Shown here: positions 1-64,000 of the stretch, one piece after another
Layout of the letters: the number at the start of each line of letters is the position of its first letter
Numbering within the stretch: position 1 is the stretch's first letter
Source: Bacteroidales bacterium
GTDB taxonomy: Bacteria; Bacteroidota; Bacteroidia; Bacteroidales; Marinilabiliaceae
Direction of reading: 5' to 3'
Assembly: GCA_003249255.1 (NCBI GenBank)
Contig: QKJP01000026.1
Coordinates: forward strand, 124,001-188,000
Length of the DNA stretch: 64,000 bases
Program-made: the position numbers and the translations under genes
Notes under the pieces: model-generated
The model's input: the letters and a program-made list of their open reading frames with translations, nothing else
The model's database searches: none
What the model was told of the DNA's origin: nothing

Positions 1-1
1 A

Positions 2-544
2 AATCTATTCTCTACAAGCGGAGTAGGAGGAGTGGTCATCCATAAAAACTTATCCTTGAAGCCACTTCTTCATGGTGGTACAGGTGTTAAAAGTAGTCTA
101 CTTTATCAACCTGAAGAATTCCCTTATAAATACGAAGCAGGCACAATGAATGATGTTGGTTTTGTCGCCTTAAATTATGGCTTGGATTACATAGATTCCA
201 TAGGGTTGGATAATATTTTTAATCAGAAGAAATCATTAGTTGATTATGCTCTACCTCAATTAAAATCCATCTTAGATATTCAGGTGTTGGAATCTGAAAC
301 AACTCGAAAAAGCATACCAGTCATAAATATACAACACAACGAATTTAGCGTAGAAGATTTGTCCTATATTCTTCATCATTCTTATGGTTTTATAACGAGA
401 TCAGGATTACACTGCGCGCCCTTAATTCATAAATATATTGGCACAGATCCGGAAGGAACAATTCGACTTAGTTTTTCGCATTTGAATGTAAAGTCAGATA
501 TCGACCAATTAATAAAAGCCCTTACCGAAATCTCTAAATCTTAA
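2..544 (+). CDS. Cysteine desulfurase-like class V aminotransferase (C-terminal part)
   Basis: This is the C-terminal part of a PLP-dependent class V aminotransferase of the cysteine desulfurase type, which would release sulfur or selenium from cysteine or selenocysteine. The frame is open from the window edge; the GTG at 32 is internal. Visible motifs are GGTG followed by the P..YEAGTMN block, and RSGLHCAPLIH, whose Cys is the expected persulfide-forming residue. The PLP-binding lysine normally lies just before the first visible residues, so it is outside the window. The next gene starts 3 bp after the stop, which suggests one transcript. The family is clear; whether the physiological substrate is cysteine, selenocysteine or another amino acid cannot be told. 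Confidence 0.8.
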   Translation, partial: NLFSTSGVGGVVIHKNLSLKPLLHGGTGVKSSLLYQPEEFPYKYEAGTMNDVGFVALNYGLDYIDSIGLDNIFNQKKSLVDYALPQLKSILDIQVLESETTRKSIPVINIQHNEFSVEDLSYILHHSYGFITRSGLHCAPLIHKYIGTDPEGTIRLSFSHLNVKSDIDQLIKALTEISKS

Positions 545-547
545 GCT

Positions 548-832
548 ATGGAAATAATCAAAATCACGGAAATGGAAACTTGCTTTGATGGCACCTCCGT
601 TTACGAACTTAGTTTGTCAGATGAGATGACCGAAGCATTTATGAAAGAACTTGTCTATAAAGGCTATCTGGATTATTATCCCAATTTTGCCCGACCTTTC
701 TTTCGTATAAAATACCATGATGGATTTTATATAAAAGGGATCCTTGGCTCGAATTCATTGAGAGTTCATACCTACGAAAAGGCTTACTTAGATGAACTTA
801 AGGTGTTTATAGAGGAAAGAGTTTGTGTCTAG
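548..832 (+). CDS. Small conserved-looking protein of unknown function
   Basis: A 94-residue soluble protein with no signal peptide or membrane segment. It is rich in aromatic residues, with a central stretch like PNFARPFFRIKYHDGFYIKG. I do not recognise the family. It begins 3 bp after the cysteine-desulfurase-like gene, so it is very likely co-transcribed and may work in the same sulfur or selenium pathway; that link is inference from position only. The single ATG start is well placed. Confidence 0.6.
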   Translation: MEIIKITEMETCFDGTSVYELSLSDEMTEAFMKELVYKGYLDYYPNFARPFFRIKYHDGFYIKGILGSNSLRVHTYEKAYLDELKVFIEERVCV

Positions 833-895
833 CTGAAATAATTATTTTACACTATAGAATCGTATTAATACTCCAAAAGAGTAAAACCTAACCTT

Positions 896-1078
896 ATGGC
901 AGATAAGTTATTACAGTATTATGCTGATGCCAAAAAAATTGGCGGATTAAAAGCGCAAATGCGTCTGGCGATTATTACAAAGATCCCCAGTAGTAAAGCA
1001 AGTTCGGAACCTGATACTCCGGATAATATAAATGCTTTTGAAGCGGGGTTGAGAGAGATTAAAAAAGAGTTTAATTAA
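896..1078 (+). CDS. 60-residue protein of unknown function, upstream of the V4R-like pair
   Basis: A 60-residue, mostly helical, charged protein (MADKLLQYY start, KKEFN end) with no cysteines and no signal sequence. It is separated by 63 bp from the gene before it, but by only 14 bp from the V4R-like gene after it, so it probably heads a three-gene unit running to 2234. I do not recognise it. It could be a small regulator or a subunit that works with the two V4R-like proteins. Codon use looks like that of its neighbours, which supports a real gene despite its size. Confidence 0.55.
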   Translation: MADKLLQYYADAKKIGGLKAQMRLAIITKIPSSKASSEPDTPDNINAFEAGLREIKKEFN

Positions 1079-1092
1079 TAAACAATGTAATT

Positions 1093-1620
1093 ATGGCTAA
1101 TTTTGTTAAAACCGAACTTAAAGTAAAACATACATTTAATCAGCGACTTAAGCGTCATTATTTAAATGATATTCAATCCGTTTATCATTGTCATCATTAT
1201 AGTGCCTTGTATACTCAATTAGCAATTGATGCTAATGAAGAAGCGTTATTAGCAACCGCTGCTGAAGAAAATTTCTACGTGATGCTAATAAACTATTTTA
1301 AAGAAAACAATGTAGAAGATATAGAATTAAAAGTGATCTTGGCTTGTGAGTATTATTCAGTACTTGGTTTGGGTTCTCTTACTGTTGATGTATTATCAAA
1401 TAATATGAGTATTGTTTCTTCTGAAAATTCCCATATCGAATTAGGATGGATAAAGAAATGGAAAAATTACGATAAACCTGTAAATTATATTGGTTGTGGT
1501 TACGTTTCGGCGATGTTATCTGCTGTATTAAATCATCCAATTGGAACTTTCGAAACTGTTGAATTACAAAGTATTGTGATGGGGTCAGAAAAAACAATTT
1601 TTAAATCGTATGTAAAATAA
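1093..1620 (+). CDS. V4R-like (4-vinyl reductase/XylR-N type) domain protein, first of two
   Basis: A 175-residue soluble protein. The C-terminal third (GCGYVSAMLSAVLN, then a Glu, then MGSEKTIFK) has the shape of the V4R domain end: a cysteine or glycine before a small-residue helix, a glutamate strand, and a final G-x-x-x-x-x-F strand. V4R domains are small-ligand or cofactor sensors found in chlorophyll-precursor reductases, XylR-type regulators and archaeal metabolism. The N-terminal half holds a CHHYS motif that could bind metal. The next V4R-like gene begins 8 bp downstream, and together they may form a heterodimer. The family call is from motif shape only. Confidence 0.5.
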   Translation: MANFVKTELKVKHTFNQRLKRHYLNDIQSVYHCHHYSALYTQLAIDANEEALLATAAEENFYVMLINYFKENNVEDIELKVILACEYYSVLGLGSLTVDVLSNNMSIVSSENSHIELGWIKKWKNYDKPVNYIGCGYVSAMLSAVLNHPIGTFETVELQSIVMGSEKTIFKSYVK

Positions 1621-1628
1621 GATAAGAT

Positions 1629-2234
1629 ATGTCAATAGATAGAAAAAAAATTATAGATGATATGTCTAAAATTCAGGTTTTAGGTAATTCCAGAGGGTTA
1701 ATTGAAGCGTTTAATGTTTATGTTAATCAATTACCTACTAATTTTTGGAATACCTTTGCCGAACGCTTAGTTGCAAAATCAAATTTAGATCTTGTTTCCG
1801 ATGTTGAAAATTTATTGATTTACGCAGCTCGGGAATGTGGTTATCATACCGGTTATGGCATTATTACTTCAGAAGAGTGGAAGGCAATTGTTCAGCCCAT
1901 GGTTGAAACTACAGAAGATGTGCTTCATGGAGCTTTTGCTGTATTTACAGCCTGGGGGTGGGCACAAACCGAGATTTTAGAATTGGTTCCGGGAGAGAAG
2001 ATGGTTGTTCGCGCATACGATTACTATGAAGCTGATTCTGTTCTATATGGACGCTTAGATCGAAAGTGCGCTTATATGATTCAAGGTGTTTGTTCTGCAT
2101 TTATGGCTCTTGCGTACTCAGGAGAATACGAAACGGATGGCTCTAAAGCTTTGGATTTTGAATGTATTCAAACCAAAGGCATCGAGTGTGGAGATGATTA
2201 TGGGGAGTTTGTGATTGAAAAACGAAAAGAGTAG
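1629..2234 (+). CDS. V4R-like domain protein, second of two
   Basis: A 201-residue soluble protein. Its end matches the V4R pattern better than its neighbour does: CAYMIQGVCSAFM, then ECIQTKGIECGDDYGEF, like the Cys-rich E-x-x-C-x-x-x-G-x-x-x-C-x-F ending of V4R domains. The cysteines could hold a metal or cofactor. Conserved-looking blocks include YAARECGYHTG and AWGWAQTEILELVPGEKM. It lies 8 bp after the other V4R-like gene and is followed by a strong terminator. The substrate or signal is unknown; related domains bind aromatic compounds, tetrapyrroles or pterins. Confidence 0.55.
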   Translation: MSIDRKKIIDDMSKIQVLGNSRGLIEAFNVYVNQLPTNFWNTFAERLVAKSNLDLVSDVENLLIYAARECGYHTGYGIITSEEWKAIVQPMVETTEDVLHGAFAVFTAWGWAQTEILELVPGEKMVVRAYDYYEADSVLYGRLDRKCAYMIQGVCSAFMALAYSGEYETDGSKALDFECIQTKGIECGDDYGEFVIEKRKE

Positions 2235-2258
2235 GTTTTTTGATAGGATTTTGTTTTC

Positions 2259-2296
2259 CCTCCGTGAAATTTATTGAATTCACGGAGGTTTTTTTT
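2259..2296 (+). terminator. Rho-independent terminator after the V4R-like operon
   Basis: A perfect 10-bp stem (CCTCCGTGAA at 2259-2268, TTCACGGAGG at 2279-2288) with a 10-nt loop is followed by eight T residues. It ends the plus-strand operon and its T-tract touches the stop codon of the convergent gene. Confidence 0.9.
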
Positions 2297-3455
2297 ATTC
2301 AGGTATACTAAAGCGTTTCCAAAAAGTTTGATCGCTGTCTTTGCTTACAAAATATTTTTGGTTAACTGAGTTCTTTTTATTGAAGTCATTATAGTCATAC
2401 ATAATCCAAAGCGAGGATTCTTTAACAGTTGACTTGGTGTTATTTTGGTATTCACCGGTATAACTTATTTTGTACAAAGCGTATTTACCATTGTGTTTTT
2501 TATAGTCACTAATAGCACTGTATGAATAGTTACTATTCGTCGTACAACAGCTTCCGGTTGAAGAAGTCTTACCTCCATGAAAAAAGGCTGAACTTTCAGC
2601 ATGTAATTCGTTTCTTAATATGGCATAGTCGCTCATGTTAATGTAAATTGTACCCTTGTAGCTTTTTATTCTTTTATCGCCGGTGGTTTCAAATGATGGA
2701 TTCTTCAAGGAGTAATTTATTACCCATACAGAATCTGAATTGTAGCTTGTTTTCTCTGCAAGCGATAAGTCAAATTCATCCATGGTTTCAACATCTAGTA
2801 CATTTGCACGTACTCTTACCACATCAAAATTAAAAAGTTCTTCAGCACTAATAATACCATCTTTTAATCCTGCTATCGCATAGTTTCTTCTAACTTCTTT
2901 ACATTCAAATCTTCTGCTTGCATTAGATGTTGAAAAATCCCGTGATGTATATCCTGTTGAATCAGAGTAATGTATGGCGCATTCTGTAGTGTTGTTTTGT
3001 GTGATTTGTTTATAATAGGCTAATCCTTCGTAACTGCCAATATAATTATCTGTAATCATATTGCTTGAAGTTTTAAGAATTCCATAGAGTTTTTTTGATT
3101 TTGCCGTTACTTCCACTGAACCAAGATCGTAAGCTTGAGGGAATAATTTGATGATGCAGGGCTGCATATTTTTCAGTTCTTCAGCAAGAATTTCTTTTGG
3201 ACTGTAGCCAACTGCAGATATCCTGATTGTTTTGTCTAATTGAGAATTGGGAATGGAAATAATAAATTCACCATTAAAATCTGTTGCTGTACCTATGTAA
3301 GTTTCTTTAACACCCAGGTTGGCAAATTCTACAGATTTTTGAGTCTTAGCATCAATAACTTTTCCTTTTAATTCAAGCATTTGACCCGATGTCCAAAACG
3401 AACAGCAAAAGAAAACTAGGATCAGGAGTGAAGAATGCAGATTATGTTTATTCAT
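2295..3455 (-). CDS. Secreted protein with carboxypeptidase-D regulatory-like domain
   Basis: A protein of about 386 residues. The longest frame starts at a TTG (3482) inside a palindrome; the ATG at 3455 gives a proper signal peptide (MNKHNLHSSLLILVFF..), so I use that start. After the signal comes a CarboxypepD_reg-like beta-sandwich (LKGKVIDAKTQKSVEFANLG, then GTATDFNGEF), typical of Bacteroidota outer-membrane and surface proteins. The rest, about 270 residues, is beta-rich and of unknown function and lacks an obvious TonB plug or barrel. It is probably periplasmic or outer-membrane associated. It is transcribed divergently from the coiled-coil lipoprotein. Confidence 0.65.
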   Translation of the reverse strand: MNKHNLHSSLLILVFFCCSFWTSGQMLELKGKVIDAKTQKSVEFANLGVKETYIGTATDFNGEFIISIPNSQLDKTIRISAVGYSPKEILAEELKNMQPCIIKLFPQAYDLGSVEVTAKSKKLYGILKTSSNMITDNYIGSYEGLAYYKQITQNNTTECAIHYSDSTGYTSRDFSTSNASRRFECKEVRRNYAIAGLKDGIISAEELFNFDVVRVRANVLDVETMDEFDLSLAEKTSYNSDSVWVINYSLKNPSFETTGDKRIKSYKGTIYINMSDYAILRNELHAESSAFFHGGKTSSTGSCCTTNSNYSYSAISDYKKHNGKYALYKISYTGEYQNNTKSTVKESSLWIMYDYNDFNKKNSVNQKYFVSKDSDQTFWKRFSIPE

Positions 3456-3464
3456 ATTAGAAGT

Positions 3465-3492
3465 TTTTATACTTTTGATCAAAAGTATAAAA
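3465..3492. promoter_or_regulatory. 28-bp perfect palindrome with mirrored -7 boxes between divergent genes
   Basis: The 58-bp gap between two divergent genes is centred on a perfect 28-bp palindrome. Each half contains TACTTTTG, a match to the Bacteroidota -7 consensus TAnnTTTG (3470-3477 on plus, 3480-3487 on minus). It may therefore be a symmetric bidirectional promoter, an operator for a dimeric regulator, or both. The -33 elements are weak (TTTA at 3447-3450 for plus). Confidence 0.5.
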
Positions 3493-3513
3493 CCATTTTA
3501 AATCACATGTCCT

Positions 3514-4233
3514 ATGGCACTAAAAATCTTTGCTTTTGTTTTTCTTTTAACGGCTTTAAGTAGTTGTGTTGTTTCAAAGAAAAAGTATGAGGTTTTGATG
3601 TCGCAGAATAATAGTCTCGCATCTAAATTATCAGAAAGTACAAAAGAAAATAAGCAGTTAAATAAAACATTGGAGAATACCTTAGCTGAGTTTGAGCTTA
3701 TCAAAGCTGATTATAATAAGAGTTCGGCTGTGAGTGCTGATGAAGTAGCAGATTTGAAAATTAAGCTGTCTAAATTATCACAGGGAGAAAAACAACTTAG
3801 TCAAAAGCTCAATGAGACACTGAGTCAAATTAAAGCTAAAGAAAAGGCAAGTTATGCAGTAAGTGAAGAGTTAGAAACGGCAATTTCCCAATTAAATGAG
3901 CTTCGAAAAGAAAATTCCAGCCTTGAGTTTTCACTGAAGCAAGCTCAGGAAAGAGGAGAGATGATGCAGTCGAGCATTAAAGAAAAGGATGCTGAATTGT
4001 TAGAGGTTAATAAAGAACGCTATGATGCGAAACAAAATCTAGAAGAGTCATCTCAAAAAATTAAAAAGATGGAGATGCAATTGGTTAAAAACCAGCAGGA
4101 GCTTGATGAAATTTCCACTGCATTTATTGCCCTAAGAAAAGAGTTGTTAAGTGCTAAATCGTCTAATAAAGTGATAGATCCAAATAATAATAATAACATT
4201 AACCGGATTGCTAAATTACTGGGTCATTATTAA
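3514..4233 (+). CDS. Coiled-coil outer-membrane lipoprotein (OmpA-type N-terminus without OmpA domain)
   Basis: A 239-residue lipoprotein: the signal sequence MALKIFAFVFLLTALSS is followed by the lipobox cysteine in SSCVVSKKKYE. The residues after the cysteine are the same kind of start seen in Bacteroidota OmpA-family lipoproteins (CVSKKKYxxL). Residues about 35-215 are a nearly continuous coiled coil rich in K, E, Q, S and L. An OmpA-like peptidoglycan-binding domain usually follows, but here the protein ends with an Asn run and LLGHY. It may be a spacer or scaffold lipoprotein, or a truncated OmpA relative; no remnant of the missing domain is seen downstream. Confidence 0.7.
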   Translation: MALKIFAFVFLLTALSSCVVSKKKYEVLMSQNNSLASKLSESTKENKQLNKTLENTLAEFELIKADYNKSSAVSADEVADLKIKLSKLSQGEKQLSQKLNETLSQIKAKEKASYAVSEELETAISQLNELRKENSSLEFSLKQAQERGEMMQSSIKEKDAELLEVNKERYDAKQNLEESSQKIKKMEMQLVKNQQELDEISTAFIALRKELLSAKSSNKVIDPNNNNNINRIAKLLGHY

Positions 4234-4431
4234 GAATTATGTATATCCGTTATTGTGCTTAATTATTTAACACAGAGTCCCAAAGGCAATGAGTTTTTTC
4301 TATGAATAATCTAGTGCTCTGTTTCACCGCGTGCATCTGGCAGGTCTGTGATTCTGTATTGAGTTTTAGGCGTTATATCACTATTTTATGAATTGTGCGA
4401 TATATAAACATTCAGATTAAGAATAAAAAAG

Positions 4432-4464
4432 AAAGCGATTTTCAATATTGAAAATCGCTTTTTT
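4432..4464. terminator. Bidirectional terminator-like perfect palindrome
   Basis: A perfect 30-bp inverted repeat (arms 4432-4446 and 4447-4461) has an A-run on its left and a T-run on its right, so it can end transcription on either strand. It probably served both the plus-strand lipoprotein and the minus-strand 1517-residue gene before the family A element was inserted between it and the latter. Confidence 0.75.
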
Positions 4465-4499
4465 CATATCCAGACTGGAGTAGTTTTTTATTTTTTCAA

Positions 4500-4797
4500 T
4501 AATACGTTTTTGAGGTCACTAGATTAGTACATACATTTCTGCATAAATCTAAAAAAGCCCCAAAGTATGCGATATCCCAAAGCCTAGCCTGTATGGGCTA
4601 GGATAGTAATCAGGTATTTTATTTAAGCACAAAGGTGCGTAGTCGTGTGATTAAGACTACGCACCTATATTTGTGCTAACAATATCATGCCATGATATTC
4701 ATAGCCCTTCAGGCTATGCTTAATGACACCGCATCTTTGATGCTAACGTAAGCTTACTATTGATAAGTATTTAACTACTTACCTTTAATACGTTTTT
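4500..4797. mobile_element. Family A non-autonomous element, copy 1 (274 bp, 12-bp target duplication)
   Basis: The element spans 4512-4785 and is flanked by a perfect 12-bp direct repeat TAATACGTTTTT at 4500-4511 and 4786-4797. The ends are imperfect inverted repeats (GAGGTCACTAG against AAGGTAAGTAG). There is no ORF. It holds a series of hairpins: AGCCTAGCC/GGGCTAGG (from about 4581), the GGTGCGTAGTC/GACTACGCACC stem with outer GCAC/GTGC pairs (4627-4677), ATATCATGCCATGATAT, and TAGCCC/GGCTA. A second copy lies at 44362-44803. It resembles a MITE mobilised by a transposase elsewhere in the genome. Its right end supplies the stop codon of the gene at 4775-9328. Confidence 0.75.
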
Positions 4798-7700
4798 TTA
4801 ATTCTTCCTCACTTTGTAATTCTTCTTCCTCCACATTCTTAGTTTCTTCTTCTATAACTTTAGTTTCTTCAGTCGTTTCTTCTACTTCTTCATCTGAAAT
4901 TTCCTCTGAATCATCTTTGTTGAAAGTACTCAGGAATCTCTTTTTCTTACTGTCAGGCGCTAAAATAAATGAATAGGATTTTTCGCCTAAGCCAACTTTT
5001 TGCTTACGTTCCTCTGATTTTAAACCTTGAATAAAGTCATTGTAAGCCTGATCAGAGGAAAGGGTTTGCATCATGCCGTTTTTATAAGAGTAGTATACCC
5101 AGTTTTTAGAATCAAATTGTAGGTAAAAATCTAACGAATTACCACTTCTTTTTCTGGTTATTTTAAGTTTAAGATCAACTGTTTTGTTAATCGAATAATC
5201 TTTGATAAAAGCCAGGTCTGCATTACCATCAGCAATGTAAGAGTTATTTGATGTTTTCCATTTCATATCAATGTTACTAAAAAGGAAGGTCTTATTAATA
5301 GCCGGATTCATTTCCGGAATTACACCAACAGTACTTCTGGCTTTGTCATATTTAGTTGCTTCAGCTCTACCAATCCATTCGGCCATTCTGGAAATAAAAG
5401 TGTCGGATGATAAGTTCGATATTTTTGCTTCAGAGTTTAGAATTGCAGAATATAAGATGTCAATTGAAGTTTGGTCAAAGAAGAAATTAATACTCATCAT
5501 AGAGCTGAAAATAAATTCGTTATCTTCTCTTTTGTGAATAATAGTCCCACTGTTGTTGAGCTTTATTTGATCCATATCAATACCTACATCAAATTTTCCA
5601 CTTGCCATTACATTGCAATCAAACTCGTTGTATCTGATGAGTGAACCTGTTGTATCGGGATTTTCATGTTTTATTTCAGAGGCTATGTCGAAGGATTTTA
5701 CTTTTTCATTATAGATCAAGTATCCTTGAGATGTTATCATAGAGACATCGCTATAGTCTTTTCTATTTTCAAGAAAGGAACTGTATATATGGGTACTATC
5801 TTTGGTAATAAAGAAGTCTTTATAAATATTTTCGTACTCAAAATTTTGAATTTGCTCACCAACCGGGATTTTAATGTTTTTAGGATCAATAATATCTTCG
5901 AACCTGATATAAGTTTGAACCCCATTTCTACACGGATGGAGCATTTGGACACCACCATCAAAGGATAGATGTTTGTTTTCTGCTTTTAGATTTACCTTAC
6001 CTTTATAGGCGAAATGCGAATCCAGGTTTACGAAATCTTTTTCAGAAATGGTTCCAAAGGCTTGAGTTCGCTTTTCATCATTATTCATTTCTATTTTGTG
6101 CATGTTAAGCGTGTATGTTTTATCGGCACCATTTGTAAAATCATATTTTCCATAACCGGTGTATGCATATTTTCCTTGTACCGTTACTCTGGCATCATAT
6201 AATTTATGCGTATGAGCTGTGTCATTTACTAAAATAACCACGCTGTCTAAGGGGTCAATAACAGCATTTTCATGAATTGTTACAAAACCATTGTTGAGCA
6301 TTAAGTTGGCATCTCCCACATCTATTTTTTTCACTTCTTCTGCATAGATGGTTTTATTTTCTACATCATATCTTGCCATTGGAACAAGAAATGATAAGGA
6401 GTCTTGTTTGCGATGCACCGAGATAAACTTGTTACCTTCTGTACCTCTCGCTCCCAGGTAAATGTCATTTTTATCCATGTGCCAGGAGAAGTTTGACATG
6501 TAAGAAATGTATCTGTTATCTGTAAATTCAACCTTACTACCACCTGAAATCGATTTAAAGGTACCTTGACGTTGGTCAAAGTCCAGGTGAGAAACAAGGT
6601 TGTCTGTCGAGAAACTAACACCTTCAACTTCACCGGCAACAAGGCTAAAGTCTGATAAATCAGCATCTAAGGTTCGAGAATAGAAATTGTATTTAGGTGA
6701 GTTAAGAGTAGCGCGTAGCATGTTTAATTTTCCGGATCCGGTTAAACCACCTGGAGCAACAGTCACTTCTCCACTTAACTCTGCTTCTTCACGATACATG
6801 ACAAAGTTTTCATCTAAGGATGTGGATGTTAAATAATCTTCTTCAGGAACAAATTCAATAAATGTGAAGGTTGCATTAACGTCGGGGTATTCAACCCCTT
6901 CGGTTTGATATTTAACCGAAAATTCTTGTGTGTTACCTTTGGTTCTGTCCGGTAAAAAGGTAAAGCTTTCTGATTTACTGGTAGAGGTAAGGTATTCCAA
7001 ATTACCATTTCCTTTTAATCCGGCAAAGCTTAGGTCAATGTCCTTGGTGAATCTAGCTTTTCCATCATAGATTGGGTAACCTTCAGGTGGAGTTGCTCTT
7101 TTAAATCCTAACGAATAATCTTCACGTATGGTCAGGTTCTCACCAAAATCCGGGAAAATATTGGAATGGAACTTTCCGCTAAAGTTAAAGTTTTCTGGTG
7201 TTAGGGTGTTTAAAGAATCCATTTCGAATGGATCTAACACAAAGTAGAAATCCTTGCGGGAATACGCTCCTCCCTGTGTTGCTTTACTATCGTAATAAAC
7301 ATGAGAATCTATATCACTTTTAAGGATGGGGTATTGAGGGTTGTTTGCATTACCGGATTTGTTATCCGGTGCATCAATCTTTAAAGACCCTGATAAACCG
7401 GCAATTGTGTTTTTGACATCTTTTAGAATGGGTTGACCAAAATAGTCTGTTTCGCCCGATTGAACTTTCATTTTTAAAGAGTCGATATTCGACATGTCAA
7501 TCTGGAAATTTTCGTACGAGAATTTAAAGCCATTTCCAAAAAGGTTTAACATTCCAGCACTTATTACCCCATCAAAAATAAAGTTACGGTTAGCTTTTAA
7601 AATGAGTTTCTCTTTCCTTGGAAAAAATATTACATTTTGGTGATCACAGATGGCAACTGAAGTTACTCCATTTAAGTTAAGGTCGTAATTTTTTAAGTCA

Positions 7701-9328
7701 AGAAGTCCATTTGAGGTTATTCCAGGTGTTTGAGAATTAAAGGTAATGACATCATAATCTTTTTTACCCAGGCGGAAAAGTAAATAGTCTTTTAGGCGCT
7801 GTCTGATCTGGATTAAGTCGGTATTCACATTGTACTCAACAAATCCATACAGCGATAAGCCCATGACTTGTTGTCGAAGTTGATTTTCAGGTAAGCCCAT
7901 GTATCTGGCATAATCTTGCACAGTAAAGGCATAGCCATGAAAATAATCACTGCATGTTTTAAGACCTTGTAAGGGATGAATGGCGTCCATTCCTTGAAGT
8001 TGGTTATAGAATCCTTCGCGATAGAAACTGAGTGATTCGAAGTTGGATTTATTTTCGGCAGCACCAGATATCATTTTGAGTTCCATAAACTGGTCACCAA
8101 CCTTCCATTTGATCAATTCTACATCCATACTTACATTATGGAATGTGTCGAAATAGGGACTCATGGCTAAGCCATCACCTTGTCTGATTAGGTGAATTTC
8201 TTTAGTATCTGCCATGTATTTAAATACCAATCCGGGATGATAGATGTAAGCCGTGTCTAATTTTACTTTTATCTCTGCCAGATTACTTAATATGGTATTT
8301 TTTCGAAGTGCAAAATTTTCGGCTTTCGCAGTAATAAATACCGTGTCGTTTTTAAGGACTGTTATAATCGCCGGTTCATCATCAACAGATGACCCAAGGA
8401 ATTTTGCTCCATTTTGAGAGAATCCTCCTTCATAATTGATATTGGGGTGGATGTTTTCAATGGTAAAGCGTTTTCCGGTTGAGGTGAATTTAGGGTATCT
8501 GGCGCTTTGGGGACTATCGATTTTTAATACCTTATGGTGGATGGATCCATCAAGCGGATAGTCAAAATAATGTTTGTTGTAGAACTCTACTGAATCAACC
8601 TGAAAGTCGGATTGATCCATCTGGATTTTGTAATTGCCAAAATTAGCATAAACAGAATCCCGATGAAATCCTGCCCTTTCCCAGTTTATATTTCCTTTTT
8701 CGCCATACCATATTTCCTCTAAAGGATAGACCACGCCACTTGTATTGTGGATAATGATGCTATCCGCTTTGGCAAGACAGATTAGATCACTTTCGCTTAT
8801 TTTTATCGAGAGTTTTTCGTTTTCATAGGTGTAGCGAAGTGTTTTGTTGTTACTTTTCCATTTAACGGAAGGGGTTTCGAAGACTGTATTGTTTAATACA
8901 AATTCTTGACTTAAGCGTAGTAGGTTGTTGAAATGACGTAATTGGAATTTACGGTCTTTAAATAAATCATTGACTGCTAAATGCCAATTTGTGTAACTCT
9001 GCTGATCGTGCCCATTTTTCTTGAAAATCATAATGGTGGATAGGTAAGTGTGATAATCAGGGTATGGCCTTGCTCTTTTTACAGCCTGAATATTACACGT
9101 TTTTAAAATTGTCATTTGTTCTTCCGGGGATAACATTGTCGTGTCACTCCAGAATAGGGCAAACTCCTCAATAAACTCTTTTGCAGCTTTTTTATCGCTT
9201 GTGTTTTTAAATCGCTCGTTTAATTGTTCTACAAAGGTTTCAGGATTTTCAACGAACTTTTCTGCCTGACCAAAAATGGAACTTGTAAAAAGTATACCTG
9301 CAAGAAGGGTGAAAATGAAATATCTCAT
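4775..9328 (-). CDS. Very large secreted protein of unknown function (1517 residues)
   Basis: It starts with a clear signal peptide (MRYFIFTLLAGILFTSSIFGQ). A helical N-terminal segment to about residue 150 is followed by more than 1200 residues of beta-rich sequence with recurring patterns such as YxGKVNLKAENKHLSFDGG, which suggests stacked beta-sandwich or OstA-like layers. The last 60 residues are an acidic Glu/Thr/Val tail ending in KKRIKGK. I do not recognise the family; location is probably periplasm or cell surface. The last two residues (GK) and the TAG stop lie inside the inserted family A element, so the original C-terminus was different. It probably has its own promoter, as the prmA gene upstream ends 101 bp before it. 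Confidence 0.7.
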   Translation of the reverse strand: MRYFIFTLLAGILFTSSIFGQAEKFVENPETFVEQLNERFKNTSDKKAAKEFIEEFALFWSDTTMLSPEEQMTILKTCNIQAVKRARPYPDYHTYLSTIMIFKKNGHDQQSYTNWHLAVNDLFKDRKFQLRHFNNLLRLSQEFVLNNTVFETPSVKWKSNNKTLRYTYENEKLSIKISESDLICLAKADSIIIHNTSGVVYPLEEIWYGEKGNINWERAGFHRDSVYANFGNYKIQMDQSDFQVDSVEFYNKHYFDYPLDGSIHHKVLKIDSPQSARYPKFTSTGKRFTIENIHPNINYEGGFSQNGAKFLGSSVDDEPAIITVLKNDTVFITAKAENFALRKNTILSNLAEIKVKLDTAYIYHPGLVFKYMADTKEIHLIRQGDGLAMSPYFDTFHNVSMDVELIKWKVGDQFMELKMISGAAENKSNFESLSFYREGFYNQLQGMDAIHPLQGLKTCSDYFHGYAFTVQDYARYMGLPENQLRQQVMGLSLYGFVEYNVNTDLIQIRQRLKDYLLFRLGKKDYDVITFNSQTPGITSNGLLDLKNYDLNLNGVTSVAICDHQNVIFFPRKEKLILKANRNFIFDGVISAGMLNLFGNGFKFSYENFQIDMSNIDSLKMKVQSGETDYFGQPILKDVKNTIAGLSGSLKIDAPDNKSGNANNPQYPILKSDIDSHVYYDSKATQGGAYSRKDFYFVLDPFEMDSLNTLTPENFNFSGKFHSNIFPDFGENLTIREDYSLGFKRATPPEGYPIYDGKARFTKDIDLSFAGLKGNGNLEYLTSTSKSESFTFLPDRTKGNTQEFSVKYQTEGVEYPDVNATFTFIEFVPEEDYLTSTSLDENFVMYREEAELSGEVTVAPGGLTGSGKLNMLRATLNSPKYNFYSRTLDADLSDFSLVAGEVEGVSFSTDNLVSHLDFDQRQGTFKSISGGSKVEFTDNRYISYMSNFSWHMDKNDIYLGARGTEGNKFISVHRKQDSLSFLVPMARYDVENKTIYAEEVKKIDVGDANLMLNNGFVTIHENAVIDPLDSVVILVNDTAHTHKLYDARVTVQGKYAYTGYGKYDFTNGADKTYTLNMHKIEMNNDEKRTQAFGTISEKDFVNLDSHFAYKGKVNLKAENKHLSFDGGVQMLHPCRNGVQTYIRFEDIIDPKNIKIPVGEQIQNFEYENIYKDFFITKDSTHIYSSFLENRKDYSDVSMITSQGYLIYNEKVKSFDIASEIKHENPDTTGSLIRYNEFDCNVMASGKFDVGIDMDQIKLNNSGTIIHKREDNEFIFSSMMSINFFFDQTSIDILYSAILNSEAKISNLSSDTFISRMAEWIGRAEATKYDKARSTVGVIPEMNPAINKTFLFSNIDMKWKTSNNSYIADGNADLAFIKDYSINKTVDLKLKITRKRSGNSLDFYLQFDSKNWVYYSYKNGMMQTLSSDQAYNDFIQGLKSEERKQKVGLGEKSYSFILAPDSKKKRFLSTFNKDDSEEISDEEVEETTEETKVIEEETKNVEEEELQSEEELKKRIKGK

Positions 9329-9429
9329 AAATAAAGATTCTATTACATGTAATTTTCCTGCTTGAAAATAAAAACTATTGCAGGTACACTAATTTAGTAA
9401 TTCTCGATTGTAATTTCCTTATAAGTCGA

Positions 9430-10269
9430 TTAATTAGCTTTATAAAACTTAGTAGCTACCCAATTTTTATCAATTTTATGTTCTTGATATTCAAGATTGT
9501 ATTTTTGTGCTTCATTTTTGATGGCCTCTAAGTCTTCGGTGTAAAATCCACTAAAGAAGATACTTCCATTGGGTTTTAAAACTTTGGCATAGTTACAAAT
9601 GTCATTTAATAATATGTTTCTATTGATGTTGGCCAAAATAATATCGTATTGTTGATCCACCAAAAGTTCTGCTCCACCCATAAATATTTTCATATTTTTG
9701 ATGTGGTTGAGTTCAAGGTTTTCTATAGAATTGGTATAAGCCCATTCGTCAATGTCAATACCATCGATAGATTTTGCGCCTTGCAAAGATGCTAGCATAC
9801 CTAACAGACCAGTGCCACAACCCATATCTAAGATGTATTTATCTTTTACATCTGTTTCAAGAATGTATTGCATCATCAGGCTGGTTGTAGAATGATGACC
9901 CGTTCCAAATGACATTTTAGGATCAATGATAATCTCTTTTTCTATCTCCGGTTGAGTTGCGTGGAATGGACTTCTTACGATTACCTCGTTGCCGATAACA
10001 ATCGGTTGAAAATAGTTCTCTTCCCATTTTTTATTCCAGTTTTGGTCCGGTATAACTTCATCCGAAAAGCTAAGTTTAAGACCTTCGAAAGGAGCTTGAA
10101 TAGAATTTAAATCTGCTTTGACGTAATTTTTAGAAGGAATATAAGCATCGAAACCTGTGTCAGATTCACAAAAACTATCATATCCCAGATCGCCCATTTC
10201 TGCAATTAATAATTCTCCGGCAATTTCATTATAAGGCTCAATGGTTACTCTTACTTTAATATATTCCAT
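9430..10269 (-). CDS. prmA: Ribosomal protein L11 methyltransferase
   Basis: A 279-residue SAM-dependent enzyme that trimethylates ribosomal protein L11. The N-terminal substrate-binding ferredoxin-like domain (to about residue 60) is followed by a linker with FGTGHHSTT (about 119-127), the SAM motif ILDMGCGTGLLG (about 146-157), the acidic GIDID strand, and the LANINRNIL motif in the place of NPP/NIL of PrmA. The length is usual for Bacteroidota PrmA. It follows tpiA on the same strand, but a terminator at 10463-10493 separates them, so it probably has its own transcript. Confidence 0.93.
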   Translation of the reverse strand: MEYIKVRVTIEPYNEIAGELLIAEMGDLGYDSFCESDTGFDAYIPSKNYVKADLNSIQAPFEGLKLSFSDEVIPDQNWNKKWEENYFQPIVIGNEVIVRSPFHATQPEIEKEIIIDPKMSFGTGHHSTTSLMMQYILETDVKDKYILDMGCGTGLLGMLASLQGAKSIDGIDIDEWAYTNSIENLELNHIKNMKIFMGGAELLVDQQYDIILANINRNILLNDICNYAKVLKPNGSIFFSGFYTEDLEAIKNEAQKYNLEYQEHKIDKNWVATKFYKAN

Positions 10270-10462
10270 AGTTGTTTTGTTTTAAACTTATATTCTATTC
10301 AATTTGACATGTGTTGATGAAAGTAAATTATGTGCTGATGTGTAAATGCAACAATGTGCTGATTTAATTTCCTTATTATTCTTCTTTAAGCGATTGCCAT
10401 AAACCTTATATCTGATCAACTAACTTTAATTGTTAGATAGCAGTAGTTCATGTATTTGACAC

Positions 10463-10493
10463 AAAAAAGGCAGAACGGTAAATCCGAACTGCC
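10463..10493 (-). terminator. Terminator after tpiA
   Basis: On the minus strand, arms at 10484-10493 and 10469-10478 form a G+C-rich stem with two internal mismatches and a 5-nt loop, followed by a run of T (A-run at 10463-10468). It lies 26 bp after the tpiA stop. Confidence 0.75.
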
Positions 10494-10518
10494 CTTGTAT
10501 CATACGACTGAGATCTTT

Positions 10519-11274
10519 TTAGAATGCACTGATGATTCCATTGAAATCTTCAGCGTTTAATGATGCTCCACCAATAAGACCACCATCTACATCTGGATTT
10601 GCAAATAATTCTTTTGCATTTGAAGGCTTACAGCTACCACCGTATAAAATACTTGTGTTATCAGCAACCTCAGCTCCATATTTGTCAGCAATTACAGAAC
10701 GAATATAAGCGTGAATTTCCTGAGCTTGCTCTGGAGTTGCTACTTTTCCTGTTCCAATTGCCCATACCGGTTCGTAAGCAATAACGATTTTAGAAAACTC
10801 ATCAGCGCTTAAGTGGAATAAAGCTTCTTCGATTTGAGTTTTACAAACTTCATTTTGCTTATTAGCTTCTCTTTCTTCTAATACTTCACCAATACAGAAG
10901 ATCGGAGTTAAACCGTTGGCTAAAGCTAAATCCGTTTTGTCTTTTAAGATAGCGTTAGTTTCACCATAATATGTTCTTCTTTCAGAGTGACCTAAAATAA
11001 CATATTCAGCACCTGTTGATTTGATCATAGCTGCAGATGTTTCACCAGTGTATGCGCCGCTTTCTTTATCTGCACAATCTTGAGCAGAAATGCCAACTAA
11101 ATCAGTATTTACAGCTTTAACAGCTTCTGCTAAGTGGATGAAAGGAGTTCCTAAAACCACTTTGCAGTTTGGTTTGTTAGCCTCTAATAATGCGCTTACT
11201 TCTTTTGCTAATTTGATACCCTCTTCAAGAGTGTTGTTCATTTTCCAGTTTCCTGCAACAATGTTCTGTCTCAT
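10519..11274 (-). CDS. tpiA: Triosephosphate isomerase
   Basis: A 251-residue cytosolic glycolytic enzyme that interconverts dihydroxyacetone phosphate and glyceraldehyde 3-phosphate. It has the active-site lysine in GNWKMN (about 8-13), the electrophilic histidine in LGHSERR, the catalytic glutamate loop [11 protein letters not shown], and the phosphate-binding YGGS and GLIGGASL near the end. Length and motifs are standard. It lies third in a minus-strand run after DUF1599 and the DoxX/MauE-type gene (23 bp gap), an order common in Bacteroidota. Confidence 0.98.
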
Positions 11275-11297
11275 CGTTTTTAAAATTTTAGTTTATT

Positions 11298-12506
11298 TTA
11301 TTTAAATCTATAGATTAGTAACAGTAGAAATAAAAATCCAGATGTCCATATTACTAATAGTCGCTCTGTACTTTGTTCTTTCAAGCTTTTAATCGTGTAT
11401 GCTAAAGGTTCTTTTAGATCTTTGGCATTTGGTAAAGTTAAGTGGCTATATTTTGCCAGGATAGTCCCTTTTTGTAAAATCATTAATCCCGGATTATCGC
11501 GAATTATTGTTTTTAAGAATGTTTCATCTGCCACTAAATAATCAAAGCCGGCATTGTTTGTGGTGTCAAAGGTCATGATGGCTTCATTTGAAGATGATGT
11601 GACTCCATAAAAGGCATATCCCTTTTCAATGCAAATATGGTTAATTGCTATAAATTGTTCAATCGTTTCCGTTGATGCTTTTTCAACCTTTGGCATAATC
11701 ATTAAGAAAACAGGTTGTTCACTGGCTAAAATTGATTCACCCATTTGTTCTCCATCTGTTGTTTCCAACATAAATCCATCAATGGGAGGTTGATATCCTT
11801 TCTGAACCAGCACTGTTTTTGTTTCTACAAATACCCAGGTCGAGTCTTCGTAAGGGTAATTTTCAGTGGTAAATTCCTTTTGTTCACCATTTTTCGAAAG
11901 TATGAATGTTGTACTGTATTGAGGTTGTGCTTCGCCTTCAGGTATAATCATTTGTTGAGGAATGTTTGTTCCAATTTTGAAAGGACGGAAATCCAATACC
12001 GGAAGACTGTGCAATCCATAATATGAAATCGATAAAATGAATAATAAGCCAAAGAATATGCTGGCACCTTCCTTAAAGGGGCTTAGTTTAGTTTGAAATT
12101 TGTTGCGAGCTAAAAAAAGATATACTGCTAGTGGTAGTAAAAATAAGTTCTTAAAGAACGTTTCCCAATTGCTTAATTTGACAGCATCTCCAAAACAACC
12201 ACAATCACTTACCGGACTATAAATGGCACTGTATAAGGTTAATATCGTGAAGAATGCCATAAACAGCATGGTTGGTAAAGTGGCTTTTTTCGTTTTAAAA
12301 GCAAAAAACAATTGAAATCCTAGAATGAATTCGATGGTAGACAGGAGAATGGCAAAAATAACCGCAATGTAACCCAGGTTATGCAGGCCTACAATTTCAA
12401 GGTATTCACTAATTTTGATGGCCCCACCAACAGGGTCTACAGCTTTCACAAATCCTGAAAACAAGTAAAGTGCTCCTAATATGATTCTACTAAGTGTTTT
12501 AAGCAT
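11298..12506 (-). CDS. DoxX/MauE-type membrane protein (BT_3928 family)
   Basis: A 402-residue membrane protein. The N-terminal half holds four hydrophobic segments of the DoxX/MauE type (ILGALYLFSGFVKAVDP start, then three more helices by residue 140) and an SDCGCFGD motif, which is typical of MauE-like proteins and suggests thiol-disulfide chemistry. The C-terminal half (about 200-375) is a soluble, probably periplasmic region that looks thioredoxin-like but lacks a CxxC, and a final hydrophobic helix anchors the end. It matches the family named BT_3928 in Bacteroides, always next to tpiA and DUF1599. Exact function is unknown. Confidence 0.8.
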   Translation of the reverse strand: MLKTLSRIILGALYLFSGFVKAVDPVGGAIKISEYLEIVGLHNLGYIAVIFAILLSTIEFILGFQLFFAFKTKKATLPTMLFMAFFTILTLYSAIYSPVSDCGCFGDAVKLSNWETFFKNLFLLPLAVYLFLARNKFQTKLSPFKEGASIFFGLLFILSISYYGLHSLPVLDFRPFKIGTNIPQQMIIPEGEAQPQYSTTFILSKNGEQKEFTTENYPYEDSTWVFVETKTVLVQKGYQPPIDGFMLETTDGEQMGESILASEQPVFLMIMPKVEKASTETIEQFIAINHICIEKGYAFYGVTSSSNEAIMTFDTTNNAGFDYLVADETFLKTIIRDNPGLMILQKGTILAKYSHLTLPNAKDLKEPLAYTIKSLKEQSTERLLVIWTSGFLFLLLLIYRFK

Positions 12507-12520
12507 AAGTAAAGATTTTG

Positions 12521-13072
12521 TTATTCGGCATCGTTCGGGAAATCCAATTTAATCATTGCAAAAATTGCATAGTTGATAATATCCATGTAATTCGCATCTA
12601 TACCTTCTGATATGATCGTTTTTCCGTTATTATCTTCTATTTGTTTGGTTCTGTGAAGTTTCATCAAAATAAGATCAGTGAATGAACTGATCCTCATTTT
12701 TCTCCAGGCTTCATCATAATCATGGTTTTTGTCACCCATAAGGTTTTTGGCCGCAATAATTTTTTCAAAATAAAGAGCGAGGGCTTTTTCATGATCCATC
12801 TCCGGTTGATCTGCCGGGCCAAGTTCTAATTGAATAATTCCCATGGCAGCATAGTTGATGATACCGATGAATTCAGAACGAATACCCTCATCAATTTTAG
12901 AAGTTCCTTTGGTTTCAATACTTCTAATGCGTTGTGCTTTAATAAATATTTGATCCGTCATGCTTGAACTGCGAAGGATTCTCCAAGCGGTTCCGTAATC
13001 ACGCATTTTTTTTTCGAAGATTTCTTTGCAAACGTTGATTACATGATCAAACTGGCGGTCTGTTTTAGTCAC
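12521..13072 (-). CDS. DUF1599 protein with two tandem domains
   Basis: A 183-residue cytosolic protein made of two copies of the DUF1599 unit: residues about 7-85 (KKMRDYGTAWRILRSSSMTDQ..) and about 100-178 (DKNHDYDEAWRKMRISSFTDL..). Both share the D-Y-x-x-A-W-R-x-[ML]-R-x-S-S block and an INYA helix, so this is an internal duplication. DUF1599 has been linked to nucleotide modification, but its reaction is not known to me. The start is a GTG at 13072; no upstream ATG is in frame. It heads the operon with the BT_3928-type gene (14 bp gap) and tpiA. Confidence 0.85.
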   Translation of the reverse strand: MTKTDRQFDHVINVCKEIFEKKMRDYGTAWRILRSSSMTDQIFIKAQRIRSIETKGTSKIDEGIRSEFIGIINYAAMGIIQLELGPADQPEMDHEKALALYFEKIIAAKNLMGDKNHDYDEAWRKMRISSFTDLILMKLHRTKQIEDNNGKTIISEGIDANYMDIINYAIFAMIKLDFPNDAE

Positions 13073-13194
13073 TTTATGATGTTTTTATGAATTGTGGGGT
13101 AAAAATATCAAAAAATGATCAAAAAGGGGAATGGCTCTACAGATATTCTTTGTTTCGAACCGTTAATGTTTCGTTAAACTTTAATTGCAGGCAC

Positions 13195-13217
13195 AAAAAA
13201 AAGACTGCTATGCAGCC
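13195..13217 (-). terminator. Terminator overlapping the stop of the NapH-like gene
   Basis: On the minus strand, a 6-bp stem (13212-13217 with 13203-13208, one G-T pair) with a 3-nt loop is followed by eight T residues. The stem includes the TAG stop codon at 13208-13210. Confidence 0.75.
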
Positions 13218-13864
13218 TTTTTATATTTCCATTTTAAGGATTGGCTAGGGCATGAGGATACACAAACATTACATTTGGTACAATCATAACTGGGAATAAC
13301 TTGTTTTTTGTCTTTGTCAATGACTCCTAAATCCATGGGGCATTTTTTTGCGCACAACATGCAGGTTTTACAACTATCGGGGTTAAGTTCTAGATCTTTG
13401 TGGGATTTAGAAAAGCTTTTTTGTATGGTTCCCATCGGACATATTTTACACCATGATCGGGCTTTATATTTGGCTGCCAGAATTAATCCTAGTATGGTCG
13501 TCCAGGTGCACATAAACCAAAATACTCGGCCTAGATGGTCTAGGTCTGTAGGGTTTTTTGCAATCGAAAAAGTCATCATTACTATCATCAATGCGAAGAA
13601 AATCCACCTAAATGTTATTGACTTTAGCCATTGGGGTAACGATTTTTTCTTTTTTTGGCTAATTAATTTTGTAAGCCAGTTTTCAAGAAATAAACCTCTC
13701 GGACAATAATTTCCGCAGTGGTACCGACCTAAGAAAGTGCTTAATACTATTGCTGTTAACATGACTATGGGTACAATAAAACCTAATACCGGAATAAACC
13801 ATCCTAACAAGATTGTAACCGGCGCTAATACCGGAAGAATTTTCTTTGCAAACGTTGATTTCAT
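13208..13864 (-). CDS. NapH/MauN-like membrane ferredoxin, 4Fe-4S
   Basis: A 218-residue integral membrane protein with about four hydrophobic segments and iron-sulfur motifs of the NapH/CcoG kind. In order: CGNYCPRG near residue 50 and CKICPMG near 137 (polyferredoxin-type membrane cysteines), then two C-terminal 4Fe-4S clusters, CKTCMLCAKKCPMD and CTKCNVCVSSCPS. It probably passes electrons between the quinone pool and a periplasmic or membrane redox partner. No partner gene is adjacent. The upstream region has a -7 box overlapped by AT-rich dyads, which suggests it is regulated as a single gene. Confidence 0.8.
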   Translation of the reverse strand: MKSTFAKKILPVLAPVTILLGWFIPVLGFIVPIVMLTAIVLSTFLGRYHCGNYCPRGLFLENWLTKLISQKKKKSLPQWLKSITFRWIFFALMIVMMTFSIAKNPTDLDHLGRVFWFMCTWTTILGLILAAKYKARSWCKICPMGTIQKSFSKSHKDLELNPDSCKTCMLCAKKCPMDLGVIDKDKKQVIPSYDCTKCNVCVSSCPSQSLKWKYKKAA

Positions 13865-13886
13865 TTTGAATTAATTTAATACACTG

Positions 13887-13920
13887 CAAAGATATATAAA
13901 TATCTAAAAATATAGATATG
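13887..13920 (-). promoter_or_regulatory. Putative promoter with ATATCT/AGATAT operator dyads
   Basis: The minus-strand box TATCTTTG (13887-13894) matches TAnnTTTG and lies 23 bp before the NapH-like start codon. Directly upstream are AGATAT-4nt-ATATCT and a second ATATCTA-6nt-TAGATAT dyad, with no visible -33 element at the right distance. This arrangement suits a repressor or activator site. Confidence 0.45.
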
Positions 13921-14127
13921 TACATTGCAAAATGATGCAATTTTTATAATTAGTAAATGACAAAAATGATAAAATATTGTAATGTTGTCGTGTCAATTTA
14001 TAAGAATAAATGCCTGTAGATCAATGAATGAAGCACTTGCTTATTTGCTGATTGGCTAAGGGTTTATTAATTTGTAAGGATGACGGGAAGTCATTTTCAC
14101 CCTCAATCAATATGGTTAATTTAAGGC

Positions 14128-14160
14128 AAAAAAAAAGGCCTTTGTTCGTTAACAAAGACC
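14128..14160 (-). terminator. Terminator after the 280-residue secreted protein
   Basis: On the minus strand, arms at 14151-14160 and 14137-14146 form a 10-bp stem with one mismatch and a 4-nt loop, followed by a nine-T run. It lies 42 bp after the gene ending at 14203. Confidence 0.85.
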
Positions 14161-14202
14161 CTTTTCAAGATATATGGGATACACTATGAAGCTCAATTTA
14201 TT

Positions 14203-15045
14203 TTATTGATTTTGAGATGATATGCTCGAAAGAGAAACAGTATTTTTTTCGTGTCTGCTGATTAATTTTTTAGTTAGATCAATTTCACTGTGCATAGAAG
14301 GTACCAGTTGAAGCAGTTTTAGTTTCTCAGTTAGGTAGAAGAGTTTAGTGCTGTCTGATTTATTGCAAGCCCAATATGCTCTGTCCAGCCACTCTGAAGC
14401 ATCGATAATGCTTTCTTCGTCGGTTTGGGAGCTGTAAATAATAGGAATGGCCCAACTGTATAACGTAACATCATCCGGAGTTTGATAGTAGCCTTTTAAC
14501 TCATTGATATATATGGTAGAAATATATTCTTTCCAATTGCCTAATTTCCGCTCTAATTCTACGGTAAGTAATCCTTTTAATTTATAATAGTTTTTTGCAT
14601 TTCGTTCATTAAGCAAATCAAAGTAACCTGTTAGTTCAGCTTCCAGATTTTGATTGTTTGTCGTACGGATAATCTGTTTGCCATGTGCTAAATAGGCATT
14701 GAATATTTTTTCGGCAACCTTTTTCTTTCCATAGACTTTAGCGTATTTTTTTTGATTTTTTAAAAGTATAGTAAAAACTGGCGCATTTATGTTGTTTACA
14801 TACTTTATAAATAGATTAAAATCTGCTGCATTTAAAATATCATCAGTTAGACGAGACGTGAAATAGTTGTTCAGTACAGTATTTAATTCCTCTGAATTGT
14901 TGGTTAGTTGTAATTGTTCAAGTTTTTCACGTAAGAGTGATTGGTCATCAATACTATCGGTATGATTGATAGAATTCTTTGCAAAGCTAATTGTGGATGT
15001 AAGAAGCAGTGCTGTGGCGATCATAGTGTTTATTCTTGTCTTCAT
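14203..15045 (-). CDS. Secreted helical protein of unknown function
   Basis: A 280-residue protein with a signal peptide (MKTRINTMIATALLLTSTISFA). The mature part is mainly helical, with spaced aromatic and Asn residues (GYYQTPDDVTLYSWAIP, then ASEWLDRAYWACNKSD), which may be degenerate TPR-like repeats. It resembles the helical C-terminal parts seen in some Bacteroidota thioredoxin-fold proteins, but no thioredoxin domain or CxxC is present. It is a single-gene transcript with its own terminator, divergent from the malic enzyme gene. I do not recognise the family. Confidence 0.6.
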   Translation of the reverse strand: MKTRINTMIATALLLTSTISFAKNSINHTDSIDDQSLLREKLEQLQLTNNSEELNTVLNNYFTSRLTDDILNAADFNLFIKYVNNINAPVFTILLKNQKKYAKVYGKKKVAEKIFNAYLAHGKQIIRTTNNQNLEAELTGYFDLLNERNAKNYYKLKGLLTVELERKLGNWKEYISTIYINELKGYYQTPDDVTLYSWAIPIIYSSQTDEESIIDASEWLDRAYWACNKSDSTKLFYLTEKLKLLQLVPSMHSEIDLTKKLISRHEKNTVSLSSISSQNQ

Positions 15046-15309
15046 AGTAATAACGTTTAAAAAAGAACACCCTCTACAGTTTCCTTTTTTGTTTTGTTAT
15101 CTATGTTTACTTAGATAACTCTATTGTGTTAGTATTTATAGATTAACCTCTTGTTGAATGTTGATGAATGAAGAAAAAAAAGAGATAAACTCTTGACAAA
15201 ATATGTTTTTTACCATATACCAATACGTAGAGATTACCCTCATTAATGAGTATTTTTGTGAAATAGAATTTATACCCACAGACAAAAGAATAAACAAAAA
15301 ACACTATCA

Positions 15310-17589
15310 ATGGGACAAAGAGAAGATGCTTTACAGTATCATGAATCCGGAAAGCCGGGTAAAATTGAGGTTATACCTACCAAACCTTACAGTACACAAC
15401 TGGACTTATCCTTAGCCTATTCTCCCGGAGTGGCCGAGCCTTGCAAGGAAATTGAAAAAGATGAAACAAATGCCTATAAATACACCTCAAAAGGAAATTT
15501 GGTAGCTGTTGTTTCTAATGGAACAGCTGTTTTAGGACTTGGAGACATTGGTCCCTTGGCCGGAAAACCCGTGATGGAAGGTAAAGGCTTGCTTTTTAAA
15601 GTATTTGCCGATGTTGATGTGTTTGATATTGAGGTGAATGAAAAATCGGTTGAGGGAATGGTGAATGTGGTAAAAGCAATTGCTCCAACCTTTGGCGGAA
15701 TTAATTTGGAAGATATAAAAGCGCCTGAATGTTTTGATATCGAAGAACAGCTGAAGAAAGAATTGGACATCCCTGTTTTTCATGACGATCAGCATGGAAC
15801 TGCTATTATATCTGCAGCCGGATTATTAAATGCAGTTGAATTGGCCGGTAAAAAGATTGAAGACATAAAAGTTGTTGTCAATGGCGCAGGGGCTTCTGCA
15901 ATCATGTGTTCCAGACTGTATAAAAGTATAGGTGTGAGGCCTGAAAATGTTTGGATGTGTGATAGTAAAGGGCTTATTAGTTCAGACAGGCAGGATTTGA
16001 ATAAATATAAAATCGAATTTGCGCAAAATAGTTCTTTAAAAACACTCGAGGATGTATTGGTTGGTGCAGATGTTTTCCTTGGTTTATCCAAAGGAAATGT
16101 TTTAAGTCAAGAAATGGTTCAGTCAATGGCTGCTAATCCGATCGTATTTGCATTAGCTAATCCTACTCCCGAGATAAGTTATGAAGATGCCATGGCTTCT
16201 CGAGAAGACTTGATTTTTGCCACCGGTCGATCGGATTATCCTAACCAGATTAATAATGTGTTAGGTTTCCCATTTATTTTTAGAGGGGCTTTAGATGTGT
16301 TGGCAAAAACTATCAATGAAGAAATGAAAGTGGCTGCCGTATATGCCTTGGCAGAATTAGCTCGTCAGGACGTACCGGATAAAGTAAATGCTGCCTATAA
16401 AAGCGAAAATCTACGCTTTGGTAGAAATTACATTATCCCAAAACCTTTGGATCCGCGATTGATTACCGTTGTAGCTCCGGCAGTGGCTAAAGCTGCCATT
16501 GAAAGTGGAGTGGCTCGTAAAACAATTGACGATTGGGATCAATACAAAATAGATTTGATGAAGCGTATGGGATTGTATAATAAGCTGGTTCGTGACCTTA
16601 GGTCTAAGGCTAAAAGTGATCCTAAACGAGTTGTGTTTGCTAATGCTGATCAATTTCGTGTTTTAAAAGCTATTGAGGTGGTTAATAATGAGAGAATTGC
16701 AATTCCTATCTTATTGGGTGATCGGGAGAAAATTCTTAGTTTGGCCAAAGAAAATAATATTGATGTGAATGACTTGCAGATTCTTGATATGCGCCATTCT
16801 AATCAGGATCAACGAAGAGAGAAATATGCTCACTTGCTTTATGAAAAAAGGAAACGAAAAGGATTAACCATTGAAGATGCCAGAAGTAAAATGTTTGATC
16901 CAAACTATTTTGGAACCATGATGGTTGAAATAGGTGAGGCAGATGGTTTCTTGGGTGGTTTTGCCAATAAATATGCCGATACCATTCGTCCGGCTTTGCA
17001 GATTGTGGGCTCCAATAATACCTTGAAACACATTGCTGGAATGTATATTGTAATGACTAAGAAGGGGCCTTACTTTTTTGCAGATACAACCGTAAATTAT
17101 CAACCTTCTTCCCGAACCCTGGCAGATACGACTTTATTAACAGTCAATGAAGTTCGAAAATTTAATATTGAACCGGTTGTTGCCATGGTCTCTTATTCTA
17201 ATTTTGGCTCAACAAAAGAAGGTAGTCCACAACGCGTAAGAGAGGCTGTTGAGTATCTTCATGAAAACTATCCGGATTTATTGGTTGATGGAGAAATGCA
17301 GGCAAATTTTGCATTTAATACCGAATTGAGAATGCAAAAGTTTCCATTTTCTAAACTTGCAGATAAAGAAGTAAATACCATTATTTTTCCAAGTTTGAGT
17401 TCAGGTAATATTGCATATAAGATGATGAGTGAATTAGGTCAGTGTGAAATTATTGGTCCTGTACTTTTGGGAATTCGTAAACCTATCCATGTTTTACAAA
17501 TGCAAAGTACTGTTCGTGAAATTGTAGATATGGCTGCTATTACCGTAGTAGATGCTCAAAGTAAAAAAGACGAAATAATTAATTTGTAA
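15310..17589 (+). CDS. maeB: NADP-dependent malic enzyme with phosphotransacetylase-like domain
   Basis: A 759-residue MaeB-type enzyme, oxidatively decarboxylating malate to pyruvate with NADP. The malic domain opens with [12 protein letters not shown] and [10 protein letters not shown]; the NAD(P)-binding domain has [13 protein letters not shown] and [11 protein letters not shown]; the linker [15 protein letters not shown] leads into a phosphotransacetylase-like domain (about 430-755) that in this family is regulatory and binds acetyl-CoA. The ATG at 15310 matches the family start ([19 protein letters not shown]). It is divergent from the preceding gene; the next gene follows 55 bp later. 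Confidence 0.96.
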
Positions 17590-17644
17590 AATGTAAGGAA
17601 GTCATGTAAGTAACGTCTATTGTATCAAAACATAAACAAGAGTT

Positions 17645-18535
17645 ATGAGAAAAATAGCGTTACTTATATTATTATCCGGAATCACTTCTTATTTATTTGC
17701 ACAAGGGTGTAGTGATGCAGGAGCATGTAGTATTTACCATTATGAGCGAGGTGATGAATCTCAAAAACAATTAAAAGCATCACTCTCTCAGACTCTTGAG
17801 CTGGGAGAAAAGAATGCAATAATCAATCAGACTGTATCAAGTTTTACTTTTTTATTTGATCAAACTCAGATAGGGATAAGTTTACCTTATCGTCAATCAT
17901 TTTATAATGGTGAATATTATAAAGGTTTAGCTGATGTGACTGTTAGTGGAGGCTATTCTTTTAACGATAAAATTAATTTTGGTTTGGCCTTTAAGCTGCC
18001 CGTTCATTCAGCAAATGAATTAGATAAAGAGGGTTTTGTGAGACCAATGGCCTTGCAAACCAGTTTGGGCACTTATGATGCAATACTATCCATGAACTAT
18101 GAAATGAATGATTGGGGAGTTGGAGTTGCCTATCAGCATGCGTTAACTTCTAATGAAAATACATTTATTCAAAACAAAAAGTACGAAGAGTTTTTAACTA
18201 CAGCAGATTTTGAAAGAGGTGATGATGTGGTCTTAAGATTTGATCGTTATTTGAAGGGTGATGCTAAAACCTGGCATTTTGCTTTGGTATCCGTTTATCG
18301 TTTAAATGGGGATTATTCGTTAGGGCAGAAAATTAAAGGATCAGAGGGAGCTTCTTTTAATGTGCTAATAGATCATCAGTGGCACGCCAAAGAAAACAGA
18401 ACCACAAATGTTTTCTTTGCGATGCCATTAAGAGTAAGAGAGGCCAGGCCGGATGGATTAACTCGTACCTTTATTTTGGGTGCCAAGATGAGTGGTTTAT
18501 TTACGCAAAAGAAATCACCAGTTTATAGTTTCTAA
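17645..18535 (+). CDS. Outer-membrane beta-barrel protein with CSDAGAC motif
   Basis: A 296-residue protein with a signal peptide (MRKIALLILLSGITSYLFAQ) followed at once by GCSDAGACS. Alternating hydrophobic strands (ALVSVYRLNGDYSLGQK, NVFFAMPLRVRE) and the terminal aromatic (YSF) fit an outer-membrane barrel of about 12-14 strands. I recall proteins with a C-S-D-A-G-x-C start in other Bacteroidota, with no assigned substrate. The two cysteines could form a disulfide or bind metal at the periplasmic face. Its 3' end overlaps the convergent ung gene by 21 bp. Confidence 0.65.
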   Translation: MRKIALLILLSGITSYLFAQGCSDAGACSIYHYERGDESQKQLKASLSQTLELGEKNAIINQTVSSFTFLFDQTQIGISLPYRQSFYNGEYYKGLADVTVSGGYSFNDKINFGLAFKLPVHSANELDKEGFVRPMALQTSLGTYDAILSMNYEMNDWGVGVAYQHALTSNENTFIQNKKYEEFLTTADFERGDDVVLRFDRYLKGDAKTWHFALVSVYRLNGDYSLGQKIKGSEGASFNVLIDHQWHAKENRTTNVFFAMPLRVREARPDGLTRTFILGAKMSGLFTQKKSPVYSF

Positions 18536-19180
18536 TCCCTTTTCCTGCAAATAATGGTTGGTTTGGCTAAAGTGTCTATTGCCCAGAAAACCTCTATGTG
18601 CAGATAGTGGCGATGGATGTGGCGAAGTTAATATGCAATGTTTCTCATTGTTAATGATCGTAGTCTTTTTTATGGCATAAGCGCCCCATAGCAGAAATAC
18701 GACGTTTTCACAATGATCTGAAATGTGCTTGATAATACTATCAGTAAAGCGTTCCCACCCTTTATTTTGATGTGAACCGGCTTCGCCTTCTCTAACGGTT
18801 AAGGTTGCATTAAGTAATAATACACCTTGCGCTGCCCATCGGCTCAAATTACCACTTGATGGAGGAGTAGTGCCCAGATCATTTTCAATTTCTTTAAAGA
18901 TGTTTCGTAAGGACGGAGGGAATTTTATATCATCATTTACCGAGAAACAGAGTCCATGGGCTTGATTGGGACCATGATACGGATCCTGACCTAAGATCGC
19001 CACCTTTATTTTATGAAGTGGGCATAGGTTAAAAGCATTAAATATTTTTTCGAAGGGAGGATAGATGGTTTTAGTCTTATATTCTTCGCTAATAAAATCG
19101 TCGAGTTGAGCAAAATAATCTTGTGTAAACTCATCTTTTAACAGATTTGCCCAATCTTCCTGTAAACTTCTTGTAAGCAT
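18515..19180 (-). CDS. ung: Uracil-DNA glycosylase, family 1
   Basis: A 221-residue enzyme that removes uracil from DNA at the start of base-excision repair. It has the catalytic water-activating motif GQDPYHGPNQAHGLCFSV (about 63-80), the LLLNATLTVREGEAGSH block, and the DNA-intercalation loop HPSPLSAHRGF. Length is normal. The start ATG is at 19180, with no neighbour in the same operon; it runs toward the barrel protein and overlaps it tail-to-tail. Confidence 0.97.
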   Translation of the reverse strand: MLTRSLQEDWANLLKDEFTQDYFAQLDDFISEEYKTKTIYPPFEKIFNAFNLCPLHKIKVAILGQDPYHGPNQAHGLCFSVNDDIKFPPSLRNIFKEIENDLGTTPPSSGNLSRWAAQGVLLLNATLTVREGEAGSHQNKGWERFTDSIIKHISDHCENVVFLLWGAYAIKKTTIINNEKHCILTSPHPSPLSAHRGFLGNRHFSQTNHYLQEKGLETINW

Positions 19181-19332
19181 TGAAAATTTTTTCTCAAAAA
19201 TATGAAAAATACTTTTTTACCTAATTTAAAGCGCGGTAAGAATTGTTTTATGGTAGTAAAGTTTAACACTTGTAAATTTCTGTTAGTTTTGTGTTATAGA
19301 AGCTTAATCATCCATCATAAGAATTGTTTTTA

Positions 19333-20181
19333 ATGAACAAGATCATCAAATTAAAAGGAGAATTATACGACCTGTCGCGCCCCAAAGTCATGGGGATTTT
19401 AAACGTAACCCCTGATTCCTTTTTTGATGGAGGAAATTATCTACATGAACAATCTTTGATCGACCAGATCTGTAAAATGATCGATGAAGGAGCAGATATG
19501 ATAGATGTGGGTGCATTTTCATCAAGACCTGGCGCAAAGTTACCTTCTTTGGAAGAAGAGCAAGCTCGAATAGAACCTGCTCTTAATAGAATTCGAAAAG
19601 AATTTCCGGATGTGGTAATTTCTGTTGATACCTATCGTTCTCAGCTTGCCAAAATGGTTGTGGAGAAATATGGAATAGATATGATTAATGACATTTCAGG
19701 GGGGATGATGGATGAAAAAATGATACCAACTATTGCAGAGCTTCAGGTTCCATACATCATGATGCACATGAAAGGCACTCCCGATCAGATGCAAACCAAT
19801 CCACATTATGAAAACATGGTTAAAGAGATCAGCTTGTTTTTTTCTTCTCAGTTAGATAAATGTCGGCAGGTAGGTGTTTCTGATGTAATTATCGATCCGG
19901 GATTTGGTTTTGGAAAATCTTTGAATCATAATTATGAGCTGTTGGAGGCTCTTCCTCAGCTTGATTTATTAAAATGTCCAATGTTAGTTGGTGTTTCTCG
20001 AAAATCGATGATACAAAAAGTTATCGGGACTTCACCTGAAGAATCCTTAAATGGAACTACGGTAATAAATACCATAGCTCTTCTTCATGGAGCAAGTATT
20101 TTAAGAGTTCATGATGTAAAGGAAGCTGTTGAAGCTGTAGCTTTGGTCAATCAATATACAAATAGTAATTTGCCGGCATGA
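19333..20181 (+). CDS. folP: Dihydropteroate synthase
   Basis: The frame opens at a TTG (19324), but the ATG at 19333 is the natural start (MNKIIKLKG), giving 282 residues. It joins p-aminobenzoate to the pterin pyrophosphate in folate synthesis. Motifs are VMGILNVTPDSFFDGG near the N-terminus, the GADMIDVGAFSSRPGA block, DPGFGFGKS and VGVSRKSMI. The stop TGA overlaps the ATG of cdaA by the sequence ATGA, so the two are translationally coupled. A TAGTTTTG -7 box lies at 19284-19291. FolP-cdaA is a recurrent pair in Bacteroidota. Confidence 0.96.
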   Translation: MNKIIKLKGELYDLSRPKVMGILNVTPDSFFDGGNYLHEQSLIDQICKMIDEGADMIDVGAFSSRPGAKLPSLEEEQARIEPALNRIRKEFPDVVISVDTYRSQLAKMVVEKYGIDMINDISGGMMDEKMIPTIAELQVPYIMMHMKGTPDQMQTNPHYENMVKEISLFFSSQLDKCRQVGVSDVIIDPGFGFGKSLNHNYELLEALPQLDLLKCPMLVGVSRKSMIQKVIGTSPEESLNGTTVINTIALLHGASILRVHDVKEAVEAVALVNQYTNSNLPA

Positions 20182-20945
20182 CATTTTTAGATATACGACT
20201 AATCGATTTAATTGATATTGTACTGGTAGCTTACCTCATGTTTAGGGTGTATAAGCTCATACGTGGTACAATGGCATTAAATATTTTGATTGGTCTTGTC
20301 ATTTTTGTATTTTTCTGGGTCTTGATCAAGGCCTTTGATATGCAATTGTCTTCCAGTATAATGGATACCTTTGTTAATGTTGGGGTGCTTGCATTAATCG
20401 TTGTGTTTCAGCAAGAGATTCGACGTTTTTTATTGCTGTTTGGTTCGCGTTATAATTTGAGATCCCGGTTTTCGTTAGATAAGTTATTTATGACCGAAAG
20501 TCAGGGGATGATGAAAATATATGTAAAACCACTTGTGCGAGCTTGTGAATCCATGATGAAAACAAAAACAGGAGCTTTGGTTGTAATTACTAAAAATTCA
20601 GATTTGTTAGATTTTGTTCAAACCGGTGAGCTGATAAATGCGGTGATATCAACTCAATTGGTCGAAAATATATTTTTTAAAAATAGTCCGTTACATGATG
20701 GGGCTGTGATAATTACCGATAATAAAATTAAAGCAGCCGGATGTATTTTACCGGTCTCTCAAAATATGGAATTGCCCAAAAAAGTGGGTTTACGACATCG
20801 GGCTGCCATGGGAATTACTGAAGCTACTGATGCCGTAGCCATTGTTGTTTCAGAAGAGACTGGTCGTATTTCCTTTTTTAGCAAAGGCCAAATGGAAATG
20901 GGAGTTTCGCCCTCAGAATTGGAAGAATTATTAAATAATTTGTAA
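20178..20945 (+). CDS. cdaA: Diadenylate cyclase (c-di-AMP synthase)
   Basis: A 255-residue membrane enzyme making cyclic di-AMP from two ATP. Three hydrophobic segments fill the first 90 residues (FLDIRLIDLIDIVLVAYLMF, then IGLVIFVFFWVLIKAF, then VGVLALIVVFQ). The DAC domain follows with SPLHDGAVII (DGA motif) and RHRAAMG (RHR motif), both intact. In Firmicutes the partner CdaR follows; here no such gene is present, as is usual in Bacteroidota. Translationally coupled to folP by a 4-bp overlap. Confidence 0.95.
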   Translation: MTFLDIRLIDLIDIVLVAYLMFRVYKLIRGTMALNILIGLVIFVFFWVLIKAFDMQLSSSIMDTFVNVGVLALIVVFQQEIRRFLLLFGSRYNLRSRFSLDKLFMTESQGMMKIYVKPLVRACESMMKTKTGALVVITKNSDLLDFVQTGELINAVISTQLVENIFFKNSPLHDGAVIITDNKIKAAGCILPVSQNMELPKKVGLRHRAAMGITEATDAVAIVVSEETGRISFFSKGQMEMGVSPSELEELLNNL

Positions 20946-21016
20946 ATAAAAGTGGTAACTTCATACCGCATAAAAAAAGATTAAGAATTCAAACAATGGT
21001 ATTGAAGCAGGAGAGT

Positions 21017-21898
21017 ATGAAAATTGCGATATGTGGAATGTCTGGTTTTATAGGCAAAGAGTTACGTCGTTTTTTTACTGCAAACAATTATCAAGTTATA
21101 CCCATTACTCGAAAGGATCTTAAATTATCCGTTTGTAGATTAGCTGCTCAATTGGATGGATGTAAGATTATCATAAATCTTGCAGGTGCTCCAATTCTAC
21201 ATAAGTGGACCGAAGCTTACAAACTTGAATTGAAGCGAAGCCGGGTTGAGACAACCAATAAGTTGGTAGAGGTAATAAATGCCATGGTTTATAAACCAGA
21301 ATTGTTTATATCGGCATCAGCCGTTGGTATTTATGATTCCTATGAAGTTCATGATGAATTTTCAACCCATTATGCAAAAGATTTTTTAAGTGAAGTGTGT
21401 CAAGAGTGGGAGGCTGAAGCTTTAAAGCTAAACACCGATAAGTATACACGTCTTTGTATAATACGCTTAGGCGTAGTGTTAGGCAATAGAGGCGGGGCTT
21501 TTCCCAAAATGATTGCTCCTTTCAAGTGGGGTGTTGGTGGTCGTATTGGTATGGGTCACCAGGTTTTTCCATTTATCCACGTAAAAGATTTAATGGCAGG
21601 AGTTTGGTATCTGATTCAGCGACACGAGTGCTTTGGGGTTTATAATTTTGTAGCTCCTGTGATGGCCTCCAATGAAGAATTTACTTTGGCTGTCTCAGCA
21701 CGTTTAAAAAGACCTGCGTTTTTTAGAGTACCGGAACAAATTTTGAAAATGATTTTTGGAGAAGGATCTGATGTACTTGCCAAAGGACAGAAAGTGATAC
21801 CATTCAGACTTCAAAATGAAGGCTTTGTTTTTTCTTTTCCCGATATCGAAAAGACTTTGGATGAGTTGCTCAGAAAGCAGAAAACAGAACATAAATAA
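21017..21898 (+). CDS. TIGR01777-type NAD-dependent epimerase
   Basis: The longest frame starts at 20996, but the ATG at 21017, just after the AGGAG at about 21010, gives MKIAICGMSGFIGKEL, the expected Rossmann start; I use it (293 residues). It is an SDR-fold epimerase family protein with a GxxGFIG nucleotide-binding loop, the INLAGAPI motif, and a C-terminal DUF1731-like segment (FRVPEQILKMIFGEGSDVLAKGQ). Relatives include the plant and cyanobacterial cell-division and Sula-type proteins; the substrate is unknown. It follows cdaA by 71 bp and ends in a shared terminator. Confidence 0.85.
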   Translation: MKIAICGMSGFIGKELRRFFTANNYQVIPITRKDLKLSVCRLAAQLDGCKIIINLAGAPILHKWTEAYKLELKRSRVETTNKLVEVINAMVYKPELFISASAVGIYDSYEVHDEFSTHYAKDFLSEVCQEWEAEALKLNTDKYTRLCIIRLGVVLGNRGGAFPKMIAPFKWGVGGRIGMGHQVFPFIHVKDLMAGVWYLIQRHECFGVYNFVAPVMASNEEFTLAVSARLKRPAFFRVPEQILKMIFGEGSDVLAKGQKVIPFRLQNEGFVFSFPDIEKTLDELLRKQKTEHK

Positions 21899-21910
21899 TT
21901 CATATAAACG

Positions 21911-21936
21911 AAAAGGCCTCAATTTTGAGGCCTTTT
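21911..21936. terminator. Bidirectional terminator between the epimerase and xerD
   Basis: A perfect 12-bp stem (21911-21922 with 21925-21936) has A's on the left and T's on the right, serving both convergent genes. The right arm ends next to the xerD stop. Confidence 0.9.
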
Positions 21937-22836
21937 TTATGTTCTTGGATGATACTGAATCAGTGTGTCTTTTAAATACTCTTTGTCTAAGTGAGTGTAA
22001 ATTTCTGTCGTTATGATTGATTCGTGACCCAGCATTTCCTGCACGGCACGTAAATTTGCTCCACCGTCAATTAAGTGGGTGGCAAAAGAATGCCTGAAGG
22101 TATGTGGACTGATGTTTTTTGTAAACCCTAATTTCTTTGTCAGATTTTTAATGATTGTAAAAATCATCACGCGACTTAGTTTTTTACCCCTTCTGTTTAA
22201 GAATAGAATATCTTCATGATCTTGGTGAATTGTTAAATTTCTTCTGTATTCACTCAGGTAAAGATTAATTTCTTTAATGGCTTTTGTACTGATTGGTACA
22301 AGTCGTTCCTTGTTGCCTTTTCCTTCAATTTTTATAAAACCGGATTCAAAAACCAGATTAGATACTTTTAAATCTATTAATTCTGATACACGTAAACCAC
22401 AGCTGTATAAAGTCTCTAAAATAGCTTTGTTACGTTGTCCTTCCGGTTTGCGAATATCAATTGAGCTAATAATTGAATCTACTTCTTCGACCGATAAGAT
22501 GTCCGGTAGCTTTCTGCCAATCTTAGGAGATTCTAATAATGCAGTTGGATCCTTATCAACCTTTTCTTCAATTAACAAAAACTTATAAAAGGATTTTATC
22601 CCACTTATGATTCGGGCTTGAGTTCTTGGGCTGATGCCTTTTTCGTTCACCCATTCCATCAAAGCTTTTAAATCATCTAAAACAATTGTTTCTGGCTCCT
22701 TGTTAATTCCGGAATCCTTCACAAATGTTACAAGTTTCATAAGGTCGGTTACGTAGGCATGTATAGAGTTATCAGACAACCCTTTCTCTAATTTAAGGTA
22801 GTTTTTGAACTCACTAATTTCTGATTCCCAATTCAT
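21937..22836 (-). CDS. xerD: Site-specific tyrosine recombinase XerD
   Basis: A 299-residue tyrosine recombinase that resolves chromosome dimers at dif with XerC. An N-terminal SAM-like core-binding domain (FKNYLKLEKGLSDNSIHAYV) precedes the catalytic domain with the first Arg in SCGLRVSELIDLK, the HTFRHSFATH box (His about 245, Arg about 248), LGHESI (His about 271) and the nucleophile Tyr in IYTHLD (about 280). Length and motifs are those of housekeeping XerD rather than of an integron or phage integrase. Confidence 0.94.
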   Translation of the reverse strand: MNWESEISEFKNYLKLEKGLSDNSIHAYVTDLMKLVTFVKDSGINKEPETIVLDDLKALMEWVNEKGISPRTQARIISGIKSFYKFLLIEEKVDKDPTALLESPKIGRKLPDILSVEEVDSIISSIDIRKPEGQRNKAILETLYSCGLRVSELIDLKVSNLVFESGFIKIEGKGNKERLVPISTKAIKEINLYLSEYRRNLTIHQDHEDILFLNRRGKKLSRVMIFTIIKNLTKKLGFTKNISPHTFRHSFATHLIDGGANLRAVQEMLGHESIITTEIYTHLDKEYLKDTLIQYHPRT

Positions 22837-23035
22837 AACATCTGATTTAAGTAATGTATTTCGTAATTAAATACAATCCAAAAGTACTTATTGCACTTAT
22901 TAATTTCAAATTAATATACGAAAAAAATGTGTATTATAATAACTGTAAAATGTTAACTAAAGTTCTTCGAAGATTTTTTTATACCAATAAACAATCGTAA
23001 TTTCGCAAAAAAATAAATGCCACTATAAGTTTTAT

Positions 23036-23455
23036 ATGAATCTTATAATTATAAACGGTCCCAATTTAAACCTCTTAGGAAAGCGTGAACCTGAGATTTA
23101 CGGTAAAGAGACCTTTGGAGATTATTTTGAACAGTTAAAAGGATTATACCCTGATATTTCATTAACTTATTTTCAATCTAATTCAGAAGGCGCTCTTATT
23201 GATAAAATTCACGAAGTTGGTTTTAGTATTGATGGGATTGTTTTAAACGCCGGGGCGTATACTCATACGTCATTGGCCATTGCAGATGCAATAAGTGGAA
23301 TAAGCTCTCCGGTTGTCGAGGTACATATTAGTAATGTTCATAAAAGGGAATCCATAAGACATAAAACATTTGTAGGTCCTGTTGCGGTTGGAACAATTGC
23401 AGGATTTGGTTTGGATTCTTATCGTTTGGCGATTGAAGCATTACTTAAAAGGTAG
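23036..23455 (+). CDS. aroQ: Type II 3-dehydroquinate dehydratase
   Basis: A 139-residue cytosolic enzyme of the shikimate pathway, dehydrating 3-dehydroquinate. It shows the family start IINGPNLNLLGKREPEIYG with the catalytic Tyr, the flexible-loop Arg in KREP, the FQSNSEGALID block, NAGAYTHTS and the EVHISNVHKRE motif. Length is normal. It is divergent from xerD across a 199-bp gap that holds an imperfect -7 box (TAATTTCG), and lies 97 bp before the pyruvate kinase start. Confidence 0.95.
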   Translation: MNLIIINGPNLNLLGKREPEIYGKETFGDYFEQLKGLYPDISLTYFQSNSEGALIDKIHEVGFSIDGIVLNAGAYTHTSLAIADAISGISSPVVEVHISNVHKRESIRHKTFVGPVAVGTIAGFGLDSYRLAIEALLKR

Positions 23456-23552
23456 GTGAATAGTGTTAATAATAATTAATTAAATAAAAACTATCGTAAA
23501 CATAATGTGTTGCGATAAAAATTACGCATTTCTCCAAAGAAAAATTATCTGT

Positions 23553-24989
23553 ATGGAAAAGTTTACTAAGATTGTTGCGACCATCTCTGATAGAGATTGT
23601 GAAGTGGATTTTCTAAAAGAGCTTTATAAAGCTGGTATCAACGTTGTTCGTTTGAACACTGCTCACCAGGATTTAGAAGGTGTTTTAAAAGTTGTTGAAA
23701 ATGTTAGAACAGTTTCTGACAAAATTGCAATTTTAATAGATACTAAAGGGCCTGAAATTAGAACTACTAAATGTGCAGAAGGTGATAAACTTAATGTTAA
23801 AGCTGGCGATGTATTTAAAGTTAGCGGTGACATTAATGGTTTAACCACTAAAGATCATTTATATGTAAGTTATAATGAGTTTGTTAGTGATATGCCTGTT
23901 GGTGGCCAAATTCTAATTGATGATGGTGAGTTAGAGTTAATCGTTAAGTCGAAAGAAGGTGATTACTTAATTGCTGAAGCAACTAATGATGGTGAACTAG
24001 GTAGCCGTAAAAGTGTGAATGTACCAGGTGTATCTACATCTTTACCTTCGTTAACCGAAAAAGACAAGAAGTTCTTACATTACGCTTGTGAAATCGGTAT
24101 TGATTTCGTAGCTCACTCATTTGTAAGAAATGCTGATGACGTAGCTCAGGTGCAAAAAATCTTAGATGAGCATGAAAGCCCAATGAAGATTATTGCTAAG
24201 ATTGAAAACCAGGAAGGTGTTGATAACTTAGATGAAATCTTACCTGGTGTTCATGGTATTATGGTTGCTCGTGGAGACATGGGTATTGAAATTCCTATGG
24301 AGAAAATTCCTGGAATTCAGCGCATGATGATTGGTAAGTGTGTTGCTGCTAAAAAACCTGTAATTGTAGCTACGCAAATGTTACATACAATGATCAAAAA
24401 CCCTCGTCCTACACGTGCTGAGGTAACTGACGTTGCAAACGCAGTATTCTCACGTACAGATGCTATTATGTTATCAGGTGAGACTGCTTATGGGTCATAT
24501 CCTGTAGAAGCCGTTAAAACAATGGCTTGTATTGCTCGTGAAGTTGAAGCTTCAAAAGATCAGCGTAATGACTTAGAGGTTACAATTGATGAGTCTGATG
24601 TAACTGCTTACTTAGCAAATACTGCTGTTGATGCAAGTAAAAGATTAAATATTAAAGCTGTAATTACAGATAGTTTAACTGGTCGTACAGCTCGTTATTT
24701 AGCTGCATTCCGTGGTAAGTGTCCGATTTATGCACTTTGCTACAATGAAGTTGTTGGTCGTCAATTAGCGCTTTCTTATGGCGTTTTTCCAACAATGATG
24801 GAAGAAGGTAAAGACAAAAAAGATATCTTGAAAAAGACTCTTCAGAAGCTTCAGTGTACTGGTGTACTTTCTGATACTGATTTAGTTGCTTACTTAGGAG
24901 GTAGCTTTGGTATCGGTGGTGGTACTACTTTCTTAGAAGTAATCACTGTTGAAGCTTTATTAAAGAAAATTGAAAACGGAGCTGACTAA
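23553..24989 (+). CDS. pyk: Pyruvate kinase
   Basis: The frame begins at 23505, but the ATG at 23553 gives the family-like start MEKFTKIVATISD, so I choose that one (478 residues). It makes pyruvate and ATP from phosphoenolpyruvate and ADP. Motifs are INVVRLNTAH, the substrate/metal helix IIAKIENQEGVDNLDEIL, the signature VARGDMGIEIP, and TRAEVTDVANAVFSRTDAIMLSGETAYG. The TKIVATISDRDC start differs from the common TKIVATIGPAS form, as in a Bacteroidota subgroup. The C-terminal domain is short but complete. The strong terminator after it points to a single gene. Confidence 0.95.
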   Translation: MEKFTKIVATISDRDCEVDFLKELYKAGINVVRLNTAHQDLEGVLKVVENVRTVSDKIAILIDTKGPEIRTTKCAEGDKLNVKAGDVFKVSGDINGLTTKDHLYVSYNEFVSDMPVGGQILIDDGELELIVKSKEGDYLIAEATNDGELGSRKSVNVPGVSTSLPSLTEKDKKFLHYACEIGIDFVAHSFVRNADDVAQVQKILDEHESPMKIIAKIENQEGVDNLDEILPGVHGIMVARGDMGIEIPMEKIPGIQRMMIGKCVAAKKPVIVATQMLHTMIKNPRPTRAEVTDVANAVFSRTDAIMLSGETAYGSYPVEAVKTMACIAREVEASKDQRNDLEVTIDESDVTAYLANTAVDASKRLNIKAVITDSLTGRTARYLAAFRGKCPIYALCYNEVVGRQLALSYGVFPTMMEEGKDKKDILKKTLQKLQCTGVLSDTDLVAYLGGSFGIGGGTTFLEVITVEALLKKIENGAD

Positions 24990-25012
24990 TTATTAGATCC
25001 GAAAAAAATAGG

Positions 25013-25045
25013 AAAGGGCGTTCATGTTTTATGAACGCCCTTTTT
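25013..25045 (+). terminator. Strong terminator after pyruvate kinase
   Basis: A perfect 13-bp stem (25013-25025 with 25031-25043), 5-nt loop and T-run. The group II intron remnant starts about 20 bp after it. Confidence 0.93.
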
Positions 25046-25065
25046 AGTATGTCGGGCATGGTAAT

Positions 25066-26665
25066 GTGCTATCAAGATAAAACGTTCTTGAGTTCGCCCC
25101 GTTGATAGGAAGAACTAGCAATTGGCAAGAGTGTTGGGGGCGACCCCAAATCTGAAGGAAGCCATCAGCAAAGTCATCGTTCTAACGTACAGAAACTTGA
25201 TATAAGGCTCAATAGAGAAGGGCAACCGAGCTATGGATTGGGAAAGCCCCAAAGTCAACCGTAATCGCTTAGAGTAAATCAAGTAGAACTTGACGAAAGT
25301 ACGTTATCTTATCCCGAGAGGTCTCAAAATCTGTTGCATAAAACAACAAACTGAGCGGAGATAATCAGTGCAAGGTTTTGAGAAGTCAGCAGAAGACATA
25401 GTATTTCTGTTTTTTTTTTAGCAGAGAGAAGGTCTGAATCAGTTAATTAAAGAAGCAGTCAGACAAGACTTTTATCTATGGAGCACCAGCAACAAATAGC
25501 TTACCAACGTGATATGTTCATAGAACATAAACAGGAGGCTATTGGTCAATTTGGAAATCGTAAAGACGTAATTGGCGCGAAAACAACATTGACGAGGCAA
25601 TTAGGTAGAGAGACGAATCAAGGACGAGTCTTTACAGAAGGGTTAATCGGTATTGTATGCTCATCAGACAACATCAGTAGGGCTTACAAACAAGTGAAAA
25701 GGAACAAGGGCGTGGCGGGAGTGGATAATGTTCCCGTTGGTAAATTTGCAGACTGGTTTGCGAAAGAAGGAGACGAGTTAGTAAACCAGATACTTCGGGG
25801 CGAATACCTTCCCTCGGCAGTAAAATCAGTAGAAATACCCAAGCCCAATGGAGGAGTACGTCAGTTAGGAATCCCGACCGTAAAGGACAGGATTATTCAA
25901 CAGGCCATTTCCCAGGTATTAACTCCCATTTACGAACAAGTATTTTCCGATCAGAGCTACGGTTTTCGTCCAAATCGCAGTGCTAAGCAAGCCATTGAGC
26001 GAGCAAGCATCTACGTTAAGGAAGGTAGAAACGTAGTTGTTGATATGGATATGAAGAGCTTCTTTGATGAAGTAAATCATGATAGGCTGATGTACCGTCT
26101 ATCGCAGCTTATTCACTGTAAGCCACTTTTGATGCTAATACGCAAATACTTGCAGAGTGGAGTTATGATAGGTGGACTCGTTCATCAACGCCTGAAAGGT
26201 ACACCTCAAGGAAGCCCCCTTTCCCCACTTTTATCTAATATTGTTTTAGATGAATTAGATAAGGAACTCGAAAAGCGAGGGCACTACTTTGTTCGATATG
26301 CAGACGATTTCAGCATATTTGTTCGCAGCCAAAGAGCAGGCGAGAGGGTGAAGGAGTCGATTTGTTCATATCGCACAAACAAGCTTAAATTAAAAGTAAA
26401 AGAACAAAAAAGTCAGGTTTGCAAAAGCAGCGAGACAAAGTTTTTAGGCTATACCATACTCGATTCAGGGATGATAATCATCGCTAATCAAAGTGTGGAA
26501 AGGTTAAAGAAGAAAGTAAGAGAACTAACCAAGAGAAACAGAGGCGTAAGCTTTGGACAAGTCGTTTCAGAGTTGACACCTGTTCTTAGAGGTTGGTTAA
26601 ATTATTTTCACATCGCAAAATGCAAAAGTCTCTTATTTAATTGGACGATTAAGAAAAAATCATGT
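25066..26665 (+). mobile_element. Group II intron remnant, 3' end missing
   Basis: The 5' edge is put at GTGCT (25066), the usual GUGyG-like start. About 410 nt of structured RNA with paired G+C-rich segments precede the maturase ORF at 25478. After the ORF no domain V hairpin (AGC..GTT, about 34 nt) or domain VI branch-point can be seen, so the 3' end is deleted. Its place just after a Rho-independent terminator recalls class C introns, which insert at such hairpins. Boundaries are approximate. Confidence 0.7.
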
Positions 26666-26671
26666 AGATGA
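25478..26671 (+). pseudogene. ltrA: Group II intron reverse transcriptase/maturase, C-terminally truncated
   Basis: The reverse transcriptase domain is complete: RQLGIPTVKDRIIQQAI, YGFRPNRSAKQAI, VVDMDMKSFFDEVNHD, GTPQGSPLSPLLSNI, and the catalytic YADD in FVRYADDFSIFV. The maturase X domain runs to LRGWLNYFHIAKCKSLL, then the frame ends with FNWTIKKKSCR. Related proteins carry about 60 more residues (the DNA-binding and HNH or terminal part), so the end is lost. The product could bind intron RNA but the intron lacks its 3' half, so retrohoming should not be possible from this copy. Confidence 0.8.
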
Positions 26672-27169
26672 TTTATTTATTGTGAAATATTGCATGTAAT
26701 TCCCGTTGTTTAGTTGCTCGGTAATGAATTGAACTCTTTTATCAATCAAAAAGCAAATTATTCATTGGGTTATTTATGGAGTTTACAGCTGGGATTCTTT
26801 TGCAAGTAGTTTAGATATAGTTATCATCCCACATTAATTTTATGCAGGATATTCATTCAAAAAATCGGATGAATTTAGCTATATAATTGGGGTAGATATT
26901 TGAGTTGGACATCCCCCAAAAAACATGTTTTTACATGTGTTTATAATTTTCACGCAATGCCGCCAAAGTTAATTTATTCTTCCGGTATAGCTATCGGGAC
27001 TCCTGTATGTAACTTTAATAATCGAATTTACATGTTCGTTTCATCTAATATTTACCTGGTTTTAATTTAATCTTAAAAATATTGTAATTTTTTTTAAGAT
27101 ATAAGTGGTTGAAATAAAAGCATCAAGCTATTTGGGTGGAAAAAATCTAAATGTGAATTGCATTTTTTA
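26672..27169. other. Intergenic stretch between intron remnant and tRNA genes
   Basis: About 500 bp, AT-rich, with no ORF, hairpin or repeat that I can support; it may hold decayed sequence from the deletion that removed the intron 3' end. Confidence 0.5.
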
Positions 27170-27201
27170 TTTGCGTAAAGAAAAAACTTAACTTATCTTT
27201 G
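27170..27201 (+). promoter_or_regulatory. Bacteroidota-type promoter of the tRNA-Asp cluster
   Basis: TTTG (27170-27173), 20 bp, TATCTTTG (27194-27201): a full match to the TTTG/TAnnTTTG consensus, 37 bp before the first tRNA. Confidence 0.8.
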
Positions 27202-27238
27202 CATCGCTTTCAAAAACGGGGAAGTCAATAAAAACAAT

Positions 27239-27312
27239 GGTTTGGTAGTTCAGTTGGTTAGAATACATGCCTGTCACGCATGGGGTCGCGGGTTCGAGTC
27301 CCGTCCAGACCG
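27239..27312 (+). tRNA. tRNA-Asp (GTC), copy 1
   Basis: A 74-nt cloverleaf: acceptor GGTTTGG with CCAGACC, anticodon loop CTGTCAC in the stem CATGC/GCATG (anticodon GTC), T-loop GGTTCGAGTCC, discriminator G. CCA is not encoded. Confidence 0.97.
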
Positions 27313-27385
27313 CAAAGGAAAACTCCTCGAAAATTAGGAAAATGTTCTTAATTATTTTGAAAGAAATATTTTGTGAAAATTTAAC

Positions 27386-27459
27386 GGTTTGGTAGTTCAG
27401 TTGGTTAGAATACATGCCTGTCACGCATGGGGTCGCGGGTTCGAGTCCCGTCCAGACCG
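27386..27459 (+). tRNA. tRNA-Asp (GTC), copy 2
   Basis: Identical over its 74 nt to the first copy; the 73-nt spacer between them is unrelated AT-rich sequence. Probably processed from one transcript. Confidence 0.97.
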
Positions 27460-27492
27460 CTTCTTTTTTTTCACAAGTTTATAAGTTATTTT

Positions 27493-27566
27493 GGTTTGGT
27501 AGTTCAGTTGGTTAGAATACATGCCTGTCACGCATGGGGTCGCGGGTTCGAGTCCCGTCCAGACCG
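27493..27566 (+). tRNA. tRNA-Asp (GTC), copy 3
   Basis: Third identical copy, 33 nt after the second, followed by a terminator at 27573-27599. Confidence 0.97.
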
Positions 27567-27572
27567 CAAAGA

Positions 27573-27599
27573 AGCTCTTCTTTTTAAGAAGGGCTTTTT
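27573..27599 (+). terminator. Terminator of the tRNA-Asp cluster
   Basis: Arms 27573-27582 and 27586-27595 pair with one G-T pair; 3-nt loop; five T residues follow. Confidence 0.8.
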
Positions 27600-27763
27600 G
27601 CATTTTCAGAGGTTAAAAGATTGATTTCTCATTCTTATTCTGGATCAAACTATATTTCTGGTGAGGATCAATTCTTTTCTCAAAAACTCTGATTTTACCA
27701 TTGTCTGAGTCTTTGTATTCGGCCACCTAATCGTTAGCATGCCCGTTAAGTTAAGCTTTAATG

Positions 27764-28055
27764 GGGCTAAAAGCCCTCTCTGTAATAGGCAATGTCATTA
27801 AGTTAAGGCTGAAAGCCTTGTTTAAATTAGCTTAGGGCATCGCCCTACGTAAATTGGTTCGGTTTTAAATAGCTCTGTAAGAGTTAATATTTCTCAAGTT
27901 AATGACATTGCTGTAATAGGATAGGAATTTATTTCTATTTTGAAAGCAACGCAGTAAACTAGGTCTGAAAGACCGTTATGTAAGGCGATTATTACAGGTC
28001 AGGCTTACAGCCTTATAAATTCTACTATACGTAACACAGGTATGAAATCCCTGTG
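27764..28055. repeat. Cluster of short hairpins around family B copy 1
   Basis: Small inverted repeats lie outside the family B element: GGGCT-AAA-AGCCC (27764-27776), GGTCTGAAAGACC (27962-27974), AGGCTTACAGCCT (28001-28013) and CACAGG..CCTGTG (28035-28055). Loops are often GAAA- or TTACA-like. No ORF is present in 27567-28298; the rest of that gap shows nothing further. Confidence 0.55.
27780..27920. mobile_element. Family B non-autonomous element, copy 1 (121 bp, 10-bp target duplication)
   Basis: The element spans 27790-27910. Ends are perfect 12-bp inverted repeats CAATGTCATTAA / TTAATGACATTG. It is flanked by identical 10-bp direct repeats CTGTAATAGG (27780-27789, 27911-27920). Inside are three hairpins: AAGGCT/AGCCTT (27805-27819), TAGGGC/GCCCTA (27833-27847), CTCT/AGAG (27873-27883). 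No ORF. A second copy of the same length is at 63452-63572, with about eight differences by eye. Confidence 0.8.
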
Positions 28056-28298
28056 CTTTTATAAGATTGACTTTCAGGTAATTAATTAACTTCTAGTGGT
28101 TGTTTTAAACTCTTATGTAACAGTTATACTTAATCGTTAGTGGGACTGGTATTTAGCGTTTGATTTGATAAATGTTTTAAAAAGGGTATGTATAGTTTGA
28201 ATTTGAACTATTTCTATTGCCCACAAGTTCTTGGCTTGATCCCTCATTATGCGTAAAAATGGATGTGTGTAATTATCTTAAACAAAAACTTGTTTCTA

Positions 28299-28742
28299 TT
28301 ATAAGGACCTGGATATTTGTCTGAATTCCTCAATGGTTTCCGGGATTATTTTCTCCACATAATTTGTGAAATGATGCAGCCTAAAAAAGTTTATGTCCCA
28401 ATCAGGTCCAAGGGTAACTGTATTTAGATGTTTAGGAAGGTATACGAGTGCTTTCTTTCTTGTGCTCTTAAGATCCACTAGAATTTCCTTTAATTCGTAT
28501 TCTTCGCCTTCGTAAAAGTTTAATATCCTGATGTCCTCTTGGGTTAAATCTTTTAGAAAAACGCCTTGTGTTTCGGAGTTATTATTTCTAATCAGAACAG
28601 GGTAGGTACTAACATCATTTTCATATTTAATGCATACCGTTTTATAGCCTTTAGCAGTTGCCTTTTGGGATTCAATAGTACGGCCAAGTAATTGATCTCT
28701 AATTTCGCTAAACATTAATGTGCCATAAACAAATAGATCCAT
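28299..28742 (-). CDS. Gamma-glutamylcyclotransferase/AIG2-like protein
   Basis: A 147-residue protein of the GGCT/AIG2 fold. The N-terminus MDLFVYGTLM is the family's glycine-rich binding loop, and YEGEEYEL holds the catalytic acid region. Family members release 5-oxoproline from gamma-glutamyl amines or peptides; the window also encodes a 5-oxoprolinase operon (36071-38495), a possible functional link. It begins 10 bp after the TonB receptor stop, so it is likely co-transcribed with it. Confidence 0.82.
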   Translation of the reverse strand: MDLFVYGTLMFSEIRDQLLGRTIESQKATAKGYKTVCIKYENDVSTYPVLIRNNNSETQGVFLKDLTQEDIRILNFYEGEEYELKEILVDLKSTRKKALVYLPKHLNTVTLGPDWDINFFRLHHFTNYVEKIIPETIEEFRQISRSL

Positions 28743-28752
28743 AGGGAGTTGT

Positions 28753-31200
28753 TTAAAATGCTACAGTGAGTTTTAAGTTGATTCTTCGGGAAGTTAAGTA
28801 ATTGGGTACAGCATATTGCTGATTATTAACATCACTTACCCAGAAATACGAAATGGTATTTTGAATATCAAATAAATTAAATACTTCAAGACTTAGCCAG
28901 AATTCATCTAAAAGACCATTGGGTTTTGGATTTTTTCCTCTTAAATCTTTCATTAAGCCAAGGTCAACTCGGCGATAATCGGGCATGCGGTTTACCGCCA
29001 TGTATCTATCTGATTGAGGCGGTCCAAATGGTAACCCCGTTCCGTACAGTAGATTTAGATTAACTCTTAAGGTAGGGTTGTTTGGCAAATAATCCTGAAA
29101 GAACAAAGAAAAGGTTACTCGCTGATCCGTTGGTCTAGGAATGTATCCCGGATAAATGGTTTCAGTTGTTTCTGTTTCACCATTTTTATGAGTTACTATA
29201 TATGAATCATCAGTGATGTCTTCTTCTGATTTCATGATGCTCATATTAAACCATGATTCTACTCCGGGTACAAAATCACCGTGTATTTTAAAATCAATAC
29301 CAGTAGCATAGCCTTTGGCATTGTTTTCTCCTAAGTATCGTACCCTTACGTTATCAATTTGGTAGGGGATCAGATTGTCAAATTTTTTGTAATAAGCTTC
29401 TGTTGTAAATTTGAAAGGTCGATTATTCCAGGTGAAATATTTATCATAGCCGGCTACAATTTGAGTTGATTTTTGAGCTTTGATATCTGGATTTAAAATT
29501 CCTTCCGGAGTTCTGAGTTCCCGGTAAAGCGGACTTTGGTAATAAATACCTCCGGCCATCCTAAGCCGTACTTTCTTATTGTTGTTGGGATGTAGCAAGA
29601 TGTTGGCTCTTGGACTAATTAAAAACTCATTGTTGTAATCCCAGTAATTGGTTCTAAACCCAAAGTTAAGAATGAGTTCTCCCAGATTAGTTTCTATTGG
29701 AAGCTCATCTTGAATGTAAGTTGTAAGGCGGTTTGTATTGGTTTCTTGTTGTGAATTGTAGGCATAAACTAAATCAACCTGATTGTCTGAATATGGAAGC
29801 GAGTAACCGGAAGAATCTCTCATTTCCCATTCATTAAAATAGTCTTTAAAGAATTCTTTTTGGCCTTTAATCTCCCATGAGAGGCGGTTGTTACTGATGT
29901 GATGTTTTCCTTGAAGAGCAAGGTTTGAGATGGTTCCGTATAGGGAGTTTCTGGCATGCTCCATGTTGCTTCCAACTCCTATGTTTTGGCCTTTTGAGCT
30001 TGATGATTTACCGCTAAAGTCAGGTGTAATTTCTTCCAGTCTGTATTCTCCTAAGATGTCAAAGTTTTCTTCTTCAAAAGTTTGGTAAGAAGAAACGGTT
30101 ACTTTAAACCGATTGGAATAATTGTGTATATAAGATAAGGATGCAGCACCCATGGCGGTTGAAAACTGATCTTTTTCTTGGCCTTCGAAATAAATCACCA
30201 GGTTTTTAGTATCGCCTAAAGTACCAAAGGTTGTTTGTCTGGTAGTAGGGGTGAAATTATAAGTGTTGTTGGAGAAATAACCCAAGGCATTTAATTTCCA
30301 TTTTTTGTTGAATTTGTAGGTCATAAATGCTTGTACATCAAAAAATGTGGGGTTGTAATCTCCTTCGGTATCCAAAGAACCTAATAGATATTGGTTAGTT
30401 TTATACCTTGCTCCGGTGATGATGGAAAATTTCTCGTTTTTAGAACTTCCTTCCAGGTGAGTTGAAGCTCCCAGAAAACTTGCTTTAGCACTTCCTTTAA
30501 ATTCTTTTGGATCTTTGTAAGTGACATCTAATACGGATGACATTTTATCGCCATATTGAGACTCAAAACCGCCAGGTGAAAACTTTAAGGAGGATACTAA
30601 ATCCGGATTCACAAAACTTAATCCTTCCTGTTGACCGGAGCGAATTAAGAATGGTCTGTATATCTCAATATCGTTTACATAAACCATGTTTTCATCATAA
30701 TTGCCTCCTCTTACCCGGTACTGAGAACTCAATTCATTGTTGGAAGAAACACCAATCTGGCTTTTAACCAGACCTTCGATATTCCCTCCTGATACATCGG
30801 GAAGTAACATGGTTGTTTTGGCATTTATTTTTGTAAAGCTTTGACCTTTTAAGCGGCCTTGCACCTCAACCTGATCCAGTTCTTCGGCTTTCTGTTTCAG
30901 TTTAAAACTAATGTTAGTGGCATTATCAGCCGATTTAATGGTTATGGTGCTTTTGTTATATCCGATGAATGTAGCAATAAGCGTAACCGGGAATTCTGCA
31001 TTTGTTTTAATTTTGAAATCACCGGTAGGGCTTGTAACGGTTCCTTCATTGGTTGAAGCGACAACCACATTTACAAATTCAAGTGCTTTGTTGTTTTGAT
31101 CGGTAACTTTTCCTGAAATAGTTGTTTGCCCTTTTGCAATTGAGGAGAAAGCCACTGTAAAAAGGAGTATTTGTATGAAGTAGTATGCTTGTTTTTTCAT
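28753..31200 (-). CDS. TonB-dependent outer-membrane receptor
   Basis: An 815-residue protein: signal peptide (MKKQAYYFIQILLFTVAFSS), CarboxypepD_reg-like domain (TISGKVTDQNNKALEFVNV, about 25-110), a TonB plug domain with YRVRGGNYDENMVYVNDIEI (about 160-180) and a 22-strand barrel ending in RRINLKLTVAF with the terminal aromatic. The plug start region carries a short N-terminal extension (LDQVEVQGRLKG) typical of TonB boxes in this phylum. The ligand is unknown; the gene is not paired with SusD. A minus-strand -7 box TATTTTTG lies at 31301-31308. Confidence 0.9.
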   Translation of the reverse strand: MKKQAYYFIQILLFTVAFSSIAKGQTTISGKVTDQNNKALEFVNVVVASTNEGTVTSPTGDFKIKTNAEFPVTLIATFIGYNKSTITIKSADNATNISFKLKQKAEELDQVEVQGRLKGQSFTKINAKTTMLLPDVSGGNIEGLVKSQIGVSSNNELSSQYRVRGGNYDENMVYVNDIEIYRPFLIRSGQQEGLSFVNPDLVSSLKFSPGGFESQYGDKMSSVLDVTYKDPKEFKGSAKASFLGASTHLEGSSKNEKFSIITGARYKTNQYLLGSLDTEGDYNPTFFDVQAFMTYKFNKKWKLNALGYFSNNTYNFTPTTRQTTFGTLGDTKNLVIYFEGQEKDQFSTAMGAASLSYIHNYSNRFKVTVSSYQTFEEENFDILGEYRLEEITPDFSGKSSSSKGQNIGVGSNMEHARNSLYGTISNLALQGKHHISNNRLSWEIKGQKEFFKDYFNEWEMRDSSGYSLPYSDNQVDLVYAYNSQQETNTNRLTTYIQDELPIETNLGELILNFGFRTNYWDYNNEFLISPRANILLHPNNNKKVRLRMAGGIYYQSPLYRELRTPEGILNPDIKAQKSTQIVAGYDKYFTWNNRPFKFTTEAYYKKFDNLIPYQIDNVRVRYLGENNAKGYATGIDFKIHGDFVPGVESWFNMSIMKSEEDITDDSYIVTHKNGETETTETIYPGYIPRPTDQRVTFSLFFQDYLPNNPTLRVNLNLLYGTGLPFGPPQSDRYMAVNRMPDYRRVDLGLMKDLRGKNPKPNGLLDEFWLSLEVFNLFDIQNTISYFWVSDVNNQQYAVPNYLTSRRINLKLTVAF

Positions 31201-31300
31201 GTAATTGTTATTGACTTATTAGGTCATGTATCTGTTCCAAATTGTTATGGAAGAACTCGTTTGTTGAGTTATTTGATTAGTGAATCTTGTTTTCTCGCCT

Positions 31301-31308
31301 CAAAAATA
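31301..31308 (-). promoter_or_regulatory. -7 box before the TonB receptor
   Basis: TATTTTTG on the minus strand, about 100 bp before the start codon; no clear -33 partner. Confidence 0.35.
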
Positions 31309-31445
31309 CAATAGATTCCTAATTAACCATTGTGTTGTAGGGGATTTTTACCCGGCACTAAGATTTAACGTTAAAAGGTGGATTTGAGTATTTGAGATAA
31401 GAAGTTTTACAGCAAAAGTGGATCGTTTTTTGTATCTTTAGAACT

Positions 31446-31622
31446 ATGAGTAAGCGTATTATCGATAATCATCCCCATTTAAAAGATCCCAAAGAGAGAC
31501 TCGTTAAAATGACCTCTGCCTTGGTGTATTCTTTCGAGATTGAAGGGATTTTTTTCTCACAAGAGCAAATTGAGGAAATGGTTGTAGTGGTCGAGGAAGA
31601 TATTAAAAAACAAGCTCAATAA
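31446..31622 (+). CDS. Small protein with Fic-inhibitory motif, candidate antitoxin
   Basis: A 58-residue ORF, ATG at 31446 to TAA at 31620-31622. Residues 29-34 read SFEIEG, which fits the (S/T)xxxE(G/N) inhibition helix of class I Fic antitoxins such as VbhA; the residues after it (IFFSQEQIEEM) are a helix, as in that family. The gene runs toward the Fic gene and overlaps its 3' end by 20 bp, unlike the usual upstream antitoxin order. A near -7 box TATCTTTA ends 5 bp before the ATG, so the mRNA may be nearly leaderless. Class I antitoxin is an inference from the motif and place. Confidence 0.6.
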   Translation: MSKRIIDNHPHLKDPKERLVKMTSALVYSFEIEGIFFSQEQIEEMVVVVEEDIKKQAQ

Positions 31623-32268
31623 TTTTATTCATTGGTTGATAATCTTGCATTGCTGCTGCTTGAACAGCTTGAACATACTTGTGAAATTGACGCTCAGTAA
31701 TCTTGTAAAAATTTAAGAAGTCGCAGCCTTGTTTGATCGCCATCATGTTTGCCAATACCCTTGCCACTCTTCCGTTAGCTTCTCTAAAAGGATGGATGTA
31801 AAGTAATTCGGCATGCACTGTAGCAATGCTTTTAATTAATTCTTCCTTTGAATTATAGGCTTTCTTGATGGTAGAAAGAATTTTTAAATCAAAGTCGTGG
31901 CAGATTTGCGGTAGAAACTTAGCGGTAGGAAATAAAAAATTAGCTTTTGTCATATTTACATGTCTTAGTTTTCCGGCAAAAGAGTATATGTCCTTAAGGG
32001 CTAGAAAATGAATGCGCTTGATGTATTCAAAATTGAACTTTGTTTCTGAGGTTAATTCTTCTAAAAGTTGATATTGAGCTTTTAAGAAACCTTCAAACTC
32101 TACTTTGTGTAATAGGTTTATGTCTTTAATACCCATGAGGTTAGGGAGTATTTCTAATTGATTCTCATTGCCTGGTACTTCATATTTTGATTGTGAATAA
32201 GGCATTTTTGTTCTGTTTTGAACTGAAATTACTTCTAAAACAGCCTCGTGGCAAGTGGAAAAGCTCAT
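31603..32268 (-). CDS. Fic family protein (AMP-transferase type)
   Basis: A 221-residue protein with the full Fic core HPFREANGRVAR (His about 159), so it should transfer AMP or a related moiety to a target protein. The flap region NFLFPTAKFLP and the N-terminal helices (FNFEYIKRIHFLALKDIYSFAGKLR) fit the class I group. No (S/T)xxxE(G/N) motif is seen in the protein itself; the nearest match is KVEFEG, with Lys in place of Ser or Thr. This suggests a separate antitoxin is needed. Start could also be the Met at 32205. Divergent from the dehydrogenase at 32317. Confidence 0.88.
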   Translation of the reverse strand: MSFSTCHEAVLEVISVQNRTKMPYSQSKYEVPGNENQLEILPNLMGIKDINLLHKVEFEGFLKAQYQLLEELTSETKFNFEYIKRIHFLALKDIYSFAGKLRHVNMTKANFLFPTAKFLPQICHDFDLKILSTIKKAYNSKEELIKSIATVHAELLYIHPFREANGRVARVLANMMAIKQGCDFLNFYKITERQFHKYVQAVQAAAMQDYQPMNKIIELVF

Positions 32269-32272
32269 TTTG

Positions 32273-32303
32273 TTGGGATTGTGAGTTATGAATTCTAATT
32301 TTG
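32273..32303 (+). promoter_or_regulatory. Promoter of the 2-hydroxyacid dehydrogenase
   Basis: TTG (32273-32275), 20 bp, TAATTTTG (32296-32303): a good match. It begins just upstream of the divergent Fic start. Confidence 0.6.
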
Positions 32304-32316
32304 AGAAAAAAAAGCC

Positions 32317-33300
32317 ATGTCAGAGCACAAAAAATATAAAGCATTAATAATGTTTGCCATTCCTTTAAAGCCATTTCAAGATGTTTTGCCCGATTGGGAG
32401 TTTCTTTATCCAAGTGAAGAGAAGTTTACCGATGACGAAATGATAGAACTCATCTCTGATTGTGATGCCATTGTTACTGTTTATGGTCAAAAGTTATCAA
32501 ATGCCGTGATTGATGCCAGTGTAAAACTAAAGATGATTGCCAATTTTGGAGCCGGATATGATAATGTAGATGTAGCTTATGCCTCATCTAAAGAGATATT
32601 GGTGACGAATAGTCCTGATCCGGTTACTGAGCCAACTGCTGAATTAGCCCTGGGATTGATGATATCAGTTGCCCGAAGAATGGGTGAGATGAATCATAAA
32701 ATTCATAACCGTGAAACCTTAGTGTGGGGTGTTATGAAAAATCTAAGCACTACACTGGTTGGAAAACGTTTGGGTATTCTGGGAATGGGAGCTATCGGAA
32801 AAGCACTTGCCAGAAGAGCTGTGGCATCCGGTATGGAAGTGGTGTACCACAATAGGAACCGGGCTTCCAATGAAGTAGAAGCCCAATTTCAGGCGAGCTA
32901 TGTTTCTAAAAACGATTTGTTAGCAAGTTCGGATGTGGTTTCTTTAAATGTGCCTCTTACCGAAGAAACAAAGCATTTGATTGGTGAAGAAGAGTTGAAA
33001 ATGATGAAATCCAGTGCTTTTTTGATTAATACTGCCCGAGGTCCGGTGGTTGATCAAAAGGCCTTGATTCAAGCGCTTCAAAATAAAGAAATAGCAGGTG
33101 CGGGATTAGATGTTTATGAAGATGAACCTAATATACCAACTGAATTATGCGGTATGGAAAATGTTGTGTTGATTCCACATTTGGGAACTGCTACTCACGA
33201 AACTAGGGAATTAATGTCTTTGGTAGTTGCTCAAAACATAAAGGCAGCTTTTGAGAAACAAAATATTCCTAATGCAATCAATAGAAATCAATTAAAATAA
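32317..33300 (+). CDS. D-2-hydroxyacid dehydrogenase
   Basis: A 327-residue NAD(P)-dependent dehydrogenase, probably glyoxylate/hydroxypyruvate or glycerate type. The substrate-binding loop NFGAGYDNVDV, the Rossmann motif GILGMGAIGKALARRA, the Arg region NTARGPVVD, the catalytic Glu in YEDEPN and His in IPHLGTATHETR are all present. The exact substrate cannot be told. It is the first gene of a likely two-gene unit with yjbQ, which starts 4 bp after it. Confidence 0.9.
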   Translation: MSEHKKYKALIMFAIPLKPFQDVLPDWEFLYPSEEKFTDDEMIELISDCDAIVTVYGQKLSNAVIDASVKLKMIANFGAGYDNVDVAYASSKEILVTNSPDPVTEPTAELALGLMISVARRMGEMNHKIHNRETLVWGVMKNLSTTLVGKRLGILGMGAIGKALARRAVASGMEVVYHNRNRASNEVEAQFQASYVSKNDLLASSDVVSLNVPLTEETKHLIGEEELKMMKSSAFLINTARGPVVDQKALIQALQNKEIAGAGLDVYEDEPNIPTELCGMENVVLIPHLGTATHETRELMSLVVAQNIKAAFEKQNIPNAINRNQLK

Positions 33301-33304
33301 AAGT

Positions 33305-33715
33305 ATGGTTCATCAGATCGAAATTTCCTTGCCGGAATTTAGAAGAGGATTTCATTTAATTACTTCTATGGTAGAACGTCAGCTGCCAAAGGTTTCCGGA
33401 AATGGTATGCTTAATATATTTATCAAGCATACCTCAGCGGCTCTTTCAATAAATGAAAATGCAGATCCTACGGTAAGGGATGATTTTGAAACCATATTGA
33501 ATAAAATGGTGCCCGAAAATGATCCCGATTACCTGCATACTTTAGAGGGAGCGGATGATATGCCGGCTCATGTGAAATCCTCATTAATGGGGCCTTCGTT
33601 AAATATTCCCATATCTGGAGGAAAACTAAATATGGGAATCTGGCAGGGAATATATTTATGTGAGTTTAGAAATTACGGAGGATCCAGAAGACTGGTGTTA
33701 ACCGTGTATTCCTGA
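33305..33715 (+). CDS. yjbQ: YjbQ/UPF0047 family protein
   Basis: A 136-residue soluble protein of the widespread YjbQ family, for which weak thiamine-phosphate synthase activity has been shown in vitro; the natural role is unclear. Motifs are HTSAALSINENADPTVRDDFE, HVKSSLMGPSLNIPISGG and the terminal WQGIYLCEF..YGGSRR. It lies 4 bp after the dehydrogenase and ends just before the convergent HAD gene. Confidence 0.9.
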   Translation: MVHQIEISLPEFRRGFHLITSMVERQLPKVSGNGMLNIFIKHTSAALSINENADPTVRDDFETILNKMVPENDPDYLHTLEGADDMPAHVKSSLMGPSLNIPISGGKLNMGIWQGIYLCEFRNYGGSRRLVLTVYS

Positions 33716-33734
33716 ATTGTTTGAAGGCTTAATG

Positions 33735-34409
33735 TTACTGAAGTTGTTTTTTCCAGTTTTCAAAAAGTTCCAGTGTGCCATTAAATAACTCATCAGCTCC
33801 GGCATCTAATAAGACCTGATTGTTTAAGATTCCTGTATTTACTGCAACGGTATAGATGTTTGCAGCTTTTGAGGATTGAATACCCATTGGCGCGTTTTCC
33901 ACCACCAGGCAGTTGTTTGCATTAAATCCACTTTTACTAATGGCCATTAAATAGGGTTCAGGATGTGGTTTGCCAATTTTTACATCTGCACCAGATACAA
34001 TATGATTTGGTGGTACATTAAAGTCAGTACTTAGTTTATTAACCAAGGTTGGTTGTTTAGATCCGGTTACCACAATGGTGGTCATCCCTTTTTGTTGAAT
34101 AAGCTTTAAAAGTTCTTGCATACCCGGTAAAATTTGGGCCGTGGGGGCATCTGCCATGAGTTTGGTTTTGTATGCATAGATTTCTTTTTTTTCTTCTTCA
34201 CCGGCAGTTTTACCAAGGTATTTTTCGAAAGCATAAGCGATGGTTGCCAGGCCTGTTTTGCCTTCATTCAGATAGGCTTCTTCAGGTGGGAAAGTGATAC
34301 CGGCAGTTTTTAAACACTCTACCCAGGTGGTTTCATGGTTTTTCATCGAGTCGTATAAAACGCCATCCATATCAAAGAATACCGCTTTTATTTTGCTAAA
34401 GTCAATCAT
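33735..34409 (-). CDS. HAD hydrolase, beta-phosphoglucomutase-like
   Basis: A 224-residue HAD-superfamily phosphatase or phosphomutase. The frame extends to a GTG at 34430; the ATG at 34409 (MIDFSKIKAVFFDMDGVLYD) is preferred. Motif I FDMDGVLYDS, a helical cap about residues 20-85, motif II VTGS, motif III lysine in GKPHPEP and motif IV VVENAPMGIQS are intact. Beta-phosphoglucomutase-like members act on sugar phosphates; the cap gives no firm substrate. Confidence 0.88.
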   Translation of the reverse strand: MIDFSKIKAVFFDMDGVLYDSMKNHETTWVECLKTAGITFPPEEAYLNEGKTGLATIAYAFEKYLGKTAGEEEKKEIYAYKTKLMADAPTAQILPGMQELLKLIQQKGMTTIVVTGSKQPTLVNKLSTDFNVPPNHIVSGADVKIGKPHPEPYLMAISKSGFNANNCLVVENAPMGIQSSKAANIYTVAVNTGILNNQVLLDAGADELFNGTLELFENWKKQLQ

Positions 34410-34467
34410 TCCATCGTTTTTTTGAAACACACAAAAATGGTTAAAATCATTGGGAACTTAATTTCAT

Positions 34468-34500
34468 TTTGGGATAAAATGTGAATATTGGTTTTCTTTG
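34468..34500 (+). promoter_or_regulatory. Promoter inside the extended frame of the B3/B4 gene
   Basis: TTTG (34468-34471), 21 bp, TTTCTTTG (34493-34500). It lies within the longest possible frame, which supports the start at 34520. Confidence 0.5.
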
Positions 34501-34519
34501 CACCGTGAAAAAACTTCCC

Positions 34520-35179
34520 ATGGAACTAAAAATTGAAGAAGCCCTTAAAGAAAAGTTGCCGGATTTATTGCTCGGTGGAATAATCGCTCATGTTAAAGTG
34601 AGTGAATCTCCTTCTGATTTTCAGGTTAGGATGGCAAAAGAGATCGAAGATCTTGAAAAGGCCTATAGTCCTGAGTCTATCAGAGAGATGCAAACGGTGA
34701 AAAACAATAAAGATGCCTACCGAAGATTAGGTAAAGATCCCAACAGATATCGACCTGCTGCTGAAAGTTTAATGCGTCGGGTGGCTTCAGGGAAAGGGTT
34801 GTATCAAATTAACAATGTGGTAGATGCCTTAAATGTTATTTCAGTTAAAACCGGCTTTTCTATTTGTGGTTACGATTTAGATAAGGTTGAAGGCCGTGTT
34901 TCAATGGGGATTGGTAAGTGCGGTGAACCTTATGAAGGCATTGGCAGAGGAGACTTGAATATTGAAAATCTTCCGGTTTTTAGAGATGAAAAGGGTGGGT
35001 TTGGTACGCCTACAAGTGATTCGGTGCGGACGATGGTTACGAATGAAACTTCTATGTTTTTAATGCTTATTATTGGTTTTGGAAATGAGGAGGAGATTAA
35101 TTTGGCATTGGATAATTATCGGGATTTGTTAGAAAAGTACTCGATAGGAACAGAGAAAGAACGTTTTTTTATTCATTAA
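34520..35179 (+). CDS. B3/B4 tRNA-binding domain protein
   Basis: A free-standing B3/B4 domain, as found in the editing region of phenylalanyl-tRNA synthetase beta, which may hydrolyse or bind mischarged tRNA. The ATG at 34481 would place the promoter inside the coding region; the ATG at 34520 (MELKIEEALKEKLP) is more likely, giving 219 residues. Blocks typical of the family are KNNKDAYRRLGKDPNRYRPA, EALMRRV-like (SLMRRVASGKG), and the YDLDKVEG segment. It is followed 12 bp later by the WalJ-like gene. Confidence 0.85.
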   Translation: MELKIEEALKEKLPDLLLGGIIAHVKVSESPSDFQVRMAKEIEDLEKAYSPESIREMQTVKNNKDAYRRLGKDPNRYRPAAESLMRRVASGKGLYQINNVVDALNVISVKTGFSICGYDLDKVEGRVSMGIGKCGEPYEGIGRGDLNIENLPVFRDEKGGFGTPTSDSVRTMVTNETSMFLMLIIGFGNEEEINLALDNYRDLLEKYSIGTEKERFFIH

Positions 35180-35191
35180 AATAGAAGCAAA

Positions 35192-35956
35192 GTGGTAGAG
35201 GTTTGTGCATTGGCATCAGGAAGTAATGGGAATTGTTATTATGTTGGAAATGAAAAAGAAGCGGTGCTTATTGATGCCGGTATTACCCGAAAGCAGGTGA
35301 TTAAAAGGTTGAAGGAAGTACGCTTAGATATTTCAAAAATAAAAGCGGTGTTTATTACCCATGAGCATGCCGATCACATGAAAGGTTTACGGGTTTTATG
35401 TGATTTGCATGGGATAGATGCTTTTATTACAAAAACAACTTTTGAAAAGGCCAGAAAAGACTTTCATCCTCAGAAGATTAAACTGTTTGAGCCGGGAGAC
35501 TCTGTGAGCGTTGGTGATATTACAGTGCATTCGTTTAGCAAGTTGCACGATGCAGTTGACCCATGTAGTTTTCGGGTCGAGTTAGAAGGTAAGAATGTGG
35601 GGGTGATGACTGATATTGGTGAGGTATGTGATAATGTTCAGTCTCATTTAAATAATTGTGACCTGGCGTTTTTAGAAAGTAATTACGATCATGAACTTCT
35701 TGAGCAAGGACCCTATCCTTATTATTTAAAGCAAAGAGTTTCTTCGTCGAAGGGTCATTTAAGTAATGTTCAAGCTGTTGAATTAGTGAAATCGCTGAAA
35801 GATACTCCTTTAAAAACCATTTTTCTATCTCATATATCTGCTGATAATAACCGGGTTGAGTTAGCCATGAAAGAGTTTGAGGCTTTAGCACATCTTTATG
35901 AAATAAAACCTACTTCGCGGTATTCTCCTTCTGAAGTTTATTCTTTAGAAGTGTAG
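35192..35956 (+). CDS. WalJ/YycJ-like metallo-beta-lactamase-fold hydrolase
   Basis: A 254-residue MBL-fold enzyme starting at a GTG (no ATG is in frame near it). It has the opening CALASGSNGNCYYVG, the metal-binding THEHADHMKG, and the later Asp/His ligands in ESNYDHELL and LSHIS. This is the YycJ/WalJ group, which in Firmicutes is linked to DNA repair and cell-wall regulation; it is probably a DNA-end nuclease. Short gap to the gene upstream suggests co-transcription. Confidence 0.88.
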   Translation: MVEVCALASGSNGNCYYVGNEKEAVLIDAGITRKQVIKRLKEVRLDISKIKAVFITHEHADHMKGLRVLCDLHGIDAFITKTTFEKARKDFHPQKIKLFEPGDSVSVGDITVHSFSKLHDAVDPCSFRVELEGKNVGVMTDIGEVCDNVQSHLNNCDLAFLESNYDHELLEQGPYPYYLKQRVSSSKGHLSNVQAVELVKSLKDTPLKTIFLSHISADNNRVELAMKEFEALAHLYEIKPTSRYSPSEVYSLEV

Positions 35957-36070
35957 TGTGCTTATACACAAATTCCTGAAGTTTGTGAGTTTTTTCGAAA
36001 GGTTGGTGTATGGTGTTTTTCTTGCCCTGTGCAGGTTTATTAATCTTTCTTGCACGAAGAATTCAGTTTT

Positions 36071-37015
36071 CTATTTGAGTTTGCTTGTTAAATTTGTGAG
36101 AAGGCTTTCTTGTTTTTCGAATAGTTTCGTTGCTTCTTTTATGCTAATTTCCTTAAAATTAATGCTATCGCCTGGTCGAAGTTGAGCTAGTTTGCAATGA
36201 TCTGCTTGAATTACATTTGCCATACGACTATAGCCACCTGTAGTTTGACGATCTGCCAGCATAATAATGGGCTCACCATTATTGGGAATTTGGATGGTTC
36301 CAAAGGTCAACCCTGAAGAAAGGATATCAGAACTTTTATTGAGCTCTACTTTTTTACCATTTAAGCGATAGCCCATTCTATCGCTTTGTTCACTAACGGT
36401 ATATTTTTCATTTAAAAAAGTAAAAATACCATCTTGACTAAAATTGTGGATTTCCGGTCCCGGAAGTATGCGTAAGGTGACATGGCTCTTGTAAGGAGTT
36501 AATAACTCTTTCGGTATTTCAATTGCTTTGGATGCTTTGTTGGGGGTGTTCCCATGGAGAATATCTCCTTTTTTGAGGGTTCTGCCATCTAATCCCCCAA
36601 ACTTTCCTTTTAGATAAGTCGATTTGCTATCTAAAATGTTTGGAATGCCAAAGCCCCCTGATACTGCGATGTAAGATCTTAATCCTGAATTCATCAAGCC
36701 AACTGAAAGCAGATCCCCTTTTTTTATGTTTATTGCAGTATTCAATTTAATTTCTTGAGAATTCAGCTTTAATTGTGCGCCAGCTCCTGTAATACTAATG
36801 GTGGTGTCATAGGTAAATTCCAATTCAGGACCGATAAATGTCACTTCGAGGCAGGCTTCATGTTGAGGATTTCCAATTAAAATATTCGCCAGTCGCAAGG
36901 ATTTTTTGTCAACGGCCCCACTTTCGGGAATGCCCAAATGCATCAGGCGATTTCTTCCCAAGTCTTGAATAGTGCTCAGTAAGCCCGGGGATTTTACTCT
37001 GATTTGGTTATTCAT
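36071..37015 (-). CDS. pxpC: 5-oxoprolinase subunit C
   Basis: A 314-residue subunit of ATP-dependent 5-oxoprolinase. It belongs to the carboxyltransferase/KipA-C family with the start SPGLLSTIQDLGRNRLMHLGIPESG, the AVSGGFG block and the DRQTTGGYSRMANVI motif. With PxpB and PxpA it opens 5-oxoproline to glutamate using ATP. Last gene of the operon; its start overlaps the end of pxpB by 8 bp. Confidence 0.94.
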   Translation of the reverse strand: MNNQIRVKSPGLLSTIQDLGRNRLMHLGIPESGAVDKKSLRLANILIGNPQHEACLEVTFIGPELEFTYDTTISITGAGAQLKLNSQEIKLNTAINIKKGDLLSVGLMNSGLRSYIAVSGGFGIPNILDSKSTYLKGKFGGLDGRTLKKGDILHGNTPNKASKAIEIPKELLTPYKSHVTLRILPGPEIHNFSQDGIFTFLNEKYTVSEQSDRMGYRLNGKKVELNKSSDILSSGLTFGTIQIPNNGEPIIMLADRQTTGGYSRMANVIQADHCKLAQLRPGDSINFKEISIKEATKLFEKQESLLTNLTSKLK

Positions 37016-37730
37016 GATAGGAATTGATTTGAATTTTGAACTTCTTATTCTTTAGGTCTTTTTCAATGGTTGCATATTCGTGCTCTGTAATTGGCATAAA
37101 TTGGATGTAGTCGCCAGGCTGAATTAGAACCGGAGGATTGTCTGTGATGTTAAATAAAGGTACGGGTGTTTTGCCAATGATTTGCCAACCGCCCGGGCTG
37201 TCTACCGAGTATACACCGGTTTGTTGATTGGCAATGCCCACTGAGCCGGCCTCTATTTTGGCCCTGGGGGTGTCTTTGCGTGGTGTAAACAGTTGCTCCG
37301 ATAATCCTCCCAAATAGGGAAATCCAGGTGAGAAGCCCAACATGTAAACAAAGTAAGTGGTATTTGAATGAAGTTTGATGACTTCGTCTTCAGTGAGGTT
37401 GTTGTGTCTTGCAACATGATCAATGTCCAATCCAAATTTTTTGCCGTAAAGTACCGGTAAATGAATTATTCGGCCGGATGTTGACGTGTGTTGTTCAACT
37501 TGTGTTAAGGTTTGAGTGATTGATTTATAAATGTTTTTATACGAACTGGATGTTGGATCGAAGCTAACAAGTACATCGGTATAAGAAGGAATGGTAATGA
37601 TGTTCTTATTTTCCTTTTTAATCAGAGTCTCAAAAGTTAAAACATGTTGGTGGATTTTTCTGGAAATAGTATCTCCAAAGCGAACAATAAAGGCTGAGTC
37701 TCCTGAGAAATGTATACTTGGGTACTTCAT
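37008..37730 (-). CDS. pxpB: 5-oxoprolinase subunit B
   Basis: A 240-residue KipI-type subunit of the 5-oxoprolinase. The typical features are GDSAFIVRFGD at the start, the central GFSPGFPYLGGL, RKDTPRAKIEAGSVGIANQQTGVY, and SPGGWQIIGKTP. It overlaps pxpC by 8 bp and follows pxpA by 6 bp, so the three subunits are translated together in order A, B, C. Confidence 0.94.
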   Translation of the reverse strand: MKYPSIHFSGDSAFIVRFGDTISRKIHQHVLTFETLIKKENKNIITIPSYTDVLVSFDPTSSSYKNIYKSITQTLTQVEQHTSTSGRIIHLPVLYGKKFGLDIDHVARHNNLTEDEVIKLHSNTTYFVYMLGFSPGFPYLGGLSEQLFTPRKDTPRAKIEAGSVGIANQQTGVYSVDSPGGWQIIGKTPVPLFNITDNPPVLIQPGDYIQFMPITEHEYATIEKDLKNKKFKIQINSYHE

Positions 37731-37736
37731 TTTTTG

Positions 37737-38495
37737 TTAGTTGAACGGTTTTACTAAAATGCTTTCTTCTTCTAACCTTTTATTAAGTGCAATCAGATAC
37801 TGAAGCGCTTTGTCATTGTCTCCATGAACACAAATGGTTTTGGCGTGGCTAGGAATTAGTTGATTGTCAATCGTTTTGATTTTGTTTTCTTTAATCATTC
37901 TAACAACATGAGTTAAATTATCTTCTGTGTTTTTAATGACTGCATTGGTGTCATTTCGGCTAACAAGAGAACCATCCGAATTGTAATTACGGTCTGCAAA
38001 AAACTCAGGGATATATGCAATGTTGTGTGCTTGGGCTTGTTTACTCATTTCAGAATTAGGTAAGCCAAATAGAATTAAATTTGAATCTAAAGCTTTGATA
38101 ACCTTGCAAATTGTTAGGGCATATTCTTTGTTTTTGGCAGCCATGTTGTACAGAGCTCCATGTGGCTTTACGTGTTGAAGTTTGGTTCCCATGCTTTCTG
38201 TCATTGCTTTTAAAGCACCAATTTGGTAGAGTAAATCACAATATAATTCATCCGGATGAATGTGCATTTCTCTTCTTCCAAAACCTACCAAGTCGTTAAA
38301 ACCGGGGTGGGCACCAATTTTTACATTGTTGTCAACACATTGAATGAGGGTCGTAAAAATTACTTTTGGATCTCCGGCGTGAAAACCACAGGCAATATTA
38401 GCCGAAGAGATATACTTGAGTAATTCCGGATTATTACCAAGTTGGTATGCGCCAAAACTTTCGCCTAAATCACAGTTGATGTCTATCGAATACAT
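37737..38495 (-). CDS. pxpA: 5-oxoprolinase subunit A (LamB/YcsF family)
   Basis: The longest frame begins at 38651, but the family start MYSIDINCDLGESFG lies at 38495, so I use that (252 residues, the usual size). It is the LamB/YcsF subunit with GESFGAYQLG, NIACGFHAGDP, IGAHPGFNDLVGFGRREM, and VKPHGALYN. First gene of pxpABC, which salvages 5-oxoproline formed spontaneously from glutamine or by gamma-glutamylcyclotransferases. The next gene upstream is transcribed the other way. Confidence 0.94.
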   Translation of the reverse strand: MYSIDINCDLGESFGAYQLGNNPELLKYISSANIACGFHAGDPKVIFTTLIQCVDNNVKIGAHPGFNDLVGFGRREMHIHPDELYCDLLYQIGALKAMTESMGTKLQHVKPHGALYNMAAKNKEYALTICKVIKALDSNLILFGLPNSEMSKQAQAHNIAYIPEFFADRNYNSDGSLVSRNDTNAVIKNTEDNLTHVVRMIKENKIKTIDNQLIPSHAKTICVHGDNDKALQYLIALNKRLEEESILVKPFN

Positions 38496-38801
38496 GAATA
38501 TTTTGCTTAATGTACTAAGCAAAGTTAGCCTATTTTCCTGTTTTGCGCTTTTGAAGATAGAGAGATTGAGGATTGGTTTATCAAAAAAACTCTTCTGCGT
38601 TCTTTGTGATTTTCTCGTTAAAATATTTACGAAAGCATTGAAATCATCCATTAATTACTATTTTTGCAGGATCAAAAGGGAGAGCCTTTTGATAAAATAT
38701 TTATTGTGATTTATTGATAATTCGACTAATTCGCTAATTCAGCATCTGATTCCCACTTAAGTTAGTCATTGTCAGTATGACGTGTTATTAATTCAGCTTA
38801 C
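38496..38801. other. Divergent intergenic region between pxpA and susC
   Basis: It holds the promoter at 38638-38666 and a 9-bp hairpin at 38671-38693. The rest (38496-38630 and 38700-38801) shows nothing I can support; open frames here have poor coding character. Confidence 0.5.
38638..38693 (+). promoter_or_regulatory. Promoter and 5' hairpin of the SusC/SusD operon
   Basis: TTG (38638-38640), 18 bp, TATTTTTG (38659-38666). A 9-bp perfect stem-loop ATCAAAAGG/CCTTTTGAT (38671-38693) would begin at or next to the transcript start; it could stabilise the mRNA or be regulatory. Leader length to the ATG is about 125 nt. Confidence 0.5.
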
Positions 38802-41800
38802 ATGGTTCGGTTAGTAGGAGTTCTTTGTATTTATATACTTGGAACGGTAGCATTATTTGCTCAATCAAAACTGATTACCGGTAGTGTAAAATCAAAGGAT
38901 GATTCCAGTATTTTGCCCGGTGTATCAGTGATGATAAAAGGAACTTCAGTGGGAACAGCAACAGATAAAAATGGTTTTTTCAGCCTTGTTGTGTCTCCGG
39001 AGAAGGATACGCTTGTTTTTTTATCAATCGGTATGAAGCAACAAGAAATTGTTGTAAAAGCTGAAAAACAAGTGAACGTCTTCATGGAAACACAGCTTTT
39101 TGACGTGGAAGAAGTGGTGGTTACTGCATTGGGGATCAAAAAGTCTTCTCGTGAATTGGGGTTTTCGACTCAACAGGTAAATTCTAACGATTTGAATTTA
39201 ACCGGAAATTCGAATGTGATGACTGCCTTGCAAGGCAAACTGGCCGGTGTAGATATCCGACCATCCAGTGGAATGCCAGGTGCTTCTGCGCAATTATTAA
39301 TCCGAGGAGCCCGATCCATCAACAGTGATAATACTCCTCTGTATATTGTGGATGGTCAACCCATCAATTCGATGCCTGACTTTTATGCTGAATTTGGCGT
39401 GACGGGTTCTGACATTGCCAATCGAGCTATTGATATAAATCCATCTGATATTGAAACTATTTATGTTTTAAAAGGGCAAGCAGCAGCTGCTTTGTATGGT
39501 TTAAAAGCCTCCAATGGGGTAATTGTCATCACTACAAAAAATGCCAAACCAACAAGCAACCATCGACCAAGAGTTAATCTTTCTTTATCAAGCACTGTAG
39601 ACCAAGTTTCCAGAAAGCCTGATTATCAACAAAAATATGCCCAAGGAGCCAATGGTGAATTTATATCTAATTCATCTCTTTCATGGGGGCCTGAAATCTC
39701 ACAGTTATCAACTTATAATAGCCATGTTCCGGAAGAAGCAATGGCTTATCAAAAGCCCGGGGCTTATTTTGTGCCTCAGATTGTTGAAGGTGGCGGTTCG
39801 CTTGAAGATGCTTGGGTAATGCCACAGACTTACGATAATTTTGGAGATTATTTCAAGTATGGTGTGACTAATAATTTACATCTTAGTGTATCACAAACCT
39901 TTCAAAAAGGGAAATATTATTTAAATTTTGGGCAAACCTCACAATCAGGGATTGCGCCAGAAACCGGAATGGATAGATGGAACTTTAAGGGATCTTTAGA
40001 AGTTAATCCTTTAAAAAGCTTTAAGGTGGGAGCAGTTGCTAACTACGTTCAAAACGATATTGAAAAATTAACCGGTGCCGGCGATGCAGCTTTGTCCGGT
40101 GTATATACTGCGCCAATATCCTATAATTTAAAGGGGCTTCCCAATCATTCAACAGATGATCCTTATAAACAAGTGTATTTTAGGGGGATGGGAGCTTTTA
40201 ATAACCCCTATTGGATAAGTAATAATCAATCTTTTACCGAAAGCACAAGCCGTTATTATGGAAATGTGTATACGGATTATTTCACGAAATTGGGAGATAA
40301 ATTTTCTCTGGACTTACGCTATCAGGTTGGGATTGATAATTATACCACTAATCTCATAGATTTTTATGGTTATGGATCTTATGGGATTGATGGATTGGTT
40401 TACGATAAGGCAATTGAATCTAAAAATGTAAACTCCCTTTTTGTTGCAAAATTCAATTGGGAAATATTAGCTCAATTGTGTTTAAATGCCACTTTAGGAA
40501 ATGAACTGAATCAGCAGAATAAAGATTTACATGATAATTATGGTGAAGGTTTTAGCAATCCGGAACATCATTTGTTTGCTCAAACCTTGAAGCAATCTGT
40601 TACCGAAGAGCTTTGGAAGAAACGTACCCTTGGTACTTTTGGAAGTCTTTCTTTAGGGTATAAATCCTTCTTGTTTTTATCAGCAACTGGTCGAAATGAT
40701 GTTGTTTCAAACATGCCTAGAAATAATCGTTCGTTTTTCTATCCATCCTTATCTGCTAGTGGAATCGTTTCTGAGCTTGATGCTCTAAAATCCTTAAAGT
40801 GGTTAAACTATGCCCAGTTGAGAGCTTCTGTCGCCGAGGTTGGACAAATAGGCGATGGTTATTTAATGGATTATTATGTGGTACCACAATATGGTGGTGG
40901 CTTTTACATGGGAGCCCCCATCATTTATCCGTTAACCGATGCAAGTGGTGGAGCTCAGACGATAGAGGCTTATACCCCAAATAAACTTTTGTACGATCCT
41001 GCATTGGAGCCTCAAAACACCAGATCTTACGAGCTGGGTTGCAATTTGCAGTTTTTTAATAAACGATTTGAGGTCGATTATACCTATTCGAAGCAACAAG
41101 TGGAAAAACAGGTCTTTAGTGTTCCTGTGGCAGCCTCTAACGGTATTAATAGTAAAATGATGAATGCCGGTGATGTAGAAATCGATGCCCATGAGATTAT
41201 ATTAAATGTAGTGCCCATACAAACCGATAAGTTTTCCTATACAATGGGATTCAATTTTTCAAAAGTCATTAATACCGTTAATAATTTGGCGCCGGGTGTT
41301 GAAAGTATTTTTTTAGGCGGTTTTGTAACTCCTCAAGTCCGTGCAAGCGCGGGTAGTACCTATCCGATTATTTATGGTAGCCGTTTTTTGAGAGATCAAG
41401 AGGGAAATATAGTCGTGGTTGATGATCCGGGTGCTGCCAATCATGGTTTACCGGCTGTAAATCCTTTGCCCGGAAATATAGGAGACGGTTCTCCTGACTT
41501 TATTGTTGGACACACCTCCGGATTGAGGTATAAGAATTTTCGATTAGATCTTGTTTTTGAATGGAAACAAGGCGGTGATATTTTTTCCGGGTCGAATGGT
41601 TTATTAGATTATTATGGGTTGTCTGATCGAACCGAAGACCGTACCTCAACTTTTGTTATTGAAGGGGTAAAACCTGATGGAAGCCCTAACGATATTGTGA
41701 GAGGAGGAGTTAACGATCAAGGAGCATACCAGGAATTATTTTCTAATATTTTGGTGAATATTGATGAGAACTCTGTTTATGAAAATTCTTACGTTAAGTT

Positions 41801-42017
41801 GAGGGAAGTTGCTTTGAATTACCAATTACCCAAACAAATTTTTAAGACCCGTCAATTAGGCTTCACCATTTATGTCCGTAATCTATTGTTGTGGTCTGCT
41901 TTGCCAAACTTTGATCCGGAATCTTCTCAAGGAAATAATAATATGGGAGGGGCGTTTGAGTTACTTTCTCTTCCACAGGTAAGCAGTTTGGGATTTAGTA
42001 TTGATTGTAGTTTTTAA
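38802..42017 (+). CDS. SusC/RagA-family TonB-linked outer-membrane transporter
   Basis: A 1071-residue SusC-type transporter. Signal peptide (MVRLVGVLCIYILGTVALFAQ), CarboxypepD_reg-like domain (ITGSVKSKDDSSILPGVSV), SusC-type signature GVDIRPSSGMPGASAQLLIRG and YIVDGQP in the plug, then a barrel ending in LGFSIDCSF. There is no extra STN domain, so no direct sigma-factor signalling. With the SusD-like lipoprotein it forms a lid-and-barrel importer for an oligomer or peptide; the substrate cannot be named, as no hydrolase gene is next to it. Confidence 0.94.
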   Translation: MVRLVGVLCIYILGTVALFAQSKLITGSVKSKDDSSILPGVSVMIKGTSVGTATDKNGFFSLVVSPEKDTLVFLSIGMKQQEIVVKAEKQVNVFMETQLFDVEEVVVTALGIKKSSRELGFSTQQVNSNDLNLTGNSNVMTALQGKLAGVDIRPSSGMPGASAQLLIRGARSINSDNTPLYIVDGQPINSMPDFYAEFGVTGSDIANRAIDINPSDIETIYVLKGQAAAALYGLKASNGVIVITTKNAKPTSNHRPRVNLSLSSTVDQVSRKPDYQQKYAQGANGEFISNSSLSWGPEISQLSTYNSHVPEEAMAYQKPGAYFVPQIVEGGGSLEDAWVMPQTYDNFGDYFKYGVTNNLHLSVSQTFQKGKYYLNFGQTSQSGIAPETGMDRWNFKGSLEVNPLKSFKVGAVANYVQNDIEKLTGAGDAALSGVYTAPISYNLKGLPNHSTDDPYKQVYFRGMGAFNNPYWISNNQSFTESTSRYYGNVYTDYFTKLGDKFSLDLRYQVGIDNYTTNLIDFYGYGSYGIDGLVYDKAIESKNVNSLFVAKFNWEILAQLCLNATLGNELNQQNKDLHDNYGEGFSNPEHHLFAQTLKQSVTEELWKKRTLGTFGSLSLGYKSFLFLSATGRNDVVSNMPRNNRSFFYPSLSASGIVSELDALKSLKWLNYAQLRASVAEVGQIGDGYLMDYYVVPQYGGGFYMGAPIIYPLTDASGGAQTIEAYTPNKLLYDPALEPQNTRSYELGCNLQFFNKRFEVDYTYSKQQVEKQVFSVPVAASNGINSKMMNAGDVEIDAHEIILNVVPIQTDKFSYTMGFNFSKVINTVNNLAPGVESIFLGGFVTPQVRASAGSTYPIIYGSRFLRDQEGNIVVVDDPGAANHGLPAVNPLPGNIGDGSPDFIVGHTSGLRYKNFRLDLVFEWKQGGDIFSGSNGLLDYYGLSDRTEDRTSTFVIEGVKPDGSPNDIVRGGVNDQGAYQELFSNILVNIDENSVYENSYVKLREVALNYQLPKQIFKTRQLGFTIYVRNLLLWSALPNFDPESSQGNNNMGGAFELLSLPQVSSLGFSIDCSF

Positions 42018-42034
42018 TTCTTGAATAAGATATA

Positions 42035-43537
42035 ATGAAGCGAATATTGTCCTTTGGTTTTGTTTTCATGTTTTTGTTTTTTGCATCTTGTTCAGAGGAT
42101 GTTATGGATGATATCAATGAAAATCGAAATTATCCGAATGAGGTCGAAAGTAAGTTCATTCTGACAGATGCCATGGTAAGTTCTGCTTTTTCGGTAACCG
42201 GTGGTGAGTTGGCCTTTTATGCCTCAATCTATTCAGAATATCATGTTGGTTGTTATGCACAATTGTATAATGCCGAAATCCGAGGAGGAGGCGTGAATAG
42301 TTCATCAACCTTTAACAATGCCTGGTGTGCTGTTTATTCCAATCTTTTCAACCTGAAAGATGTCATTCAGAAGTGTTCCCCGGGCGGTAAAGAAGCCGGT
42401 AATAAACAAGCCTTGGGAATTGCTAAAATCCTTACCGCCTATAACCTGGCTATGTGCACTGATGCTTTTGGTGATGTACCCTGGTCAGAAGCTTTACAGC
42501 CCTTTACGTTCACTCAGCCTAAGCTCGATAAGCAAGAAGACATTTATCAGGATGTGTTTCAATTGCTTCAGGAAGGCATTGATGCCTTAAAGGCCGCAGG
42601 AACTTTAGATCAACTTGGTCATCAAGATGTCATCTATAATGGAGATAACCAACGATGGATCGAATTTGCTTATGGCTTGTTGGCCAGATACAAACTTCGC
42701 TTAAGTGCAGTGGAACCCACTACTCAACTCAAACAATTGTATCAGGATGTGATTACTTATGCTAATCAATCTTTTGTGAATCAATCTGATGAATGTTTGT
42801 TGAACTATGAACGCATTTCGGGCCGTAGTCCTTTTTATGCGCTTTATCAGGATGCTGATTATTTGGGAGCTAGCTTTAGTTTGGCCTTTACACTTTATGA
42901 CCTCGAAGATCCTCGTTTTGATTATCTCTGGCAACCCCATCCCGATGCAGGAAGTACTGAAATTATCTTTGCAAATAATGGCGATGCTGACCGGAGTCAA
43001 CAAGTACAAGGGAAGTTTAGTATTTCTGCCCTTATGCATGAATATGCTCCCACTTACTTATTAAGTTTTCACGAATTGGAGTTTATTAAAGCCGAAGCTT
43101 ATGTGCGTCTTAAACAAGATGCCGAAGCTAACATTGCTCTTAAAAATGGTACAGTTGCGGCATTTTCAAAAATTAAAGTGAATAGTGGCTTAAATGCGAG
43201 TGAAATTGATAAAATGGCAAAGAACTATTTTGAAAAGTTTGTGAAGGTTCGGTTTAATGATGGTGAAGAACTGAAAGAAATACTGCTTCAAAAGTACATT
43301 GCCTGTTATGAAAGTGAAGCTTTAGTTACTTATGCCGATATACGGCGGATAAAAGCAATGGGAGGTGAAGAGGCTAGTTATATTTTATTAATGCATCCTG
43401 AAAGTGATAAATTCCCCCTCCGATTTCCTTATGGTGATTCAGATGTAACGACGAATAAATATGTTCGGGATGCTTTTAATGCAACAAATGTATTTACTGA
43501 TAATGTGTGGTGGGCAGGCCCGAGAAAAGAGAAGTAG
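42035..43537 (+). CDS. SusD/RagB-family outer-membrane lipoprotein (SusD-like 2)
   Basis: A 500-residue lipoprotein with lipobox cysteine in FASCSEDVMDD. The sequence that follows (NAWCAVYSNLFNLKDVIQKC, AYNLAMCTDAFGDVPWSEAL) belongs to the SusD-like 2 group rather than the classical SusD, and is helical (TPR-like) with a surface-binding face. It acts as the lid of the SusC channel. It begins 17 bp after susC. Confidence 0.92.
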   Translation: MKRILSFGFVFMFLFFASCSEDVMDDINENRNYPNEVESKFILTDAMVSSAFSVTGGELAFYASIYSEYHVGCYAQLYNAEIRGGGVNSSSTFNNAWCAVYSNLFNLKDVIQKCSPGGKEAGNKQALGIAKILTAYNLAMCTDAFGDVPWSEALQPFTFTQPKLDKQEDIYQDVFQLLQEGIDALKAAGTLDQLGHQDVIYNGDNQRWIEFAYGLLARYKLRLSAVEPTTQLKQLYQDVITYANQSFVNQSDECLLNYERISGRSPFYALYQDADYLGASFSLAFTLYDLEDPRFDYLWQPHPDAGSTEIIFANNGDADRSQQVQGKFSISALMHEYAPTYLLSFHELEFIKAEAYVRLKQDAEANIALKNGTVAAFSKIKVNSGLNASEIDKMAKNYFEKFVKVRFNDGEELKEILLQKYIACYESEALVTYADIRRIKAMGGEEASYILLMHPESDKFPLRFPYGDSDVTTNKYVRDAFNATNVFTDNVWWAGPRKEK

Positions 43538-43538
43538 G

Positions 43539-44354
43539 ATGATGAGAATTAAAGTATTGTCGATAGTATTACTGATGACCTGTTTTTGGTCTTGTCGGAC
43601 GAACGATAATGTTGAACTTACCCGGCGTGGAGATGTTGTGCTTCCGTACATTGAATCGGTGACTACATCGTTTTTCGACTATGTAAATTTAAACCACGCC
43701 AAAGTTGAATTTATAGTTAATTCACCGGTAAAATCTAGTTTGGTTGATGTTCAGGTTTCATACAAAGATGAACTCAATAGAAAGTTTATAATGTCTATGG
43801 ATGATTTTCCTTCTTTGGTTTCAATTGATTTTACAGATGTTTTAGAGGAATTAAATCTCAACAAGGAAGAGGTTCATGTTGGAGATGACTTTGTGATAGA
43901 GCTAGTGGTTCGCAAAGATGGGCAAGCGTACCGATCGAACTCTGTAATGAAAGCAAGTGTGGTATGTCCATCTCATTTAGCAGGAACTTACCAATGTACC
44001 GTTAATGGTACAAGTGCCGATGTCGAATTGCCTGCGGATATCTCAAATCCATTAGTCGGTTATAAAAGTACCGTGACAATAAAAGAAGGGGCTAATTATG
44101 GAGAATACATCTTGTCCGATTTTTCAGGTGGTGCTTTTACTTACTGGTATAGTGCCTATGGGGCTAGTGGTGATTATCCGTGTACATTAAAAGATGTGTG
44201 TGGTGAGATGAGTTATGTAGATTGTCATACCACATATAATGACCCTGTAAGTGCAAGTGGAAACTACGATCCTGACAGCGGCATAATTACCTTGCATGTG
44301 GTTGATGAAGGTTTTGGTGATACCTGGGATCTAATATTAACACCTGATGAATAA
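43539..44354 (+). CDS. Surface lipoprotein of the SusC/D locus
   Basis: The frame is open from 43461 inside susD, but the ATG at 43539 gives the signal peptide MMRIKVLSIVLLMTCFW with lipobox cysteine in SCRTNDN, about 271 residues. Two beta-sandwich-like parts follow (about 40-150, 160-270) with four cysteines in the second. SusE-like accessory binding lipoproteins are common at this place. It starts 1 bp after susD and is the last gene of the operon; the ligand is unknown. Confidence 0.7.
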   Translation: MMRIKVLSIVLLMTCFWSCRTNDNVELTRRGDVVLPYIESVTTSFFDYVNLNHAKVEFIVNSPVKSSLVDVQVSYKDELNRKFIMSMDDFPSLVSIDFTDVLEELNLNKEEVHVGDDFVIELVVRKDGQAYRSNSVMKASVVCPSHLAGTYQCTVNGTSADVELPADISNPLVGYKSTVTIKEGANYGEYILSDFSGGAFTYWYSAYGASGDYPCTLKDVCGEMSYVDCHTTYNDPVSASGNYDPDSGIITLHVVDEGFGDTWDLILTPDE

Positions 44355-44361
44355 AGTTTTT

Positions 44362-44803
44362 GAGGTTAGTAGATAAGTACATCCATTTCTGCATGAATCT
44401 AAAACAGCCCCCAGGGAAATCGCTTTTAGGACAAGATTAACAGGATTTACAAGATTTTTTTTAAAAAATCATCCCAATAATCCTGTCAATCAGGTAAATT
44501 CTGTCAAAATAACATGTGGTTAAACTCTGTCTCTAACAATATATGTTAAAGGCGAAATCCCTGAAAAAGCCCCCAAGTGGGCGATATCTCAAAGCCTAGC
44601 CTGTAAGGGCTAGGATATTAATCAGGTATTTTATTTAAGCGCCCAATATAGGTGCGTAGTCTTAATCACACGACTACGCACCTATATTTGGCGCTAACAA
44701 TATCATGGCATGATATTCATAGCCCTTCAGGCTATGCTTAATGACACCGCATCTTTGATGTTATCGTAGGCTTACTATTGATAAGTATTTAACTACTTAC
44801 CTC
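44362..44803. mobile_element. Family A non-autonomous element, copy 2 (442 bp)
   Basis: It begins with GAGGTTAGTAG and ends with the inverted repeat CTACTTACCTC; the ends match in about 15 of 19 positions. It shares with copy 1 the hairpins from AGCCTAGCC on, but the central GGTGCGTAGTC/GACTACGCACC stem has its 10-nt loop reversed and complemented, and the outer stem has GCGCC/GGCGC in place of GCAC/GTGC. About 160 bp of extra sequence (44413-44572) is flanked by AGCCCCCA direct repeats. The flanking target duplication is weak, which suggests an older insertion. Confidence 0.7.
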
Positions 44804-44814
44804 TAAAAATATAT

Positions 44815-44854
44815 AAACCCAGTGCGATCACTTTACTTGTATCGCACCGGGTTT
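44815..44854. terminator. Terminator-like hairpin before the TonB receptor stop
   Basis: A 14-bp stem with one mismatch (44815-44828 with 44841-44854) and a 12-nt loop, between convergent genes; T-runs are short on both sides. Confidence 0.5.
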
Positions 44855-44892
44855 AATATACAGAAATTTAACTATGTTCTTAAACAAGAGCC

Positions 44893-47226
44893 TTAAAACA
44901 TTATTTTATAACTAATGTTAGGCAGTACACTGCGACCTTCCATTTCAACTACTTCATCTTTTACAAAATCGTATTCCTGATTGTAAGTGATTACTGTACC
45001 CAACGCATTTAATAACTGTAGCGACCACGTACTTGAGAATTTTGGACGGTTGCGCGTGTAAGACAGGGTTAAGTCTAAACGAGCCGTGCCACTTTTGCGT
45101 TCTTCAAACAAGCGGGTATGATCGTATTTTACTTCTTTGCGCTCAAATGAAGCCTCGTAATCTACCGGACTTTGGCGGTTTCCTCCTTGTAGGTATAATC
45201 TGCCGTTTAAGCCAAATATGTTGTTTTTTTCTCTACCCATAGCCCACTCTTTACCACCAAGGATATTGAGTATGTAGTTGCCATTGTACATGGTATTGCG
45301 TTCAACTCCATCTCCGCCTTTGTATTTTGAATCATAAACTGAGGCTGTAATCAAGTAGTAAAACCCTTTGTTTAGGAAACGCTCTAAGGTAAACTCTATT
45401 CCAATATTGGTACCGGTACCTTTGTTTTTCAATATTTCGTTAAAAGTGTGTGTGTCCTGAAGATTAATAATAGCAAACGAGCTGTCCGGTATAACCGGTA
45501 TAGCGCTAAGCTGTTGAAAGTAGGGTTCAACTTTTAAACGGGTATGTGGGTTAATTTTGTAGTCGAAACCTAATACATAATGATTCGCTTTTGTAAATCC
45601 TAAGTCTTTATTTGGCGTTGATCCTTCTTTATCTTTGATAAAATAGTGATTTAGCATTTGCATGCGACTATGGCGACCGTATGCAGCACTAACACTAAAC
45701 TTCTGTGAGAATTGATGTTTTAAACCTAAACGTGGCTCAAAACTAGATTCTTTGTTTAAATCAAAGCGTTGATAGTGTAAACCTACATTTAATACCGTTT
45801 TATCAGACAATGTGTATTTCGATTGTGAATAAGCTTGTAATAAGGCTGATGATCCACTGCTTTGAGAAATGTTCTCCAAAGTGCCCACTCTATCTTCTGA
45901 AGCCCATTCGTCAAAATTGAAGTTGATGAACTTGTAAGAGACCCCTGTTCGATTGGTGTGCATTTTACTCAATTTCTTGTTGTAATAGGATGAAACAGTT
46001 GTGCTTTGTGTGGTGTTTTTAATCCGTCCCAGATCATTTAGGTTAAGCTCATCGTTCATCCATTTTACGTTTTCCTGACGTTGATTGTAGCTGTATAATA
46101 CACAGGTGTTTATATACGATTGATTGTCGAAAACGTATTTATGAGTCAGACCTGTCATCATTGGTGCAAAGTCGGATTTTATTTCCATTCTTTTCGCTTC
46201 CATGTTCCATTCTTCAGGCTTATCTTTTGCCTTTAAATAGAAATTATCAATGGCTCCGGTTCCCCAAAGGGCAAAAGTACCTGCTTTTGACGGAAGGTTT
46301 ATTTTGTACGTTAGATCTTGATATACCGGTAGCCCTTCACCCTCAGGTAAAAAACTGGTTAGCAAACCAAATGTAGAGTAGCGGTAGTTAAATAAATAGG
46401 AGGCTTTACCACCTTTTTTGATCGGCCCTTCTGAGGCAATATCGATTCCCATAACACCAATTTGGGCAGCATGTTCGTGTTTTTGATTATTACCATTTCT
46501 GAGTTTCATATCAAAGGTGGCAGATAAAGCATTTCCATACTGAGCCGGGAATGCTCCTGTCATAAAATCTGAATTGGCTAATAAATGACTGTTAAATAAA
46601 GAGACAAAACCTCCGCCTAACATATCGCCGCCTTCAAAGTGATTGGCATTATCAATTTCAACTCCTTCCATTTGATATTGAACCATGGCAGGGGAGTTAC
46701 CTCGAACTGATATTCCATTGGATTCTATTTCGGAAGCAGCTACACCGGCAAACGATGAAGCTAACCTGGTAGGGTCATCAAAACCACCCGCATACCTACT
46801 TGCTTCTTCTACACTAAATACACGAGAACTAACTGTTGACATGAAATTTAAAGGTTGATCTTTTCGAGTTTTTGCCATTACAACAACTTCTTCCATGTTG
46901 TTAATAGTTTCTACCAGTTCTATGTTAAGCACTACTTCTTTAGCAGATCCAACCAGTAATTCATTTAATACACAAGGTTCATAGCCCATGTAACTGACTT
47001 TAAAGTTGTGTCGACCAACTGGTACGTTTGGTAAAGTAAACTCGCCATTGGCATTGGTTGTGGTTCCAAAATCGGTTTCAGCTCCACTTTTTACTATTGT
47101 TGCGCCTACCAATGGAATTTGAGCATCTTTGTCCAAAACAATTCCCCGTACGGTTTGGGTTAGTCTTTGCGCCTGAAGGACCGATGTGAAAAGAACCATT
47201 GCTAAAAATGTTAGTTTAAGTTTCAT
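44893..47226 (-). CDS. TonB-dependent outer-membrane receptor
   Basis: A 777-residue receptor: signal peptide (MKLKLTFLAMVLFTSVLQAQ), CarboxypepD_reg-like domain (VRGIVLDKDAQIPLVGATIV, DFGTTTNANGEF), TonB-box-like EEVVVMAKTRK, plug with GISVRGNSPAMVQYQMEGVEI, and a barrel ending LPNISYKIMF. It is not next to a SusD gene. It is divergent from a LytS/LytTR pair, which may control it. A TATGTTTG box lies at 47289-47296 on the minus strand. Confidence 0.9.
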   Translation of the reverse strand: MKLKLTFLAMVLFTSVLQAQRLTQTVRGIVLDKDAQIPLVGATIVKSGAETDFGTTTNANGEFTLPNVPVGRHNFKVSYMGYEPCVLNELLVGSAKEVVLNIELVETINNMEEVVVMAKTRKDQPLNFMSTVSSRVFSVEEASRYAGGFDDPTRLASSFAGVAASEIESNGISVRGNSPAMVQYQMEGVEIDNANHFEGGDMLGGGFVSLFNSHLLANSDFMTGAFPAQYGNALSATFDMKLRNGNNQKHEHAAQIGVMGIDIASEGPIKKGGKASYLFNYRYSTFGLLTSFLPEGEGLPVYQDLTYKINLPSKAGTFALWGTGAIDNFYLKAKDKPEEWNMEAKRMEIKSDFAPMMTGLTHKYVFDNQSYINTCVLYSYNQRQENVKWMNDELNLNDLGRIKNTTQSTTVSSYYNKKLSKMHTNRTGVSYKFINFNFDEWASEDRVGTLENISQSSGSSALLQAYSQSKYTLSDKTVLNVGLHYQRFDLNKESSFEPRLGLKHQFSQKFSVSAAYGRHSRMQMLNHYFIKDKEGSTPNKDLGFTKANHYVLGFDYKINPHTRLKVEPYFQQLSAIPVIPDSSFAIINLQDTHTFNEILKNKGTGTNIGIEFTLERFLNKGFYYLITASVYDSKYKGGDGVERNTMYNGNYILNILGGKEWAMGREKNNIFGLNGRLYLQGGNRQSPVDYEASFERKEVKYDHTRLFEERKSGTARLDLTLSYTRNRPKFSSTWSLQLLNALGTVITYNQEYDFVKDEVVEMEGRSVLPNISYKIMF

Positions 47227-47526
47227 CTTATTTTTATTATGCTGTTTAATAATTAGAAGTCATTACCTTCCTGAGTTAATTTGTGCAGCAAACATAGCGT
47301 GATGAGGCTGTTATTGAGAATTAATTTCGATTACAGCTAAAATTGTACGATGAACGATGGATTGGTACAGATAAAGGTTGAATTAATTAGTTATCCTAAG
47401 AATAAACCGGTTTATCGTAGAAATAGCCCTTTTGTCTGAAAACAGAAAACAATCATTTCTGTAAGACTTATCTTTGTGCAGTATCCTTTACTGTAGAGGT
47501 AGAATTAAAGAATAAAACTGTATCAA
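47227..47526. promoter_or_regulatory. Divergent promoter region of the TonB receptor and LytS gene
   Basis: It has a minus-strand -7 box TATGTTTG (47289-47296) and a plus-strand -7 box TATCTTTG (47469-47476), each 50-65 bp from its start codon. No -33 elements stand out, which suits activator-dependent promoters such as those read by a LytTR regulator. No ORF. Confidence 0.45.
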
Positions 47527-48570
47527 ATGAAAAAATATAGCTTTCAATCATTAAATCGGATGTTAAGGTTTTACGAAGTTGTCATTTGGATCTTATCCTA
47601 TTTTATTTTTCATCATGTGTTTATTCAAGAGTTTTTATTAGCACCAAGCCTGAAAGTTAACCTTGTTTATACGCTTGTATTTATGGGTTATGTTTGCATG
47701 TCTGTTTTCAATCTCCGGTTTTTGGTGCCAAAATATTTTGATAAGCGAAAGTATAAGACTTTTGCTTTGCTTGCATTTGTATTGCTGCTCTTAACTTCCT
47801 TTGTTTTAAATCAGTTTAGCTATCACGTATTGCAATTTCCCGATCATAAGCATGAAGATCCTTCAGTTGGATGGATGGGCTTTTTCTTTGTGTTCGCATT
47901 GATATATATGGGAATTGGAGTTTTCTTCTATATTTTTTCTCATTTGCAGAAAATGCATGAGAATTTAATAAACTACGAAAAGGATAAGATAGATGCAGAG
48001 TTAACAGCTTTAAAAGCCCAGATAAATCCTCATTTATTGTTTAATACCCTGAATAACATTTATTCTTTGAGTTTAGATAAATCTGATAAAACTCCTGAAA
48101 TGATATTGAAACTTTCAGATTTAATGAGTTACGTTTTATATGATTGCAAAAACAATGAAGTACTACTTAAAAATGAGGTTCACTTTTTAGAAAACTATGT
48201 AGCATTGGAGAAAATTCGTTTTGAAGATACACTTGATATTAAATTCGAAAGTAACATTCTTCAAGATACCGTATCTCTTGCTCCATTGTTGTTTTTACCT
48301 TTTATTGAAAATGCGTTTAAACATGTCGATTCGGCTATTCAGGAAATTGCAAAAATTCGAATCAGTCTTAAGCAAGAAAGGGAGGGGAGCATCCATTTTA
48401 CCTCCGTAAATTCACACCAACCCAATGAAATGAGTGATAAAAATCCTTATTCAGGAATAGGAATTCAAAATATCAGGAAACGCGTAGCTTATCTTTACCC
48501 GGATAAATACCAATTGGACATTCAGGAATTGGCCGATGAGTATGTTGTTAATCTAAAAATAGACTTGTAA
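47527..48570 (+). CDS. LytS/YehU-type sensor histidine kinase
   Basis: A 347-residue membrane kinase. Four hydrophobic segments in the first 145 residues form the sensor part (VVIWILSYFIFHHVFI, NLVYTLVFMGYVCMSVF, TFALLAFVLLLLTSFV and MGFFFVFALIYMGIGVFF), then a helix and the His_kinase domain with the phospho-acceptor His in QINPHLLFNTLNNI (about 171-175) and a GHKL ATPase end (PFIENAFKH, GIGIQNIRKR). The stop overlaps the ATG of the response regulator by one base. Confidence 0.92.
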   Translation: MKKYSFQSLNRMLRFYEVVIWILSYFIFHHVFIQEFLLAPSLKVNLVYTLVFMGYVCMSVFNLRFLVPKYFDKRKYKTFALLAFVLLLLTSFVLNQFSYHVLQFPDHKHEDPSVGWMGFFFVFALIYMGIGVFFYIFSHLQKMHENLINYEKDKIDAELTALKAQINPHLLFNTLNNIYSLSLDKSDKTPEMILKLSDLMSYVLYDCKNNEVLLKNEVHFLENYVALEKIRFEDTLDIKFESNILQDTVSLAPLLFLPFIENAFKHVDSAIQEIAKIRISLKQEREGSIHFTSVNSHQPNEMSDKNPYSGIGIQNIRKRVAYLYPDKYQLDIQELADEYVVNLKIDL

Positions 48571-49289
48571 TGGTTTGGAAATGTTTAATCGTAGATGATG
48601 AACCACCGGCTCAACGCATTATCGAACGCTATTTAAGCGATTTGCCAAATGTAGAGCTCGTAGCTAAGTGTAAAAATGCTTTTGAAGCCGCAAACGTATT
48701 GCAAACTAATGAGGTAAATATTTTATTTCTGGATATAAACATGCCAAAATTAAATGGTTTGAATTTTTTAAAAACCTTAAGAAATCCTCCTGCCGTTATC
48801 ATTACTACTGCCTACCGGGAATATGCTTTAGATGCTTTTGAAATGGATGTGGTGGATTACCTTAAAAAACCATTTGCCTTCGAGCGTTTTTATAAAGCTA
48901 TAAATAAAGCAATAAGCCAACTTTCGTTGAGTCAAAAAATCGTTGAAGCTTCTCCTGTTATGCATCCGGATGAGCCACCTCGTAATTTAATCTTTGTGAA
49001 AGAGGATAAAATTACCTATAAGGTCGATATAGAGATGATTCTATTTATTGAATCAGTTGGGGATTACAATAAAATTCATACTCGTCAAAAGGTTTATCTG
49101 ACTTATCAAACGTTGAAGAAACTTCAGGATTTATTACCCTTTACTTCTTTCCCTCGTATTCACAAGTCCTATATTGTTGCGCTTTCAAAAATTGATAGCA
49201 TTATTGGTAATCATGTTAAAATTGCCGGAGAAAGGTTGCCAATCGGGCAAACTTATCGAAAGTCTTTTTTTGAACTTATCGGTGATTAA
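48570..49289 (+). CDS. LytTR-family response regulator
   Basis: A 239-residue regulator with receiver domain (about 3-120, phospho-acceptor Asp in FLDINMPKLNG, Thr in TTAYREYALDAF and Lys in VVDYLKKPF) and a C-terminal LytTR DNA-binding domain (IFVKEDKITYKVDIEMILF through FPRIHKSYIVALSKIDSI). Coupled to the kinase by a 1-bp overlap. Probable targets are the divergent TonB receptor and perhaps its own operon. Confidence 0.93.
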   Translation: MVWKCLIVDDEPPAQRIIERYLSDLPNVELVAKCKNAFEAANVLQTNEVNILFLDINMPKLNGLNFLKTLRNPPAVIITTAYREYALDAFEMDVVDYLKKPFAFERFYKAINKAISQLSLSQKIVEASPVMHPDEPPRNLIFVKEDKITYKVDIEMILFIESVGDYNKIHTRQKVYLTYQTLKKLQDLLPFTSFPRIHKSYIVALSKIDSIIGNHVKIAGERLPIGQTYRKSFFELIGD

Positions 49290-49585
49290 CTTTTACTTTT
49301 GGCAGGTGCTTTTATGAGATGAATGAAAAGATGCTAATTTTTCATTTTCATCTTGTGCTTTTGCCTTTTATCTAATCGATTCGTTTTAAAACACTCTGGT
49401 GATCGAATCAGTGAACCTGGCCCATCCAGTTAGGAACAAAAGGTTGTGAACCAAGAAAATGGTATTTTCACAAAGCAAAATTAGTTACGTTTCGCTGGGA
49501 TTAAAGCTTTTATTGGCGATAAAACCATGAAAAATAAGAATATTGCCAGAGTGATTTACGTTATTGTTATCAGTCTCGTTTACGT

Positions 49586-50095
49586 TTATTTCACCTTCAT
49601 CGGAATTCCGGATACCATAAAAGTTACTTCATCCGCCACATTAGCAATGTGTTGATTCATCCAACCTTGTAAATCAGTAAACTTTCGTTGGATGGTATTT
49701 TCCGGCATTCCACCCAATCCAATTTCATTTGTTACAAAGATGAAAGTCGCGTCTTGTTGAATGAATTTTTCGAATTCCTCTTTTGCTTCCTGAAGCGATT
49801 TTTCAACATCGCTATCGTTATCAAAATAGAAATTGGTAAGCCATAAAGTCACGCAATCAATTAAAATTGTTCTACCCGAGAGATCGTGTTTTGATAACTC
49901 TTTTTCTTCTTCAATATTCACCCATTCCGGTCCTCTGTCCTGTTGGTGGCGGATGATTCTTTTTTGATGCTCTTCATCCCAAATTCTTGAAGTGGCAAGG
50001 TATACCGGTTGATCAGAAATGCTTAAAGCTAGTTTTTCCGCAGTGCTACTTTTTCCTGAACGTTGTCCGCCGGTAATAAGTATTATTTTCTTCAT
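49586..50095 (-). CDS. cobU: Adenosylcobinamide kinase/guanylyltransferase
   Basis: A 169-residue bifunctional enzyme that phosphorylates adenosylcobinamide and then adds GMP. Walker A TGGQRSGKSSTAEKLA is at residues 8-23; later blocks are IWDEEHQKRIIRHQQDR and VTNEIGLGGMPEN. The last gene of the cobT-cobS-cobC-cobU operon: its ATG overlaps the end of cobC by 4 bp. The gap from here to the LytTR gene (about 300 bp) shows only a short, unsupported ORF. Confidence 0.94.
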   Translation of the reverse strand: MKKIILITGGQRSGKSSTAEKLALSISDQPVYLATSRIWDEEHQKRIIRHQQDRGPEWVNIEEEKELSKHDLSGRTILIDCVTLWLTNFYFDNDSDVEKSLQEAKEEFEKFIQQDATFIFVTNEIGLGGMPENTIQRKFTDLQGWMNQHIANVADEVTFMVSGIPMKVK

Positions 50096-50664
50096 CCTTT
50101 AATTACTTTAATAGTCGCATTATTATCCTTCAAATTTACGTGTACGATAGCACCGCAATCCAAACTTAAGTTGAAAATTTTGTGGTGGGGTATTTCCAGG
50201 TATTTCATGAGTAATACACGTAATACTCCTGAATGACTTACAACAGCTATTTTATCTCCATTAATGTGTTTGGATAGCATTTCATCCCAAAAGCTTAGGC
50301 TTCGTTGCTCCAATTCCCAAAAGCTTTCGCCATTAGGAGGAGAGGATCGGTAAAAATCATTGGCCCATGGATCCAGTTGTTTTCGGTCAATCGCGTTCCA
50401 TTTTTCCATTTCCCAATCACCAAAATTGAGCTCTTTTATACGCTCTTCTTTTTCGTGTGCGTTTTTGGGAAATAAGGAGTGTGCCAATTTTGTACAACGC
50501 ATTAACGGACTGGTATAGACTTTATCAGGATTAAAATGTTGGAGGGCAACTTTAATATCTTCTACTTCTTCTTGAAAGTTGTGAGCAATATCCAGGTCTG
50601 TTTGGCCATAGCAAATTCCTTGTTCTACCAAAGGTGTGGTATGTCTGATGAGGTAAATTTCCAT
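50092..50664 (-). CDS. cobC: Alpha-ribazole phosphatase
   Basis: The longest frame starts at 50772, inside cobS; the ATG at 50664 (MEIYLIRHTTP) is the true start, giving 190 residues. A histidine phosphatase with the phospho-His motif in LIRHTTP, the TSPLMRCTKLA block and the second His in VVSHSGVLR. It removes phosphate from alpha-ribazole phosphate or the cobalamin phosphate end. The start codon overlaps the cobS stop by one base. Confidence 0.92.
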   Translation of the reverse strand: MEIYLIRHTTPLVEQGICYGQTDLDIAHNFQEEVEDIKVALQHFNPDKVYTSPLMRCTKLAHSLFPKNAHEKEERIKELNFGDWEMEKWNAIDRKQLDPWANDFYRSSPPNGESFWELEQRSLSFWDEMLSKHINGDKIAVVSHSGVLRVLLMKYLEIPHHKIFNLSLDCGAIVHVNLKDNNATIKVIKG

Positions 50665-51467
50665 TAAAACAAGTTGTTGATGAAATGTTCTGCCGTGTTG
50701 ATTTGATTGTAATATACGATCAATGAGGTATATATAACTACTTCTGTTACCTGTTGAATTGTTCCAAGGCAATCACCCGTAACTCCGCCTATCCATTTAA
50801 TGAAGTAACGTTCCAGAAACCACTTGCTTGCAAAGGTAGGGATGAAAATGAGATAAACTCTTATGTCCCAAAGTAGTAATAAACTCAAGCATCCTGTTGA
50901 AATTCCAATAATGACATCTGATTTGTGAATGGACTTTGTAATCTGTTTCGATTTGCTACTGTCATCTTCTCTAACATAAGGTAAAGCATACATCGACCAC
51001 ACCGACATGCTTCGGCTTAAAGTATGTCCAATTAGCAAAGAAATAATTAATTGCGATTCAGAAATGGAACTTAGTAACTGAAATTTAAACAGCAATAATA
51101 AAGCAACTCCAATGGCACCATAAGCTCCTACATTGGAATCTTTCATTATTTGCATGATTTTTTCTTTGGTATATCCGCCTCCAAAAGCATCACACACATC
51201 TGCAAAACCATCTTCGTGAAAAGCACCTGTGGCCAGAATAGTTGTTATCATGCTAATAATCACTGCGATTGAATGAGGTAGTATTTCATTAGCCGGGAAA
51301 TATACCAATGCACCAATTACCCCAACCACAAGGCCTACGGTGGGGAAATAACGGTTGCAACGCTTCAGGTTTTCTGATGAAAAGGCTAACTTGTATGGGA
51401 TAGGAATCCGTGAAAAAAAACTGAGAGCTGTCAGTAGCAGCTCCCATTGTTGTTTTATAGTTGACAT
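50664..51467 (-). CDS. cobS: Cobalamin synthase (adenosylcobinamide-GDP ribazoletransferase)
   Basis: A 267-residue polytopic membrane enzyme joining adenosylcobinamide-GDP and alpha-ribazole. Multiple hydrophobic helices and the family's TGAFHEDGFADVCDAFGGGY motif (metal-binding Asp/Glu cluster) and the GAYGAIGVALLLL segment are visible. Its 3' end overlaps cobC by one base; 75 bp separate it from cobT. Confidence 0.94.
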   Translation of the reverse strand: MSTIKQQWELLLTALSFFSRIPIPYKLAFSSENLKRCNRYFPTVGLVVGVIGALVYFPANEILPHSIAVIISMITTILATGAFHEDGFADVCDAFGGGYTKEKIMQIMKDSNVGAYGAIGVALLLLFKFQLLSSISESQLIISLLIGHTLSRSMSVWSMYALPYVREDDSSKSKQITKSIHKSDVIIGISTGCLSLLLLWDIRVYLIFIPTFASKWFLERYFIKWIGGVTGDCLGTIQQVTEVVIYTSLIVYYNQINTAEHFINNLF

Positions 51468-51542
51468 TTTGATTGTTTAAAAAAGAGTTCGGGAATTGAT
51501 GTTCGCAGTTATTGTGTTGATAATCAATAGGTATCTATTTGT

Positions 51543-52580
51543 TTACTCCTTGTTGCTTACCCCGGCATCTTCAAAGCTGTTCATTTCATTTACAAAGGCT
51601 ACCGCAGATTCTAGTATTGGCAGCGCAATTGCAGCGCCTGTTCCTTCGCCCAGTCTAAGTCCAAGATCCAGTAGAGGAGAAGCTTTTAAATGTTCGAGCA
51701 TTAAGCGGTGCCCCTGTTCGTTGGATTGATGTGAAAAAATGCAGTAATCCACCACCTGCGGATGAATAGCATGTGCTGCAATTAAAGCCGAAGTTGCGAT
51801 AAAACCATCCACCAGAATAGTCATTTTTAATTCTGCAGCTTTTAACATTGCCCCGCATATTGTAGCAATTTCGTATCCTCCAAATGTTGCTAAAACATCA
51901 AAGGGTGAGCTAACCTCTTTGTGGAGTTTCAGAGCATTAGCAATAACTTCAGCTTTGTGTTTTATTCCTTCGGCATCTAATCCGGTTCCTGCTCCACAAG
52001 CTTTGTCCGGATGAATGTTACCATACTTACATAAGAGAGCAGCTGCAGCAGTGGTATTACCAATTCCCATTTCACCAAACCCAATGACATTACAACCCTT
52101 AGCAAGTTGCTCACTCACAATCTGAGCCCCATTTGCCATTGCTTGCTTGCACTCTTGTTGTGTCATTGCGGCTTCCTTGGCGAAATTACGAGTGCCATGG
52201 TTGATTTTAAAGTGAAGCAATCCATCATAGTCTGCAAAATCATAATTGACTCCTGTATCTGCTACCAAAAGCTTAATGTTATGAACTTTACTAAAAACAT
52301 TGATAGCAGCTCCACCTGATAAGAAGTTCATCACCATTTGATAGGTTACTTCTTGTGGAAAAGGACTTACTTTTTCCTCGGTAATCCCGTGATCTCCGGC
52401 GCACACCAAAATAGTAGGTTGTGAAATGCTTGGTTTAAGGGTTTGTTGAATTTTACAGATTTTAAAAGCTAACTCTTCAAGTTTACCTAATGAGCCTAGC
52501 GGTTTGGTTTTAAAATCAATTTTTTGCTTGATTTGTTCGTCAAGCGCGTTGTTTAACGGTTGAATGTTAATCTCCTGCAT
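51543..52580 (-). CDS. cobT: Nicotinate-nucleotide-DMB phosphoribosyltransferase
   Basis: A 345-residue enzyme that makes alpha-ribazole phosphate from dimethylbenzimidazole and nicotinate mononucleotide. Motifs are FKTKPLGSLGKLEELA at the N-terminus, CAGDHGITEEKVSPFP, GEMGIGNTTAAAAL and the catalytic Glu in RLGEGTGAAIALP. First gene behind a cobalamin riboswitch and thus likely turned off by B12. Upstream corrin ring genes are not in this window, so it is a salvage and loop-assembly unit. Confidence 0.96.
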   Translation of the reverse strand: MQEINIQPLNNALDEQIKQKIDFKTKPLGSLGKLEELAFKICKIQQTLKPSISQPTILVCAGDHGITEEKVSPFPQEVTYQMVMNFLSGGAAINVFSKVHNIKLLVADTGVNYDFADYDGLLHFKINHGTRNFAKEAAMTQQECKQAMANGAQIVSEQLAKGCNVIGFGEMGIGNTTAAAALLCKYGNIHPDKACGAGTGLDAEGIKHKAEVIANALKLHKEVSSPFDVLATFGGYEIATICGAMLKAAELKMTILVDGFIATSALIAAHAIHPQVVDYCIFSHQSNEQGHRLMLEHLKASPLLDLGLRLGEGTGAAIALPILESAVAFVNEMNSFEDAGVSNKE

Positions 52581-52687
52581 TTTTTATTTTTAAAAAAGTT
52601 AAAAAGTGCTTCAGGAGCGAAAAGGCAATAACAGTTGACATGAAACATGCCATGTTTTTTTACTTTTCCCCGAAGTTTTATTCTTTC

Positions 52688-52860
52688 ATTATGGCAGGTC
52701 TTCTGGCTTTCCCATTTCATCTACCTTCCCTTCTTAAACCAGAAAGTGGTTTTCTTGATGAAATTAATCTCTTGCGAGATTAGGATTACAGCTGCGGGGA
52801 CAGCTCCGAACTTTTCATAACTGAATCATCGGATTCCCTTTTAAGCATAAGCACCATAAT
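52688..52860 (-). promoter_or_regulatory. Cobalamin (B12) riboswitch
   Basis: On the minus strand the order is GGTGC (52851-52855), the AAAAGGGAA segment, the CCCCGCAGCTGTAA core (about 52786-52800) and the B12-box-like AGCCAGAAGACCTGCC (about 52692-52707), as in class I cobalamin riboswitches. It lies about 110 nt before cobT, and a TACTTTTG -7 box lies just upstream at 52867-52874. Loss of B12 should allow cobT-cobU expression. Confidence 0.93.
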
Positions 52861-52866
52861 TGCTTA

Positions 52867-52874
52867 CAAAAGTA
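52867..52874 (-). promoter_or_regulatory. -7 box of the cob operon
   Basis: TACTTTTG on the minus strand puts the transcript start near 52860, just before the riboswitch. No clear -33 element. Confidence 0.5.
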
Positions 52875-52897
52875 AAATATTATTTGGAAAGAACTTA

Positions 52898-54259
52898 TTA
52901 TACTTTTCCTTTAAAACTGTAACCTAAAGATTCGATGCATTGCATAATGCTATTGTCTTCAATATCATCTCCGGTAATTGTAACGCTATTGTTTTTGGGG
53001 TCAGCACTAACAGTTTTTATACCTTTTATTTGGCCGAGGTTTTTTTCTACACTAGCCTTGCAATGACTGCACGTCATACCTTCTACATGATAGGTTTTGC
53101 TGTTTATTGGTTTTAAGTTGTCAAATGAAAAATTTAAACTAGGAGTAGCCGTTTTAAAAACCGGTGAATTATCATTTGTAGATAATACAGAAGTTGCAAG
53201 TTGTTCTGTTTTGATTAAGTTTAGTTTACTCTTCTTATTTCTTAAGTAGGCTTGAATATAGCCATTGCTGATTAAACCCACTAAAAGTATGGTAGATGCG
53301 ATTTGAAACCACTGTGGTAGTAATTCGTGGTGGTGAACGTGATGAAGGTTTTCTGCACTTAATAAAAACCATTCTTCAGGTAAGAATGTATTGATTAAGA
53401 ATCCAAAAGCCAATGCGCCTAAAATGATTGACCCCAAATAGGATACTAAGGTTTTGTTGCCAAAAACTTTTTTAATGATGGTAATGGTTGCTGCATTTGT
53501 TGCCGGACCTGCCATTAATAATACCAAGGCCGCTCCGGGTGATAGTCCTTTAAGCATTAATACAGCTGCAATGGGTACCGATGCTGTTGCACATAGATAT
53601 AAAGGAACTGAGGCAACTAATACAACAAGCATACTTAATAGATCATTACTCAGGTATTGGGTAAAAAAGTCATCCGGAATAAGAACCGAAAGAGCTGCTG
53701 CTATTAAAATTCCAATCATTAACCATTTGGCAATGTCCATCAAAAAATCATGAAAACCGTATTTTAATACCCCCATAAGTCCACTTTTTGTACCCATCTT
53801 ATCTTTGTCACAACCTTGTGTCGTTGTCGAAGAATTAACCGTTTCATTTTTTGCATAAAAGTTTGTGGCAGCACCTCCTAATACGCCAGTAATCAAGGCT
53901 ACAAAAACTCTAATTATAGCAAATGGCAGACCCAAAAGGGAATAGGTGACCATAATGGAATCAACTCCTGTTTGCGGTGTAGAAATAAGGAAAGAAACAC
54001 TTGATCCTTTTGAAGCTCCATTTCGGTAAAAGGATATTCCGGTTGGAATAACGCCACAGGAACATAAGGGTAGAGGAATGCCTAAAATGGCTGTGTTTAT
54101 AACTGATCCCCAATTGCTTTTTCCCATGTATCTGTCAATCCATCTCTGAGGAAACCAAACTTTTAAAATTCCTGCAAATAGAAAACCTAACAGCAGATAG
54201 GGTGACATTGCGTTTAATAGGTCGTAAAGACTAAAAATAAAATCAACAAGGTATTTCAT
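52898..54259 (-). CDS. Permease with C-terminal HMA domain (SO_0444-type Cu/Zn efflux)
   Basis: The frame extends to 54343, but the ATG at 54259 (MKYLVDFIFSLYDLLNAMSPYLLLG) is the typical start, giving 453 residues. A DUF318/ArsP-like permease with about eight to ten membrane helices and the PLCSCGVIPTG motif (a cysteine pair likely to bind metal), followed by a C-terminal heavy-metal-associated domain (GMTCSHCKASVEKNL). Family members export copper or zinc. It is a single gene between a lolA terminator and the cobalamin riboswitch. Confidence 0.88.
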   Translation of the reverse strand: MKYLVDFIFSLYDLLNAMSPYLLLGFLFAGILKVWFPQRWIDRYMGKSNWGSVINTAILGIPLPLCSCGVIPTGISFYRNGASKGSSVSFLISTPQTGVDSIMVTYSLLGLPFAIIRVFVALITGVLGGAATNFYAKNETVNSSTTTQGCDKDKMGTKSGLMGVLKYGFHDFLMDIAKWLMIGILIAAALSVLIPDDFFTQYLSNDLLSMLVVLVASVPLYLCATASVPIAAVLMLKGLSPGAALVLLMAGPATNAATITIIKKVFGNKTLVSYLGSIILGALAFGFLINTFLPEEWFLLSAENLHHVHHHELLPQWFQIASTILLVGLISNGYIQAYLRNKKSKLNLIKTEQLATSVLSTNDNSPVFKTATPSLNFSFDNLKPINSKTYHVEGMTCSHCKASVEKNLGQIKGIKTVSADPKNNSVTITGDDIEDNSIMQCIESLGYSFKGKV

Positions 54260-54330
54260 GATTGATAATTTAAATCCTAAAATAAAACAATTGAAGTCTG
54301 TGTTAAGTTGAAAGGATAGTGCAAAGATAA

Positions 54331-54356
54331 AAAAAAGACTCACATTTATGCGAGTC
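54331..54356 (-). terminator. Terminator after lolA
   Basis: On the minus strand an 8-bp stem with one mismatch (54349-54356 with 54337-54344) and a 4-nt loop is followed by T's. Confidence 0.75.
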
Positions 54357-54384
54357 TATATATATCTAAATTTATAAATATGAA

Positions 54385-55029
54385 TTATCTCATATCTATT
54401 ACATCTACATTCGGATTGGCAGCTTTATCGAAAACAAATGTTTTATCATCGATTGCGTGGTTAACTTTCATGTCTTTTACAATGATGGTGTAATTGTTTC
54501 CATCTTTATTAACCTGTCTGATGGAATAAATATTCATTTCATCTTTTAAAATCAAAAGCTTTATGCGTGAGTATGGTTTATCTCTGTTTTCGGGGTAGAG
54601 GTCTATTTCATAAATGGCTTTTCCGTCGGCAGTGCCTTCTCCAATAAAATTATATTTAAATCCTTTTTCGTAGCTTGAGAAAATAGTTGCCGGATTTAAC
54701 GTTTCTTCATCTTCCGGATCTGGCTCTGAAATGTTAACTTCCTCAGCATCTAGCATGTGCGTATACAATACCGTTCCATCGTAGTAGGTGTTTACCGACA
54801 TGAGAGAAACTTTGTATTTGTCACCTTTTATCGAAATCGAACCATTGTATTGTTCTTTGATGTCCTCTTGTAGGTTTTCCATGGTGAAGCTAAATTTGGC
54901 TTCAATGGTTTTGTATGCTTTAGTTTGAGCGGTTAATTTATCCAATATGCCTTTGGCTTTTTCTGAACTTTGACCCATCATAGCCATGGATAAAGCAAAG
55001 AATGAAAATAAAGCAATAAGATTTTTCAT
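54385..55029 (-). CDS. LolA-like outer-membrane lipoprotein carrier
   Basis: A 214-residue periplasmic protein: signal peptide (MKNLIALFSFFALSMAMMGQ) and a LolA half-barrel (IEAKFSFTMENLQEDIKEQY, KGDKYKVSLMSVNTYYDG, then IDDKTFVFDKAANPNVDVID). It carries lipoproteins across the periplasm, or has a related lipid-carrier role. It follows ftsK by 58 bp and has its own promoter there. This ftsK-lolA order is common in Bacteroidota. Confidence 0.9.
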   Translation of the reverse strand: MKNLIALFSFFALSMAMMGQSSEKAKGILDKLTAQTKAYKTIEAKFSFTMENLQEDIKEQYNGSISIKGDKYKVSLMSVNTYYDGTVLYTHMLDAEEVNISEPDPEDEETLNPATIFSSYEKGFKYNFIGEGTADGKAIYEIDLYPENRDKPYSRIKLLILKDEMNIYSIRQVNKDGNNYTIIVKDMKVNHAIDDKTFVFDKAANPNVDVIDMR

Positions 55030-55077
55030 AATTAATATGTTTTGATTTTGTGTTTTTTGATTCTACAATTTTTATTC

Positions 55078-55107
55078 CAAAGTTATGTTAAGATCGCAAT
55101 TGGTCAA
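55078..55107 (-). promoter_or_regulatory. Promoter of the LolA-like gene
   Basis: On the minus strand TTG (55105-55107), 19 bp, TAACTTTG (55078-55085). It overlaps the end of ftsK, so lolA can be expressed apart from it. Confidence 0.6.
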
Positions 55108-57577
55108 GAATACGTTCTAATTCTTGTTCATCTGAAACCAAAACTTTTCTGGCTTTACTCCCTTCAAAAGGACCCACAATGTTTGCAGCCTCCAATTGAT
55201 CTATTATTCTTCCGGCTCGATTGTACCCGATTGAAAAACGACGTTGTATTAAGGATGTAGAGCCCGATTGGTTTAACACCACTATTTTAGCAGCTTCATC
55301 AAAAATTGCGTCACGTTTACTCATGTCGACATCTCCAGGTTCATTGCCCGAGTTTTCACTGCCTTGATATTCAGGTAGCATAAAGGCCGATGCATAGCCT
55401 CTTTGTTCACCAATAAAGTCTGTTATTGCTTCTACTTCAGGAGTATCCACAAAAGCACATTGGACTCGGATAATGTCACTACCCTGACTAATTAACATGT
55501 CTCCTCGACCAATTAATTGATTCGCACCCGGTGCATCAAGAATGGTGCGCGAGTCAATCATGGACGCTACTTTAAATGCAATACGGGTCGGGAAGTTAGC
55601 TTTGATCGATCCGGTAATAATATTGGTAGATGGACGCTGGGTTGCAATAATCATGTGGATACCCACAGCACGAGCCAACTGGGCAATACGTGCAATTGGT
55701 ATTTCGACTTCTTTACCCGCTGTCATAATAAGGTCTGCAAACTCATCTACAATCACAACAATGTAAGGTAAAAAACGGTGACCTTTTTCCGGATTAAGTT
55801 TTCGTTTAACAAATTTATGGTTGTATTCCTTCAGGTTTCTCGCATGTGCTTTTTTCAATAAGTCATAGCGGTCATCCATCTCAATACAACAAGAGTTTAA
55901 GGTGTTAACTACTTTTTGTACATCTGTAATAATAGCCTCTTCTTCATCCGGCATTTTAGATAAGAAGTGTCGTTCTATTTTAGAATAAATACTAAGCTCT
56001 ACTTTTTTGGGATCCACCATTACAAATTTTAGTTGAGATGGATGTTTTTTATAAAGCAAAGAGGTTATTATCGCATTAATACCTACCGATTTACCCTGAC
56101 CTGTTGCTCCGGCAACCAGTAAGTGTGGCGCTTTTGCTAAATCGAAAACAAATGTTTCGTTTGAAATGGTTTTGCCCAAACACACGGGTAAATCATAGGT
56201 TGTTTGCTGAAATTTCTTGGACGAAATGATTGATTTCATCGAAACAACATCCGGAGAAGAGTTTGGAACCTCAATACCAATTGTTCCTTTTCCCGGGATT
56301 GGGGCTATAATCCGAATTCCAAGCGCAGCTAATGATAGTGCAATGTCATCTTCTAAACCTTTTATCTTTGAGATGCGTGTACCCGGAGCCGGAACAATTT
56401 CATATAACGTGACTGTTGGACCAATGGTGGCTTTAATGTTTTCAATGGTGATTTTGTAATGCTCCAGTGTGCGAACAATGTTTTCTTTATTTTGGTTAAG
56501 TTCCTCCATGCTAACTTGTTTGTTGCTGGAGCCATGAGGGTCAAGTAGATCAATAGGAGGAAGTTGGTAGGATGATAAATCCAATGTTGGATCATAATCT
56601 CCTAAAGCATCTTGGTTGTTTTCTTCATAGGTTTCTTCTTCTTCGAATTGTTCAATTTTAAGGTCAAGGCCATTATCTGAAGGAATTATTTTTTCAAAAG
56701 TATCTTCATGTTGCGCTGAGCTGATGGTCTCTAATTGAATGTTATGTGTGGTCTTAGTTGTTGTTTCAGGTTCTTTATGGATAGCTTGAGAGATGTCAAA
56801 TTCGATAGGCTCTTCTGTCGGAAATAAAGATTCTAATTCTTGATTGTTGTTCTCCTCTGTGATCGAATACTCTTCGGTTTCAAGTTCATCTTCCTCCTCC
56901 AGATGATCTGTTAAAACTGCAGCTTCATTGTTTTCAACTTCAGTTTCTAAGCCTTGAGGCTGTTTCTTGATTAACTGGTTAACTTTATGGTAGAATGTAT
57001 CAAAAGTGAATGATAAGTAGGTTATTAAAGAAGCGAGAAGTAATATAATAACTCCCGCATTTCCAATGGCTGCTTTTATCCATTTACTCATGTAATAACC
57101 ATGAGTTCCACCTAATAATAAAAATTGGTTATTGATGTCAGCAATAAAAATAAAGCCCATGGCAATGGAGAACCAAATCGATATAATAAAAGAGTGGATA
57201 AAGGCCTTTTTCAATGAGATTAATTTGATGCCCAATAATCTAAATCCGATAAGAAATAGTAGGTATAAAATAGCAAACGCTGATAAGCCAATTCCTTGGT
57301 TTATAAGAGTATCTGCGATGTAGGCGCCCAGTTTGCCGGTCCAGTTTTCAACCGTAATATCAGAGCTGGTAATCAGGTCCCACCACGAAAGATCAAATTT
57401 GCTTTTATCGGCAAAGCCGGTGAATAAAAATGAAACGAAGGCTAATAACAAATAGATGGAACTAAAAAGAGTGATAAGTCCTGTAATGAACTTCGTTTTT
57501 AATCCTTTTAATCCGTCTCTCCAGTCATTTATATTGGTGTTAGTTTTTTTTTTGTTATCTCTTTTCTGTTTTGGCAT
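55088..57577 (-). CDS. ftsK: DNA translocase FtsK
   Basis: An 829-residue membrane-anchored ATPase that moves DNA at the division septum and activates Xer recombination. Four membrane segments lie in the first 190 residues, then a Glu-rich linker (about 205-330), the alpha/beta motor with Walker A GATGQGKSVGIN and Walker B VVIVDEFADLIM, and a C-terminal gamma winged-helix (TSLIQRRFSIGYNRAGRII). The short linker is typical of Bacteroidota. A TATTTTTG -7 box lies on the minus strand at 57612-57619. xerD is at 21937. Confidence 0.97.
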   Translation of the reverse strand: MPKQKRDNKKKTNTNINDWRDGLKGLKTKFITGLITLFSSIYLLLAFVSFLFTGFADKSKFDLSWWDLITSSDITVENWTGKLGAYIADTLINQGIGLSAFAILYLLFLIGFRLLGIKLISLKKAFIHSFIISIWFSIAMGFIFIADINNQFLLLGGTHGYYMSKWIKAAIGNAGVIILLLASLITYLSFTFDTFYHKVNQLIKKQPQGLETEVENNEAAVLTDHLEEEDELETEEYSITEENNNQELESLFPTEEPIEFDISQAIHKEPETTTKTTHNIQLETISSAQHEDTFEKIIPSDNGLDLKIEQFEEEETYEENNQDALGDYDPTLDLSSYQLPPIDLLDPHGSSNKQVSMEELNQNKENIVRTLEHYKITIENIKATIGPTVTLYEIVPAPGTRISKIKGLEDDIALSLAALGIRIIAPIPGKGTIGIEVPNSSPDVVSMKSIISSKKFQQTTYDLPVCLGKTISNETFVFDLAKAPHLLVAGATGQGKSVGINAIITSLLYKKHPSQLKFVMVDPKKVELSIYSKIERHFLSKMPDEEEAIITDVQKVVNTLNSCCIEMDDRYDLLKKAHARNLKEYNHKFVKRKLNPEKGHRFLPYIVVIVDEFADLIMTAGKEVEIPIARIAQLARAVGIHMIIATQRPSTNIITGSIKANFPTRIAFKVASMIDSRTILDAPGANQLIGRGDMLISQGSDIIRVQCAFVDTPEVEAITDFIGEQRGYASAFMLPEYQGSENSGNEPGDVDMSKRDAIFDEAAKIVVLNQSGSTSLIQRRFSIGYNRAGRIIDQLEAANIVGPFEGSKARKVLVSDEQELERILDQLRS

Positions 57578-57733
57578 AGAGCTTATAAATTGATGGCTGT
57601 TTTGATGGTCACAAAAATAATTAATTACACTTTTTAAATTCTCTAATCTCTAAATAGATTTCAGAAATTTATTAAGTGCTTAGAAACTAAACGAAAAATG
57701 CGCGCGAATAATTACGGAAATAAGAGAAATCTA

Positions 57734-58417
57734 TTATTGTAGTAACGTTGTTACAAGATCCCTGATGTCATTCGGGTTAGATTGCTCGTAGGATTCAGGA
57801 ACATTAAAAGCATCAGCTGATATTGGAGAGTATATTACTTCATCAGCTTCAAGATTTAGATACAAATCTTTGTATTTTATTGAAAACTGCAATAGCGTTC
57901 CAGGGATTTTTTCAAAAGGCGTGTTGCGGTTTGCGGCCGGAAGATCAATGTCGGTACAATACCACACTTCTGTTTCATTATTTTCTGCTCCTGGATAATG
58001 TAAAGTTGCTCTTTTACAGGGGTGACCGGCAATGATTTTACTCGCTTTTTTATCAAATTTGATTTTTGGATTTCCCAATTCTGTAAATAAAAACAAGGAT
58101 TCATTTTTATTCATTTTATGAAAAAGCTTCTTGTCAAAAATCTTGAAAAGAGTAAAGCACGTATCTCCTTTTTCTCTACTAATGTATTCTAAGTTATAAA
58201 TGCTGAATTCTCCTTTGATCGAAAGTTTGTAATGGTTTTGGCGATAGATTACTTTCATCTGTGATGGCAAAAAAGTGGAGAAGCCACTTGTCATTTTATC
58301 ACTCGGGTAAGTTATGCGAAAGTTTATTGTTCCTTCACTCGGAGAAGAGCTTTGAGGGCTCTTACAAGCAGTAAAAACAATAGTAGTAATTAATAATAGA
58401 ATTATAGTTTTTCGCAT
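57734..58417 (-). CDS. Lipoprotein of unknown function (GLPGLI/DUF4412-like)
   Basis: A 227-residue lipoprotein with signal MRKTIILLLITTIVFTA and the lipobox cysteine in TACKSP. The mature protein is beta-rich and ends with patterns like EVWYCTDIDLP..FEKIPGTLLQF, recalling the GLPGLI or DUF4412 families, which are secreted Bacteroidota proteins without known function. A minus-strand -7 box (TACATTTG, 58450-58457) is upstream. Confidence 0.6.
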   Translation of the reverse strand: MRKTIILLLITTIVFTACKSPQSSSPSEGTINFRITYPSDKMTSGFSTFLPSQMKVIYRQNHYKLSIKGEFSIYNLEYISREKGDTCFTLFKIFDKKLFHKMNKNESLFLFTELGNPKIKFDKKASKIIAGHPCKRATLHYPGAENNETEVWYCTDIDLPAANRNTPFEKIPGTLLQFSIKYKDLYLNLEADEVIYSPISADAFNVPESYEQSNPNDIRDLVTTLLQ

Positions 58418-58655
58418 ACCTAGTAAAACAAACCGGTTTTAATTATCCCCAAATGTAATAAAATATGGTAGAGTTCAGATATGTTTTATTGTAGATTTTA
58501 CTTTAGAGTAGACCTGTTTTTGTTTCGTTTGTTGGGTGAGGATGTTGTAAGTTTTTGTTTAGTAGAGTATTGTGTTTGTGGGATGTAAGGTTTGTTAATT
58601 GTATTTTAGAATCTCTTATCGAGGAGATTCAAGGTCTTTTGAAATGAATTTTTAT

Positions 58656-58677
58656 AAAAAATGGGGCACAGGGCCCC
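58656..58677 (-). terminator. Terminator after the EgtD-like gene
   Basis: On the minus strand a 5-bp G+C stem (58673-58677 with 58663-58667) is followed by a T-run; it starts 7 bp after the stop. Confidence 0.7.
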
Positions 58678-58683
58678 GGTAAA

Positions 58684-59673
58684 TTATTTTAATAATCTCA
58701 CAAGCGCATACCAATTTTGGGGGTCATAAATAATTTGCATGATTGATAGGTCACTTTGAAGAATTAGTTCGTAGATGTCATTTTCAGTAAACTTATACGA
58801 GTTTTCAGTATGAATTAATTCTTCTCTGTTGATGCTAATTACTCCGGGGTGAAATGGTGAACGTACATCGATTTGATGGCGTGCCTTAAGATTCATTTCT
58901 ATCCTGCGTTTTTCATCATTATAAAAAGCATTGTGCTCAAAGTATGTCGTAGGGATATCCGTTTTTAAAAAGCTGTTAACAACTCGAATGATATTTCGGT
59001 TAAACGATTCGGTAAACATTTGGCTGTCATTGTAGGCCTTTACCATGATGTTTGAATCTTTTACCATATCTACACCAATTAATAATTCATCATTTTTTTT
59101 CATCGATTGACCTATGCGATAAAAAATAGCTTGGGCTTGGAAAGGTTCAAGGTTTCCTATTCGATTGCCAAATAAGAAATAAATCCTTTTTTGATTTTCA
59201 TTTAGAGGAGGCAAACTTTGGGTGTAATCAGCAAAAAATGGTTGGATATTTAAATTTGGGAATTCATATCTTAAATTAAACTCGACCAAATCAATGGATT
59301 CCTTGTTGAAAGCTGTAGGTACATATTGAATTGTTCCGATTTGGTATTTAGATAGGAAATTAAAAATAATTGAAGCCTTTCCGCCATCGCCGGATTCTAA
59401 ATCTACTATTTCAACATTTCTTAATTTGCCATAGTATGATTTACTCAGTTTTTTTAAAAGTTGTTTCTCTATTCTATCTAAATAATATTCTGGTGTTTGA
59501 GATATGAGTTTAAATATTTTTATTCCTGTGTTATCGTATAGAAATTTATGGGGGATATATTTTCTGCTTGAACTTAAGCCATTTATGATCTCTTTTCGTA
59601 ACTCAAAGATATTACCTTCTTTAATCAATGGTTGTTGATAACCAACTTGTGTTGGATTGATATGGCTTTCCAT
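58684..59673 (-). CDS. EgtD-like histidine N-alpha-methyltransferase family protein
   Basis: A 329-residue protein of the Methyltransf_33 family. The hallmark block SSRKYIPHKFLYDNTGIKIFKLISQTPEYYLDRIE matches the EgtD start, with the later FLFGNRIGNLEPFQA and the final family helix. The SAM motif reads VDLESGDGGKA in place of the usual ELGSGSSxKT. EgtD trimethylates histidine in ergothioneine synthesis; here no egtB gene is nearby, so the substrate may be different. Single gene with its own terminator. Confidence 0.8.
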   Translation of the reverse strand: MESHINPTQVGYQQPLIKEGNIFELRKEIINGLSSSRKYIPHKFLYDNTGIKIFKLISQTPEYYLDRIEKQLLKKLSKSYYGKLRNVEIVDLESGDGGKASIIFNFLSKYQIGTIQYVPTAFNKESIDLVEFNLRYEFPNLNIQPFFADYTQSLPPLNENQKRIYFLFGNRIGNLEPFQAQAIFYRIGQSMKKNDELLIGVDMVKDSNIMVKAYNDSQMFTESFNRNIIRVVNSFLKTDIPTTYFEHNAFYNDEKRRIEMNLKARHQIDVRSPFHPGVISINREELIHTENSYKFTENDIYELILQSDLSIMQIIYDPQNWYALVRLLK

Positions 59674-59912
59674 GGGCTTAAGTTTTGAGTTGTACTTAAA
59701 TGCTGTTAATCATCTAATGACATATTTTACGCATCGAAGATTACATAGAGAGCAATAAAAGATATTAGAAGAATTTTGTCAAGTTACTTGGGTCGTTGGG
59801 GTATAGACAAAACTTATCTTTGCTTTGGAATGTTTTAGTATATAGTTACTTAGTGGATGGTAGATTTGTGTGGCATTTTGATGAATACTTCGAATGCTGT
59901 GATTGAATAAGT

Positions 59913-60626
59913 TTAGAAATTATTTGCCAATACTTTAGCCGACATTAACAAGGTTACTGTCATTATGCCTAAAGTGAATATCAAGAGGTTTTGTTGAGAA
60001 AAAGTACCGGCTAATCCTGTTTTTAGTACGCGTTTGTTGTGGTAAGTAACCGTTATGTAACGTGGGATAAATTTTAAATACAATTCATAAATTAAGTAAC
60101 CTAAGATTATTCCTAACGTTAAGCCACCTAGGATATCTCCGGGGAAATGCACACCGATATAGATTCTGGAGAAGGCATTGATGCTTGCCCACACCATAAC
60201 GCTCCACGTGTAATATGTATTCCGAAAGAGAAAGGATGTGAAAGTTGCTAATCCAAATGAATTTGCAGCATGAGAAGATACGAAACCGTATAAACCACCT
60301 CTTTTTTCATTGACTAAGTGGATAATGTTTTGTAAAAGTGGATCGTGGCTGGGTCTAAGTCGCTCAAAAAAAACTTTCATGAAGCCTGATGAAATTCTGT
60401 CACACAAAGTAATTAGCAAGGCAATGGCGAGTAGAGTTACGAACCCCTTTGTGCCATGGTTTTTAAAAATAATATAAGCAATGGTAAGGTAAAATGGTAA
60501 CCAAACTTCTTTACTCGTAAACAACCAAAAAAAAGCATCCCAATATGACGTGTGATGACTGTTAAGCGCCATTAGTATAGTAGTATCTAATTGAATTAAG
60601 TGTTCCAGTAAACCCATATTGTCCAT
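59913..60626 (-). CDS. PAP2-family membrane phosphatase
   Basis: A 237-residue membrane phosphatase with about six helices. The three conserved motifs are KVFFERLRPSHDP, SSHAANSFG and SRIYIGVHFPGDILGG. The second motif has Ser-Ser-His in place of Pro-Ser-Gly-His. Substrates in the family are undecaprenyl pyrophosphate, phosphatidic acid or lipid A phosphate; this one cannot be placed. No operon partner. Confidence 0.88.
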   Translation of the reverse strand: MDNMGLLEHLIQLDTTILMALNSHHTSYWDAFFWLFTSKEVWLPFYLTIAYIIFKNHGTKGFVTLLAIALLITLCDRISSGFMKVFFERLRPSHDPLLQNIIHLVNEKRGGLYGFVSSHAANSFGLATFTSFLFRNTYYTWSVMVWASINAFSRIYIGVHFPGDILGGLTLGIILGYLIYELYLKFIPRYITVTYHNKRVLKTGLAGTFSQQNLLIFTLGIMTVTLLMSAKVLANNF

Positions 60627-60700
60627 ATTTTGGTACGAAATAAGTTATTTTATTTGAACAAATAAAAAAATGTGGAGTTCTATTGTCGACTTTATTGATC

Positions 60701-60734
60701 TTTTCGTCTAACTCAGGATAATTGACTATATTTG
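60701..60734 (+). promoter_or_regulatory. Promoter of the DUF5686 gene
   Basis: TTTTC (60701-60705), 21 bp, TATATTTG (60727-60734), 71 bp before the start codon. Confidence 0.5.
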
Positions 60735-60804
60735 CGCCCGTAATTTGTGGATAGATAATTTATTCTGAGAGATTTAATAGGGCCTATCACACCTTAAGCT
60801 GTTT

Positions 60805-63336
60805 ATGGAACGATTTTTATTAACGCGATTGCGATTAAAGCAATGTGGCGCAATTGGTATTCTACTGTTTAGTTTATTATTTTTTTCATCGTTAAAGCTG
60901 TCTGCACAAGATCGGCTTATCAAAGGGACGGTTGTAGATGACGAAACTGGAGTGCCTATTCCCATGGTTAATGTATTTATTAAAGGGACTACCATTGGTT
61001 GTACCACTGATGATATGGGCTTTTTTGAGTTTTTTATTCCAAAGCGCACGGATTCTTTGTGTTTTTCATCCATTGGTTATCGTATGCAAGCATTAACGCC
61101 TCAGCGAATTGATAAAAAAGCCACCATCAAGCTAATGCCGGATGTTATTTCTCTTAATGAAATTGATGTGGCTCCGGATGATTCGCAAGTTCGTATGATT
61201 GTGAAGAACATGGTGAAAGCCCGCGAAAAAAATGATCCAAACCGCTATGATCGCCAAACCTTTAAAAAGTATACCAGGCGAAAGTTTAACATCAATAATG
61301 CGGATAGTACCCTCATGAAAATGAAGATGTTTCAGGATCATCTTAATGCTTTTAAGAAAAATGAAGACGGCAAGCATTATTTACCCGTTTACATGTCTGA
61401 GCAGGTCTTCGAAAATGATTTTCAACGCGATCCTAAACGTCAGAAATCGACCATGGTAGCGGATAAAACGGTTGGATTGGGTTTTCTTGGAGAAATGGAT
61501 GTGGCCGGATTTAGTAATGGTTTGGATCATGGTTTTGGCTTTTACGAAAACATTATCCGTTTATTTGGTGAGAATTTTATTAGTCCTACCTCTTCAGCAG
61601 GATGGAGTTTTTATAAATATTACCTGGAGGATAGTGTAATGCGTAATGGAGTTAAGCACTACAAAATCCTTTTTGTACCTCGACGAAAAAGAGATAAGGT
61701 CTTTAGAGGGCGGATGATCATCGAGAATAAAAATTATTCTTTGGTGTGCGTGGAAGCAAAGCTCTCAACCAACAGCAACATGACTTTTCTGAAGGATTTG
61801 GAGTTGAAGATGAAGTATAAGCCCGTAAACGATACTGCATCTTTCTATGAGAGTTCGGTGTTAAAAGCAAAGTTTGATTATAACCTCATAGAGTTACCTA
61901 CCAGTAGCAATAGTTTTGAAATCGATCATGAAAAATATACCAATTATTATGATGTAATATTGGATAATCCTAATGAGGTTACCTTAAGTGCTGATAATAT
62001 AAGTTTTGAAACCATTAAAACAAAAAGTGCAGCTCTGCAAGATTCCTCTTTTTGGTCAAATAATCGTCCTCCGGATATGACTTTGGCAGTGGCCAATAAT
62101 TATGCGGCCATCGACTCAGTTAACCAACTCAAGGGCGTTAAGGTTTTTGATAATGCCAGTCGCATGTTTATGAATGGTTATTATGATGTAGGTAAGGTTG
62201 AACTTGGACCATATATTGATTTTATCAGTTATAACAAAGTTGAAGGTATACGTCCTTTTTTTGGGATGCGAACCAGTAGTGAGATTAGTGATCGATGGAT
62301 GCTTTTTGGAGGAGCGGCCTATGGAACCAGAACAGAAAAGTTCTCCGGAAGTTTAGGTGGAGGATATAAGTTTGAGGGTCCCAAACGAAAGATTGCCATG
62401 TTACGTTTTGACGATGCATATACTCGTATCGGTGAGAACGGCAAAATTCTATATTTAAAGGAAAATAAACTTTCACCCAACGAAAGTAATCTCGTTGCAG
62501 CTCTTTTTACCTTACGACCTTTTATTGCTTTGCACAGGCAACAGTCGGTAAAGTTGTTGTACGAAAACGAATGGCGAACCGGATTCTCCACTAAGTTTAG
62601 AGCTGATTGGGGACGTCAGTTTTCTCCTGAGTATTACCCGTTTATATACAAGGGAAATGAAATATCCTCATTCTCTTACACCGATGCTTCTCTGAATTTC
62701 AGGTGGTCTTGGAAAGAAAAAGTCATTGATGATGAATTTATGCGCCTTTATGCAGGTACTCAACATCCAATTATTCACTTGGTGATAGGTGGAGGAAATG
62801 TTTATTATGCCGATCGAAATGATTGGTACGCAAAGGTTAGTACCGTGTTTAATCACCATTTCCCATTAGGGCCAACTGATTTTAGATACGCTCTTGAAGC
62901 CGGAATGTATCATGGTAATTTGCCCTACTGTATGTTAGAAATTCCTCGAGCAAATGAAACATTGGGTTATTTTATTTACGATTTTAACCTGATGAACAAT
63001 ATGGAATATGTGCATGATAAATATGCACACTTGTTCATTGACTATCACTTAAAAGGATATTTTACCAATCGAGTGCCATTCTTTAGAGCTCTTGGATTTA
63101 AAGAAGTCTTGTCGGCAAAACTTGCCGTAGGTAGTTTAGATCGCGATAAATATGACTCATTCGATATTCCTGAAGAACTTTCAACCTTAAGCACACAGCC
63201 TTATGTAGAAGTTGGTGCCGGTTTTGCCAATATTTTTAAGTTGTTGAGAGTAGAAGGGGTGTGGCGTGTATCTCCAGAGTCTCAGGTTGGAGCTCCTAAA
63301 TTTGGAATCAGGTTCAGAGTGCATTTAGAATTGTAA
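60805..63336 (+). CDS. DUF5686 outer-membrane protein with CarboxypepD_reg-like domain
   Basis: An 843-residue secreted protein. Signal peptide (RLKQCGAIGILLFSLLFFSS), CarboxypepD_reg-like domain (about 38-115, IKGTVVDDETGVPIPMVNVF, GCTTDDMGFFEF), then the DUF5686 region with the linker VRMIVKNMVKAREKNDPNRY and a long outer-membrane barrel ending in FGIRFRVHLEL. This is a common Bacteroidota outer-membrane family of unknown role. It is a single gene. Confidence 0.88.
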   Translation: MERFLLTRLRLKQCGAIGILLFSLLFFSSLKLSAQDRLIKGTVVDDETGVPIPMVNVFIKGTTIGCTTDDMGFFEFFIPKRTDSLCFSSIGYRMQALTPQRIDKKATIKLMPDVISLNEIDVAPDDSQVRMIVKNMVKAREKNDPNRYDRQTFKKYTRRKFNINNADSTLMKMKMFQDHLNAFKKNEDGKHYLPVYMSEQVFENDFQRDPKRQKSTMVADKTVGLGFLGEMDVAGFSNGLDHGFGFYENIIRLFGENFISPTSSAGWSFYKYYLEDSVMRNGVKHYKILFVPRRKRDKVFRGRMIIENKNYSLVCVEAKLSTNSNMTFLKDLELKMKYKPVNDTASFYESSVLKAKFDYNLIELPTSSNSFEIDHEKYTNYYDVILDNPNEVTLSADNISFETIKTKSAALQDSSFWSNNRPPDMTLAVANNYAAIDSVNQLKGVKVFDNASRMFMNGYYDVGKVELGPYIDFISYNKVEGIRPFFGMRTSSEISDRWMLFGGAAYGTRTEKFSGSLGGGYKFEGPKRKIAMLRFDDAYTRIGENGKILYLKENKLSPNESNLVAALFTLRPFIALHRQQSVKLLYENEWRTGFSTKFRADWGRQFSPEYYPFIYKGNEISSFSYTDASLNFRWSWKEKVIDDEFMRLYAGTQHPIIHLVIGGGNVYYADRNDWYAKVSTVFNHHFPLGPTDFRYALEAGMYHGNLPYCMLEIPRANETLGYFIYDFNLMNNMEYVHDKYAHLFIDYHLKGYFTNRVPFFRALGFKEVLSAKLAVGSLDRDKYDSFDIPEELSTLSTQPYVEVGAGFANIFKLLRVEGVWRVSPESQVGAPKFGIRFRVHLEL

Positions 63337-63441
63337 TTTTTGAACTATTTCATTGATTATGTGTATTATTGTAGCATGAAACGAGCCATGAGGAAAACTT
63401 CCTCACACAGGGAAATAACTAAATTGGCGAGTTCCCCGCCT

Positions 63442-63582
63442 GGGTCGGGCACAATGTCATTAAGTTAAGGCTGAAAGCCTTGTTTAAATTAGCGTAGGGC
63501 ATCGCCCTGCGTAAATTAGTTCGGTTTTAAATAGCTCTGTAAGAGCGAATGTTTATTAAGTTAATGACATTGGGTTCGGGCA
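63442..63582. mobile_element. Family B non-autonomous element, copy 2 (121 bp)
   Basis: The element spans 63452-63572, with the same 12-bp terminal inverted repeats CAATGTCATTAA / TTAATGACATTG and the same three internal hairpins as copy 1; the third stem is one pair longer (GCTCT/AGAGC). It is flanked by GGGTCGGGCA (63442-63451) and GGTTCGGGCA (63573-63582), a 9-of-10 direct repeat. No ORF. Confidence 0.75.
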
Positions 63583-63614
63583 GGCATTTGATAATTGAAA
63601 ACAAATTTGGACAC

Positions 63615-64000
63615 ATGAAAAAACAAAACAGGATATTTGCTTCGCTTCTGTTGGCAGTATATGCCATTGTGTTTTTTCATGCCATTATTCCTCATCATCA
63701 TCATGATGCGGATACTGATAACTGTTCCGGCGTAACAGAGGCTTTTGCTTATAATAATCAGGATCAATGTTGTAGTTATGATAAAGGAAAAGGCTTAAAT
63801 TCCCATACTCAAGAAGATTCGCATCCGGATTATCATTGTCATTTTGAAGTTCAGCCGATTCCTTTAAAAAAGATTGAAATTTCAATTTTTTATGTTGCGA
63901 TAGTAAAATATGCCGATTGTTTAGTCTTACTGCAGCAAGTAGTAGATTATTGCAGTTACTTTCTTCCCTTCAGCACTACCATTTGTTTGGAAGGGATATC
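63615..64000 (+). CDS. His-rich secreted protein, partial (continues past the window)
   Basis: The frame opens at the ATG at 63615 and is still open at the window end. A signal or anchor (MKKQNRIFASLLLAVYAIVFF) is followed by HAIIPHHHHDAD, then a Cys/His-rich part (QDQCCSYDK, DYHCHFE), typical of small metal-binding proteins in Bacteroidota metal-resistance or TonB operons (DUF6769-like). Function is unknown; the downstream genes, not in the window, would tell. Confidence 0.6.
   Translation, partial: MKKQNRIFASLLLAVYAIVFFHAIIPHHHHDADTDNCSGVTEAFAYNNQDQCCSYDKGKGLNSHTQEDSHPDYHCHFEVQPIPLKKIEISIFYVAIVKYADCLVLLQQVVDYCSYFLPFSTTICLEGI

Follow-up and report, generated by a model that had tools for sequence, protein, structure and literature searches.

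Class I Fic proteins are defined by a separate inhibitor protein, the gene for which usually lies upstream of fic in the same operon. The VbhA, EcFicA (YhfG) and AntF genes are located upstream in this way (PMC3667792, PMC5033356, PMC13327609). A different order is described for the FicY-AntY pair of Yersinia pseudotuberculosis, which its authors count as class I: AntY, with the motif S22TAIET27, is produced from a downstream convergent ORF and fully abolishes AMPylation of ParE by FicY in vitro, and the authors infer independent promoters for the two genes (PMC7479194). In that paper the word 'convergent' appears twice and 'divergently' once. Because of this precedent (PMC7479194), the convergent Fic layout must be regarded as already known; among the literature matches listed, in which subscription papers are thinly covered, we noticed no further report of it, nor any in Bacteroidota.

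Here we describe a pair of this kind in a 64,000-nucleotide stretch of a Bacteroidales contig, referred to below as the window. The pair resembles FicY-AntY in combining a class I Fic with a small putative antitoxin gene that is downstream and convergent (PMC7479194), although AntY carries STAIET and the window protein the canonical SFEIEG. It also shares with VbhT-VbhA, EcFicT-EcFicA and Fic-1-AntF a Fic core accompanied by a separate small (S/T)xxxE(G/N) protein, and hence the same inhibition logic, but it departs from the usual class I trait of an antitoxin gene located upstream in one operon. Our analysis adds to this background that the convergent type occurs in Bacteroidota, that convergent and upstream class I pairs are split by one fully supported branch, that the Fic of the convergent type corresponds to the PADLOC candidate PDC-S04, that the window antitoxin has no match in the libraries searched, and that a leaderless or near-leaderless antitoxin mRNA is predicted. 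The features of the locus are collected in Table 1.

Table 1. Features of the convergent fic locus; positions are those of the window.
Feature	Position	Strand	Basis
Putative antitoxin gene, 58 aa	31446..31622	+	ORF and translation, linkage to fic, purifying selection, structure model
Inhibitory motif S29-F-E-I-E33-G34 (SFEIEG, residues 29-34)	31530..31547	+	sequence, homologue alignment
fic toxin gene, 200 aa from probable start	31603..32205	-	Pfam, PDB and PADLOC matches; start from homologues
FIC core HPFREANGRVAR (H138 to R149 of the 200-aa protein)	31759..31794	-	sequence, homologue alignment
Predicted sigma-A -7 box TATCTTTA (consensus TAnnTTTG), 5 nt before ATG	31433..31440	+	comparison with convergent loci of the phylum
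Overlap of the ORF 3' ends (tail to tail), 20 bp	31603..31622		coordinates of both ORFs

The ORF listed for fic spans 31603..32268 on the minus strand (221 aa). An alignment of 12 homologues places the start more probably at 32205 (MPYSQSKY). The 20-bp tail-to-tail overlap stands as described. The catalytic core HxFx(D/E)GN(G/K)R is represented by HPFREANGR, which we counted as an instance of it; the Ala, where most carry Gly, is shared by 10 of 49 Fic homologues, the window's included, and H138, P139, F140, R141, N144, G145, R146 and R149 are invariant among 17 Fic homologues. A search for (S/T)xxxE(G/N) inside the window Fic protein found none, only KVEFEG, confirming the earlier remark that the core is intact and that the protein has no inhibitory motif of its own, as in class I. 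The protein matches Pfam Fic PF02661 (E 2e-16), and among PDB sequences it is closest to two class I proteins, 8wt0_A, which is the Fic-1-AntF entry of PMC13327609, and VbhT. Its structure model is poor (mean pLDDT 62.8), and the PDB matches of that model (best E 0.007, with Fic proteins on top) were kept out of the evidence. PADLOC assigns the window Fic to PDC-S04 through the model PDLC04839 (E 6.5e-63, 210 bits). PDLC04839 was the best model for all six convergent Fic tried (the window's, L149, L095, L132, L136 and L064), and PDLC04838, also PDC-S04, was the best for all three upstream Fic tried (L146, L034 and L152). The S in PDC-S04 presumably stands for single-gene. The same genome encodes a second Fic (L054, G000:C70:11688-11984) of 263 aa, with the core HPFADGNGR and SEYLEN near its C-terminus, which is class III-like.

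The 58-aa reading frame and its SFEIEG at residues 29-34 were confirmed by sequence and translation. Taken alone, the motif would be weak evidence for antitoxin identity, and (S/T)xxxE(G/N) arises in 2.3% of 100,000 shuffles of the protein's residues. Its conservation makes it more than chance: S29, E33, G34 and I35 are invariant in an alignment of 17 small-protein homologues, which were collected using queries that carry the motif, and the motif accompanies 39/39 canonical-core Fic against 0/170 control genes (see below). A separate small protein with a conserved (S/T)xxxE(G/N) motif thus adjoins fic, as expected of class I. Over the first 50 codons, which lie outside the overlap with fic, synonymous differences amount to 0.38-0.90 per site (at least 0.54 in 20 of 21 pairwise comparisons), and non-synonymous differences, at 0.16-0.38 per site, are below them in all 21. 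As judged from these substitutions, selection on the small gene is purifying and acts at the protein level. The structure model of the small protein (mean pLDDT 88) contains two long helices, one at 15-32 running into E33-G34 and the other at 39-57; the first, as modelled, looks as an inhibitory helix would be expected to look.

Searches of the window small protein against Pfam, NCBIfam, PADLOC and PHROGs returned nothing above noise. The preliminary description had proposed a comparison with VbhA/FicA antitoxin profiles; the protein does not match VbhA (PF18495) above the gathering score and cannot be placed in that family; in 61 genomes this profile gave 10 matches, none of them at a convergent pair and none to any of the seven convergent antitoxins. 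One upstream antitoxin used for comparison (L034) does match PF18495, at 34.9 bits. The window's own genome also contains a sub-threshold VbhA-like match (L225, G000:C37:131040-131150; 20.2 bits) within a 216-aa frame. Among relatives, the L119 antitoxin matches phrog_19286, of unknown function (E 1.4e-4), and the L095 antitoxin has a weak, below-cut-off similarity to Fic_N (E 0.012). Two antitoxins compared with the PADLOC models gave no match beyond noise. Against 177,635 distinct PDB sequences, the best match of the antitoxin profile was 5eu0_B, 'antitoxin 1', a Fic-domain partner (E 0.25), followed by an unrelated flagellar protein (0.3). Profile alignment with upstream same-strand antitoxins brought the motifs into register (probability 33%), and alignment with the convergent SxxxETG antitoxins was weak (probability 2.3%, E 0.02). 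Because of this weak profile link, homology of the two convergent antitoxin types is argued from their Fic partners and their layout. A Foldseek search of the small-protein model against the PDB gave nothing at E <= 0.001, and none of the 9 proteins matched is a Fic antitoxin. The best VIA-align match, the DNA-binding protein 2np2_A (Z 5.9), was rejected as within noise for small helical models. This lack of a fold match is no sign of a different fold.

We then compared the window's own genome and 60 relatives. The small protein is present in 7 of these 61 genomes at E <= 6.1e-5 (next best match 0.098), and a close Fic is present in the same seven at E <= 9e-68 (next best 3.3e-13); at E <= 0.01 the small protein accompanies the close Fic in 7/7 genomes and occurs in 0/54 others. 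Both genes are convergent in all seven, with an overlap of 11 or 20 bp. Seven loci from named genomes (six Carboxylicivirga and one Saccharicrinis, two of the seven being contigs already in this count) likewise contain a convergent pair with an 11-bp overlap. In the six Carboxylicivirga/Saccharicrinis loci that were compared, the pair is flanked by homologues of the window neighbours at 28753-31200 and 32317-33300, an outer-membrane-receptor-like gene and a 2-hydroxyacid dehydrogenase gene; that is, it occupies the chromosomal site of the window, and is therefore a fixed chromosomal resident there. In wider samples, matches to the antitoxin profile are rare: 3/393 genomes of the order sample at E < 1e-5 and 4/395 of the phylum sample at E < 1e-4, one of the latter (G671) being a frame with no Fic core nearby. 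This frame (L094, G671:C1:740388-740522) encodes SHKIEG and matches the profile at E 1.9e-9, and the Fic core is absent from its 3.1-kb locus; it is an orphan or a remnant.

To ask how general the layout is, Fic relatives were collected more broadly. A Fic profile of 17 proteins matched 26/395 phylum genomes at E <= 1e-25, tblastn found Fic relatives on plasmids, and a pattern scan of viral contigs found 53. Loci from all searches were scored jointly, with doubles removed by identical Fic C-termini (L059 and L006, like L060 and L005, lie on contigs of equal length and encode the same proteins), leaving 49 distinct Fic proteins of at least 100 bits. The canonical core, by a pattern that lets in one HPYRGGNGR (L132), is present in 39 of the 49, and all 39 face a convergent small ORF (45-110 aa at the 3' end of fic) bearing SxxxE(G/N) or SxxxETG, counts that carry some selection because L064 and L065 were reached only through the antitoxin query and the viral loci through a pattern favouring HPFRE[AG]NG. 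SxxxE(G/N) occurs in 27 of these ORFs, all from the window's phylum, and SxxxETG in the other 12, from four gammaproteobacterial records and eight viral contigs. An ORF of 45-110 aa also converges on 37 of the 170 control genes, and the motif was found beside none of the 170. The ten Fic with another core comprise five with a convergent ORF carrying a degenerate motif, four with no such ORF, three of which have a same-strand antitoxin upstream, and one cut off by a contig end. Conservation beside fic homologues, on which the preliminary description had staked its proposal of a convergently encoded antitoxin for a class I Fic, thus holds in 7/7 genomes with a close Fic, the window's own among them, and for 39/39 canonical-core Fic, and this linkage together with the selection pattern supports the proposal.

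Records from Citrobacter, Aeromonas, Marinomonas and Proteus show the convergent layout with S(S/T)AIETG. The Citrobacter antitoxin has STAIET at residues 22-27, the same residues as in AntY, and its Fic is 31% identical to the window's; in the STAIET-type records found here the overlap is mostly 4 bp, as against 20 bp in the window. DNA similar to the Citrobacter pair was found in 38 of 5,426 E. coli genomes, in 24 of these over at least 80% of its length. At L206 (E. coli NCTC9064, 7680-18336), a convergent Fic pair lies right after a tyrosine recombinase gene, itself after nfeF, with ATP-dependent nuclease and helicase genes farther along and the antitoxin annotated as 'hypothetical protein'. 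At L208 (G589:C1:408500-421500), the order over 3363-10332 is hsdM, hsdS, fic, convergent antitoxin and hsdR, a type I restriction-modification locus in which the fic ATG shares one base with the hsdS stop. At five loci, L136-L140 (G441, G496, G554, G457 and G436), the Fic core is HPF(R/M)NGNGR, with the acid replaced by Asn, and the motif of the convergent small ORF is degenerate (TMYIEE, NMALET or NMALEA). Asn in place of this acid is also found in the Fic core of Doc. In these loci the active site and the inhibitory motif seem, from their sequences, to decay together.

We constructed a maximum likelihood tree of class I Fic proteins, 39 from convergent and 22 from upstream pairs, the latter being sampled rows that do not include VbhT, EcFicT or Fic-1. 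The tree contains a single layout change, on a branch with support 100/100, and a single change was recovered in 100% of 200 bootstrap trees. This clean split covers convergent versus upstream rows only and is unrooted as to which layout came first; it left out 7 short rows, 6 near-copies and all rows without a convergent or upstream small gene, L140 (motif NMALEA) was labelled convergent by hand, and the tree program gave a long-branch warning for L138 and two more, and for L169 with L182. Pairs with the STAIET motif sit on the convergent side of the dividing branch. In a quick tree of 101 rows, the convergent group required 4 changes with all rows and 2 once rows without an assigned inhibitor were left out; there, class II rows on long branches fall within the convergent group, and support for the deepest splits is low (59). 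The convergent order is the rule in the window Fic's part of the tree. Given this and the published precedent (PMC7479194), the order is less unusual than the preliminary description had thought. It seems to represent a widely distributed variant of a known toxin-antitoxin system.

A promoter-like box was found upstream of many convergent antitoxin genes. With at least 5 of 6 fixed bases and at most 9 nt before the ATG, it precedes the antitoxin gene at 18 of 30 convergent loci from the phylum, a tally in which the near-copies L057 and L058 are both counted; it lies exactly 4 nt before the ATG in 16 of the 18, and it is absent in the other 12 loci, mostly the more distant ones. In control genes the box occurs anywhere within 9 nt in 7/90 and at exactly 4 nt in 5/161, a background that may be understated since the starts of several loci were set by homology and the control starts were the first ATG. 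In a mapped Flavobacterium transcriptome this box is reported at -12 to -5 and leaderless mRNAs make up 5.5% (PMC9723704); the share of 5' UTRs below 10 nt is reported as about 3.7% in B. thetaiotaomicron (PMC7366714). A box at -12 to -5 would therefore place the transcription start on the A of the ATG, or one base before the ATG in the window. The antitoxin gene is probably transcribed on its own, and a leaderless or near-leaderless mRNA is predicted to be a conserved trait; the position of the box makes this a specific, testable prediction.

Together, these observations make it very probable that the window pair is a convergently arranged type II toxin-antitoxin system with a class I Fic toxin. 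A convergent class I Fic antitoxin is supported by co-occurrence with Fic, 39/39 convergent linkage, protein-level selection and the promoter-like box; the core, the motif and the position in the tree complete the direct basis for the pair. From these we infer how inhibition, the Glu-Arg contact, the target and the leaderless start might fit together. With an intact core and no built-in inhibitory helix, the window Fic would be an AMP-transferase that, if unchecked, AMPylates an essential target and stops growth; by analogy, the target would most likely be the ATPase subunit of topoisomerase IV or gyrase (ParE/GyrB). The first long helix of the antitoxin (15-32) would lead into the inhibitory motif, and Glu33 should form a salt bridge with R149, the second FIC-core arginine, by which productive ATP binding would be blocked. 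The antitoxin mRNA, leaderless or nearly so, would come from a promoter of its own, and toxin and antitoxin would thereby be expressed independently rather than as one operon.

Other readings of the locus differ in how well they account for these data. One, by which the small ORF would be a conserved but unrelated gene, or no gene, and its motif an accident, would fit the lack of a family match for the window protein and the frequency of the motif in shuffled sequences, but it is contradicted by the co-occurrence, the invariant motif, the selection pattern and the promoter box and can be given hardly any weight; an accidental ORF was ruled out on the first three of these grounds and the 39/39 convergent linkage. 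The preliminary description had further suggested a second, RNA-level control, in which the antitoxin mRNA pairs with the 3' end of the fic mRNA and lowers Fic output. The overlap measures 9-60 bp in 27/27 SxxxE(G/N) members (20 bp in 11, 11 bp in 9), so that full-length coding transcripts would be complementary there, and an antisense RNA is described as acting on the type II system relBE2 (PMC9325379). Against this, the 12 SxxxETG members overlap by just 4 bp in ten cases and not at all in one, and searches at the pair for a terminator-like site or an Rfam family found neither. Short convergent overlaps are common in bacteria. We found no positive evidence for RNA-level control and consider it improbable.

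Two further possibilities concern what the pair does. The Fic-antitoxin complex might itself be active, with the antitoxin glutamate turning Fic into a deAMPylase and an independently expressed antitoxin switching between addition and removal of AMP. Fic-1-AntF deAMPylates GyrB and requires AntF E28 to do so, and Fic-1 (8wt0_A) is the best PDB sequence match of the window Fic, but the Fic-1 antitoxin gene is upstream (PMC13327609), and we regard this reading as rather unlikely for the window. Similarly doubtful is an anti-phage role by abortive infection, in which the antitoxin is lost or outcompeted upon infection and Fic then arrests the cell: the 210-bit match to PDC-S04, one pair flanked by the type I restriction genes hsdS and hsdR, another beside a DUF262 gene, and three enterobacterial pairs directly after an integrase are consistent with defence, but PDC is a candidate label only, and the six Carboxylicivirga/Saccharicrinis pairs are at the window's own chromosomal site and not in a defence island.

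Returning to the convergent class I pair, it is conceivable, and we put this forward tentatively, that convergent FicTA is one old class I lineage, spread across Bacteroidota and Gammaproteobacteria, whose toxins and antitoxins have become permanently uncoupled. Many Bacteroidota antitoxins would then be leaderless, possibly translated when normal initiation fails, PDC-S04 would really be a two-gene system, and the side branch in which the core acid became Asn and the motif decayed with it would have changed chemistry. Searches for Fic antitoxins confined to upstream genes would make the convergent branch look unregulated. PDC-S04 is a possible case, in that a Fic cloned alone for phage tests could fail, being toxic without the facing gene. 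The convergent pair also offers a naturally occurring case in which to ask if a type II toxin depends on an antitoxin encoded in its own operon.
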